A stretch of 46,207 nucleotides of DNA. Origin: Muribaculaceae bacterium (GTDB lineage: Bacteria; Bacteroidota; Bacteroidia; Bacteroidales; Muribaculaceae). How positions within the stretch are numbered: the first letter of the stretch is position 1; each line of letters opens with the position of its first letter. This document shows, one piece after another, positions 1-46,207 of the stretch. The position numbers and the translations under genes are program-made. Below the pieces are notes generated by a model that worked only from the letters and a program-made list of their open reading frames with translations, had not been told where the DNA came from and ran no database searches. The DNA lies in the NCBI GenBank assembly GCA_023663365.1, contig JAMPHP010000002.1:5157-51363 (forward strand), written 5' to 3'.

Positions 1-51
<51 letters not shown>

Positions 52-76
52 ATGGGTGTTTTTCTCAATTGCGATG

Positions 77-108
77 CAAAGTTAGCGCTTTTTTGCGAGC
101 CGGCCAAA
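77..108 (-). promoter_or_regulatory. Promoter of tRNA-Gly
   Basis: On the minus strand a TTTG (-33 box, 108-105) is followed after exactly 20 nt by TAACTTTG (-7 box, 84-77). This matches the Bacteroidetes primary-sigma consensus TTTG-N19-21-TAnnTTTG. The tRNA starts 25 nt downstream of the -7 box. Confidence 0.8.
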
Positions 109-177
109 TTTTTTCGCAACTTTTTTCACCACCTCCGAATAGTACACTGATTACTTGCGCATTACGCTACAGCACAA

Positions 178-669
178 TTAGTCCACGCTCATGTGGTATG
201 CCTTTCGGGGCGAGCCTGAAGCGGTGCTTATGATGCCGCAGAACTCAAACCCTCGGCTCGCTATCCATGCCAGCATGGCAGCATTGTGGGCGTGCGTATC
301 CACACGCACATCCACTCCGAAGCGACGGCAGAAGTCGAGGCAGGCGTCGGCTATGCCGTGCTGCCCCGGCGCCGCTGCGAGTCGATGTATAGTGCCATAG
401 GGAGCTGCCGATGGCCACGCGCCTTCGATGTCGCGGTAGCTTGGGTCCTCGCCGATGATAAAAGCGAACACTCCGGCAATACTTCCGAATCGCTCTATCA
501 CATAGCTCACACCTCGCTCGATATCGCTGCTTATATCGAGCTCCGACGGATAGCCGCCAACCCATTGAGCGGCATTTCCGGCTGCTGCCATGCGGGCGCT
601 TGCAGCCCGGTAGATGTCCATCATAGTGCCGAGGTCGGCCACTGTGGCTTTGCGTATCTCCTCTTTCAT
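178..669 (-). CDS. GNAT-family N-acetyltransferase
   Basis: This is a 163-aa cytoplasmic protein. It starts MKEEIRKATVADLGTMM, a typical first strand and helix of the GNAT fold. It then has GNAAQWVGGYPS and DIERGVSYV, which recur in a Bacteroidetes GNAT subgroup, and a C-terminal region with HNAAMLAWIASRGFEFCG, the usual acetyl-CoA-side helix and strand. The start at 669 is preferred to an in-frame ATG at 699 because the family N-terminus aligns here and the extra residues look like leader sequence. A TAnnTTTG box lies only 5 nt upstream, so the transcript could be nearly leaderless. The acceptor substrate cannot be inferred. It is a single gene with no operon partner in view. Confidence 0.85.
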   Translation of the reverse strand: MKEEIRKATVADLGTMMDIYRAASARMAAAGNAAQWVGGYPSELDISSDIERGVSYVIERFGSIAGVFAFIIGEDPSYRDIEGAWPSAAPYGTIHRLAAAPGQHGIADACLDFCRRFGVDVRVDTHAHNAAMLAWIASRGFEFCGIISTASGSPRKAYHMSVD

Positions 670-674
670 AAGTG

Positions 675-682
675 CAAATTTA
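675..682 (-). promoter_or_regulatory. Candidate -7 box (TAAATTTG) of the GNAT gene
   Basis: TAAATTTG on the minus strand matches TAnnTTTG and ends 5 nt before the preferred ATG at 669. A TTG lies 22 nt upstream, slightly longer than the usual spacer. If used, transcription would begin at or next to the start codon. Confidence 0.45.
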
Positions 683-779
683 CACATTTTCCGCCACACT
701 CACACAATGCGAAAGCTGCGTTGCCGACACCGTCAGCCCCGCAGCCCTCACATTGAAAACCCTAAAAACAATCTATTAC

Positions 780-948
780 CTTAGAAACTATTTAAAAATT
801 TATTTTATCTTGTCTTTGAGTGTCTTGTCAATGTATTTTTAATCTTGATTCAGTCATTTAGGAACCCCTAAACTCCTTCATCAAGATTAAAAATCCAAAT
901 GACAATCCTTCTCAAATCCTGCGATAAATAAATTTAAACAGTTTCTTA
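780..948. repeat. Imperfect ~165-bp palindromic repeat (MITE-like)
   Basis: The left arm begins CTTAGAAACTATTTAAAAAT at 780. The right arm, read on the minus strand from 946, begins AGAAACTGTTTAAATTTAT. The arms align with mismatches to a centre at 864.5. Inner segments pair exactly: TTTTTAATCTTGAT (from 836) with ATCAAGATTAAAAA, and TTTAGG (857-862) with CCTAAA (867-872) around AACC. There is no ORF. It occupies most of the AT-rich gap 700-996. The outer 51 nt of the right arm (896-946) recur exactly, inverted, at 46157-46207, so this is a multicopy element. No target-site duplication is obvious. Confidence 0.85.
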
Positions 949-996
949 AAACTACATAGAAACCATTGGAAATTATTACCGCTTATACCATGCTGA

Positions 997-2697
997 TTAT
1001 CTGATTAAAACCTTGCGGCTCTTCCCATTTTCAACTACGATATACATCTGTGCGTTTCCGGCGAGGCCCTCGAGGCTGTCGGCTACACGGATGCCCTGCA
1101 TATTGTAGACTGCCGAGATGCCGGTGGCGGCATCGACAGTGATGTCCTGAACGCCGTCGAGGTCGGTGCGGATCATGCGGAATGCACTTTTAGCGTTGCC
1201 TACACCCGCCTTATCGCTGTAGACGTTGGCCCAGCCCCAATTGTCGTCGGTTCCGAAGTACTTGCCCGAACCTTCGTTTTTGATACGGGCATATTTGCCG
1301 TCGAACTCAATGTTGAAGATATAGTCCTTGGCAGTAAGGTTGGGCGAGGAGCTCACGCGGAGGTTCCACGAATTGCGATACACATAATCGTTGTCGCCCA
1401 CCTTAAGGTTGAAGCCCTTTACTGCTGCTCCTTCGGGAGCCTCAACGAGAGTGAACGCCTGCTGATAGCCCTTGGAGTCGGCACCTTCGAGGCGGTTGTC
1501 GGTGAGGATGAGCACACAGTGCTCATTGTCCTTCCAGCCTGTGGAGAGGCGCAGATTGGAAGCTACATGCTCGAAGAAGTATTCGCCCGCTACGGCAGGA
1601 TTGTAAGAAGTCTTGTAAGTCTCGATTGCTGCGCGGAGAGCATCGGCTGCTGCTTTTGCGCCGGCTTCGTCGGCGACATCAATCTGAGCCTTAGCGGCTT
1701 CCATTGCATCGGTGAGCGCTTCGCGGGCAGCTGTTGTGTACTCGCCCGGTTCATTGCCCTCAGTAGTGCTGTCGAGAGCTTCCTGAGCCTTGGCAAGGTA
1801 CCAGTTGATGCCGGAGTAGATGCCGTCGGGGGTGTAGACGCGCACGTATTCGATAAGGTACTCGGCAGGGAAAGGAGTGTTGGTGAGACTGCCGCCGTTG
1901 TTGCCGCCGAGAGCGAGGTTCACCCAAGCTGCGTCGAAGAGGTTGTTCTCGTCGCGGTAGGGGTTGTAGCCATCGTCGCCGGGGAGCCAGTCAACTTTGG
2001 GGTTGACGGTACGGTCGAGCTTGGTCTCGTTGAGCAGACGGTCGTCCATATAGAGGCGGATCGACTCATAGTCGAATTCCATGCGCCAGTCGTGATACTT
2101 GTCGGCGAAGTCACTGTCGAAGTTGCTCATGCGGGGAGCCTGACTGCTCCATGTTGCGTTCCAGCGGGTTGAGCTGCCCCAGGCCACGTTGGCGTGGATT
2201 GCGTCGCCGTAGTACTCGAGCATGTCGATTTCGCCGTTGTTGGGCCACTCGCGGCTGTTGCCGCACGCCCAGTAAGCAGGCCAGTAGCCGGTGCCTACAG
2301 GGATTTTTGCGCGCATCTCATAGATGCCGTAGTGGAATTTTGCTTTGGTCTTGAGCGAAGCCGAGGTGTAGTCCACGTATTCGCGGGTCTCCTTCCAGTC
2401 CTTGCCAAAGCGCTTGTAATTGGGGTTTTTGAAGCGCTCTTTCTTGGCTATAATCACGAGTTTGCCATCGCGGAGCTCGAAGTTGGAGTCGGTGTACCAC
2501 TGGTCTTCGTTGTTGCGCTGGAAGCCGATTTCGGCGGTCCACTGCTCCATGTCGAGAGCCTCGGCATCGAATTCGTCGTGGAAAGCGAGCTTGAAGCCGG
2601 GATATTTGTTTTCGATGTCGGCATCGTCCTGAGCTACGGCGGCAGGAGCGAAAGCAAGAGCCTAGAGGAGAGCTGCACCGATAAGAGTAAATCTCAT
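997..2697 (-). pseudogene. GH16 endo-glycanase with in-frame amber codon in its signal peptide
   Basis: Translated from ATG 2697, this is a signal peptide, a GH16 beta-jelly-roll (about residues 35-290) with NGEIDMLE giving nucleophile E156 and acid/base E161, an alanine-rich helical FIVAR-like segment (about 300-360), a beta-rich module, and a C-terminal sorting-like end (GISAVYNMQGIRV then KSRKVLIR). Codon 12 is TAG (2664-2662), inside the hydrophobic core between GAALL and ALAFAPAAVAQ. Everything after it is open to 997. The next in-frame ATG (2550, codon 50) would give a 517-aa product with no export signal and no first jelly-roll strands. GH16 enzymes cleave beta-1,3/1,4-glucans or galactans; in this PUL an endo-beta-1,3-galactanase is inferred. 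It is the last gene of the SusC operon. It could be a pseudogene, a recent variant or a base-call error. Confidence 0.82.
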
Positions 2698-2730
2698 GTC
2701 GATATAGATTTTATGGTTTAAGTGTGAAAA

Positions 2731-2768
2731 TGGCCGCCAACCACGCCATCGGCGAGGAATGGCGGCCA
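2731..2768 (-). terminator. Hairpin between surface protein and GH16 genes
   Basis: TGGCCGCCA (2731-2739) and TGGCGGCCA (2760-2768) form a 9-bp GC-rich stem with a 20-nt loop. On the minus strand the stem is followed by TTTTCACACTT. It may attenuate read-through into the GH16 gene or protect the upstream mRNA. Confidence 0.5.
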
Positions 2769-2792
2769 AAGTTTATAGTGCTTAGTCGTCGG

Positions 2793-3620
2793 TTAGAGAG
2801 CTACTTTCACTACCTTGCCGGCCTGACGACGGATGAATACGCCGTTTTCGGGGTTGGCAACGGGCATACCCTGGAGGTTGAAGTACTCAACGGGGGCGTT
2901 TTCGTCAACTACTACTTCGTCGATACCGTTCACGCCGTTGGGGTCGTAGAGGTCGAAGCAGTCAAGGCCGAGCCATGCCTGGTCGTGGCTGTCACTGGGA
3001 AGCCAGCTGCCCATGGATACCTGCACGTAGATTTCAGAAGCGGAGGGAGTGAAGTCGATGCTGCGGCGGGTCCAGTCGAATTCGATTTCTTCGAGGTCCT
3101 GGCTCTTGATTTCACGGCCGAGACGGTCGCCGTCGACTTCGGCGATAGCAACATTTACGGTAAGGTTGGCGTTCCAGGAGCCGTCGCCCGAGCCTACTAC
3201 TGCATAGGGCTGGCCGCATACCACGAAGTCGAGCTTGTAGCTCTTGCCCACTTCAAGGCCGGTGAGTTTCTGGCGGAGTGCGATAGTGGTCCAGGCATTG
3301 TCGGTATCGGAGTAGAAGCGGAGCCAGTGAGCGTCGTCGTCGGGGCGCATGTCGCCGTCGCCGAGGTCGAGTGCGGGATCGTCCATCACTTCGGCGCCGA
3401 AGCTCCACATGTCAACACCGGTGAGTGTCCAGCCGGGGAGCTCGGAGAGCAGACGGCAGGTGTTCATAGGCGCCCAGCCATACTGCTCGGGGATAGCCTG
3501 CACATAGCCGGGATCCTCGAAAGAGGGGTTGGCGAGGAGGTTGTCGCCACCTTCGGTGCGCTGAGCGTTCATGGAGAGTGCCATGGTAGCGATAGCTGCG
3601 GAGATAAAGAATTTCTTCAT
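2793..3620 (-). CDS. Secreted putative surface glycan-binding protein with C-terminal sorting domain
   Basis: This 275-aa protein begins with a signal peptide (MKKFFISAAIATMALSMNAQ). A beta-sandwich-like region follows that opens with NLLANPSFEDPG, the usual first strand of CBM4/9-like and related carbohydrate-binding folds. It ends with VEYFNLQGMPVANPENGVFIRR and KVVKVAL, the pattern of Bacteroidetes type IX-like C-terminal sorting domains. There is no lipobox and no catalytic signature. Its place directly after susD matches the surface glycan-binding protein slot of Sus-like operons, so glycan capture at the cell surface is inferred. It is short for a SusE/F-type protein and I recognise no specific family. 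A hairpin separates it from susD and another from the GH16 gene. Confidence 0.75.
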   Translation of the reverse strand: MKKFFISAAIATMALSMNAQRTEGGDNLLANPSFEDPGYVQAIPEQYGWAPMNTCRLLSELPGWTLTGVDMWSFGAEVMDDPALDLGDGDMRPDDDAHWLRFYSDTDNAWTTIALRQKLTGLEVGKSYKLDFVVCGQPYAVVGSGDGSWNANLTVNVAIAEVDGDRLGREIKSQDLEEIEFDWTRRSIDFTPSASEIYVQVSMGSWLPSDSHDQAWLGLDCFDLYDPNGVNGIDEVVVDENAPVEYFNLQGMPVANPENGVFIRRQAGKVVKVAL

Positions 3621-3678
3621 AGCAATTGATTTTGAATTGGTTTGTATTTAGGTTGAATTTGGTTTGAATTTGGTTATT

Positions 3679-3707
3679 GCCGCGGGTCCGGCGGGCAGAC
3701 CCGCGGC
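3679..3707 (-). terminator. Hairpin between susD and downstream surface protein gene
   Basis: GCCGCGGGTC (3679-3688) pairs perfectly with GACCCGCGGC (3698-3707) around a 9-nt loop. On the minus strand it is followed by an AT-rich stretch with repeated TTCAAACCAAAT-like units but no run of T. It probably tunes the ratio of SusCD to distal products by partial termination or RNA stabilisation. Confidence 0.6.
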
Positions 3708-3728
3708 TTGGGAGGTTACATCTGCTGA

Positions 3729-5843
3729 TTACTGCTGTGCGGGAGTATCGTGTACGGTGCTCCAGTAGGGGTTCTGGTAGATGGGCGACTGGTCGACCGA
3801 CACACCGTCCATTGTGCTCTCGAGGAAGTGGCTCTCGGCGATGGGGCTCAGGTAGTGAGCCATGCGCCATGAGTAGCCGCTGTCGTACCAGTCGTTGGAC
3901 TTCGACAGGCGCAGGAGCGAGAGGTAGCGGGCATCGCCGTTGAAGCCGCCCTCAACATCGGTGGGCGAGGAGAAAGTGTTCTTGGTGTCGTCGGCCTGAT
4001 CCCAGAGGTATGCTGCGGTGCGTCCGCTCATCTTCTTGGTCATGAACCAATCCTTCATCGGGCCGAATACCTTGCAGCCGTGCTTGAAGAAGCGCTTGGT
4101 CTTGAGCTGGTCGAGGGCGCGCCAGCGGATGAGGTCGTCCCAGCGGAGGCCTTCGCTGATGAGCTCGCTGCGACGCTCGCGGCGGATATTGTAGAGCACC
4201 TTCGAGGTGATACGCTGACCGGCCGAGTAGAGGGCGAAGTCGTGGCTTGTCTGCTCCTCGAGGTCGAGGTCGGTGGCGTTGATGGTGATGTTGGGGTCGG
4301 CGGGCAGACCGGCACGCTCGCGGAGCTTGCTCCAGTATCCCCATGCTTCGCTGTTGAGACCGTCGCCATATTTCTCCCAGGCAGCCTCAAGGTAGATGAG
4401 GTAAGCCTCGGCGGAGCGGAAGATGATTGCTGAAGTGAGGTCGTAGCCACCCTTGCTCCATGTGCTGTTTGTGGCCCAGCCTTTGCCCTTGGTGTAGCCG
4501 GTGGAGGTGGTGAAGTCGACAGTACCGCCTACGATAGCGGGCACCTTGAATTCGGCATCGTTCTTGTTCTTCTTGCCTTCGCCGATGCGCTGGTCGAGGT
4601 TATCGGAATATACATATTCATTGGGAGCCTTCATGAAGAGCTGCCAGCGATAGTCGCGGTTGACCTTGGTGTCGGCCACGAAGTCGTCGCCCTGATAGCC
4701 GGAGCCGGGAGCGTAGATGGGCAGGCCGTTTGCCATCAGGAAGCTGTTGGCATACTCCTGGGTGTAGCCGCGTCCGCCTTTGATATACTGGTTGAAGGAG
4801 TGACCGCCTGCTACGTTGATATCGTAGGCGCGGTACATGATAGCTTCGTCCATGCCCGAGGGATCCTGGATAGAGAAGAGGTTGTAGTAGGGGTTCGAGG
4901 GGAAGTCTTTGCCACCGAGCACCTTCTTATTGTTGGGAGTGAGGCTGGGGTGCTTGTCGCACACCTGCTTGGCGGCATCGAGAGCCTGGTCGAGGAAGAA
5001 GGCAACTTCAGCGGCATTGTCGTAGACCACGTCCTTGTTGTAGTCCTTGGCAGCTCCTGGCCAACCTGCGCTCTTCTCGGGCACGAAGGGAGTGCCTGCG
5101 AAGTACTTCTCGAAAGTAGCCTCATAGAGAGCCACGCGAGCCTTGAAGAGGAGCGCAGCCTGCTTGGTGATGCGGGTGCGGCCGGTAGCGCCACCGTCGC
5201 TCAGGAGCATGATGGCACTGTCGAGGTCGGAGATGATGAAGCGGGCAACTTCGTGGCGCGGACGGCGCTTTGAAGCGTCGATCAGAGTCTGCTTGTCGAG
5301 GGGAAGGGTGTTGCGGAGGATGGGGAAGTCGCCCATGTCGCGGAGCTTGCCGAAGTACTCGGTTGCACGGATCATGTATCCTTCACCGATGTAGTGGCGC
5401 ACGAGCTCGTCGGCACCGCTGATCTGACCTGCCTTCCACTTGGGGAGCACGGTCTCGAGGTAGTAGTTGATGCTGTTGATGGTGCCGAAGCTCCAGCCAC
5501 CGCCGGTAGAGCCCACTTTGCTCTTGGTAGTGCCGTCGAAGAAGCGGTTGTTTGTACCCGACTCGTTGTCGGTGCCCTGGTCATCGTCGAGGAAGAAGCC
5601 GTAGGCCTTGCCGCTAATACCGAACGAAGGGAAGAGGTTGCTGCCGCGGTTGCCCTGCACATCATCACCGTTCTTGTAGAAAGTGATGGTGTAGGCACCG
5701 AGCTGGTCGGCGGAGGTGAAGTATGTCTCGGGGGTAACCTGCGAGGGAGGTGTGATGTCGAGGTAGTCGTCGCACGCGGTGAGGGCGATACCGGCTACGA
5801 GCGCACACATGCCCGATATATTGATTTTCATGAATGTCTTCAT
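3729..5843 (-). CDS. SusD/RagB-family outer-membrane lipoprotein
   Basis: This is a 704-aa SusD-like nutrient-binding lipoprotein that caps the SusC transporter. The signal peptide ends in the lipobox LTAC with Cys24 as the lipidation site, followed by DDYLDITPPSQVTPETYF, the hallmark SusD N-terminus. The body has the TPR-like helices of the family (FKARVALYEATFEKYF; FRSAEAYLIYLEAAWEKYGD) and the C-terminal pattern YNIRRERRSELISEGLRWDDLIRW that marks RagB/SusD proteins. It lies 30 nt downstream of susC, as expected. Alternative starts at 5843 and 5831 (second Met) both give a good signal peptide. The ligand is inferred from neighbours to be arabinogalactan fragments. At about 700 residues it is longer than many SusD proteins. 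Confidence 0.96.
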   Translation of the reverse strand: MKTFMKINISGMCALVAGIALTACDDYLDITPPSQVTPETYFTSADQLGAYTITFYKNGDDVQGNRGSNLFPSFGISGKAYGFFLDDDQGTDNESGTNNRFFDGTTKSKVGSTGGGWSFGTINSINYYLETVLPKWKAGQISGADELVRHYIGEGYMIRATEYFGKLRDMGDFPILRNTLPLDKQTLIDASKRRPRHEVARFIISDLDSAIMLLSDGGATGRTRITKQAALLFKARVALYEATFEKYFAGTPFVPEKSAGWPGAAKDYNKDVVYDNAAEVAFFLDQALDAAKQVCDKHPSLTPNNKKVLGGKDFPSNPYYNLFSIQDPSGMDEAIMYRAYDINVAGGHSFNQYIKGGRGYTQEYANSFLMANGLPIYAPGSGYQGDDFVADTKVNRDYRWQLFMKAPNEYVYSDNLDQRIGEGKKNKNDAEFKVPAIVGGTVDFTTSTGYTKGKGWATNSTWSKGGYDLTSAIIFRSAEAYLIYLEAAWEKYGDGLNSEAWGYWSKLRERAGLPADPNITINATDLDLEEQTSHDFALYSAGQRITSKVLYNIRRERRSELISEGLRWDDLIRWRALDQLKTKRFFKHGCKVFGPMKDWFMTKKMSGRTAAYLWDQADDTKNTFSSPTDVEGGFNGDARYLSLLRLSKSNDWYDSGYSWRMAHYLSPIAESHFLESTMDGVSVDQSPIYQNPYWSTVHDTPAQQ

Positions 5844-5873
5844 TGTTCTTGGTAAATCATTTAAAGGACTACA

Positions 5874-8800
5874 TTAGATGTCGATGGTCAGACCGAATGA
5901 GAAGGTCTTTGCCAAAGGATAGGAAGAACCGGACTTCATCGACGAAACTTCGAGCGACTCGGGGTCGATCACTTTCGACATCTTGGTCCATGTACAGAGG
6001 TTCTCGGCCGAGAAGAAGAGTCGGAGGTTCTCCACAAAGAATTTCTTGGAGATTTCTTTCGGGAGAGTGTAGCCTACCTGGAGGTTCTTGAGGCGGATGT
6101 AAGAAGCATCCTGGAGGTAGCGTGTCTGCATGATGCGGTTCTTGTTGGTGTAGTAGAGCGGACGTGCGTAGTAAGCGTCGCGGTTCTCGCCGAGCACGCT
6201 GCTCTCGTCGCGCCAGTAGTCGAGGTGCTCGTTGAGGAAGAGCGACTCCCAGCGTCCACCCGAGGTAGCACCCCAGAACACTGCACCCTTGCCGCCTGTG
6301 CCTTGGCCGCCGTCGGGGTTGAAGTAGTAGTCGCGCTTGAGCACGCCCTGGAAGAATACTGTGAGGTCGATGCCCTTCCACTGAGCGAAGAGGTTGAGGC
6401 CGAGGCGGTAGCGGGGCTGCTGGTTACCGATTATCTTGAGGTCGCCGAGGGCGTTCTTGCTGGTACCGCGGGTGATCACACCGTCGCCGTCGATATCCTT
6501 GTACATCATGTCGCCTGCCTGCCAGTTGTCGCCGATCTTGCTCTGGTCGGTGGTGGCGAGGTGAGCGTCCATAGTCTCCTGGTCGCGGGCCACACCGATT
6601 GAGGTGAGACCATAGATATTACCCACCACGTCGCCTGCGATGTAGTTGTTGTAGGGGTCGTAGTTGGAGTTGTTGATGTACTTCTCCACGTTGGGGTATT
6701 CGGTGATTTTGGTCTGGTCGTCGGAGAGGTTTACCTTCACCGAGTAGTTGAAGTCGCGGATGTGGTCCTGCCATGCGAGCTGGAGTTCCCAGCCGTAGGT
6801 GCGCATGGAGAGGTTGTTCTCCTTAGGTACTGATGCACCGAGGATTGCGGGGAGCTTCACGGCGGGGCCTACCATGTCGCTGTTGGAGCGCCAGAAGTAG
6901 TCGAACGAACCGGTGAGGCGATAGCGGAAAGCGGAGAAGTCGACACCGATGTTGGTGTTGCGGATCTTTTCCCAGGTGAGGCTTGAGGAGATGAGGTCGG
7001 GGAAGTAAGCGGTGTTGGGCTTGGCGCCGTTCACGAGCCATGTGCCGGCCTGATTGTAGACACCCATTGTGCGGTAGGTGGGATACCAGCCGCTGGTGTT
7101 CTGGTTGGCGAGCTGACCGTAGGACACACGCACTTTCAAGCTCGGGATGATGGGGCGGATTTTCTCCCAGAAGTTCTCACGGTCGATATTCCAGCCGGCC
7201 GAGAACGAGGGGCTCCATACCCAGCGGCTGTCGCGGCGGAAGCGCGAGGTGCCGTCGTAGCGGAGGTTGACCTCGAGGAGGTACTTGCTGTCGAAGTCGT
7301 AGTTGATACGGCCGAAGAAGCCTGTTGTGCGCCACTGCTGGTAGCGGCCTTCGATGCCGTAGGTCTCCTTGCTGGTGGTGAGGTCGAGCACGGGGAGGTC
7401 CTCGACGAGCATGTCGTCGCGGCTGGCCGAGAGGAGGCGGTCCTTGAAGTCCTCAGCCTGGAAACCGAGCATCACCTTCATGTTGTTCTTCTCGGCGAAG
7501 TTGAAGGAGTAGTCGGTGTAGACGTTGTAGTTGAGGTAGGTCGAACGGTAGGCACGCTCGCTCACGCTGTTGTGCTGGCCGCAGTCGAATGCGATGTGCA
7601 TGTCGTCGGAGCTGAGGCCTTCGAGGTCGTCGGCATCGTGTGCATAGACGATCTTGGAGTCCTGATGGCGCCAGTCGTTGTTGACACGGAGGTTGAACTC
7701 ACCGATGATGTTCCAGTTCTTGAGCGGTGTGATCACGAGCTTGAGCTGGTTGGTGAAGGCATCGTTCTGCTCTTTGTATCGGCCACCGTTCTCGAGGTGC
7801 TCGATGTAGTTGTAGTCAGCGGCGATGTAGCCGTTGGGGTCATACTTGGGGTTGGTCGGAAGGAGGCGGCGTATCACCTTTTCATAGAAACCGCCGGTCA
7901 TGATTGTGGGGCGGTCGTACTCGGTGCGGATCCAGCGGCCGGTGTACTGGAGGTTGAGCCAGTTGGTCATCTTGGCCGAGAATTTACCCATCACGGAGAA
8001 GCGCTCGTAGTTGTCGTTGCCGTACTTGAGGAAGCCGTCCTGATCGAGGAAGTTACCGCTCACATAGTATGTGATTTTGTCGGTACCGCCGGTGAGCGTG
8101 ATGTTGTGCTCCTGGGCAAAAGCTGTCTTTTTATAAAGCTCGTCGATCCAGTTCACGTTGGCATATACACCACCGCACTCGCCGGAACCCCAGCGGCGGT
8201 GAGTGCCATCCCACACATTCTCATAGATGTAGTTGTCGCTGGCACCGGTATAGTATGCGTAAGCGCCGTCCATGAAGTCCTGCTGGAATGCCTTTTTACC
8301 GTCGGTATATGTCTGCACATCGTTGAGGTAGTTGAGGTAGTGCCAGGAGTCCATCATCTCCATGGTGGTGAGGGGCTGGTTGAAGCGGAAGGAGTTGTTG
8401 TAGTGGATCTGGGCACGGCCTTCCGAACCGGTCTTGGTGGTGATAAGAATCACACCGAAGGGAGCGCGCGAACCGTAGATTGAAGAAGCTGCGGCATCCT
8501 TAAGCACCGAAATCGACTCGATATCGTTGGGGTTGAGGGTGTTCATATCACCTTCCATGCCGTCGATGAGGATGAGCGGGCCGCCGTTCGAGCCGTCGCC
8601 GATGGTGCTCATACCGCGCACGTCGATCTGCTTGGAGGCGTTGAGCTCGCCACCGCTGGAAGAGTTGGAGATATTAAGACCGGGAATCACGCCCTGAAGG
8701 GCTGCGGCGGCATTCTGCACGGGGCGCGAAGCGATGTCCTTGGCAGTAGCGGTGCCGACCGAACCGGTGAGGTTTACTTTTTTCTGAGTTGCGAAGCCCA

Positions 8801-9179
8801 CGACCACAACTTCGTCGAGGGCGTTGTTGTTCTCATCGAGCACAACATCAAGGTGACCGGCGCCAACTTTGACGTCCTTGGTCACACAGCCTACATAAGA
8901 TATGGTAAGGGTCTGGCCCGGAGCTGCCTGAATGGTGAAGTTACCGTCGATATCGGTGGTAACACCTTTGTTAGAACCTTTCAGTACAACGCTCGCACCG
9001 ATCAGGGGCTCGCCCTGGCTGTCGGTCACGGTACCTGTAACGGAAGTCGTCTGCGACTTGGATTGTGGCGCCGCTGCCGGAGCAGGGTCAGCCCACACGG
9101 CGGGAGTCGACCAAGCGGCGGAGACACATATCAAGAGTGCCGCGGCAATTCCTGATTTCCATCTCGTATTTGTTAACAT
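5874..9179 (-). CDS. SusC/RagA-family TonB-linked outer-membrane transporter
   Basis: This is a 1101-aa transporter that imports oligosaccharides across the outer membrane using TonB energy. The start at 9179 (MLTNTRWKSGIAAALL) gives a clean signal peptide; an in-frame upstream Met at 9239 lies outside it. Domains in order are a signal peptide, a CarboxypepD_reg-like domain beginning TSVTGTVTDSQGEPLIGASV, the SusC signature NNALDEVVVVGFATQKKVNLTG around the TonB-box region, a plug domain (RPVQNAAAALQGVIPGLNIS; IDVRGMSTIG), and a long beta-barrel ending LAKTFSFGLTIDI. Together with the adjacent SusD it should form the SusCD bin. The barrel end is complete. Regulation probably runs through HTCS sites upstream and a structured leader. 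Confidence 0.97.
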   Translation of the reverse strand: MLTNTRWKSGIAAALLICVSAAWSTPAVWADPAPAAAPQSKSQTTSVTGTVTDSQGEPLIGASVVLKGSNKGVTTDIDGNFTIQAAPGQTLTISYVGCVTKDVKVGAGHLDVVLDENNNALDEVVVVGFATQKKVNLTGSVGTATAKDIASRPVQNAAAALQGVIPGLNISNSSSGGELNASKQIDVRGMSTIGDGSNGGPLILIDGMEGDMNTLNPNDIESISVLKDAAASSIYGSRAPFGVILITTKTGSEGRAQIHYNNSFRFNQPLTTMEMMDSWHYLNYLNDVQTYTDGKKAFQQDFMDGAYAYYTGASDNYIYENVWDGTHRRWGSGECGGVYANVNWIDELYKKTAFAQEHNITLTGGTDKITYYVSGNFLDQDGFLKYGNDNYERFSVMGKFSAKMTNWLNLQYTGRWIRTEYDRPTIMTGGFYEKVIRRLLPTNPKYDPNGYIAADYNYIEHLENGGRYKEQNDAFTNQLKLVITPLKNWNIIGEFNLRVNNDWRHQDSKIVYAHDADDLEGLSSDDMHIAFDCGQHNSVSERAYRSTYLNYNVYTDYSFNFAEKNNMKVMLGFQAEDFKDRLLSASRDDMLVEDLPVLDLTTSKETYGIEGRYQQWRTTGFFGRINYDFDSKYLLEVNLRYDGTSRFRRDSRWVWSPSFSAGWNIDRENFWEKIRPIIPSLKVRVSYGQLANQNTSGWYPTYRTMGVYNQAGTWLVNGAKPNTAYFPDLISSSLTWEKIRNTNIGVDFSAFRYRLTGSFDYFWRSNSDMVGPAVKLPAILGASVPKENNLSMRTYGWELQLAWQDHIRDFNYSVKVNLSDDQTKITEYPNVEKYINNSNYDPYNNYIAGDVVGNIYGLTSIGVARDQETMDAHLATTDQSKIGDNWQAGDMMYKDIDGDGVITRGTSKNALGDLKIIGNQQPRYRLGLNLFAQWKGIDLTVFFQGVLKRDYYFNPDGGQGTGGKGAVFWGATSGGRWESLFLNEHLDYWRDESSVLGENRDAYYARPLYYTNKNRIMQTRYLQDASYIRLKNLQVGYTLPKEISKKFFVENLRLFFSAENLCTWTKMSKVIDPESLEVSSMKSGSSYPLAKTFSFGLTIDI

Positions 9180-9218
9180 GGTATAAAATTTGGTTATTGA
9201 TAGGATTTGATTTTGCTG

Positions 9219-9226
9219 CAAAATTA
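9219..9226 (-). promoter_or_regulatory. Proximal susC -7 box (TAATTTTG)
   Basis: TAATTTTG on the minus strand matches TAnnTTTG and would give a leader of about 30-35 nt. No TTG or TTTG lies 19-21 nt upstream, which suggests dependence on an activator. Direct repeats TTGAATGA (minus strand, starting 9287 and 9265, 22 bp apart) lie just upstream and could be the activator site. Confidence 0.55.
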
Positions 9227-9293
9227 TATCGAAAGGCACATCGGGGCCTGCTCTTTTTCATTCAAAACACTTGTCGAAATCATTCAATTTAGT

Positions 9294-9334
9294 CTCTTTA
9301 GTGCCGCACAGAGGTGCCGTGCGGCACTAAAGAG
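9294..9334 (-). terminator. Perfect 16-bp hairpin upstream of susC
   Basis: CTCTTTAGTGCCGCAC (9294-9309) and GTGCGGCACTAAAGAG (9319-9334) are exact reverse complements with a 9-nt loop. No T run follows on the minus strand. It could end the GH105-DUF2264 transcript or be a structured element within a long susC leader. It lies in the 297-bp gap 9180-9476, which otherwise holds the two susC promoter candidates and the tandem repeats. Confidence 0.75.
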
Positions 9335-9405
9335 TGCAAATTGATGCTAAAAACAATCACCGGAGAAAATGAGTGAGAAAAACATGTTTTATAACACAAT
9401 TTACG

Positions 9406-9443
9406 ATTACTTGACTTTGGTTGAGAATTACTTGAGATTGGTT
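9406..9443 (-). promoter_or_regulatory. Candidate HTCS operator upstream of susC (21-bp tandem repeat)
   Basis: ATTACTTGACTTTGGTT (9406-9422) and ATTACTTGAGATTGGTT (9427-9443) agree at 15 of 17 positions and are exactly 21 bp apart. On the minus strand they read AACCAAA... and AACCAAT..., matching the RACCRA core seen at the GH105 and HTCS promoters. The sequence 36 nt below the proximal copy, CATGTTTT (9386-9379), is a weak match to a -7 box at the same distance as in the other two promoters. Confidence 0.55.
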
Positions 9444-9476
9444 ATTGTGTCGGCTTTCGGAGCCGGGGAGGTGTCG

Positions 9477-11804
9477 TCAGAAGAGGTCGCCAATGGCAGC
9501 ACCTTCACCCCAATGATGATCTTTGGGGAATGGGTCGCCGCCCCACGCTTTCTTGTTTGTCCACGCAAGGGGAGCGTCGGTCCAGAAGGGATGTGTGGCG
9601 GGGAGGCCAAGGGGGAGGAAGGAAAGCGAGGTCATGTAGAGCGAGCCGTTGTTGGTGTACCAGTCGGCAATGTTGGGCTGGCGGCCTGCAAAGCCTATGG
9701 TGAGGAAGCCGCCTTCGTTGAAGTTCTCGCGTCCGTCGAACATGCGGTGCATCACCGTGGTCAGCGCCGAGCGCACCTGCCCGCGGGTGAGGCCGGCGGG
9801 AAGTTTATCGTACCACGCCATCAGGGCAAGAGGCTGCATGGTGGCCATGCGGTAAGGTATCGAGCGACCGAACACCGGGAAGGTGCCCTCGGGCGAAATC
9901 TGGCGCTCGAGCACGATTGCAAACTTCTGCGCACGGCGGAGAGCCCGGTCGTAGTACTTGGTGTAGTGGATGCGTGTGTACTTACCGGCATCGCGCATGG
10001 CCTGAAGTGTCTCCAGATACATGGGGTGGAACACATAGCTGCTGTAGTAGTCGTAGGCAAAGGAGGGGCCATCGGCATACCAACCGTCGCCCACATACCA
10101 CTCCTCTACCTTGCGGATGGCGGAGTTCACACGGTATTCGTCGTGGGGAGCGCCGGCTTTGGCGAGGAAGCTCTCTATGGTCGATGAGAAGAGGAGCCAG
10201 TTGGTGTAAGGCGGGTCCACGCGGCGAAGCTGCGAAAATTCTTCCACATAGCGCTGCTTGGTGGTGTCGTCGAGAGGCATCCAGAGGGCATCATAGCCGC
10301 GGAGGAAGCTCTCGGCCACATAAGCGGCATCGACAAGCGCCTGGCCATGACCGCGCCAGCGGAGATAGTCGGGGCTCTGCGGATCCACGGCGTTGCGGTA
10401 GGAGGCAAGTGCCATGTCGCGCAGTTCCTTGCGCTTGGCCCCCTCGGCAGTGCCGTCGTCGGGCAGCGAAAGCCAGGGCGCGATACCGGCCATAAGGCGG
10501 CCGAAGGTTTCCATGTAAGTCACGCCCTTGTCGCGGCCGTCCCAGTTGGGGCTCACTTCCACGAGCATATTCTTCTGTAGCTCACCCTTGGCCATATTGC
10601 TCAGCACGGGGTGTGCCATCTTATATAAAAGGTCTACCCAATAGGCACGGTCGGCAGAACTGTCGGCCTCAAGGAAGCGGACGTACTCACACGCGGCAAG
10701 CAGGAAAGCTCCCACGCCGAAGTTCGATGTCGAGTTTGCATCGACTACCTGGCCGGGAATGGCTTTCTCGCCAATGGGCTGCACATAGCCTATGCGTCCA
10801 TTCTTCTGCAAGGCAGTGCCTTTGAGGTAGTTCCAACCCTTCTTGGCGGCATCGAGATATTTGGCATCGGTGAGGTATCCGTTGTTGATGCCCCAGAGCA
10901 AGCCGTAGGTGAAGAAGGCAGTGCCCGAGGTCTCCGGGCCGGGAGCATGGGCTTCGTCGAGCATGGAGCGGCTCCAGTAGCCTGCCGGCTGCTGCGAAGC
11001 CACCACGGCATCGGCCATGCTGCGGAATTTATCCTCGAAGAAGGGGCGATGCTTGTAGTCGGCGGGCAGGTCGGCGAGCACCTTTGCAAGGCCGGCGAGC
11101 ACCCAGCCGTCGCCACGCGCCCAGAAGTCCTTCTTGCCGTTGGCACTCTTGTGCTTGGGGTAGACATACTTGGCATCGCGGTAGTAGAGACATGCCTCGG
11201 GGTCGTACATGATGCTGTCGGAGTAGACGATATACTCGTAGAGCTTGTCGAGGTAGCGCTGATTGCCGGTGATTTTGTGGAGCTTAGTCATCACGGGCAT
11301 CACCATGTAGAGGCCGTCGGCCCACCACCAGTAGCCGTGCTGCGGAGTCGACATCTCATACTCCATCACCTCGCGGGCACGACGGATGCGCTTGTCGTCG
11401 GGGAGGATGTTGTAGAGGTCGGCGTAGGTCTGGAAGCAAATCTGCCAGTCGCCGAAGAGCACATGCTCGTCGGTCTCGCCGTAGTTGTATTTCCACTTGC
11501 TGCGGTCGTCGCTCTTTGCGCCTTTCCACTGATTGTGCTCGGCCCAGGTCTGTGAATAGTCGAGCCAGTCGCTGTTGCCGGTGAGCTTGTAAGCCTCCAT
11601 ATTTCCGGTGTGGTAGGCAGCGTTGTCCCAGAAGGGATTGCTGTGCGGGTCATTGTTGGCTTGCCAGTAGTCGTTCACCTTATTAATAATGGCTCTGACC
11701 TCGGCAGCCTCTTTTTCGGGGGTCTTTGGAGCGGCCGATGCCACAGGGGCAAAGCCTGCCGCCGCAACGACAGCCACCAGAATGTGCTTGCTGATTGTAT
11801 TCAT
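9477..11804 (-). CDS. GH105 unsaturated uronyl hydrolase fused to DUF2264 domain
   Basis: This is a 775-aa exported protein with signal peptide MNTISKHILVAVVAAAGFAPVASA. Residues ~30-380 form a GH105/GH88-type (alpha/alpha)6 barrel with WWWADGLYMVMPVMTKL and the catalytic-loop motif FWARGDGWVLAGLAKVL (candidate acid D232). This family removes Delta4,5-unsaturated uronic acid from lyase products. Residues ~385-775 form a complete DUF2264-type domain (YMETFGRLMAGIAPWL; YADGPSFAYDYYSSYVFHPMYLE; FNEGGFLTIGFAGRQPNIADWY). From memory, DUF2264 proteins include beta-glucuronidase-like enzymes of arabinogalactan loci; I could not verify this. It is first gene of the minus arm, with its own promoter divergent from the HTCS. 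The fusion would place two uronide-cleaving activities on one chain. Confidence 0.88.
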   Translation of the reverse strand: MNTISKHILVAVVAAAGFAPVASAAPKTPEKEAAEVRAIINKVNDYWQANNDPHSNPFWDNAAYHTGNMEAYKLTGNSDWLDYSQTWAEHNQWKGAKSDDRSKWKYNYGETDEHVLFGDWQICFQTYADLYNILPDDKRIRRAREVMEYEMSTPQHGYWWWADGLYMVMPVMTKLHKITGNQRYLDKLYEYIVYSDSIMYDPEACLYYRDAKYVYPKHKSANGKKDFWARGDGWVLAGLAKVLADLPADYKHRPFFEDKFRSMADAVVASQQPAGYWSRSMLDEAHAPGPETSGTAFFTYGLLWGINNGYLTDAKYLDAAKKGWNYLKGTALQKNGRIGYVQPIGEKAIPGQVVDANSTSNFGVGAFLLAACEYVRFLEADSSADRAYWVDLLYKMAHPVLSNMAKGELQKNMLVEVSPNWDGRDKGVTYMETFGRLMAGIAPWLSLPDDGTAEGAKRKELRDMALASYRNAVDPQSPDYLRWRGHGQALVDAAYVAESFLRGYDALWMPLDDTTKQRYVEEFSQLRRVDPPYTNWLLFSSTIESFLAKAGAPHDEYRVNSAIRKVEEWYVGDGWYADGPSFAYDYYSSYVFHPMYLETLQAMRDAGKYTRIHYTKYYDRALRRAQKFAIVLERQISPEGTFPVFGRSIPYRMATMQPLALMAWYDKLPAGLTRGQVRSALTTVMHRMFDGRENFNEGGFLTIGFAGRQPNIADWYTNNGSLYMTSLSFLPLGLPATHPFWTDAPLAWTNKKAWGGDPFPKDHHWGEGAAIGDLF

Positions 11805-11839
11805 GGATTAGTGAGGTTTTGCAGAATGATATTGCACTG

Positions 11840-11904
11840 CAAAGTTAATCCTTAGCTTCGACCACCCGAGCAAAAAATTGGTCAATCGCACGGCATAAAT
11901 AGTT
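11840..11904 (-). promoter_or_regulatory. GH105 promoter and candidate HTCS sites
   Basis: The minus strand carries TAACTTTG (11847-11840) as -7 box. A GACCAATTTTTT site starts at 11883, 36 nt upstream of it, and a weaker AACTATTTAT half-site starts at 11904, 21 bp further up. A TTTTTTG adjoins the proximal site, but its 23-nt spacer to the -7 box is too long for a good -33 element. This suggests an activator covering the -33 region. Confidence 0.6.
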
Positions 11905-11929
11905 CAATCACAGCTTTGAGACACTTTTT

Positions 11930-11995
11930 GACCGATTTTTTACCGTCCATGACCGATTTTTTACATTGAAAACATCGCAGTATTTTATAACTTTG
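11930..11995 (+). promoter_or_regulatory. HTCS-operon promoter with 21-bp direct repeats
   Basis: GACCGATTTTTTAC occurs twice, identically, at 11930-11943 and 11951-11964, exactly 21 bp (two helical turns) apart. Directly downstream are TTG (11966-11968), a 19-nt spacer and TAACTTTG (11988-11995), a good Bacteroidetes promoter. The proximal repeat starts 37 nt before the -7 box, almost the same distance as at the GH105 promoter. Autoregulation by the encoded AraC-type HTH is inferred. Confidence 0.7.
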
Positions 11996-12049
11996 TGACG
12001 TAATAATACTTCGACACGTATTTCCCCTTAAAAATCCAATACCCGAGCG

Positions 12050-15000
12050 ATGAAAAACTTCGGTGCACTTTCCATATTGCTGTGTCTTGCCGCGCTGCTG
12101 CCATCGACAGTGCTCGGCGAAACTTTTCATCGGTTTCACCTCGACCACAACGACGGGCTCAGCAACAATTACATCCGCGACATCAGCCAGGATGGCCACG
12201 GATTTGTGTGGATTGCAACAATCGACGGTCTGAACCGCTTCGACGGTGTGTCGTTCCGCCGTTTTTCAAAAGAGAACTCAGGTCTTTCGAGCAATGAGCT
12301 CAACAGCCTCCTGGCCGACCCCAACGACGAAAACATAATCTGGATAAGCACGCGCCACGATGGTCTGTGCAAGTTCGACTACCGCACGTGCACCATATCG
12401 CGGCTTGAGAGCAATCTCCGAAGCAACAACATCACTTCGCTCAACCGCGCCTCCGGCGGCAAAATCTGGGTTACACACTACCACGACATCCCCGACCTTC
12501 TCGACCCCGCCACAGGCATAGCGGGAGGTATCTACGAGAGTACACCCGACGACTTTCCACGCCCGGTGTGGTGCGCCGTGGAAGACTCCGTGCGCCACGC
12601 GCTCTACATAGGCCACGATGGCAAAGGGTTCTCGCACATCAATCTGGTGAACAAGCGCTTTGAGAATTTCCGGCCCGATGCCTCGCGCCCCGACGCCATC
12701 AAAGGATGCATCGTATATTGCATACACGTGGACCGAAACGGCTTCGCGTGGGCAGGAACCGACAAAGGTGTGTCGATATACGACCCCGAACGGCGCAAAT
12801 TCCTGAATATAAGCCACGACGGCACCGACACGTCGCTTCTGCCCGGACAGGTGAGAAGCATCTGCGAGATGAGCAACGGCGATATATGGTTCGGGACTAC
12901 CGAAGGCGGCATCAGCATCCTCTCGGCAGCCGACAGAGCTGCGGCAAACTTCACCTTCTTCAATATCAAACCGGCGCGGAACTACTCCGTGTACAACAAC
13001 ATCTCATCGCCTATCGTGATGAAGATTATGGAGGACAGCTACGGCAACAAATGGATAGGCAACAACAGCGATGCCATCGACGTGTTCACCCACGAGCTGC
13101 CTTTCTTCACTGTCACTCAGCCGTTCACCTCGGCAAGAGGTGTCAACCGGAAGCAAGCCGTGTGGAGCATCGCCCTCACCACCGACGGCCGCACATGGCT
13201 CGGCGGCGACAACGAGGTCCTTGAAGCCGGTTCGTACCCGCCCAAGCGCATAAAGCTCGCCGATGCCAATCTCGGCTACTCCTCGCAGGTAAATGCCATG
13301 CTCGGGCACTCCGACGGCACCCTGTGGGCCGGCACAAGCTATGCCGGCATCTATATCCTTGACAACAACAGGAATAAAACAGCCGAAATCCGCATACCAG
13401 ATGCCGAAATCAAGACCCTGGCCGAGATGCCCGACGGCACGGTATGGGCGGGCACAAGTCTCGGCATATTCAGCATCGACAGCTCTCACGAGGCAGTACC
13501 CGTGCAGGAGTACAATGCTCTCTTGCCCGACTTGTATATCACCTCGATTCTGCACGACAGCGCCGGCACCTTGTGGGTGGGCACTCTCGGCAAAGGAGCC
13601 GTGCGCTTCAGCCCGGCAGGCGACGTGATGCAGAGCTACGACGCCACCAACGGACTGCCCTCCAACGCCGTGAGCACTATTGCCGAAGACAGCGACGGCA
13701 ATATATGGATCGGTACGCGCGAAGGGGCATACCTCATTTCCGACTCCGGCCCGCGGCAGTACAGATGCCTCACGCAGGCCGACGGTCTGGCAAGCAGCTT
13801 CATCAAGTCGGTTCAAGAGGACCGCAACGGCAATGTATGGTTCAGTACAAACCGCGGCATAGCCCTCTACAATCCTGCCGATGGGAAAATCTCTGTATAC
13901 GAGCGCACGCACGCCACCGGGCTGGAGGCTTATATCGAGCAATCGTCGGCGCTCGACCGCAACGGCACCATATACTTCGGCTCGCTCAACGGCCTGACCA
14001 CATTCTCGCCAAGCAGCCATAAGGTGCGCCGTCCGGGCTCCGATGTCGTTCTCACAGAGCTTGTCGTGCACGACAGAAATTCATCGGACCACGACCTCGA
14101 AATCGAAATACCCATCAGCGGAAAGGAAATCACCCTGCCCTACAACCGCAACACTTTCAGCCTGAAATTCAATAACCCCGACATCACCGGTGCTGCAAAC
14201 TCCGAGTACTCCTACAACATGGTCGGCGTGAACGAAGTGTGGACCAAAGGCATGCACAACAATGTGGCAGTCTACCGCAACCTCGCACCCGGAAAATACC
14301 GCTTTCAGGTGCGCCAGCGCCTCAACGGCGCCGAGTGGGGCTCGCCTCAAGTACTGGCATACATCACCATAACCCCGCCGGCGTGGCTGTCGTGGTGGGC
14401 CATCCTGATCTACGTGCTCGCCGGCAGCCTGCTCATCTTTGGCCTGGTGAGCTTCTACAAGCACAAGCTCAACCTCGAGAAAAACCTCGCCATTGAGCGT
14501 GAGAATATCAAGAACGTGCAGAGCCTCAACGAAGAGCGCATGATATTCTTCACCAACATCACCCACGAGCTCCGCACTCCCCTGTCGCTCATCATAGGCC
14601 CCATCGAAGACCTCGTCAACGACTCGTCGATTGCCGATGCAAACAGGCGCAAGCTGCACACCATCCGCACCAGCTCAATGCGCCTGCTCAACCTCATCAA
14701 CGGCATCCTCGAGTTCAGAAAGACAGAGACACATCACCGCAAACTTTCGGTCGTGCAGGACTCGCTGGCGAATTTCGTGCGCGAAGTAGGGCTGCGCTTC
14801 AAGGAGCTCAACAGCAACAAGGAAGTGAGCATCGTAATCGACGTAGCTCAGCTCGAAGGCGTGAAGATGTACTACGACCCCGAGGTTATCACCACCATCA
14901 TCAACAACCTCATGGGCAACGCCATGAAGTACACTCAGCGCGGGCAAATCACCCTGTCGCTAAGCACTTTGACGGAGAAAGGTGTAAAATACGTTGACCT

Positions 15001-16117
15001 CTCCGTGGCCGACACCGGCACAGGCATCTCCAAGGAAGCACTGCCGCACATATTCGAGCGCTACTATCAGGCCGCAAATGCACGCAAGACCGCCGGCACA
15101 GGCATCGGCCTTGCCCTGACCAAAAACCTTGCGGAGCTCCATCAGGGCTCAATATCAGTGACTTCGGAAGAAGGTAAAGGCACGGTGTTCACGGTGCGGC
15201 TGCTCGTCGACAACTCCTATCCCGATGCCAACCACCTCGAAGCCGCAAATGAGCCCGAAAAGTCGGTTTCGACCGCAGGGCACACCGCCATTGCTCCCGA
15301 CGGCAAACTCGTGCTTCTCATCGTGGAAGACGATGCCGACATCCGCGAGTACATAGCACAGGCTTTCTCCGACGACTTCAGGGTAGTGACCGCCTCGAAT
15401 GGCCGCGAGGGCTACGAGGCCGCCATGGCCGAGATGCCCGACATCATCGTCAGCGACATCATGATGCCCGAGATGGACGGCATTGAGCTCTGCGACAAAA
15501 TCAAGAGCGACGCCTCCACAAGCCATATCCCAGTGATTTTACTCACTGCAAAGGATACCATCCGCGACAAGGAGGAAGACTATCGCTCGGGAGCCGACTC
15601 ATACATCACCAAGCCTTTCAGCGCCACTCTCCTGAGAGCGCGCATCAACAATATCATCGAGACACGCCACAAACTCACCATGCGCCTTCTCGACATCCCG
15701 GCTCCACACATGGCCGACGATGCCGACAGCGACGCCAACACTCCCGACAGCAGCACTCCCGCGCAGGAGCTGAGCTCCATCGACAAGGAATTTGTCGAGA
15801 AGCTGCGGCGGCTGGTGGAGGAGAACATGGAGATGGAAGAATTTGACCAGGTGTTCCTCGCCGACCGCATGTGCATGAGCCCCTCCACACTCTACCGCAA
15901 GGTGAAGAGCATCGCCGGCCTGAACCCCAACGAGTTCATCCGCAAAATCAAGCTGCGCAAAGCCCTCGAGCTCCTCGCCGAAGGCTCTCACTCGCTGGCC
16001 GATATAGCCGCAATGACAGGCTTCGGCAGTGCCGCATACTTCCGCCGGCTCTTCAAGAAGGAGTTCGGCGTATCTCCCACGGAATATTTTGAGAAAACCA
16101 AGCGTACAATATCATAA
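12050..16117 (+). CDS. Hybrid two-component system (HTCS) PUL regulator
   Basis: This 1355-aa inner-membrane protein senses a periplasmic oligosaccharide and directly activates transcription. In order it has a signal peptide (1-24); Reg_prop beta-propeller repeats (~30-660; recurrent DGxxWxGT units such as [18 protein letters not shown]); a Y_Y_Y domain (~690-770); a transmembrane helix (~780-803); a HisKA domain with [16 protein letters not shown] (His839); an HATPase domain with [18 protein letters not shown] and [12 protein letters not shown]; a receiver with [10 protein letters not shown] (phospho-acceptor Asp1136) and a KPFSA lysine; and a C-terminal AraC HTH (~1255-1350, ending [17 protein letters not shown]). 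All catalytic residues are present. It begins the plus operon, with only 12 nt to the GH43 gene, so positive feedback is likely. Confidence 0.97.
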
Positions 16118-16129
16118 ACCGACAGCATA

Positions 16130-17227
16130 ATGATTAAACGAATTACGGCAGGATCATTCCTGCTCGCCTTTTCGGTGGCACTCTGCAGTGCCGACATCCC
16201 TGTGATCAAGGGCGAACTATGGCCCGATACCGACGGCAAACACATCAACTGCCATGGCGGCTGCATCATACAAGGCCCCGACAGCATCTACTACTGGTAC
16301 GGCGAGCATCGCGGCTTCAACGCCCCGCAGGAAGGCGTGGCCTGCTACACCTCCACCGACCTGCGCACGTGGTCGAACCGCGGCATCGTGATGCCGGTGA
16401 GCGACAGCAGCGACGCCATCGTGGAGCGCGGCTCCGTGATAGAGCGCCCCAAAGTGGTCTATTGCCCTGCCACCGGCCGATATGTGATGTGGTTTCACCA
16501 CGAGCTGAAAGGGCGTGGCTACGAAGCCGCCCAAGCCGGCGTAGCCGTTGCCGACAACCCGCTCGGCCCGTTCGTGCCTCTGTCGAGCAGCCGTGTCAAT
16601 GCCGGCATCCTGCCGCAGAACATTGGCAGTGCCAAGGCTCCGAGTGCCGATGACCTCGCTATGGAGTGGTGGACACCCGAGTGGTATGCCAAGGTCGACG
16701 ACGGCATGTTCACTTACCGCGACCTCGAGGGCGGACAGATGGCACGCGACATGACTCTCTTTGTCGACGACGACGGCACCGCATATCACATCTATTCATC
16801 CGAGGACAATCTCACGCTTCAGATAGCCGAGCTCGACTCCACCTACACCCGCCACACAGGCCGATATGTGCGCATCTTCCCCGGCGGTCACAACGAAGCT
16901 CCCGCCATATTCAAGCACGAGGGCAAGTACTGGATGATATGCTCCGGATGCACCGGATGGGCTCCAAACGAAGCCCGCCTTATGTGGGCCGACAGCCTCA
17001 CCGGCGAGTGGCACAAACTGCCCAACCCGTGCCGCGGCGAGGGTGCGGAGCTCACCTTCGGGGGGCAGAGCACATACATCCTGAAAGACTCCGACGGCAG
17101 CATTACTTTCATGGCCGACATTTGGAATCCGAAGTCGCTCCCCGAGTCGCGCCATCTCTGGCTGCCCGTATCCTTCGATAAGGACGGCACGCCGTATATC
17201 AGCAACGAAGCCGAAAGCTCGCTATGA
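16130..17227 (+). CDS. GH43 exo-beta-1,3-galactanase-like enzyme
   Basis: This is a 365-aa exported five-bladed propeller with signal peptide MIKRITAGSFLLAFSVALCSA. Motifs NCHGGCI, YYWYGEH, IERPKVVY (E105), EAPAIF (E256, candidate general acid) and GGQSTYI (Q313) match the GH43 subgroup that includes exo-beta-1,3-galactanases. In that subgroup the usual Asp base is absent and a Gln has been proposed to act instead. The second GH43 domain in this locus shares the same motifs, but this protein has about 45 extra residues between GVAVADNPLGP and MARDMTLFVDDDG. It should trim galactose from the beta-1,3-galactan backbone; the subfamily is inferred from motifs only. Its stop overlaps the next start by 4 nt (ATGA). 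Confidence 0.85.
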   Translation: MIKRITAGSFLLAFSVALCSADIPVIKGELWPDTDGKHINCHGGCIIQGPDSIYYWYGEHRGFNAPQEGVACYTSTDLRTWSNRGIVMPVSDSSDAIVERGSVIERPKVVYCPATGRYVMWFHHELKGRGYEAAQAGVAVADNPLGPFVPLSSSRVNAGILPQNIGSAKAPSADDLAMEWWTPEWYAKVDDGMFTYRDLEGGQMARDMTLFVDDDGTAYHIYSSEDNLTLQIAELDSTYTRHTGRYVRIFPGGHNEAPAIFKHEGKYWMICSGCTGWAPNEARLMWADSLTGEWHKLPNPCRGEGAELTFGGQSTYILKDSDGSITFMADIWNPKSLPESRHLWLPVSFDKDGTPYISNEAESSL

Positions 17228-19230
17228 AAGTGATTGTAAGCGCAATAGCCGCCGCTCTATTTGCCACCGGAGCGTATGCCTCACCGAGCCACGGCTACCC
17301 TACCGAGCCGGTGCCTTTCACAGCCGTATCTATCGACGATCCTTTCTGGAGCCCTCGCCTGGCCGCCGTGCGCGATGTCACCGTGCCACTGGCTTTCGCA
17401 AAGTGCGAGGAGACAGGCCGCTACGACAACTTCATCAAGGCTGCCACACCCTCCGACAGCTATGAAGTAGGCGGCTTTCCCTTCGACGACACCGACGTGT
17501 ACAAGACCATCGAAGGCGCAAGCTATATGCTGAGCACCTTCCCCGACAAGCGCCTCGAAAGCTATATCGACAGCGTCCTTGCCATCGTAGCCAAGGCTCA
17601 GGAGCCCGACGGCTACCTCAACACTTCCTTCACCATGAACCCCGCGCATCCGCACCCGTGGATGCAGCCCGGCCGGCGTTGGGCAAAGGTCGAGGACCTC
17701 AGCCATGAGTTCTACAACCTCGGGCACATGGTCGACGGCGCTGTGGCTCACTATCAGGCCACCGGCAAGCGCAACTTCCTCGACATAGCCATCCGATATG
17801 CCGACTGCATCTGCCGAGAGATCGGAGCCGCCGAAGGGCAGCTCGCCCTTGTGCCGGGGCATCAGATTGCCGAGATGGCTCTTGCTCGCCTCTACCTCGC
17901 CACGGGGCAGGAACGCTACCTCGAGCAGGCCAAGTTCTTTCTCGACCGACGTGGGCGCACCGAGCACCGCAACGCCTACAACCAGACTCACCTGCCCGTC
18001 ACCGAGCAGAGCGAGGCCGTGGGCCATGCCGTGCGTGCGGCATACATGTATGCAGGCATGGCCGACGTGGCAGCTCTCACCGGCGACTCGGCATACATCG
18101 CGGCCATCGACCGAATCTGGAACAATATCGTGGAGCGCAAGCTCTATATCACAGGCGCGATAGGTGCACGCCATGCCGGCGAATCGTTCGGCGACGACTA
18201 CGAGCTCCCCAATGCCGAGGCCTACGGCGAGACCTGTGCCTCGATAGGCAACGTCTACGTCAACCACCGCCTGTTCCTCCTTCACGGCCATGCGCGCTAC
18301 TACGATGTGCTTGAGCGCACGCTCTACAATGGCCTTATCGCCGGAATGTCGGTCGACGGCGGAGCTTTCTTCTACCCCAATCCTCTGGCCAGCGAGGGCG
18401 GCTATTCGCGCAAGCCGTGGTTCGGGTGCGCCTGCTGCCCCTCGAACCTCTGCCGCTTCCTGCCTTCGCTCCCCGGCTACATCTACGCCGTGCGGGGCAG
18501 CGAGCTCTACGTCAACCTCTACATCGGCAACAGCGCCACCGTTTCGGTCGGAGGCCGCAAGGTGGCTCTGCGCCAAAGCGGCGACTACACCGGCAGCGGG
18601 CGCGTGACTGTGACCATCGACTCGAACAAGGCCGGGCAGTTCGCTCTCAAGCTCCGCATACCCGGGCGGCAGCTCAACAGCCCCGTGCCGGGCGACCTGT
18701 ACTCCTACTCCGACGGCTACACGCCGGCGTTCACAGTATCGGTCAACGGCGAAGCTATCCCGCACGACATCTCCGACGGCTATCTCTCCATCAATCGCCG
18801 CTGGCGTAAGGGCGATACTGTTGAACTGAACTTCGACATGACTCCCCGCTGCATAGCCGCCGACCCGAAGGTGGAGGCTGACCGAGGCCGTGTGGCAGTG
18901 GAGCGCGGACCGCTGGTCTACTGCGCCGAGTGGCCCGATAATGACTTCGACATCCAGCGCGCCGTGATAAGCTCCAATTCAACATTCGCAGCTGCGGCTT
19001 CGGCAAAAATCGGTGGCTACACCGAGCTCAGCACCAAGGCGCGCCTCCTTGGCCGCGACAGCGAGGGGCTACCGCGCTTCGACGACGTTAATCTCACCCT
19101 CATACCTTACTACGCATGGGCGCACCGCGGCGAGGGCATGATGTCGGTATGGTTACCCTCGAGCGCCACCGCCACCCGTGCCGAAGGTAGCTCCGTGCGC
19201 ATCGAAAGCAACGAATTTGAAAATAAATAA
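17224..19230 (+). CDS. GH127-type beta-L-arabinofuranosidase
   Basis: This 668-aa exported protein (signal peptide [19 protein letters not shown]) belongs to the DUF1680/GH127 group. It has an (alpha/alpha)6 barrel (~35-430) followed by beta-sandwich domains. The zinc-site and catalytic pattern is clear: GETCASIG gives E336 and C338, and GCACCPSN gives C404 and C405. These correspond to Glu338, Cys340, Cys417 and Cys418 of the characterised HypBA1, whose first Cys of the pair is the nucleophile. It should release beta-L-arabinofuranose; the related family GH146 has the same chemistry and cannot be excluded by eye. It lies inside the plus operon, overlapping the GH43 gene and ending 1 nt before the GH51 gene. 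Confidence 0.9.
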
Positions 19231-19231
19231 C

Positions 19232-20782
19232 ATGAAATACAGCAAAGCACTGGTTGCAAGCGCCATGCTGTCGCTTTCTGCGGCAGCGTGGGCCGCCGAC
19301 AAAGCCTCCGTAGTTCCTTCTTACGGAGATATTGACAGCACCGCCGTAATCCCCGCCGAAATCTACGGCCACTTCGCCGAGCACCTCGGCACGTGTATCT
19401 ACGGCGGCCTGTGGGTAGGCGAGGACTCTGAAATTCCCAACGTACGCGGCTATCGCAAGGACGTGGTCGATGCACTGCGCGAGCTCAAGGTGCCCGTGCT
19501 GCGCTGGCCGGGCGGATGCTTCGCCGACGAATATCACTGGACCGACGGCATCGGCCCGCGTGAGAAGCGCCCGCGCATGGTCAACTCCAACTGGGGCGGC
19601 ACGGTGGAAGACAACAGCTTCGGCACTCATGAGTTCTTCGATCTGTGCGAGCTCATCGGCTGCGAACCTTACCTGAGCGGCAATGTAGGCAGCGGCACCG
19701 TGGCCGAACTCGCCAAGTGGGTGGAGTACATCACCGCTGCCGACGGCCCTATGGCGGAGCTGCGCAAGCAGAACGGACGCGAGAAGCCCTGGCACCTTAA
19801 GTATCTCGGCGTAGGCAACGAAAGCTGGGGCTGCGGCGGCAACTTCACTCCCGAAGCATACGCCGACGAATACCGCCGCTACCAGACCTACTGCCGCAAC
19901 TTCGACGGCAACGAGCTCTTCAAGATAGCATCCGGCGCCAGCGACTACGACTACCGATGGACCGACGTGCTCATGGACAAAGCCCGCAACCACATGCACG
20001 GCCTTTCGCTGCACTACTACACCGTGGCCGGCTGGACAGGCAGCAAGGGAACCGCGACCCGCTTCTCCGACGACGACTTCTACTGGACCATGGGCAAGTG
20101 CCTTGAGATTGAGGATGTAATCAATCGCCACGACTCCATCATGAGCGCCTACGACCCCGGCCGTCGCGTGGCTCTCCTGGTCGATGAGTGGGGCACATGG
20201 TGGGACGAGGAACCGGGCACCGTGCCGGGGCATCTCTACCAGCAGAACACCCTGCGCGATGCGCTTGTGGCCTCGCTAAGCCTCGACGTGTTCAACCGCC
20301 ACACCGACAGGGTGAAGATGGCAAACATAGCTCAGATAGCCAACGTGCTGCAGGCCATGGTGCTCACAAAGGGCGGCGAAATGGTGCTCACGCCTACCTA
20401 CTATGTATTCAAGATGTATGCCGACCATCAGGGTGCCACTCCCCTGCCCCTGGCCATCGACACCCGCACACGGGATGTGCGCGATGGCCGCACGGTGCCG
20501 CAGGTGAGCGCTACGGCCTCGGTCAACGCCGGCATTATGAATCTCACCCTCACAAACACTGATCTCAGCTCGGCGGTAGATGTCGATGTGCCGCTGCCCG
20601 CCAAGGGTGCCCGCGTGCTCGAGGCCGAAATCCTCACCGCCGACCACATTACCGACTTCAACGACTTCGGTAAGCCCGAAGCAGTAAGCCTAAAGCCTTT
20701 CAGCGGCGCCCGTGTGGCAAAGGACATGCTGAAACTCAGCGTCCCGGCAAAGGCGGTAATTCACATTAAAGTAAAAATCTGA
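19232..20782 (+). CDS. GH51 alpha-L-arabinofuranosidase
   Basis: This is a 516-aa exported protein. The ATG at 19232 gives signal peptide [21 protein letters not shown]; the longer frame opening from 19178 lies inside GH127 and is rejected. GH51 motifs are [51 protein letters not shown] (acid/base E197) and [10 protein letters not shown] (nucleophile E319), followed by a C-terminal beta-sandwich. It removes alpha-L-arabinofuranose side chains. Length is normal for the family. Only 1 nt separates it from GH127 and 3 nt from GH97, so translational coupling is likely. Export to the periplasm fits Bacteroidetes arabinan and arabinogalactan loci. Confidence 0.94.
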
Positions 20783-20785
20783 CAG

Positions 20786-22735
20786 ATGAGAGCAATTCTT
20801 TCAGCGATTCTCACCCTTGCACTCGCAGGCACGGCATCGGCTGCGGACGTACTTAGCCCCGACGGCCGCACACGCCTCTCGGTGGAGCTCATTGATGGCT
20901 GCCCGGTGTACTCTGTAAGCTACGATGGCGAGGTGATGCTCGAGCCGTCGAAACTCGGACTGTGGACCGACACTGCCGACTTCGCCGACTCACTATCGGC
21001 TCTCGGCGACAGCATAGCCGACTTCGAGGCAAACTTCGCCCAGGACCGCATAAAACACTCTACGGTCGACTTCAAGGCACGCCGTCTGCTCACCCGCTTC
21101 CGCAATAAAGACGGGCACACACTCACCATAGAGTGGCTCGTCGGCAACAACGACATAGCTTTCCGCTACCACCTGCCCCGCTTGGGCGAGCGAGGAAGCG
21201 CCGTGGTGCTCCGCGAGAACACCTCGTTCTGCTTTCCATCATTCACCACCACCTTCATCACACCGCAGAGCGACCCTATGATAGGCTGGAAGCGCACCAA
21301 ACCGAGCTATGAAGAAGAGTACAGCGCCGATGCTCCTATGGATGTGCCTTCGCAGTACGGCCACGGCTACACCTTCCCCGCGCTCTTCCACGTGGGCGAC
21401 CGCGGATGGGTGCTCCTGAGCGAGACCGGCGTCGACGGTTCCTACTGTGGCTCACGCCTGAGCGATTTCGCCGGCGGTGCCTACACCATCGAGTACCCTA
21501 TGCCCGAAGAAAACAACGGCAACGGCACTGCAGCGCCGGGTATAGCCCTCCCCGGAGCCACGCCCTGGCGCACTATCACCCTCGGAAGCACGCTCAAGCC
21601 CATCGTCGAGACCGTAATACCCTGGGCGCCCCTGTCACCTCTCTACGAAGCCGACTGCAGCACCGAAGGCCGCGGCACATGGAGCTGGATTATATGGCAG
21701 GATGGCAGCATCAACAGCGACGATCAGCGCAAATTCATCGACTTGGCGGCCGATATGGGCTACAACCATGCTCTCATCGACAACTGGTGGAACACAAACA
21801 TAGGCCGCGAAGGCATGGCAGAGCTCGCTCGATATGCCCGTTCAAAAGGCGTGAACATAGGTGTATGGTACTCATCAAGTGGCTGGTGGAACGACATAGA
21901 GCAAGGCCCTACCGACCTGATGTCGCGCCCAATACCCCGTAAGAAAGAGCTCAAATGGCTGCAAAGCATAGGTGTGAAGACTATTAAGGTCGACTTCTTC
22001 GGCGGCGACAAGCAGGAGACGATGCGCCTCTACGAGGATATCCTCAGCGATGCCGCCGACTATGGCATCAGCGTGATTTTCCACGGCTGCACCCTGCCGC
22101 GCGGTTGGGAGCGCCTCTACCCCAACTACGTTGGCAGCGAGGCCGTGCTTGCGTCGGAAAACCTCGTTTTCTCGCAGGATTTCTGCGATAAAGAAGCCTT
22201 CAACGCATCGCTGCACCCCTTTATCCGCAACACCGTGGGCTGCATGGAGTATGGCGGCACGGTGCTCAACAAGCGCCTTGCCAAGGACGACAAGGGCGGC
22301 AACATCCGTCGCACCGACGATGCTTTCCAGCTCGCCACCGCCATCCTCTTCCAGAACCCCGTGCAGAACTTCGCCCTCACCCCCGAAGCGGTGGCCTCGG
22401 CTCCGGCCGATGCCGTGCGCTTCATGCGCGAGGTGCCCACCACCTGGGATGAGACACGCTTCATCGACGGCTACCCCGGCAAGTACGCAGTGATAGCGCG
22501 CCGACACGCCGACACCTGGTACGTGGCCGGTGTCAGCGCCCTCGACGAGCCCCTCGACCTTTCGCTCGATCTCCCCATGATAGCACCGGGAAGCGTGGCC
22601 GAAGTCTACTCCGGAGATACCGACGGCATCCTCCGTGCCCGTGAGATGAAGGTGAAGAACCCGCACAAGGTCAAAATCACCCTCAACCGGAACCACGGAT
22701 TTGTATTGAAATACCAAAACCAATCTCATGAATAA
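20786..22735 (+). CDS. GH97 glycosidase, retaining (alpha-galactosidase / beta-L-arabinopyranosidase) type
   Basis: This is a 649-aa exported protein with signal peptide MRAILSAILTLALAGTASA. The order is an N-terminal GH97 beta-sandwich (starting VLSPDGRTRLSVEL), a (beta/alpha)8 barrel (GRGTWSWIIWQDGSINSDDQ; YNHALIDNWW; GVNIGVWYSSSGWW) and a C-terminal beta domain. IKVDFFGGDKQETM gives Asp403, the position of the nucleophile in retaining GH97 enzymes, and GSEAV gives Glu452 as a candidate acid/base. Inverting SusB-like members lack this Asp, so a retaining enzyme on alpha-galactose or beta-L-arabinopyranose is the best reading. Both sugars cap arabinogalactan side chains. It overlaps the next gene by 8 nt. 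Confidence 0.9.
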   Translation: MRAILSAILTLALAGTASAADVLSPDGRTRLSVELIDGCPVYSVSYDGEVMLEPSKLGLWTDTADFADSLSALGDSIADFEANFAQDRIKHSTVDFKARRLLTRFRNKDGHTLTIEWLVGNNDIAFRYHLPRLGERGSAVVLRENTSFCFPSFTTTFITPQSDPMIGWKRTKPSYEEEYSADAPMDVPSQYGHGYTFPALFHVGDRGWVLLSETGVDGSYCGSRLSDFAGGAYTIEYPMPEENNGNGTAAPGIALPGATPWRTITLGSTLKPIVETVIPWAPLSPLYEADCSTEGRGTWSWIIWQDGSINSDDQRKFIDLAADMGYNHALIDNWWNTNIGREGMAELARYARSKGVNIGVWYSSSGWWNDIEQGPTDLMSRPIPRKKELKWLQSIGVKTIKVDFFGGDKQETMRLYEDILSDAADYGISVIFHGCTLPRGWERLYPNYVGSEAVLASENLVFSQDFCDKEAFNASLHPFIRNTVGCMEYGGTVLNKRLAKDDKGGNIRRTDDAFQLATAILFQNPVQNFALTPEAVASAPADAVRFMREVPTTWDETRFIDGYPGKYAVIARRHADTWYVAGVSALDEPLDLSLDLPMIAPGSVAEVYSGDTDGILRAREMKVKNPHKVKITLNRNHGFVLKYQNQSHE

Positions 22736-25700
22736 ACTTATCACAAGCCTTGCTCTCGCGGCAGCGGCTCTGTCGGCGGTGTCGGCAGTGGCTGCTCCCC
22801 GTGAGCAAATCGTTCAGTACGAGCAATGGCTCGATACCGACGGCAACCCCGTCAACGCACACGGCGGCGGCATCCTCTATCACAACGGTAAATACTACTG
22901 GTACGGCGAGTACAAGAAAGGCAAGACCATCCTCCCCGAGTGGGCTACATGGGAGTGCTACCGCACCGATGTGTCGGGCGTGAGCTGCTACTCCTCGCCC
23001 GACATGGTGAACTGGACCTTCGGGGGCGTAGTCCTTCCCGCCGAGCCCGACATTCCCGGCAGCGACCTGCACCCGAGCAAGGTGATAGAGCGCCCCAAGG
23101 TGGTCTATAACCCCAAGACCCGCAAATTCGTGATGTGGGTGCACGCCGAAAGCGCCGACTACAGCAAGGCTGCCGCCGGCGTGGCCGTGGCCGACAGCCC
23201 CACAGGTCCCTTTACCTACGTGGGCAGCTTCCGCCCCAACAATGCCATGAGCCGCGACCAGACGGTGTTTGTCGATGACGACGGCAAGGCATACCAGTTC
23301 TATTCGTCGGAGAACAACCAGACGATGTATATCAGCGAGCTCACCGACGACTACCTCCGCCCCACCGGCAAGTTCACCCGCAACTTCATAGGCGAGGCTC
23401 GCGAAGCTCCTGCGGTATTCAAGCGCAACGGCAAGTACTACGTGCTCACCTCGGGTTGCACCGGCTGGGATCCCAATCAGGCCGGACTTGCCGTGGCTGA
23501 CTCCATCATGGGCCCCTGGACAAATCTCGGCAACCCCTGCACCGGCAAGGATGCCGACAAGACTTTCTACGCCCAGAGCACCTACGTGCAGCCCGTGATG
23601 GGTAAGAAAGATGCCTATGTGGCTATGTTCGACCGCTGGAACAAGACCGACCTTGAGGACTCCCGCTACGTGTGGCTGCCCATGCAATTCGACGGCGACA
23701 GCATCACAATACCCTGGCGCGAAAGCTGGAGCATGGACGTGTTCGACGACAAAGGCCGCTTCGAGGCCGGCAAGGGCACATTCCTGCTTAATGGCGAACC
23801 TTTCGTGGTGAAAGCCGCCGAGCTCCATTACCCGCGCATACCTCGCGAGTACTGGGAGCACCGTATTCAGATGTGCAAGGCCCTTGGTATGAACACTATC
23901 TGCCTCTACGTGTTCTGGAACTACCACGAGCAGACACCCGACAGCTTCGACTTCGAGGGACAGAAAGACCTTGCCGAGTTTATCCGCCTCTGCAAGGCAA
24001 ACGACATGTACGTGATTCTCCGCCCCGGCCCCTACGTGTGCGCCGAGTGGGAGATGGGCGGTCTGCCATGGTGGCTGCTCAAGAAGAAGGATATAAAGCT
24101 GCGCGAGAACGACCCCTATTTCCTCGAGCGCGTGGATAAGTTCCAGAAGGCCGTGGCCGAGCAGGTCGAAGGCCTCACCGTGGCCGACGGCGGCCCCATC
24201 ATCATGGTGCAGGTTGAGAACGAATACGGCTCCTACGGCACCGACAAAGAGTATGTGGGTAATATCCGCGACATGCTCCGCCGCAACTTCGGCACCGATG
24301 TCACACTCTTCCAGTGCGACTGGTCGTCGAACTATCTCAACAACGGCCTCGACGACCTCATCTGGACCATGAACTTCGGCACGGGAGCAAACATCGACCA
24401 GCAGTTCGCCAGCCTCCGCCACGAGCGCCCCGAGAGCCCGCTTATGTGCTCGGAATTTTGGAGCGGTTGGTTCGACAAATGGGGCGGCAACCACGAGACA
24501 CGCCCCGCCGCCGATATGATCGCCGGCCTCACTGAGATGCTCGACAAGGGCATTTCATTCAGCCTCTACATGACTCACGGCGGCACAAACTGGGGTCACT
24601 GGGCAGGCGCCAACTCGCCCGGTTTCGCCCCCGACGTCACCTCCTACGACTACGACGCCCCCATCAGCGAGTATGGCGAAGCCACACCCAAATACCACGC
24701 TCTCCGCGAAGCCCTTGCCAAGTATCACATCGGCAGGCTGCCCGCCGTGCCCAAAGCCATCCCCTCGGTGGCCGTCAAAGAGTTCACATTCACTGAGTTC
24801 GCACCTCTCTTCGACAATCTGCCCGCTCCCAAAAGCGACAAGAAAATACGCACCATGGAGGAGTACGACCAAGGCTTCGGCAGCATCCTCTACCGCACTA
24901 CCCTCCCCGAGCTGACGTCGCAGGCAGTGCTCACCATCGATGAGCCCCACGACTTCGCTCAGGTATTCATCGATGGCCGCTACATAGGCAAGCTCGACCG
25001 CCGCCTCGGCGAGAAGCAGCTCACCATCCCCGCAGTGAAAGCCGGTGCGCGGCTCGACATCCTCGTCGAGGCCATGGGCCGCATCAACTTCGGCCGCGCC
25101 ATTAAGGACTTCAAAGGCATCACCGACAAAGTCACCGTCACAATCGACAAAGCCGGCTACCCCTTCACCACCGAGCTTCGCAACTGGGATGTATTCAACC
25201 TTCCCGACGAACCGGCCTTCTACAGCGGCATGAACTTCAAGCCCCTTGCCGAAGCCACCCGCAAGGAGTCCGGCCGCCTGCCCGCAGGTGTCTACCGCAC
25301 CACCTTCAAGGTCAAAAAGCCCGGCGACACCTTCATCAACATGGAAGGCTGGGGCAAAGGTCTGGTCTACGTCAATGGTCACGACCTCGGCCGCTTCTGG
25401 GAGATCGGCCCGCAGCAGACACTCTATCTGCCCGGTTGCTGGCTCAACAAGGGCGACAACGAAATTGTGGTATTCGACATCGTAGGTCCGCAGCAGGCCC
25501 GCAGCGAAGGCCTCGCCAAGCCCGTTATCGACAAGCTCCTCACGCCCAAGCCTCTCACACACCGTGAGGAGGGTCAAAAGCTCGACCTCAGCGCCGAGAA
25601 GCCCGTGATGAGCGGCTCCTTCAAGCCCGGCAACGGCTGGCAGAAAGTCGACTTCCCCTCTGAAGCATCGGGCAGATATGTGGCTCTTGAGTTCCTCAAC

Positions 25701-26033
25701 GCCATCGACGAAGGCGACAACGCCGCCATCGCCGAGTTCTACCTCCTCGATGCCGATGGCAAACGCCTCTCGCGCGAGCCGTGGACCGTGGTCTACGCCG
25801 ATGCCGAAGATGTGACCGACGGCAACCGCGCCGCCGATAAAATCTACGACCTTCAGGAGTCAACCTTCTGGTCGACCGGCAAGGAAGCCAAATACCCGCA
25901 CGCCATCGTCCTCGACCTCGGCGCTGAGCACACCCTCGGAGGCCTCGAGTATCTCCCCCGCATGGAGGCTGAGGTTCCCGGCGCCATCAAGGACTTCCGC
26001 GTATTTGTGAAAAGCAGCGATTTCAAATATTGA
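22728..26033 (+). CDS. GH43-GH35 fusion: galactanase-like propeller plus beta-galactosidase
   Basis: This is an 1101-aa exported enzyme with two catalytic modules. Residues ~22-330 are a GH43 propeller (NAHGGGILY, YYWYGEY, IERPKVVY with E121, EAPAVF with E226, AQSTYV with Q283), of the same subgroup as the enzyme at 16130. Residues ~336-640 are a GH35 barrel starting GKGTFLLNGEPFVVKAAELH, with VENEYGSYG (acid/base E499) and MCSEFWSGWFDKWG (nucleophile E576). Jelly-roll domains typical of GH35 follow (~690-930), with an F5/8-like module at the C-terminus (~960-1101). Both sets of residues look intact, so this is probably bifunctional on beta-galactosidic linkages. It has no internal frameshift. 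The next gene starts within its stop codon (TGATG). Confidence 0.92.
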   Translation: MNKLITSLALAAAALSAVSAVAAPREQIVQYEQWLDTDGNPVNAHGGGILYHNGKYYWYGEYKKGKTILPEWATWECYRTDVSGVSCYSSPDMVNWTFGGVVLPAEPDIPGSDLHPSKVIERPKVVYNPKTRKFVMWVHAESADYSKAAAGVAVADSPTGPFTYVGSFRPNNAMSRDQTVFVDDDGKAYQFYSSENNQTMYISELTDDYLRPTGKFTRNFIGEAREAPAVFKRNGKYYVLTSGCTGWDPNQAGLAVADSIMGPWTNLGNPCTGKDADKTFYAQSTYVQPVMGKKDAYVAMFDRWNKTDLEDSRYVWLPMQFDGDSITIPWRESWSMDVFDDKGRFEAGKGTFLLNGEPFVVKAAELHYPRIPREYWEHRIQMCKALGMNTICLYVFWNYHEQTPDSFDFEGQKDLAEFIRLCKANDMYVILRPGPYVCAEWEMGGLPWWLLKKKDIKLRENDPYFLERVDKFQKAVAEQVEGLTVADGGPIIMVQVENEYGSYGTDKEYVGNIRDMLRRNFGTDVTLFQCDWSSNYLNNGLDDLIWTMNFGTGANIDQQFASLRHERPESPLMCSEFWSGWFDKWGGNHETRPAADMIAGLTEMLDKGISFSLYMTHGGTNWGHWAGANSPGFAPDVTSYDYDAPISEYGEATPKYHALREALAKYHIGRLPAVPKAIPSVAVKEFTFTEFAPLFDNLPAPKSDKKIRTMEEYDQGFGSILYRTTLPELTSQAVLTIDEPHDFAQVFIDGRYIGKLDRRLGEKQLTIPAVKAGARLDILVEAMGRINFGRAIKDFKGITDKVTVTIDKAGYPFTTELRNWDVFNLPDEPAFYSGMNFKPLAEATRKESGRLPAGVYRTTFKVKKPGDTFINMEGWGKGLVYVNGHDLGRFWEIGPQQTLYLPGCWLNKGDNEIVVFDIVGPQQARSEGLAKPVIDKLLTPKPLTHREEGQKLDLSAEKPVMSGSFKPGNGWQKVDFPSEASGRYVALEFLNAIDEGDNAAIAEFYLLDADGKRLSREPWTVVYADAEDVTDGNRAADKIYDLQESTFWSTGKEAKYPHAIVLDLGAEHTLGGLEYLPRMEAEVPGAIKDFRVFVKSSDFKY

Positions 26034-27334
26034 TGAAAGCACGCATCGCACTATCAGCGCTCGCTCTGGCTGCAGCCTCTCTCGCTCAGGGGCTGCAGCC
26101 AGATGCGGGCTTGGCACGCTTCGTGGAGGCCGGGCCGGGCTATAGCAAGACGTCGGTCAACACCGCCGTCTTCCGCTCGGCTTCCCTCGCCACACACGAC
26201 AGCACACAGTACATCGCATACTACGACAGCCTCGGCTACCTCACCCTCGGCAAGCGCCCTCTCGGTGCCGAAAGCTGGGAGCTCAGCACCTCACAGTACC
26301 GTGGAAATGTGTCCGACGCTCACAATGTGATCAGCATCGGGGTCGATGGCAACGGTGTGCTCCACACTTCATTCGACCATCACGGCCACCCTCTGCGCTA
26401 TGCACGTGCCGTGGCCCCGGGCAGCCTCCAACTCGGACCGCTCGAGAGCATGACAGGCATCGACGAAGAGAAAGTGACCTACCCCGAGTTCTACACCTTG
26501 GCCGACGGCGACATGCTCTTTGTGTACCGCTCAGGCGCATCCGGGCGTGGCAACATGGCAATCAACCGCTACGACCACAAAAGCCGGAAATGGCTCCGCG
26601 TGCAGGATAATCTGCTCGACGGCCAGGACGAGCGCAGCCCCTACTGGCAGCTCTGCGTAGATGCAAACGGCGTGATACACCTGTCCTGGGTGTGGCGTGA
26701 GACATGGCTCGTGGAGACAAATCACGACCTGTGCTACGCACGCTCCTCCGATGGCGGGCGCTCTTGGCAGAAGTCCGACGGCTCGGCCTATACCCTACCC
26801 ATCAACGCCGCCAACGCCGAGTACGCCTGGCGCATACCGCAGAACTCCGAGCTTATAAACCAGACCGCCATGACGGCCGATGCCGACTCACGCCCCTACA
26901 TCGTCACCTACTGGCGCGACCCCGACTCCTCGGTGCCGCAGTACCGCATGGTGTGGCACGACGGCACGGCATGGAAGCAGCGCGCCATCTCGCAGCGCAC
27001 CACGCCCTTCTCGCTGGCAGGCGGTGGCACGAAGATGATACCCGTATCTCGCCCGCGTGTAGTGGCCGACGGCAATTACATCGCCATGATATTCCGCGAT
27101 GCCGAGCGGGGCTCGAAGGTGTCGATGAGCTCCACCACCGATGGCCCGGAAGGCACATGGAGCGTAAGCGACCTCACCCTCGACAGTGTTGATGCCTGGG
27201 AGCCGACACTCGACTGCGACCTATGGCGCTCGCAGGGCAAGCTCCACATATTCGTGCAGCGCACAGCTCAGGGCGACGGCGAGCGCACCGTCGACACTCC
27301 GGCAACTGCAGTGGGTGTGCTCGAGGTGAAATAG
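26033..27334 (+). CDS. BNR_4 beta-propeller enzyme (GH145 or polysaccharide lyase candidate)
   Basis: This 433-aa exported protein starts at ATG 26033, sharing one base with the GH43-GH35 stop; signal peptide MKARIALSALALAAASLAQ. It has the BNR_4 propeller hallmarks: TQYIAYYDSLGYLTLGKRPL, NVISIGVDGNGVLHTSFDHH (H116, H117), GHPLRYARA, YWQLCVDANGVIHLSW and PFSLAGGGTKMIPVSRPRVV. Known BNR_4 enzymes include ulvan-type lyases and the GH145 rhamnosidase acting on rhamnose-glucuronate caps of arabinogalactan protein. Here it is the best candidate to remove such a cap. A lyase would explain the GH105 domain encoded in the other arm; a hydrolase would pair instead with a glucuronidase. I cannot choose from sequence alone. 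It is the last gene of the PUL. Confidence 0.8.
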   Translation: MKARIALSALALAAASLAQGLQPDAGLARFVEAGPGYSKTSVNTAVFRSASLATHDSTQYIAYYDSLGYLTLGKRPLGAESWELSTSQYRGNVSDAHNVISIGVDGNGVLHTSFDHHGHPLRYARAVAPGSLQLGPLESMTGIDEEKVTYPEFYTLADGDMLFVYRSGASGRGNMAINRYDHKSRKWLRVQDNLLDGQDERSPYWQLCVDANGVIHLSWVWRETWLVETNHDLCYARSSDGGRSWQKSDGSAYTLPINAANAEYAWRIPQNSELINQTAMTADADSRPYIVTYWRDPDSSVPQYRMVWHDGTAWKQRAISQRTTPFSLAGGGTKMIPVSRPRVVADGNYIAMIFRDAERGSKVSMSSTTDGPEGTWSVSDLTLDSVDAWEPTLDCDLWRSQGKLHIFVQRTAQGDGERTVDTPATAVGVLEVK

Positions 27335-27360
27335 AAGCCCCCGCGCAATACGCGGCGAAA

Positions 27361-27392
27361 TTTGGCGTTATAAATAAATGTGAGTAACTTTG
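27361..27392 (+). promoter_or_regulatory. porQ promoter
   Basis: TTTG (27361-27364), a 20-nt spacer, and TAACTTTG (27385-27392) make a near-perfect Bacteroidetes promoter. The start codon follows 17 nt later, giving a short leader. It separates the housekeeping cluster from the upstream PUL. Confidence 0.8.
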
Positions 27393-27409
27393 TACCACAG
27401 TTCACGTTA

Positions 27410-28438
27410 ATGAAGCTATCCCATATATATATAACGTCCTTACTGCTATTCCTCACCGCCGCACTCCCTCTGCGTGCGCAGGAAGGAGGCAGCACAGCAT
27501 ACAACTTCCTCAATATCACCTCGTCGGCAAAAATCTACGGCCTTGGCGGTGTGAATATATCGCTGGTCGACGACGACATCACCGTCACCGACCAGAACCC
27601 TGCTCTGCTCGGCCCCGAGATGAGCGGCATGGTGGCGCTCAACTACATGTACTACATCGGCGGGTCGAGCTTCGCCGGCTTGCGCTACGGACACTCGGCG
27701 GGCGAGCACGGCGCCTGGGGGGCGCACATACAGTACTTCGGCTACGGCTCCATGAAAGAGACGCTCGAAGACGGCACCATCGTGGGCTCATTCTCGCCTA
27801 AGGACGTGGCGTTCGGTGCCACATACTCGCACGACATCACCGACCGCCTGCGAGGCGGCGTCAACCTCAAGATGCTCTACAGCGGATATGCCGATTACTC
27901 CGCCTTTGCCATCTCAACCGACCTCGGCATCAACTACTTCGACGCCGACCGCGACCTCTCGCTCTCGCTCGTGGTGGCAAACCTCGGCGGCCAGGTAAAG
28001 CGCTTCAACGAGCACTACGACCGCCTGCCCTTCGACGTGCGCCTTGGTTGGTCGCAGTCGTTCGGCACCTTTCCCGTGCGCTTCTCCGTCACGGCATGGA
28101 ACCTCACCAAGTGGAGCCTGCCCTACACCGAGACCGGCGACGGCACCTCGACCGACGAGCCGAAAGTGAAAGACGGCTTCATGAGCAACCTCTTCAGGCA
28201 TCTCATATTCGGCATCGACCTCATATCGAGTCCGAACTACTACATCTCCCTGGCCTACAACTACAAGACACGCACCGACATGAGCACTTACTCGCGGAGC
28301 TTCATCTCGGGCTTCTCGATAGGTGCCGGGCTTAAGGTGAAAAACTTCGGTGTAGGCGCAGCTTTCGCGCAGCCTCACACGGGAGCCACCACTTTCATGA
28401 TAAATCTATCGTATAACCTCAGCGACATAATACGTTGA
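27410..28438 (+). CDS. porQ: Type IX secretion system protein PorQ
   Basis: This is a 342-aa outer-membrane protein. The ATG at 27410 gives signal peptide MKLSHIYITSLLLFLTAALPLRA. The next motif, TAYNFLNITSSAKIYGLGGVNISL, and DDDITVTDQNPALLGPEMSG are characteristic of PorQ, part of the PorV/U/Q/Z attachment machinery that handles T9SS cargo. The rest is beta-barrel strands ending in FMINLSYNLSDIIR. It heads an operon with cmk, ispH and an exonuclease, with its stop overlapping the putative TTG start of cmk. PorQ homologues also occur in Bacteroidales without a full T9SS, so its presence alone does not prove one. Confidence 0.9.
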   Translation: MKLSHIYITSLLLFLTAALPLRAQEGGSTAYNFLNITSSAKIYGLGGVNISLVDDDITVTDQNPALLGPEMSGMVALNYMYYIGGSSFAGLRYGHSAGEHGAWGAHIQYFGYGSMKETLEDGTIVGSFSPKDVAFGATYSHDITDRLRGGVNLKMLYSGYADYSAFAISTDLGINYFDADRDLSLSLVVANLGGQVKRFNEHYDRLPFDVRLGWSQSFGTFPVRFSVTAWNLTKWSLPYTETGDGTSTDEPKVKDGFMSNLFRHLIFGIDLISSPNYYISLAYNYKTRTDMSTYSRSFISGFSIGAGLKVKNFGVGAAFAQPHTGATTFMINLSYNLSDIIR

Positions 28439-29145
28439 CAGTGAACAACCATCGTCCTATAATAATTGCCGTCGACGGCTTCTCGTCGTCGGGTAAAAGC
28501 ACCATGGCGCGCCGTCTGGCCGCTAAAATCGGCTACCGATATATCGACTCCGGCGCCATGTACCGCGCCGTCACTCTATATGCCCTCGACCACGGTCTGA
28601 TCGGCGCCGACGGCACCCCCGATGCTGCTGCCATAGTGGCAGCCCTTCCCGACATCCACATCGACTTCCAAGTGCAGCCCGACGGCGGAGCCCAGCACAC
28701 CATGCTCAACGGCACAGACGTAGAAGCCGAAATCCGCCGCCTGCGTGTAAGCAACGCCGTGTCGCCCGTTTCCGCCATCCCCGAGGTGCGCCGCGCCCTC
28801 GTGGCCATGCAACAGGCTCTAGGCAGCGACAGAGGCATAGTGATGGATGGGCGCGACATAGGCACCGTGGTATTCCCCGATGCCGAGCTCAAGATTTTCG
28901 TCGATGCCTCGGCCGAGACGCGCGCACAGCGCCGCTTCAAGGAGATGATCGAGAAAGGCGCATCTATCTCCTACGAGGACGTGCTCGCCAATGTGGTGCA
29001 TCGCGACAGAATAGACACCACCCGCGCCGAGAGTCCGCTCCGCAGAGCCGACGATGCCATCAGCCTCGACAACTCTGCCATGACCATCGAGGAGCAGGAC
29101 CAATGGCTCATGGAGCAGTTCAACCGTACCATAGCCGGGCTCTGA
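28435..29145 (+). CDS. cmk: Cytidylate kinase
   Basis: This 236-aa enzyme phosphorylates CMP/dCMP with ATP for nucleotide synthesis. The P-loop is DGFSSSGKST near the N-terminus. Other family motifs are YRYIDSGAMYRAVTLYAL, the CMP-binding insertion, MDGRDIGTVVFPDAELKIFVDA, RAQRRFKEM and RDRIDTTRAESPL. No ATG is available upstream of the P-loop. The choices are TTG at 28435 (overlapping the porQ stop) or GTG at 28441 (just after it); the GTG gives MNNHRPIIIAVDGF. The stop overlaps the ispH ATG by one base (TGATG). Confidence 0.95.
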   Translation: MTVNNHRPIIIAVDGFSSSGKSTMARRLAAKIGYRYIDSGAMYRAVTLYALDHGLIGADGTPDAAAIVAALPDIHIDFQVQPDGGAQHTMLNGTDVEAEIRRLRVSNAVSPVSAIPEVRRALVAMQQALGSDRGIVMDGRDIGTVVFPDAELKIFVDASAETRAQRRFKEMIEKGASISYEDVLANVVHRDRIDTTRAESPLRRADDAISLDNSAMTIEEQDQWLMEQFNRTIAGL

Positions 29146-30023
29146 TGGCAGAAATCGAGATTGACAGCGAGTCGGGATTTTGCTTCGGAGTGGTCACAGC
29201 CATCCGCAAGGCCGAAGAGGTGCTTGCCCAAGGCGGCACTCTCTACTGCCTGGGCGACATCGTGCACAACTCCGACGAAGTGGAGCGCCTCCGTGCCACG
29301 GGACTTCAGACCATCACCCACGCCGGCCTCGACTCGCTCCACAAGGTGAAAGTGCTGCTGCGCGCTCACGGCGAGCCTCCCGAGACATATCGGACGGCAA
29401 GCGCCAACAACATCGACATCATCGATGCCACCTGCCCCGTGGTGCTCAAGCTGCAGCAGCGCATCAAGGCCAACTTCGACGCCAACAGGCACCTGGGCCA
29501 AGATGCCCCGCAGATTGTGATATACGGCAAAATCGGCCATGCCGAGGTAAACGGACTTGTAGGGCAGACCGAAGGCCGCGCCATCGTGATAGAAGGCATC
29601 GCCGACCTCGACAAAATCGACTTCACACGCCCTGTGGCGCTCTACTCGCAGACCACAAAATCGCTCGAAGGCTTCAGCGAAATCACTGCCGAGATAAAGC
29701 GGCGCATGGCGCCGGGGGTAGCATTCAGCTACTACGACACCATCTGCCGCCAAGTGGCGAACCGCGCCGACCACTTGCGCAGCTTTGCTGCCGGAAAAGA
29801 CGTGATTCTCTTCGTGGCCGGCACCAAGAGCAGCAACGGCAAGGTACTCTACAAGCATTGCCGCGACGTGAACAGCCGCACTCACCTCATTGCAAACGAA
29901 ACAGAACTCTGCCCGGAGTGGCTCGAGGGTGCATCTACCATAGGAATATGTGGCGCCACCTCCACCCCGCGTTGGCTCATGGAGCGCGTCCGCGATGCCG
30001 TAATCACTGCCCTGAATGGATAG
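29145..30023 (+). CDS. ispH: 4-hydroxy-3-methylbut-2-enyl diphosphate reductase
   Basis: This 292-aa iron-sulfur enzyme catalyses the last step of the non-mevalonate isoprenoid pathway, forming IPP and DMAPP. The three conserved cluster ligands are present as C13 (SGFCFGV), C97 (IDATCPVV) and C201 (DTICRQVANR). LRAHGEPPE and FVAGTKSSNGKVLYKHCRDV are further IspH motifs. The start at 29145 is used because it gives the conserved N-terminus MAEIEIDSESGFCFGV; upstream sequence in the same frame is inside cmk. It overlaps the next gene by 8 nt. Confidence 0.96.
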   Translation: MAEIEIDSESGFCFGVVTAIRKAEEVLAQGGTLYCLGDIVHNSDEVERLRATGLQTITHAGLDSLHKVKVLLRAHGEPPETYRTASANNIDIIDATCPVVLKLQQRIKANFDANRHLGQDAPQIVIYGKIGHAEVNGLVGQTEGRAIVIEGIADLDKIDFTRPVALYSQTTKSLEGFSEITAEIKRRMAPGVAFSYYDTICRQVANRADHLRSFAAGKDVILFVAGTKSSNGKVLYKHCRDVNSRTHLIANETELCPEWLEGASTIGICGATSTPRWLMERVRDAVITALNG

Positions 30024-30513
30024 CTTCGTTGCAATCGACGTAGAGACCGCCAACGGCCATCGCTCCAGCATCTGCTCCATAGGGGCCGTAAAGGTGCGCG
30101 AGGGCGTGATTGTCGACCGCCGCTACTCGTTGGTAAAACCCGAGCCCGACTGGTACTCCTATGCTTGCGTCCGCGTGCACGGTATCACCGACAGCGACAC
30201 CTGGAACGCACCCGTATTCGGCACCGTGTGGAAAGAGCTGCACCAATGGTGCGAAGGCCTGCCTCTGGTTGCCCACAACGCTCCATTCGATGCCGGATGT
30301 ATACGCGAGGCTTGCCGCATCTATGGCCTCGAGCCTCCCGAAAGCCCGTTTTTGTGCACCCTCAAAGCCGCCCGCGCAAGCATACCGCGAGGTATGTGCG
30401 CTTCTAAATCGCTCGACTCACTATGCCAGTACTTCGGAATACCCCTCAAAAATCACCACAACGCTCTCGACGACGCCGAAGCGTGCGCAAAGCTCGCCAT
30501 CGTTCTTCTCTGA
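30016..30513 (+). CDS. DnaQ-like 3'-5' exonuclease (DEDDh)
   Basis: This is a 165-aa protein of the RNase T/DNA polymerase III epsilon fold. Exo I is FVAIDVETANG (D8, E10), Exo II is VAHNAPFDAGCIREA, and Exo III is NHHNALDDAEACAKLA with the catalytic His and Asp of the DEDDh type. It is a stand-alone exonuclease domain without a BRCT or polymerase extension, so the specific role (proofreading, RNA processing or repair) is open. It is translationally coupled to ispH. A small membrane protein frame overlaps its 3' end. Confidence 0.9.
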   Translation: MDSFVAIDVETANGHRSSICSIGAVKVREGVIVDRRYSLVKPEPDWYSYACVRVHGITDSDTWNAPVFGTVWKELHQWCEGLPLVAHNAPFDAGCIREACRIYGLEPPESPFLCTLKAARASIPRGMCASKSLDSLCQYFGIPLKNHHNALDDAEACAKLAIVLL

Positions 30514-30821
30514 ACCGCAAGCTGCTCACGCTCCTGTGGTTTGCAGCGGCAGCTCTGATTGTGTGGATACACCTGAACCGCCCCGGCCTCGCCGCAAGCA
30601 CGGTGGAATGTAATGCCGCCGAGCTGCACGCGGCCACGCTCAGCGGTGAAGCAGCCGCCGCTGCCGTGATCGACTTTCCTGCGGGTTCGATGCAGCGCGA
30701 GGATGCCATCCTCGCTATCCGCGCCCGCGAGTCGGAGCTCCGCACCGCCGGATTTCCTACCGCTGCCGACAGCTTTGCCGCTGCCGCCGAGCGCCGTCTG
30801 AAGGCCGATAAAGTGATTTAG
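30423..30821 (+). CDS. Small single-pass membrane protein, unknown function
   Basis: I do not recognise this 132-aa protein. From ATG 30423 it has a very basic N-terminus (RSRRRRSVRKARHR), one transmembrane helix (LLTLLWFAAAALIVWIHL) and an Ala-rich periplasmic tail with EDAILAIRARESELRTAGFP. The first 91 nt overlap the exonuclease gene in another frame, which is long for this compact genome. A GTG at 30483 would shorten the overlap to 31 nt. The helix and non-random tail, and the lack of any other gene between 30513 and 30896, support a real gene. The start remains uncertain. Confidence 0.55.
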   Translation: MPVLRNTPQKSPQRSRRRRSVRKARHRSSLNRKLLTLLWFAAAALIVWIHLNRPGLAASTVECNAAELHAATLSGEAAAAAVIDFPAGSMQREDAILAIRARESELRTAGFPTAADSFAAAAERRLKADKVI

Positions 30822-30868
30822 GCGTGTTTTTTAACCATAATGACCACTGCGATAGTCGAAAAAATTCG

Positions 30869-30876
30869 TACTTTTG
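30869..30876 (+). promoter_or_regulatory. Candidate -7 box (TACTTTTG) of amidase gene
   Basis: TACTTTTG matches TAnnTTTG and lies 19 nt before the ATG at 30896. No clear TTTG occurs at the -33 position. Confidence 0.5.
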
Positions 30877-30895
30877 CAAGTTGAAGAATACTCCT

Positions 30896-31711
30896 ATGCG
30901 CATCATTGCTTTCATATCTCGATGTATTGCTGTCGCAGCTATCCTTGCGGCGGGATGCCTCTGTGCGCAGGCAAAAGATGCCAAAGCCGACTTCACTCTC
31001 GCCATCGATGCCGGGCATGGCGGCCACGACAAAGGCTGCAACAGCGGCAAAAACTACGAGAAGAACATCACCCTCGACGTGGCAAAGCGCCTGCACAAAC
31101 TAGTGAACAAGAACTGCGGCGACAGTGTTGATGTGGTGATGACACGCTCGACCGACATCTTTGTGCCTCTCGACAAGCGCGCCAAGATAGCGAACGAGGC
31201 CGGGGCCGACCTCTTCATATCCATCCATGTCAACTCAATCGACAAGCGGTCGAAAGGTCGGCATCTGGTGCACGGAGCGTCGGTCTACACCGTCGGGCTG
31301 CACAAGAGCAAAGCCAACCTCAATGTGGCTATGCGCGAGAACGCCGTAATCGAGCTAGAGGAGGACTACACCGCCACTTACCAAGGCTTCGACCCGAACT
31401 CATCGGAATCATATATCATCTTCGAGCTCGGGCAGAACCGCAATATGGCGCAGAGCATCGACTTCGCTTCCCTGGCTCAGAATGAGCTCGTAAGCACTGC
31501 CGGACGTGCCGACAAAGGCGTGCGGCAAGCAGGCTTTCTGGTGCTGTGGGCCACCAAGATGCCGGCCGTGCTCGTTGAGCTCGACTTTATCTGCAATGCC
31601 GCCGCCGAGCGCTTCCTCGCCTCCGAGAGCGGCAGGCAGAAGTGTGCACAGGCTCTTTTCAACGCTTTCATGGACTACCGCCGTGCAAAGCTCCACTCAC
31701 ATGCAAACTAA
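30896..31711 (+). CDS. N-acetylmuramoyl-L-alanine amidase (Amidase_3)
   Basis: This is a 271-aa exported zinc hydrolase that splits the amide bond between N-acetylmuramic acid and the stem peptide during cell-wall remodelling. The start at 30896 gives signal peptide MRIIAFISRCIAVAAILAAG ending near CLCAQA. The catalytic domain spans ~30-260, with zinc-ligand motifs LAIDAGHGGHDKGC, KNYEKNITLDVAKRLH and FISIHVNS, and the catalytic Glu in VLVELDFICN. RSTDIFVPLDKRAKIAN is also typical. It has no LysM or SPOR domain. It is followed 11 nt later by an MCE gene. Confidence 0.93.
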   Translation: MRIIAFISRCIAVAAILAAGCLCAQAKDAKADFTLAIDAGHGGHDKGCNSGKNYEKNITLDVAKRLHKLVNKNCGDSVDVVMTRSTDIFVPLDKRAKIANEAGADLFISIHVNSIDKRSKGRHLVHGASVYTVGLHKSKANLNVAMRENAVIELEEDYTATYQGFDPNSSESYIIFELGQNRNMAQSIDFASLAQNELVSTAGRADKGVRQAGFLVLWATKMPAVLVELDFICNAAAERFLASESGRQKCAQALFNAFMDYRRAKLHSHAN

Positions 31712-31722
31712 CAATAGAATAT

Positions 31723-32625
31723 ATGAAACAAGTATTTCGCAAAGAAGTGATTATAGGCCTGCTGGTCATAGTGGCCCTTGCCATCCTCTTCTTCGGCATC
31801 AACTTCCTCAAAGGCGTCAACATCTTCAAAGCCGCCAACTACTTCTACGCCAACTATACCAATGTCGAAGGCCTCGCACAGTCGGCGCCCGTCACTCTCA
31901 ACGGATATAAAATCGGTCTTGTGCGCGAGATTCACTACGACTACGAGCGCCCCGGCAACGTCACCGTCGAGCTCAGCCTCGACAAAGAGCTTCGCCTTCC
32001 CATGGGCACCAAAGCAACCGTAGAGAGCGACATTCTCGGCACGGCCTCCATCGTGCTGACTCTCGGCAATCCCGCCGACGGTTTTCATGCAATCGGCGAC
32101 ACCCTCATCGGAGGCACCAAAGCCGGCATGATGGCAGCCGTATCGGAAAGCCTGATGCCTTCGGTCAGCGCCATTTTCCCTAAAATCGACACTCTGCTCA
32201 CAAGCCTCAACGCCATCGCCGCCGACCCGGCGCTCACCCGCAGCATAAGCCGCCTCGACGGTATCACCACCGAGCTCGACGCTTCGCTGCGCTCTCTCCG
32301 CGGTGTGATGGCAAGCCTCAACCCCATAGCATCCGACATCAAGAGCATCACCGCCAACGTCGACACTATAACCGGCGACCTCACCACTGTGTCGGGACGC
32401 CTCCGCGAAGCTCCCATCGACAGCCTGCTCGACAACCTGCAGACCACCGTGGCAAACCTCGAGACCCTCACCGCGAGCCTCAACAACCCCAACTCGACAG
32501 TCGGCAAACTCACAAACGACCCCGAGCTCTACAACAACCTCAACGCTACCGTGGCTTCGCTTGACTCCCTCTTCATCGACATCAAGAAGAACCCCAAGCG
32601 CTACATCAACATCAAACTACTCTAA
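31723..32625 (+). CDS. MlaD-like MCE-domain lipid-transport protein
   Basis: This is a 300-aa inner-membrane-anchored periplasmic protein. A basic start (MKQVFRKEV) and one transmembrane helix (IIGLLVIVALAILFFGINFL) lead to an MCE domain (ANYFYANYTNVEGLAQSAPV; VTLNGYKIGLVREI) and a long helical tail rich in SLNAIA-like and TVANLETLTAS-like heptads. Such proteins shuttle phospholipids between membranes with MlaE and MlaF partners, which are not in this window. In Bacteroidetes the gene is often separate from them. The start at 31723 is chosen over an upstream in-frame ATG inside the amidase gene. Its TAA overlaps the convergent hydrolase stop. Confidence 0.88.
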   Translation: MKQVFRKEVIIGLLVIVALAILFFGINFLKGVNIFKAANYFYANYTNVEGLAQSAPVTLNGYKIGLVREIHYDYERPGNVTVELSLDKELRLPMGTKATVESDILGTASIVLTLGNPADGFHAIGDTLIGGTKAGMMAAVSESLMPSVSAIFPKIDTLLTSLNAIAADPALTRSISRLDGITTELDASLRSLRGVMASLNPIASDIKSITANVDTITGDLTTVSGRLREAPIDSLLDNLQTTVANLETLTASLNNPNSTVGKLTNDPELYNNLNATVASLDSLFIDIKKNPKRYINIKLL

Positions 32626-33569
32626 GCTAACACCTTGCCGAGCCAGTCGAGCATTGCTTTATAGACCTGCTCCCTGACTTTGGGGCGCGAAAGCACGAGG
32701 TCGTGCAGGCCGCCCTCAAAAGTAAGCTCGGTGACATTGCCGCCAAGAGCTCTGCCATAGCGCGCTATGCTTTCCACATCGAGGATAGCATCGGCGCGCT
32801 TATATTTTTCCTTCGCATCGCCGGGGCGCACCGAGTCGGCGGAGTGCATCAGGAGCACCGGCACACTTATAGTGCGCCGCCTCAGCTGCTTCTGAGCACG
32901 GTCGACAGCTCTCACCCAGGCCGCATCGGGGTCGGGCAAGATGTCGGGCTTCCACTCCTTGCGGTAGGTCCATTCGCCGCCATAGTCGGCGGAGAGCGAC
33001 TCGGCATATCCGCGGTCGGGGCGCTGGTGCACACGCATGTGCGGGAACAGGCGAGCCAGAGCACTCACCATGGGGATTGCAAAGCGCCTGACAGCAGCGG
33101 GCAGATTCCATGCCAGAAAAGGGCTGTTGAGCACGAGTGCCTTGAATATAGGGTCGGGCGATTCCGACATGTAGAGCGATGCCGTGAGTCCGCCCGTGGA
33201 GTGCCCTATCAGCACAGCCTCGGTAATACCATCTGCACGCATCGCGCTCACTCCGGCGGCGATGTCGGCGAAATATTCATGCAGATCGCGCACGGCAAAC
33301 ATCTTTTGCCCGGGCAGCAACGAGCGCCCGTAGCGACGCAAATCCACGGCATAGAAGCTGTAGCCTGCGTCGACAAAGGTGTCGGCCATCTCTTTCTGGA
33401 GAAAGTAATCACTGAATCCGTGCAGATAGAGCACTGCCCGGCGGCATGCTGTGGCTGCCTGCTTGCGTACTACGGTGCATCGCACGGCTCCGTCGCGGTC
33501 GGCAGGCTGATCTACCGATGCTTGCTCAAAGCCGTGGCCGAGGATGTCAGATTTCCAGTTGAATTTCAT
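32622..33569 (-). CDS. Alpha/beta hydrolase (serine aminopeptidase S33 / lysophospholipase-like)
   Basis: This cytoplasmic protein of about 315 aa has MKFNWKSDILGHGFE at its start, the usual opening of a Bacteroidetes hydrolase group. YLHGFSDYF forms the oxyanion region, LIGHSTGGL holds the nucleophile Ser, PVLLMHSADSV carries the candidate Asp and EGGLHDLVLSRP the His. The ATG at 33569 follows the upstream stop; an alternative ATG at 33581 would overlap it. It resembles monoacylglycerol lipase or lysophospholipase proteins; substrate unknown. It is coupled to the dehydrogenase gene. Confidence 0.88.
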   Translation of the reverse strand: MKFNWKSDILGHGFEQASVDQPADRDGAVRCTVVRKQAATACRRAVLYLHGFSDYFLQKEMADTFVDAGYSFYAVDLRRYGRSLLPGQKMFAVRDLHEYFADIAAGVSAMRADGITEAVLIGHSTGGLTASLYMSESPDPIFKALVLNSPFLAWNLPAAVRRFAIPMVSALARLFPHMRVHQRPDRGYAESLSADYGGEWTYRKEWKPDILPDPDAAWVRAVDRAQKQLRRRTISVPVLLMHSADSVRPGDAKEKYKRADAILDVESIARYGRALGGNVTELTFEGGLHDLVLSRPKVREQVYKAMLDWLGKVLA

Positions 33570-33573
33570 ACCA

Positions 33574-34533
33574 TCAAGCATTTACCACATTCAACGGCGC
33601 ACCGGCTGCGAAAGTTCGCAAATTCTCAAGAGCGATGTCGAAGAGGCGCTCTCGGGCTTCGGTCGAAGCCCATGCTATATGCGGAGTGATGAAGCAGTTG
33701 CGGGCCGAGAGCAGCGGATTGTCGGCGGCCGGCGGCTCATTGCACATCACATCGAGGCCGGCAGCGTGGAGGCGGCCGCTGTTGAGAGCCTCGGCAAGCG
33801 CCTGCTCATCAACCACAGGTCCACGCGAAGTGTTGATAAGGATAGCCGACGGCTTCATCAAGGCAAGCCTGCGGCTGTCGGCGAGCCCTCGGGTGCCGGG
33901 TGTGAGCGGGCAGTGAAGGCTGAGGACGTCGGAGGCGGCGAAGAGCTCGTCGATTTCCATCTTGGTATAGCCCTCGGGGAGCTCGCTTTGGGACTTTGAG
34001 GTAGCCACGGCCACCTTCATGCCGAGCGCCAAGGCTATGCGGGCCACGGCCCCACCAATATTACCCAGGCCGACAATTCCGAAGGTCTTGCCGGCAAGCT
34101 CGCTCCACTCGCCAAGGCGGTAAGAGAAGTCGGCCTGCGAGCTCCAGCGTCCTGCAGCATTGGCCGCAGCATAGCTCTCCACCCGGCTCGTGATAGCGAA
34201 AAGGAGCGCGAACACGTGCTGAGCCACCGACATAGTGCTGTACGACGGTATGTTGGTAACCACGACTCCGGCTCGGCGCGCGGCTTCTACATCGACGATG
34301 TTGTAGCCCGTGGCGAGCACGCCTATGTAGCGCAGATCGGGAAGGGCGGCTATAGTGTCGGCGCTGATTGGCACTTTATTGGTGAGGATGGCATCGGCTC
34401 CGGCAGCCCTTGCCACGATGTCGGCAGCATCGGTGCGGTCGTATATTTCAAAATCACAGACATCGGCGAAGGCAGCCCAGCGGGCATCATCGGCAGGATA
34501 GACGGTAAATCCGTCGAGACATACGGTTTTCAT
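33574..34533 (-). CDS. D-2-hydroxyacid dehydrogenase (NAD-dependent)
   Basis: This 319-aa cytosolic oxidoreductase has the two-domain D-isomer-specific dehydrogenase fold. The NAD-binding motif is FGIVGLGNIGGAVARIALALG. Catalytic motifs are TSRGPVVDEQAL (with the conserved Arg), AAGLDVMCNEPP (Glu) and ITPHIAWAST (His). The nearest recognised relatives are glycerate/hydroxypyruvate and related D-2-hydroxyacid dehydrogenases. The substrate cannot be assigned from sequence alone. It lies in a minus-strand pair with the hydrolase. A hairpin terminator separates it from prs upstream. Confidence 0.92.
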   Translation of the reverse strand: MKTVCLDGFTVYPADDARWAAFADVCDFEIYDRTDAADIVARAAGADAILTNKVPISADTIAALPDLRYIGVLATGYNIVDVEAARRAGVVVTNIPSYSTMSVAQHVFALLFAITSRVESYAAANAAGRWSSQADFSYRLGEWSELAGKTFGIVGLGNIGGAVARIALALGMKVAVATSKSQSELPEGYTKMEIDELFAASDVLSLHCPLTPGTRGLADSRRLALMKPSAILINTSRGPVVDEQALAEALNSGRLHAAGLDVMCNEPPAADNPLLSARNCFITPHIAWASTEARERLFDIALENLRTFAAGAPLNVVNA

Positions 34534-34558
34534 GGCATGGAGGGTGTTTGTAAACAGT

Positions 34559-34603
34559 AAGGGCGCACCGGCACAATCATCGACTGCACTTCGGGGCGCC
34601 CTT
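34559..34603 (-). terminator. Hairpin downstream of prs
   Basis: AAGGGCGC (34559-34566) pairs with GCGCCCTT (34596-34603), extended by CCG/CGG across a bulge. It lies 26 nt past the prs stop on the minus strand. The following T content is modest, so this is a plausible but not ideal intrinsic terminator. Confidence 0.5.
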
Positions 34604-34629
34604 GCGTGATGCGATATTATTGCGCTTGC

Positions 34630-35574
34630 TTATTTAATAAGGTACTGCGATGAAATCGACTGGAACGAGTGCACGCGGCGGATAGTGTCGGCAAAGAGTC
34701 GGGCTACCGATATTATGGTGCACTTGGGGCAATCCTTGGTATAAGGGATTGAATTGGTGAAAATCATCTCTTCGAGAGCGCAGTCGTTGACACGCTGGGT
34801 GGCGGGATCGCTCATGATTGCGTGAGAGCAAAGGGCACGCACCGACTTGGCGCCGTTCTCCATCATCAGGTTGGCAGCCTTGGTGATGGTGCCGGCGGTG
34901 TCTACCATGTCGTCGACAAGAATCACGTTCTTGCCTTCGACATCACCGATCACGGTCATCTTGGCCACGACGTTGGCCTTGGCACGCTGCTTGTGGCACA
35001 GTACCAGGGGCACATCGAGGTACTTGGCGTAGCTGTTGGCACGCTTGGCACCGCCCACGTCGGGAGTGGCAATCACCATATCCTCGAGCTTGAGGCTCTG
35101 GATATAGGGGATGAATACCGAAGAGGCGTAGAGGTGGTCGACGGGAACGTTGAAAAATCCCTGGATCTGGTCGGCGTGAAGGTCCATGGTAATAACGCGG
35201 TCGACACCTGCCGTGACGAGCATATCCGACACAAGTTTTGCGGCGATTGACACGCGTGGCTTGTCCTTGCGGTCCTGGCGGGCCCAGCCGAAGTAAGGCA
35301 TCACAGCGATTACCGACTTGGCGGAAGCACGCTTTGCAGCATCGATCATCAGGAGGAGCTCCATCAGATTGTCGCAGTTGGGGAAGGTGCTCTGCACGAG
35401 GTAAACCTCGCAGCCGCGAACCGACTCCTCGAAGCTGACTTCAAATTCGCCGTCGGCAAAATGCTCTATCTTCATTGAGCCGAGTTCGACACCGAGTTCT
35501 TTGCAGATTTCCTCGGCCATATAGCGCGATTTGGTGCCTGAGAAAACCTTAAAGTTGGGAAGAAATGAATCCAT
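34630..35574 (-). CDS. prs: Ribose-phosphate pyrophosphokinase (PRPP synthetase)
   Basis: This 314-aa cytosolic enzyme makes PRPP from ribose 5-phosphate and ATP for purine, pyrimidine, His and Trp synthesis. Motifs are the N-terminal FKVFSGTKSRYMAEEICKEL, EVYLVQSTFPNCDNLMELLL, VMPYFGWARQDRKDKPR, ITMDLHADQIQGFF, ATPDVGGAKRAN and the PRPP-binding loop ILVDDMVDTAGTI. Length is normal. Only 37 nt separate it from the upstream GH13 gene on the same strand, so they may be cotranscribed. Confidence 0.97.
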   Translation of the reverse strand: MDSFLPNFKVFSGTKSRYMAEEICKELGVELGSMKIEHFADGEFEVSFEESVRGCEVYLVQSTFPNCDNLMELLLMIDAAKRASAKSVIAVMPYFGWARQDRKDKPRVSIAAKLVSDMLVTAGVDRVITMDLHADQIQGFFNVPVDHLYASSVFIPYIQSLKLEDMVIATPDVGGAKRANSYAKYLDVPLVLCHKQRAKANVVAKMTVIGDVEGKNVILVDDMVDTAGTITKAANLMMENGAKSVRALCSHAIMSDPATQRVNDCALEEMIFTNSIPYTKDCPKCTIISVARLFADTIRRVHSFQSISSQYLIK

Positions 35575-35611
35575 TGGATACGTTTGGTTTATATATTTGG
35601 TGGATTGGGTT

Positions 35612-37408
35612 TTACTTTTTTCGTGTCCGCTTGGCGGCGGTGGCTTTGGGCTTTGCGGCCGGTTTGGCGGCAGCCTTGGGCTTCTCGGCCAGCGGAGCCA
35701 TGGGGCGGAGCGGTTCGATGCGCTCCGACGCTATCTTCCATATCACGGCACCGTGGGCAGGCACTTCTGCCACAAAAGGCTCGGAGGAAGCGAATACTTT
35801 CGGCGCCGTCGTGCCTTGGAGCAGTTCGACGGCCTGAGGGTCGATGCCTTCGGCTATATCGAGGCAGGTGAAGGCATGGCGCGGTATGTTGAGGCGCACG
35901 GTGTCGTCGCTGTCGCCAAAGTTTACCACGATGAGAAGCGTATCGCTGCCGTGATGGCGCAGGAAGGCATAGTGCCGGTGCGGATTGAGGCCGCTGTTCT
36001 CGAGGTTGACGTACATGAGGTCGAAGAACGAGCCTTCACGGATTGCCGCCTCTTCATTGGCCATGCGGAGCACCTTGCCGTAGATGCCACGGAGCTTGCG
36101 CTCTTCTTCGGTGAGAGCGCCGTTGCAGGCACCGCGGTTGAGCCATCGGCGCACCGAAGCCACGCTCCAGTAGTCGAAGATAGTGGTGCGGCCGTCGTGA
36201 CCGCTGTAGCCCTCGGCATCGGCACCGGGCTCGCCGAGCTCCTGGCCGAAGTATATCATCATAGGCCCGGTCGACATCATGGTGCTCACCACGAGCGAGG
36301 GGAGCACGCGCTTGGCATCGGAGGCATAGAAGGGCGATGCAAAGCGCTGCTCGTCGTGATTCTCGAGGAAGTTGAGCATACGGTCGCCTATGCCCTCCAC
36401 TGTCTGCCAGCAGTTTGTGAGGCGGGCGGCGGAGTGGTTCTGAGTCTCGATGGCACGCAGTGTGTCGTAGAGATTTACTTTATCGTAGAGGTAGTCGAAG
36501 CCGCCGTAGTCGATAAAGGGGCGGTAAAGCCCTACATCGTAGATTTCGGCGATAAAGACCACGCCGGGGAAGTGCTGCTTCACCTGGGGGATGGCCCAGT
36601 GCCAGAACTCGAGAGGCACCATGTGCACCATGTCGCAGCGGAAACCGTCGATACCTTTTGCCGCCCAGTAGCGGAGTATGTGGAGCATCTTGTACCATGT
36701 GTCGGGCACGGGGTCGAAGTGCTGCGAGCCGTCGCCGGGGTCGTAGCCGTAGTTGAGCTTCACGGTGTCGTACCAGTCGTTGCAGCCGGGGAAGGCATTG
36801 AAGCAATCGTTGCCCGAAGCCTTGGCCGGAAATTCGACATAGGCATCGGCACCGCTTCCGAGGTCGATATGCGGGGCAAACTGCTGGCGGGTGATATAGT
36901 AGAAGTTGTTGTCGCGGGCAAAGAACATCTCGTGGTTGTCGCCGTGGCCGAGATCTTCAATGCCTGCGGGGCGGGCATCGGAGCAATAGCGGCGAGCCAC
37001 ATGGTTGGGCACAAAGTCGATGATCACCTTCAGGCCGGCCGCGTGCGTGCGCTCCACCAGAGCCTCGAACTCGGCCATGCGCCGGGGCACATCCACGGCA
37101 AGGTCGGGGTCGATGTCGTAGTAGTCGGATATGGCGTAGGGGCTGCCTGCGTGGCCTTTCACCACATGAGGGTTGTCGCGGGTGATTCCGAAGGCGGTGT
37201 AGTCGGCATCGTGAGCGTGCTCAATGACGCCCGTGTACCACACGTGAGTGGCACCTAGCCGACGTATTTCACCGAGTATCACCGGGTTTATATCGTTGAG
37301 TTTGCCGGAGCCGTTCTGCTCAAGCGTACCTCCCACAGTGGGTGTATCGCAGTAATTTGTGAAAAGACGCGGTAGCAGCTGGTAGATGATTGGCTTGGAG
37401 TCTGGCAT
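35612..37408 (-). CDS. GH13 alpha-amylase-family glycosidase with basic C-terminal tail
   Basis: This is a 598-aa protein without a signal peptide, so an intracellular alpha-glucan enzyme. The start at 37408 (MPDSKPIIYQLLPRLFTNYC) fits the family. The catalytic triad is D259 (GIDGFRCDMVH), E288 (VVFIAEIYDVG) and D352 (NFLENHDEQR). VIIDFVPNHV is the first conserved region. A beta-sandwich domain follows the barrel. The last ~25 residues are a low-complexity Ala/Lys/Pro tail (KPKAAAKPAAKPK then KRTRKK) that is not part of the fold. Together with the glycogen synthase and phosphorylase further on, a role in glycogen or maltodextrin breakdown is likely. Exact specificity is unknown. Confidence 0.92.
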   Translation of the reverse strand: MPDSKPIIYQLLPRLFTNYCDTPTVGGTLEQNGSGKLNDINPVILGEIRRLGATHVWYTGVIEHAHDADYTAFGITRDNPHVVKGHAGSPYAISDYYDIDPDLAVDVPRRMAEFEALVERTHAAGLKVIIDFVPNHVARRYCSDARPAGIEDLGHGDNHEMFFARDNNFYYITRQQFAPHIDLGSGADAYVEFPAKASGNDCFNAFPGCNDWYDTVKLNYGYDPGDGSQHFDPVPDTWYKMLHILRYWAAKGIDGFRCDMVHMVPLEFWHWAIPQVKQHFPGVVFIAEIYDVGLYRPFIDYGGFDYLYDKVNLYDTLRAIETQNHSAARLTNCWQTVEGIGDRMLNFLENHDEQRFASPFYASDAKRVLPSLVVSTMMSTGPMMIYFGQELGEPGADAEGYSGHDGRTTIFDYWSVASVRRWLNRGACNGALTEEERKLRGIYGKVLRMANEEAAIREGSFFDLMYVNLENSGLNPHRHYAFLRHHGSDTLLIVVNFGDSDDTVRLNIPRHAFTCLDIAEGIDPQAVELLQGTTAPKVFASSEPFVAEVPAHGAVIWKIASERIEPLRPMAPLAEKPKAAAKPAAKPKATAAKRTRKK

Positions 37409-37422
37409 GATTATGATGTCAA

Positions 37423-38268
37423 TTATTTGGTTTGGCTCGGCTTGGGGTTCCACAATCCGGCCTCTTGCAAGGCCCGGCGGGTCTCCACATATCCGCTCAC
37501 AAATATCCGCTTGATGTTCTTGAGGTCGAACACGGCACAGTCGGCAATCTCGGGAGTCTGCACCGACACGTCGCAAAGCTCCATATCCTGTGCCTGATTT
37601 GCCTTCGCCATCAGATTGTAGGTGCGGAGAGCCACCCCTACGATGGAGCGGAAATCCTTTCGCGGTTTAAGCGGACTCACGTTCACACCGATGAGGCACT
37701 CGCATTTGTCGCGGATTATCCACGCGGGATGGTTGCGGAGCACGCCACCGTCCACATAGTTCACGCCATCGATATTGACCGGCTTGAACACTATGGGAAT
37801 AGAGCACGACGCCACCATGCGGGGGCCGATCTCTCCTTCCGAGAACACGGCCGGGCAACCGTTGTCGATGTCGGTCACACCGAGGTAGACAGGCAGCCGA
37901 AGCTCCTCAAGGCGCGTAGGTCCGCCGAGAGCACGTATTATATATTCCTTGAATTTATCTATTTTGAAAAGGCCACCGTTGCCCATGCTGAGCTCGGCGA
38001 AATCACGGAAGCCGGCGCGGGCAAAAAGCTCGGCCATGCGCAGAGGCTTCACACCGCCGGCGTAGAGCACGGCAATCACGGCACCGGCGCTCACACCGGC
38101 AACAACATCGGGCTTCAGCCCCGCCTCCTCGATAGCCATGAGGGCGCCGGCATGGGCGAAGCCTCGGGCGCCGCCGCCGCTGAGTGCCACCCCGAGCTTA
38201 TATTGGGGGCGCGACTTATGCGTGCCGTGGAGGGCGTTTACTGCCGTTTGGATGATGTTTGGTGCCAT
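37423..38268 (-). CDS. Patatin-like phospholipase
   Basis: This is a 281-aa protein. The start MAPNIIQTAVNALHGTH at 38268 lies below a clear promoter; the same frame continues upstream but with no sensible sequence. LGVALSGGGARGFAHAGAL supplies the oxyanion loop, GVSAGAVIAVLYAGG the GxSxG nucleophile, and YVDGGVLRNHP the Asp of the Ser-Asp dyad. Patatins are lipid acyl hydrolases; this one lacks the POTRA/barrel of secreted bacterial patatins and a signal peptide. It ends 14 nt before the GH13 start, so it opens the patatin-GH13-prs transcription unit. Confidence 0.93.
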   Translation of the reverse strand: MAPNIIQTAVNALHGTHKSRPQYKLGVALSGGGARGFAHAGALMAIEEAGLKPDVVAGVSAGAVIAVLYAGGVKPLRMAELFARAGFRDFAELSMGNGGLFKIDKFKEYIIRALGGPTRLEELRLPVYLGVTDIDNGCPAVFSEGEIGPRMVASCSIPIVFKPVNIDGVNYVDGGVLRNHPAWIIRDKCECLIGVNVSPLKPRKDFRSIVGVALRTYNLMAKANQAQDMELCDVSVQTPEIADCAVFDLKNIKRIFVSGYVETRRALQEAGLWNPKPSQTK

Positions 38269-38285
38269 AGTGCGCTTTTCTTCTG

Positions 38286-38316
38286 CAAAATTAGTCAGAA
38301 AAAATAGATTGTTCAA
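38286..38316 (-). promoter_or_regulatory. Promoter of the patatin gene
   Basis: On the minus strand TTG (38316-38314), a 20-nt spacer and TAATTTTG (38293-38286) match the Bacteroidetes consensus. The start codon is 17 nt downstream. It is divergent from the YihY promoter. Confidence 0.75.
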
Positions 38317-38370
38317 CTTTTTTAGGTGAGTTTTTCGACTTGATGAACGCTTTTTGCGGCAGGATTGTTG

Positions 38371-38378
38371 TATCTTTG
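38371..38378 (+). promoter_or_regulatory. Candidate -7 box (TATCTTTG) of the YihY gene
   Basis: TATCTTTG matches TAnnTTTG and lies 38 nt before the ATG. The only nearby TTTG has a 14-nt spacer, so the -33 element is unclear. Confidence 0.5.
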
Positions 38379-38416
38379 CGCTGTAATCATCACAAGCCAC
38401 CACATCTTCATCATAT

Positions 38417-39781
38417 ATGAATAGCCCCGAGACTACCACACCAAGCCGCATGGAGCGCCTCACAAAGCGCCTCACCGATGCGTGGTATTTCGTCAACTCG
38501 GGTCTGTGGAGCGACCCCAGACGCTCTTGGTGGCTCAATATCCTGCGCACGCTCAACCTGTCGGTCAACTCCTTTCTCAACCGCGACATCCAGACACAAG
38601 CCTGCGCCATGACCTACCGCACCCTGCTCGCCATAGTCCCTGCCCTGGCTCTGCTGCTGGCAATAGGCCGCGGCTTCGGGATGCAGGCTGTGCTGCAGGA
38701 TGAGCTCTACAAGCTGTTTCCGGCACAGCGCGTGGCAATAAACTACGCCATCAACTTCGTGGACTCTTACCTGGCGCAGACTTCCGAGGGTGTAATCCTC
38801 GGCGTGGGCATAGTCGTGCTTCTGTGGACTCTCATCTCGCTGCTGGGAAATGTCGAGGACTCCTTCAACCTCATCTGGGGGCAGAAAAGCTCACGCAGTT
38901 TCTGGCGCAAGATCAGCGACTACACCGCCATCCTGCTCATCCTGCCGGTGATGATGCTCTGTGCCAGCGGCATGTCGCTGCTGATGAGCTCCACCCTGCG
39001 GGCCATATTCCACTTCGGCTTCCTCACCCCTGTCATAGGCTGGCTCCTCGAGGCCGCCCAGTGGGTGATGACGTGCCTCATATTCACCGCCGCTTATCTA
39101 CTGGTGCCCAACACCAAAGTCAAGTTCAAGAACGCACTCATCTCCGGCGTGATGGCCGGCATAGGCTTCCTGGTGCTGCAGTGGCTCTTCGTCACCGGCA
39201 CGCTCTACGTGACCCGCTACAATGCAATCTACGGCTCTTTCGCATTCCTTCCCCTGCTCCTTCTGTGGATACAGCTGGTGTGGGTGATAGTGCTCGCCGG
39301 CGCAGTGATATGCTACTCCTCGCAGAATGTGTTCGCCTTCAACCTCGACCGCGAGGTTAGCGCCATCTCCGACCGATACCGCGCCATGGTCACTCTCGCC
39401 ATAGCAGCAGCCATCACCAAGCGCTTCGTGGCCGGAAAGCGACCCGCCACCGCGCGCGACCTCATGAACACCTTCGAGCTGCCGGCACGACTGGTCACCG
39501 GCATCACCGACCGCCTCGTGACTGCCGGAATTTTCAACCGTGTGCTCATCCCCGAGCTTAAAGAAGAGTACGGCTTCCAGCTCGCCGTCGACCCTTCCGG
39601 GTTTACCGTGGCAAGCCTCTCGCAGCGCCTGTATACACTCGGCACATCCGATTTCATCACCGATTTCGACAAAAACTTCCCCGACATCGGCCCTACATTC
39701 CGCAATCTTGAGCAGAGCTTCGCCTCGGTGGCATCGTCGATGAAGATTGCCGATTTCGACATCCCCGAAGCTCTCACTTAG
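38417..39781 (+). CDS. YihY/BrkB-family inner-membrane protein
   Basis: This is a 454-aa polytopic membrane protein. The motif ACAMTYRTLLAIVPALALLLAI in the first transmembrane region, then GVGIVVLLWTLISLLGNVEDSFN and ALISGVMAGIGFLVLQW, define the YihY/BrkB (once RNase BN) fold with about six helices. The last ~130 residues are a soluble domain with winged-helix character (TARDLMNTFELPARLVTGITDRLV). The function of this family is not settled. It is followed 30 nt later by ridA. Confidence 0.92.
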   Translation: MNSPETTTPSRMERLTKRLTDAWYFVNSGLWSDPRRSWWLNILRTLNLSVNSFLNRDIQTQACAMTYRTLLAIVPALALLLAIGRGFGMQAVLQDELYKLFPAQRVAINYAINFVDSYLAQTSEGVILGVGIVVLLWTLISLLGNVEDSFNLIWGQKSSRSFWRKISDYTAILLILPVMMLCASGMSLLMSSTLRAIFHFGFLTPVIGWLLEAAQWVMTCLIFTAAYLLVPNTKVKFKNALISGVMAGIGFLVLQWLFVTGTLYVTRYNAIYGSFAFLPLLLLWIQLVWVIVLAGAVICYSSQNVFAFNLDREVSAISDRYRAMVTLAIAAAITKRFVAGKRPATARDLMNTFELPARLVTGITDRLVTAGIFNRVLIPELKEEYGFQLAVDPSGFTVASLSQRLYTLGTSDFITDFDKNFPDIGPTFRNLEQSFASVASSMKIADFDIPEALT

Positions 39782-39811
39782 GTAGATACAACCCTATAAA
39801 TATATACTGCA

Positions 39812-40186
39812 ATGAAAAAAGTAATCGCAACAAACGCAGCTCCCGGAGCGATAGGCCCCTACAGCCAGGCAATCGACACCGGCACAATGGTTTTCGCATC
39901 CGGCCAAATTCCCATCGACCCTGCCACCGGCAACATCGCCGAGGGCATCACGGCACAGACCGAGCAGTCGCTCGCCAACGTATGCGCCATCCTCGATGCC
40001 GCCGGCCTGAGCGTCGACAACGTTGTCAAGACCACCGTATTCCTCTCCGATATGGCAAACTTCGGCCCCATGAACGAGGTCTATGGCCGCGTGTTCACAG
40101 AGCCCTACCCCGCACGCTCGGCTGTTGCCGTCCGTGAGCTCCCCAAAGGCGTGCTCGTGGAAATAGAGGTTATCGCCGTGAGATAG
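39812..40186 (+). CDS. ridA: RidA-family reactive imine deaminase
   Basis: This is a 124-aa cytosolic trimeric Rid protein that hydrolyses reactive 2-iminobutanoate/2-iminopropanoate from PLP enzymes. Motifs are APGAIGPYSQAI, VFASGQIPIDPATG, VCAILDAAGLSVDNVVKTTV, the active-site Arg in PYPARSAVAV, and LPKGVLVEIEVIAV. All residues expected for an archetypal RidA are present. A strong intrinsic terminator follows. Confidence 0.95.
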   Translation: MKKVIATNAAPGAIGPYSQAIDTGTMVFASGQIPIDPATGNIAEGITAQTEQSLANVCAILDAAGLSVDNVVKTTVFLSDMANFGPMNEVYGRVFTEPYPARSAVAVRELPKGVLVEIEVIAVR

Positions 40187-40214
40187 TGCTCCGGCACTGC
40201 CACGCCCCATTCAG

Positions 40215-40246
40215 GCCCGGAAAACCGCCGTTTTCCGGGCTTTTTT
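40215..40246 (+). terminator. Intrinsic terminator after ridA
   Basis: GCCCGGAAAAC (40215-40225) and GTTTTCCGGGC (40230-40240) form a perfect 11-bp stem with loop CGCC, followed directly by TTTTTTC. Confidence 0.93.
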
Positions 40247-40269
40247 CGTGTGTATTATCTGAATATTAA

Positions 40270-40301
40270 TTTGGTAGTGTGATTTTTTTTTCGTACCTTT
40301 G
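40270..40301 (+). promoter_or_regulatory. Promoter of the glycogen synthase-phosphorylase operon
   Basis: TTTG (40270-40273), 20 nt, then TACCTTTG (40294-40301) match the Bacteroidetes consensus exactly. The ATG follows 32 nt later. Confidence 0.85.
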
Positions 40302-40333
40302 CGGCTCGTAAAAAGACTTGAAATTCAAGATAT

Positions 40334-41989
40334 ATGTACAATTGCAGTTCTGAGATAGATTTGTTGTTTGAAACAAGCTGGGAGGTTTGCAACAAAATCG
40401 GCGGCATCTACACCGTACTGTCGAGCAAAGCAAAGACCCTCAAGGAGCAGTTCAAGGACAAATTGATATTCATTGGCCCCGACGTGTGGACTGCTGAAAA
40501 TCCCTCGCCCTACTTCATCGAGACAAAGTCGCTGATGCGCAAATGGGTCGAGAACGCCATGCTCCCCGAAGGAGTGGATGTCCGCGTGGGCCGTTGGGAT
40601 ATTCCGGGCCGTCCTCTTGCCATACTCGTGAAGTTCGACGGCATGTATGCCTCTAAAGACAGTGCATACGGTCGTATGTGGGAGCTTTACGGCGTAGACT
40701 CGCTCCACGCCTACGGCGACTACGACGAAGGCTGCGCTTTCGGTCGGGCGGCGGCAGCTGTCATCGAAAGCATCATATCTTTCACAAAGACAAATCCCGA
40801 AGCCGCTGTGGCGCTTTTCGACGAATGGACCACCGCTATGGGGCTCCTCTCGCTCAAAGCCGACATGCCCGAGGTGGCCACCGTATTTACCACCCATGCC
40901 ACAAGCATAGGGCGAAGCATCTGCGGAAACGGCAAGCCTCTCTACGACCAGCTTAAAAACTATAACGGCGACCAGATGGCTGCCGAGCTCAACATGCAGT
41001 CGAAGCACTCGCTCGAGAAAGCAGCCGCACACGCTGCCGACTGCTTTACCACTGTGAGCGATGTCACCGCCGACGAAGCCGAGCAGCTACTCGAGATCCG
41101 GCCCGAAGTCACCCCTAACGGCTTCGAGCTCAACTTCGTGCCCTCGCGCACACGCTATGCCGCCGCCCGCAAGGCCTCGCGCGAGCGTATTCTTAAGGTA
41201 GCATGTGCTCTTACCGGCAACGAATACCCCGACGATACTTTCATCGTGGCCACATCGGGCCGCTGCGAGTTCCGCAACAAAGGCCTCGACGTCTACCTCG
41301 ATGCAATGAATGTGCTGAGCCATCGCGAACTGCCGCGCAAAGTGCTCTCGCTCGTGCTCGTACCCGCATGGTGCGGAGGCCCGCGACAGGACCTCGCACA
41401 CCAGCTTGCAATGGGCAACTGCGGCCGCCTGAGCGACCCCGTGCTCACACATAAGCTCAACAACTACAACGAAGACCCCGTCAACAACCGCATCCACAGC
41501 ATAGGCTTCCATAACGATGGCGCTGCGAAAGTCGACGTGATATACGTGCCCTGCTACCTCGACGGTGCCGACGGTATCTTCGACCTCACATACTACGATT
41601 TACTGCCCGGCCTCGATGCCACCGTCTTCGCCTCCTACTACGAACCGTGGGGCTACACACCCCTCGAGAGCGTGGCCTTCGGTGTGCCCACAGCCACAAC
41701 ATCGCTTGCCGGCTTCGGCCGCTGGGTGCAGGAAATCGACACGAACCCAACATTCGCATCCTGCGGCGTAGACGTGATCGAGCGCACCGACAGCAACTAC
41801 CACAGTGTGGTCGCTGCCATCGCCGATGACATCGACGCCCTCGTAGCCACACCGGCCGACAAGATGAAAGACATCCGTCGCGCCGCCATGACGACTGCCG
41901 CCAAGGCTCAGTGGACCGACTTTATATCATACTACTATACAGCTTTCTGCCACGCGCTCGAAAAGCGCGACTTGCGCATTAAAAAGTAA
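40334..41989 (+). CDS. GT3-type glycogen synthase
   Basis: This 551-aa cytosolic glycosyltransferase elongates alpha-1,4-glucan from a nucleotide-glucose. FETSWEVCNKIGGIYTVLSS at the N-terminus is the GT3 (animal/fungal-type) donor-site motif rather than the KVGGL motif of bacterial GT5 enzymes. Further GT3 features are LFDEWTTAMGLL, TTHATSIGRSICGN, TVSDVTADEAEQLL with VTPNGFEL, and FASYYEPWGYTPLESVAFGVP carrying the catalytic Glu. It lacks the phosphorylated tails of eukaryotic enzymes. It lies 21 nt upstream of the phosphorylase gene. Whether it uses UDP- or ADP-glucose is not visible here. Confidence 0.93.
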   Translation: MYNCSSEIDLLFETSWEVCNKIGGIYTVLSSKAKTLKEQFKDKLIFIGPDVWTAENPSPYFIETKSLMRKWVENAMLPEGVDVRVGRWDIPGRPLAILVKFDGMYASKDSAYGRMWELYGVDSLHAYGDYDEGCAFGRAAAAVIESIISFTKTNPEAAVALFDEWTTAMGLLSLKADMPEVATVFTTHATSIGRSICGNGKPLYDQLKNYNGDQMAAELNMQSKHSLEKAAAHAADCFTTVSDVTADEAEQLLEIRPEVTPNGFELNFVPSRTRYAAARKASRERILKVACALTGNEYPDDTFIVATSGRCEFRNKGLDVYLDAMNVLSHRELPRKVLSLVLVPAWCGGPRQDLAHQLAMGNCGRLSDPVLTHKLNNYNEDPVNNRIHSIGFHNDGAAKVDVIYVPCYLDGADGIFDLTYYDLLPGLDATVFASYYEPWGYTPLESVAFGVPTATTSLAGFGRWVQEIDTNPTFASCGVDVIERTDSNYHSVVAAIADDIDALVATPADKMKDIRRAAMTTAAKAQWTDFISYYYTAFCHALEKRDLRIKK

Positions 41990-42010
41990 AAAAGAACAAT
42001 CCCATCTTAT

Positions 42011-44569
42011 ATGAAACTCCCCGTAAGTAACACCAACGCCCCTGTGTGGCGCGACATTACTGTAAAAAGCGAGCTGCCCGCTCAGCTCAAAGCTCTCGAC
42101 GAGCTCTCCAAAAACCTCTGGTGGGTGTGGAACAGCGAAGCAAAAGCCCTCTTCCGCTCCATCAACCCCGACACCTGGCGCCGAAACGGCGAGAACCCCG
42201 TGATGCTCATCCAGGAACTCACCTCCGAGCGCATCGCCGAGCTCCTCGCCGACGAAGCATTCATGGCTACTCTCAACCATGTATATGCCGACTTCAAGGA
42301 GTACATGAGCAAGCCGATGCGCAAAGACGTGCCTTCGGTTTCGTACTTCTCGATGGAATACGGCCTCTGCAACTGCCTCAAGATCTACTCCGGCGGTCTG
42401 GGCGTGCTCGCAGGTGACTACATCAAAGAAGCATCCGACAGCCGCGTCGACATGACTGCTGTCGGCTTCCTATACCGCTACGGCTACTTCACTCAGACTC
42501 TCAGCGTCGACGGCCAGCAGATTGCCAACTACGAGCCCCAGAACTTCAACCAGCTCCCCATCGAGCAGGTAATGGAGCCCGACGGCCGTCCCATGATTCT
42601 CGAGGTGCCCTACCCCGGCCGCATCATCTATAGCCACGTATGGCGTGTCAACGTTGGCCGCATGAAGCTCTACCTCATGGACACCGACTTCGACATGAAC
42701 AGCGAGTTCGACCGCCCCATCACCCACAAGCTCTACGGTGGCGACTGGGAGAACCGCATCAAGCAGGAGTACCTCCTCGGCATCGGCGGCGTGCTCATGC
42801 TTCAGAAACTCGGCGTGAACTCGCAGCTCTACCACTGCAACGAAGGCCACGCAGCGCTCCTCAACCTCCAGCGCCTCGTCGACTACGTGCAGAAAGACGG
42901 CCTCAACTTCAACGTTGCCCTCGAGCTCGTGCGCTCGTCGTCGCTCTACACCGTCCACACCCCCGTGCCCGCAGGCCACGACTACTTCGACGAAGGCCTC
43001 TTCGGCAAGTACATGGGCGAATATCCCGCAAAACTCGGCATCAGCTGGAACGACCTCATGAACATGGGTCGCGAGAACCCCGACACCAACGAGCGCTTCT
43101 CCATGAGCGTGTTCGCCCTCAACACTTGCCAGGAAGCAAACGGCGTGAGCTGGCTCCACGGTGAAGTGTCCAAGAAAATGTTTGCCGGCATCTGGAAAGG
43201 CTACTCCTGGGAAGAAAGCCACGTAGGATATGTGACCAACGGCGTGCACATGCCCACCTGGGCCGCTTCCGAGTGGAAAGAATTCTACTACAACAAGCTC
43301 GGCGCGCAGGTATTCGAGCACCAGAGCGACCCCCAGGCTTGGAAAGGCATCTTCGACGTGCCCGACCAGGAAATCTGGAACATGCGCCAGACGATGAAGA
43401 ACAAATTCATCAACTTCCTCCGCCGCGACTTCAAGGAGAAATGGCTCTCTCACCAGGGCGACCCCGGAGCCGTGATGAACATCGTGGACCGCATCAACCC
43501 CAACGCCCTCATCATCGGTTTCGCACGCCGCTTCGCCACCTACAAGCGCGCACACCTCCTCTTCACCGACCTCGACCGCCTCGCCAAGATCGTCAACAAC
43601 CCGCACTTCCCCGTGCAGTTCATCTTCGCAGGTAAGGCTCACCCCGCCGACGGTGCCGGTCAGGACCTCATCAAGCGCATCATCGAGATCAGCCACCGCC
43701 CCGAGTTCCTCGGCAAGATCATCTTCCTCGAAGACTACAACATGATCGTGGCCAAGCGCCTCGTGACCGGTGTCGACATTTGGCTCAACACCCCCACCCG
43801 TCCGCTCGAAGCATCAGGCACATCGGGTGAGAAAGCCGAGATGAACGGCGTGCTCAACTTCTCCGTGCTCGACGGCTGGTGGTACGAAGGCTACCGCTTC
43901 AACGAGAAGGCCGGTTGGGCTCTCACCGACAAGCGCACCTACACCGACCAGGGCCAGCAGGATAAGCTCGACGCTGCCACCATCTACTCGATGCTTGAGA
44001 ACGAAATCATTCCTCTCTACTTCGAGAAGAACTCCGCCGGCTACTCGCCCCGCTGGATCCAGTACATCAAGGGCTCTATCGGCGACATCGCTCCCCACTT
44101 CACCATGAAGCGAATGATCGACGACTACATCGCACGCTTCTACGAGCCCGAAGCAGCCCGCACAAAGCGCCTCACCGCCGACAACTGCGCCCTGGCCAAG
44201 AGCATCGTGGCTTGGAAAGAAAAGGTTGCTTCCGAGTGGGATGGCATCAAAGTGCTCGACGTGCGCCACAGCGGCGACCTCAACGCTTCGCTCACAGGTG
44301 AGCCCTTCCGCATCGAGTTCACAATCGACACCAACGGTATCGGCCGCGACCTCGGCCTTGAGATGGTGATCTACCGCCAGCACGACGGCACCGAAAGCCT
44401 CACCCGCATCGAGCAGTTCAAGGTTGCCAAGCAGGAAGGCAACGTAATCACCTACGAGCTTTCTGCCAAGATCAAGGACGCAGGCGTATTCCGCTTCGGT
44501 TTCCGCCTCTATCCCAAGAACGCCGAACTCCCCCACCGTCAGGACTTCGCGTTCACCCGCTGGGTCTAA
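42011..44569 (+). CDS. Alpha-glucan phosphorylase (GT35) with N-terminal DUF3417
   Basis: This 852-aa enzyme releases glucose 1-phosphate from alpha-glucan using PLP. The N-terminal DUF3417 segment ([20 protein letters not shown]) marks the alpha-glucan phosphorylase branch distinct from E. coli GlgP. The core has [52 protein letters not shown], and [20 protein letters not shown] around the PLP pocket. A C-terminal domain (~730-852) is beta-rich. Pairing synthase and phosphorylase in one operon makes a compact glycogen store-and-use module. A strong hairpin lies just after its stop. Confidence 0.95.
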
Positions 44570-44591
44570 ATCTTAAAAGATAAACACACGT

Positions 44592-44630
44592 CATCGGCAA
44601 GAACCATCCTCTCGATGGTCCTTGCCGATG
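44592..44630 (+). terminator. Terminator after alpha-glucan phosphorylase
   Basis: CATCGGCAAGAACCATC (44592-44608) and GATGGTCCTTGCCGATG (44614-44630) pair over 17 positions with one mismatch and a CTCTC loop. The U tract (CTATTTC) is weak. The hairpin covers an in-frame ATG at 44615, which argues against that as the start of the next gene. Confidence 0.8.
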
Positions 44631-44644
44631 CTATTTCAAACAGG

Positions 44645-45145
44645 ATGATAAATACACCCCGACTGATACTCCGCCATTGGCGGCCGGCCGACGCCGACGA
44701 CCTCTTCCGCTACGCCTCCGACAGCCTCGTGAGTGAGAAAGCTCTCTGGCCCACGCACACCTCTGTGGAGATGAGCAGGCAGGTAATCAACGATTACTTC
44801 ATGCCGAACACCGAGTGCTTCGCCATCACGCTCAAAGACACAGGCGAGGCAATAGGCTGCATAGGGCTCGTGCCCATCGGCGACGAACACTACCCCACCC
44901 TGCCCGGCGAGCGCGAAGTCGGCTACTGGATTGGCCGCCCGCACTGGGGCAAAGGTATAGCCTCGGAGGCTCTGCGCCACCTCATCGCCTACTGCCGGAG
45001 CTCCCTCGGGCTCAGCTCGCTGCTCATCACCGCCGACATCACCAACACAGCCTCGCTCCGTGTGGCCGAGAAGTGCGGATTTGTGGAGATTGCCCGCTAT
45101 ACTTTCGACTCCATCGACTCCGCGGCCTACCGGCTGATGCTGTAG
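44645..45145 (+). CDS. GNAT acetyltransferase (RimJ/RimL-like)
   Basis: This 166-aa protein begins MINTPRLILRHWRPADADDL, the standard opening of RimJ/L-type N-acetyltransferases. EVGYWIGRPHWGKGIASEAL is the acetyl-CoA-binding motif A, and NTASLRVAEKCGFVEI is motif B. The start at 44645 is chosen because it matches the family and because the upstream Met at 44615 lies in the preceding terminator hairpin. Such enzymes acetylate ribosomal proteins, amino acids or small amines; the target is unknown. There is no clear TAnnTTTG box, so its promoter was not identified. Confidence 0.9.
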   Translation: MINTPRLILRHWRPADADDLFRYASDSLVSEKALWPTHTSVEMSRQVINDYFMPNTECFAITLKDTGEAIGCIGLVPIGDEHYPTLPGEREVGYWIGRPHWGKGIASEALRHLIAYCRSSLGLSSLLITADITNTASLRVAEKCGFVEIARYTFDSIDSAAYRLML

Positions 45146-45210
45146 GCTGCGCGAACAAAAAGGCGCACAGAGGTGTTTTGCATTGTATGCAACACAAAAC
45201 ACTACCGATT

Positions 45211-46140
45211 ATGAAACTTAAATCAATTTCTTTATGCGCCTCTTCGGCTCTCCTCCTTGCCGGAGCCTTCACTCTGGGCTCTTGCACAGGCAAGACTACC
45301 GACCGGGCTGCCGACACCAAGCAAGAAACTACAGCAGCAACACCTACCGCCACAGCAACTGCCGACAGCGCTCTGCAGTCTCTCACGGCCTCAGTGCTCC
45401 CCAAGTTCGAGCAACTCACCTACACCGATGCCACTTCGGGCAAGACCCTGAAGTACAGCCTCCTCTCGCCCGCCGATGTAAAAGCCGGCGAGAGCTATCC
45501 GCTGGTGCTCTTCACAGCCGATTCACGCACAGGCACTCAGGACTATGGCGCACTCGTGTGGGGCTCCGACAGCTGGCAGAAAGAGAACCCCTGCTATGTG
45601 CTGGTGCCTGAGCTCGGGCGCGATGCCATCGACAAGGACTTCAAGCCATCGACCGAAGTCGACGCCGCTATCGGCCTCCTCAACAGCATAGTCAAAAGCA
45701 AGCAGGTCGACACCAAGCGCATCTATGCCGCAGGGCGCTCCGACGGCAGCATGGTCTCGATGTACTACGCCGTAGCTTACCCCGACCTTTTCGCAGCGTC
45801 GATATTCGTCGACAGCCAATTGGACAATGCCACACTCCCGCAGCTCGTAAAGGGTAAGTTCATATACTTCGTCGACAGCGACTGCAAGAACGCCACTGAG
45901 CGTATCAAAGCCGTGGAGAAAGCTGCCGAAGCCGCAAGCGTACAGTACACTTGGAGTGAATGGAGCGCACAGCTCCCTGTTGAGCGCCAGAGCGAACTCG
46001 CCGCAACGATGCTCGGGAAGGGCGCACCGGTCAACATTTTCCAGTTTGAAGCCGACGGTAAATGCGGCAAAGACGTAGCCGGCAACAACGCCTACGCCAT
46101 CACCGCAGCCCGCACATGGCTCTTCGAGCAGAGCAAATAA
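45211..46140 (+). CDS. Esterase-like lipoprotein (alpha/beta hydrolase)
   Basis: This is a 309-aa lipoprotein. The signal peptide ends in the lipobox LGSC (about Cys25), followed by a Thr/Ala-rich linker (TAATPTATATADSALQ). An alpha/beta-hydrolase domain begins near FEQLTYTDATSGKTLKYSLL; AAGRSDGSMVSMYYA holds the GxSxG nucleophile Ser and FIYFVDSDCKN a candidate acid loop. It resembles PHB-depolymerase/feruloyl-esterase-like proteins often tied to glycan deacylation. No clear catalytic His motif was assigned. It stands alone and is followed by a palindromic repeat. Confidence 0.82.
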   Translation: MKLKSISLCASSALLLAGAFTLGSCTGKTTDRAADTKQETTAATPTATATADSALQSLTASVLPKFEQLTYTDATSGKTLKYSLLSPADVKAGESYPLVLFTADSRTGTQDYGALVWGSDSWQKENPCYVLVPELGRDAIDKDFKPSTEVDAAIGLLNSIVKSKQVDTKRIYAAGRSDGSMVSMYYAVAYPDLFAASIFVDSQLDNATLPQLVKGKFIYFVDSDCKNATERIKAVEKAAEAASVQYTWSEWSAQLPVERQSELAATMLGKGAPVNIFQFEADGKCGKDVAGNNAYAITAARTWLFEQSK

Positions 46141-46153
46141 ACCTCGATTAATT

Positions 46154-46207
46154 CTTAGAAACTGTTTAAATTTATTTATCGCAGGATTTGAGAAGGATTG
46201 TCATTTG
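46154..46207. repeat. Second copy (half) of the palindromic repeat, truncated by window end
   Basis: From CTTAGAAAC at 46154 onward the sequence follows the left-arm start of the element at 780. Its 51 nt from 46157 to 46207 equal the reverse complement of 896-946 exactly. The other half must lie beyond the right edge. Confidence 0.88.

Follow-up and report, generated by a model that had tools for sequence, protein, structure and literature searches.

Paired half-sites 21-22 bp apart precede the promoters of a PUL, and with a probability of about 0.8, they are operators of the HTCS encoded at 12050-16117, which would use them to activate its own operon, the divergent GH105 gene, and susCD. 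This assignment is drawn from sequence, with the binding protein assigned by its position in the locus. HTCSs are a major class of regulators for the use of dietary and host glycans by gut Bacteroidota. The analysed stretch of 46,207 nt, referred to as the window, corresponds to positions 5157-51363 of contig 22 in a 2.86-Mb genome. Its PUL genes, identified by Pfam matches, are arranged as follows.

997-2550, minus strand: GH16 gene
3729-5843, minus strand: SusD gene, downstream of the SusC gene
5874-9179, minus strand: SusC-like transporter gene with a TonB-dependent receptor plug
9477-11804, minus strand: GH88/GH105-type hydrolase fused to DUF2264, divergent from the HTCS gene
12050-16117, plus strand: HTCS gene, the likely regulator
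after the HTCS gene, plus strand, in order: GH43, GH127, GH51, GH97, GH43+GH35, BNR_4

The label GH105 is that of the initial annotation, the model actually matched being Pfam Glyco_hydro_88, and GH51 denotes a match to Alpha-L-AF_C. The HTCS gene shares its locus with susC and susD, and the HTCS is the sole regulator among the 12 PUL proteins scanned with Pfam. It combines Reg_prop (the propeller), Y_Y_Y, HisKA, HATPase_c, Response_reg (the receiver), and an AraC-type HTH_18 domain in a single chain, all exceeding the Pfam cut-offs, which is the composition of a hybrid two-component protein. Its receiver has, at residue 1158, a SHIP motif, which has been linked to keeping the DNA-binding domain inhibited until the protein is phosphorylated (PMC11253607). 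At least one other HTCS relative is encoded in the same genome. The enzyme families point to pectic arabinan or arabinogalactan as the likely substrate. One protein of 1101 aa (22728-26033) joins a GH43 domain to a GH35 beta-galactosidase.

Direct repeats at the HTCS and GH105 promoters

The elements assigned between the two divergent genes are listed below, with conservation given relative to G128, a relative from the same genus that serves as the ortholog for comparison.

11840-11847, minus strand: GH105 promoter -7 box, TAACTTTG, 38 nt from the proximal half-site
11871-11885, minus strand: putative GH105 operator, proximal half-site, TTGACCAATTTTTTG (matrix scan, shuffles, direct repeat)
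11893-11907, minus strand: putative GH105 operator, distal half-site, TTGAACTATTTATGC (tandem at lag 22)
11928-11942, plus strand: putative HTCS operator, distal half-site, TTGACCGATTTTTTA (exact repeat; 13/15 bases kept in G128)
11949-11963, plus strand: putative HTCS operator, proximal half-site, ATGACCGATTTTTTA (21 bp from the distal one; 12/15 bases kept in G128)
11988-11995, plus strand: HTCS promoter -7 box, TAACTTTG, 39 nt from the 5' base of the proximal half-site

At the HTCS promoter, TGACCGATTTTTTAC occurs twice, 21 bp apart and with all 15 bases identical (11929-11943 and 11950-11964), just as the initial annotation had described. A matrix was built from 12 half-sites, chosen by eye, of six HTCS promoters (window, L045, L050, L051, L053, L055) and was used to scan the whole window at lags 21 and 22. 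The HTCS pair, a training site, ranks first. The GH105 pair (11907/11885, minus strand), on which the matrix was not trained, is the second-best tandem, with a score of 28.7 as compared to 11.2 for the next independent site in the window. None of 2000 shuffles of the GH105 promoter reaches this score, the largest value being 22.6. At lag 21, the GH105 score is only 15.6, and the repeat itself comprises 16 nt that are 81% identical at a spacing of 22. These data support the operator proposed earlier for this promoter but place its partner at 22 bp rather than at 21 bp.

The GH105-HTCS intergenic region has 130 identical bases among 239 aligned between the window and G128. The half-sites of the HTCS promoter are retained as listed above, whereas the 6-nt spacer between them keeps 1/6; the -7 box keeps 7/8. 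A tandem of the same type, in variant form, also precedes the orthologous HTCS gene in L050, L051, and L055. The GH105 half-sites keep 10/15 and 9/15 bases, little above the background, and 7/8 are kept in 11842-11849, which is offset from the GH105 box by two bases. The conservation anticipated for the orthologous locus is thus evident at the HTCS promoter and near background at GH105, but it does not extend to the pair originally named for susC (9443/9422).

The RACCRA core singled out in the initial annotation describes these sites less well. The pattern RACCRA-N15-RACCRA has three exact matches in the window as compared to 0.10 expected, and 0 of 100 shuffles reach three. Genome-wide, however, enrichment all but disappears, with 10 matches (three of them inside the window PUL) versus 6 in the reversed control; RACCRA is therefore a poor detector. 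The form TTGAMYRA suits all three promoters better, with the proximal HTCS copy starting ATGA instead of TTGA. A third RACCRA pair, absent from the initial annotation, lies at 16096-16122. It was rejected as a GH43 promoter because it lies across the HTCS stop codon, no TAnnTTTG is present within 140 nt, and the end of the HTCS gene in G128 shows no similar feature. RACCRA was accordingly discarded as the motif core, and the matches at 9417-9443 and 16096-16122 are probably incidental.

An exact pattern was also searched across 398 genomes of the family. Pairs of TTGACSRAT at lags 11-41 give 80 matches in 59 genomes, as compared to 13 among the listed matches of the reversed control. Three of the 80 are at lag 21, two of which are the HTCS loci L050 and L051, and five are at lag 20; the rest are dominated by unrelated short repeats, making the pattern uninformative. 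Similar TTGACGAAT pairs at lag 33 were seen in three genomes (G239:C12, G374:C35, G132:C2) and possibly represent another operator architecture. A 50-nt sequence flanked by TTGACCAAT is present five times in G296 (C7, C17, C47, C49), with a similar one in G355:C32. Several of the G296 copies lie near a contig start, resembling the end of a repeated mobile element.

Spacing and promoter distance among HTCS loci

Spacing was examined by a motif-free test, in which the best 14-nt self-match at each lag of 12-45 in the upstream regions is compared with dinucleotide shuffles; start codons in the relatives are estimates. For 21 HTCS genes (the window and 20 relatives), the combined z is 10.6 at lag 21 and 5.3 at lag 22, as compared to a maximum of 2.6 (lag 44) among the remaining lags. 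Lag 21 is the best lag in 10/21 loci and lag 22 in 3/21. The signal persists in a reduced set of 17, from which the window and G128 were removed and in which two near-duplicate pairs were each cut to a single locus (z 7.5 at lag 21 and 3.9 at lag 22). An order-wide set drew on 43 matches from other families than that of the window, of which 40 were used; loss of one locus without a start codon left 39, and removal of one carrying a 7-bp microsatellite left 38. These 38 loci still peak at lag 21 (z 3.6, with lags 22 and 42 at 2.4); the value is 4.3 when the microsatellite locus is included. No lag-21 peak is found in 13 more distant HTCS loci of the family (L028-L040), where z is 1.3 at lag 21 and 1.7 at lag 22. 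Because these distant loci lack the peak and the order-wide peak is weaker, the spacing is not universal among HTCS upstream regions. A spacing of about 21 bp is a real property of the window's HTCS group and not of every HTCS upstream region. The 13 distant loci have a combined peak of their own at lag 25 (z 4.9).

A second matrix, made from six half-sites of the window and G128 only, was applied to 32 other HTCS upstream regions, a set that includes a few close relatives. A pair at 21 or 22 bp that is matched by 0 of 100 shuffles is present in 9/32, and the other 23 contain no pair beating all 100. Among lags 14-35, the best is 21 in 10/32 loci and 22 in 4/32. Some pairs face the divergent gene instead of the HTCS gene (L049, L061, L064). 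Across the 32 loci, the matrix score does not track DNA-binding-domain identity (Spearman 0.20, p 0.27). The motif alone therefore does not name the binding protein, and a related HTCS could also bind.

The position of the repeats relative to the promoter was gauged with TAnnTTTG, the -7 consensus that has been derived for the B. fragilis primary sigma factor (PMC7366714). Five matches are present in 997-27334, two of which (20322, 21795) are antisense inside genes. The three intergenic matches, at 9219-9226 (minus strand), 11840-11847 (minus strand), and 11988-11995 (plus strand), each have a TTGA/ATGA pair 38-39 nt upstream, the proximal half-site lying 39 nt from the box at susC, 38 nt at GH105, and 39 nt at HTCS. 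The 37 and 36 nt reported earlier for the HTCS and GH105 promoters are correct when counted from GACC; from the TTGA/ATGA start, the values become 39 and 38. In G128, the distance is 39 nt at both HTCS and susC, and the single clear GH105 half-site lies 37 nt from its box when counted from TGACG, equal to 38 nt from TTGACG.

Nine further loci, picked by matrix score alone (0/100 shuffles), extend this comparison. The box is 38 nt away in L049, L055, and L064 and 60-61 nt away in L050, L051, and L061 (L050 and L051 being alike); L048, L060, and L062 have no box within 140 nt (L060 and L062 being alike). The training locus L053 has its box at 39 nt. The 22-nt step between the two distance classes equals one operator spacing. 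Upstream of the L061 HTCS gene, a possible third half-site, noted by eye, lies between the pair and the -7 box, one 22-bp step further, and would explain the 60-nt distance there. In a motif-free count anchored on the last TAnnTTTG upstream of each of the 21 HTCS genes, lag 21 peaks at offsets 36-40, with 4.9-5.0 of 12 positions matching as compared to a mean over offsets of 4.1.

The susC promoter region

The initial annotation had assigned the susC operator to a RACCRA tandem at 9443/9422. A 17-nt direct repeat is indeed present, but this site is very probably the wrong one, and we rejected it as the susC operator: its matrix score is about -25 (-12.8 and -12.6 for the halves), no TAnnTTTG lies within 140 nt downstream, and it is absent from the G128 alignment. 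It has little in common with the HTCS and GH105 sites beyond RACCRA. A better candidate is found closer to the susC gene. The features of the region are listed below.

9219-9226, minus strand: susC promoter -7 box, TAATTTTG, unchanged in G128
9251-9265, minus strand: candidate susC operator, proximal half-site, TTGAATGAAAAAGAG, 22 bp from the distal one; weak by matrix
9273-9287, minus strand: candidate susC operator, distal half-site, TTGAATGATTTCGAC (TTGAMYRA-N14-TTGAMYRA)
9383-9398, no strand assigned: palindrome CATGTTTTATAACACA, possible site of a CRP-like global regulator of the BT4338 type, 2 mismatches to the consensus
9406-9443, minus strand: direct repeat, 17 nt, 88% identical, spacing 21; probably not an operator of the window HTCS

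The candidate, chosen by eye, has the form TTGAATGA-N14-TTGAATGA at 9287/9265 (minus strand, lag 22), 39 nt before the TAATTTTG box. The pattern TTGAMYRA-N14-TTGAMYRA, composed after this site was seen, has this single match in the 2.86-Mb genome and 0 in the reversed control. In G128, the two copies differ from those of the window in the same way, each half being TTGATTGA. The matrix score of the pair is 9.4, which 176/2000 shuffles of the region reach and which is thus not significant. Higher scores occur elsewhere in the window at 9197 (minus strand, with one good half only) and at 38322/38343 (plus strand), so the matrix alone does not establish the susC pair; the unique pattern match and the parallel difference in G128 carry more weight. 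The susC relatives were of little help as a footprinting set. In a set of 19 susC upstream regions, made up of those of the window and G128 together with 17 more (L082 was too short), z at lag 21 is only 2.6, and lags 12 and 17 give 2.4. The window susC region alone, taken as 220 nt that exclude the 9443/9422 pair, gives z of 2.1 at lag 22 and -0.7 at lag 21, and the lag-21 peak of the G128 susC region stems from a different repeat. The susC site to footprint is now the candidate at 9251-9287.

Several other elements are present between GH105 and susC. The 9406-9443 repeat, which has neither a promoter box nor a G128 counterpart, may be a recent duplication or a site of another regulator. In the G128 locus (L045, 1244-5328), extra genes with weak matches to the window GH43 and GH51 proteins lie between GH105 and susC, and they end near the position equivalent to this repeat. 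A very stable hairpin (9284-9344; -38.8 kcal/mol, z -9.7) lies between the GH105 stop codon and the susC promoter and overlaps the distal candidate half-site. It has 26-nt arms that are 88% complementary, separated by a 9-nt gap, and is possibly a terminator or an insulator; the 16-nt core of its arm has no other copy in the genome within 2 mismatches. An Rfam scan of 9100-12100 returned one chance-level match (E 0.99) and nothing beyond it.

The palindrome at 9383-9398 was compared with the BT4338 consensus as quoted in PMC11501099. It is not significant alone, since 31/100 window shuffles hold a match within 3 mismatches, and its G128 counterpart, TATGTTATAAAACATG, has one mismatch to the consensus. 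Over the whole genome, palindromes within 2 mismatches number 25, as compared to 7 in the control; a regulon of the BT4338 kind is therefore likely in this genome, and it may reach the window PUL. In L066, the region upstream of susC has a further direct repeat, two copies of ATTGGTGCGC spaced 21 bp, between a BT4338-like palindrome and a TTGATTGA pair.

Proposed mechanism and relation to known HTCS systems

The initial annotation explained the repeats by an AraC-type HTH dimer bound to one face of the DNA. For the HTCS and GH105 promoters, this remains the best reading, given the recurring lag-21 tandem, the retention of the HTCS half-sites relative to their spacer, and the constant distance to the box; it does not apply to the susC site as first named. 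Nor is the spacing an equal 21 bp throughout, as had been stated, but 21 bp at HTCS, 22 bp at GH105, and 22 bp at the candidate susC site, all of which agree with direct-repeat half-sites about 21 bp apart of the type described in PMC3878776. We propose that the periplasmic propeller senses an oligosaccharide, leading to phosphorylation of the receiver domain. The C-terminal AraC-type HTH domains of two protomers would then bind the half-sites head to tail, the 21-22 bp between these amounting to two helical turns and placing both on one DNA face. Lying 38-39 bp from the -7 box on its upstream side, the proximal protomer would be next to RNA polymerase and would probably activate rather than repress. 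Three transcription units would be activated in this manner: that of the HTCS gene, which would also cover the downstream GH43-GH127-GH51-GH97-GH43/GH35-BNR_4 genes; that of the divergent GH105 gene; and susCD, by way of the weaker site at 9251-9287. The downstream enzymes are probably co-transcribed with the HTCS gene, since from the HTCS promoter to 27334 the plus strand has no TAnnTTTG. The HTCS gene is the first of its own operon, so its activation would constitute positive feedback.

The repeats could instead be operators of another regulator acting in trans, either a different HTCS or a cytoplasmic AraC-type activator. Similar pairs do precede HTCS genes with DNA-binding domains that share only about 34-39% identity with that of the window HTCS (L055, L060, L061, L062, L064), the genome holds the further HTCS relative mentioned above, and BT0366 has been reported to bind other PULs in trans (PMC3404733). 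However, the tandem is retained before the orthologous HTCS gene in G128, L050, L051, and L055, the HTCS is the only regulator among the PUL proteins scanned, and the regulons described in PMC3878776 act mainly on the neighbouring PUL. Action by such a trans regulator is therefore considered unlikely. It is more improbable still that the repeats are merely phased T-tracts, TTTTTT runs two turns apart that bend DNA or contact the RNA polymerase alpha subunit in a UP-like manner without a specific regulator. T6 is present in both exact HTCS copies, at two-turn spacing and just upstream of the promoter, but what they share with GH105 and susC is TTGAMYRA, a non-T core. T6 is missing from the susC half-sites, and both L053 half-sites and the distal L055 half-site keep the 21-bp spacing without a T-tract. 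If a short degenerate core simply matched by chance in A+T-rich intergenic sequence, this would account for the weak genome-wide enrichment of RACCRA-N15-RACCRA and for the two of three window matches (9417-9443 and 16096-16122) that have no promoter box. For the HTCS and GH105 promoters, chance is already contradicted by the pairs themselves and by the lag-21 peak, which far exceed the shuffled controls, and as a general explanation, it deserves hardly any credence; it may still hold for the candidate susC pair. Binding by the HTCS of the locus thus remains our preferred reading.

A broader proposal is put forward tentatively and at somewhat less than even odds. HTCS-activated promoters of this family may follow a strict, helically quantised geometry, with half-sites 21-22 bp apart and the proximal one 38-39 or 60-61 bp from TAnnTTTG, and an HTCS gene that heads its enzyme operon under its own operator may form a positive-feedback switch, unlike the constitutive-sensor design of BT1754. 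A statement of a fixed distance between HTCS repeats and the -7 box was not found in the literature searched, which included few subscription journals and no supplements. The accessible text of HTCS papers reports predicted motifs and little direct operator mapping. A defined spacing and a fixed -7-box distance would help to predict operators from single genomes, and the geometry would show which operons each sensor controls, including that of the regulator itself.

The architecture itself is already published. For B. thetaiotaomicron, Ravcheev et al. (2013) predicted 16 HTCS motifs, all direct repeats with an average distance of 21 bp, and inferred a dimer on one DNA side (PMC3878776); our site appears to be a new example in a new cluster. 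Like the Bacteroides operators described there (HTCS_Man, HTCS_Rgu-1, HTCS_Rgu-2, HTCS_Hep, and others), the window repeats are direct, about 21 bp apart, and upstream of operons of their own PUL, the likeness being one of architecture. The window differs from the accessible account of those operators in its bacterium and in placing an operator before the HTCS gene itself, which heads an enzyme operon. It goes beyond that account in a spacing of 21 at one promoter and 22 at two, and in a measured distance to the -7 box. HTCS response-regulator fragments whose inhibitory interface is relieved bind promoters with predicted sites in EMSA (PMC11253607), and ChIP-seq places the membrane-spanning HTCSs BT0366 and BT1754 of B. 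thetaiotaomicron on DNA adjoining the PUL that they control (PMC3404733). The BT1754 promoter is described in the latter source as constitutive and low, whereas the own promoter of the window regulator carries the repeat; autoregulation is therefore not general among HTCSs. XylR-type regulators of the AraC family (XylR is named an AraC-type regulator in PMC11253607) likewise recognize two A+T-rich direct repeats, as described for XylRA (PMC12125979), but they are soluble regulators with other promoters and, unlike the window system, are not HTCSs.
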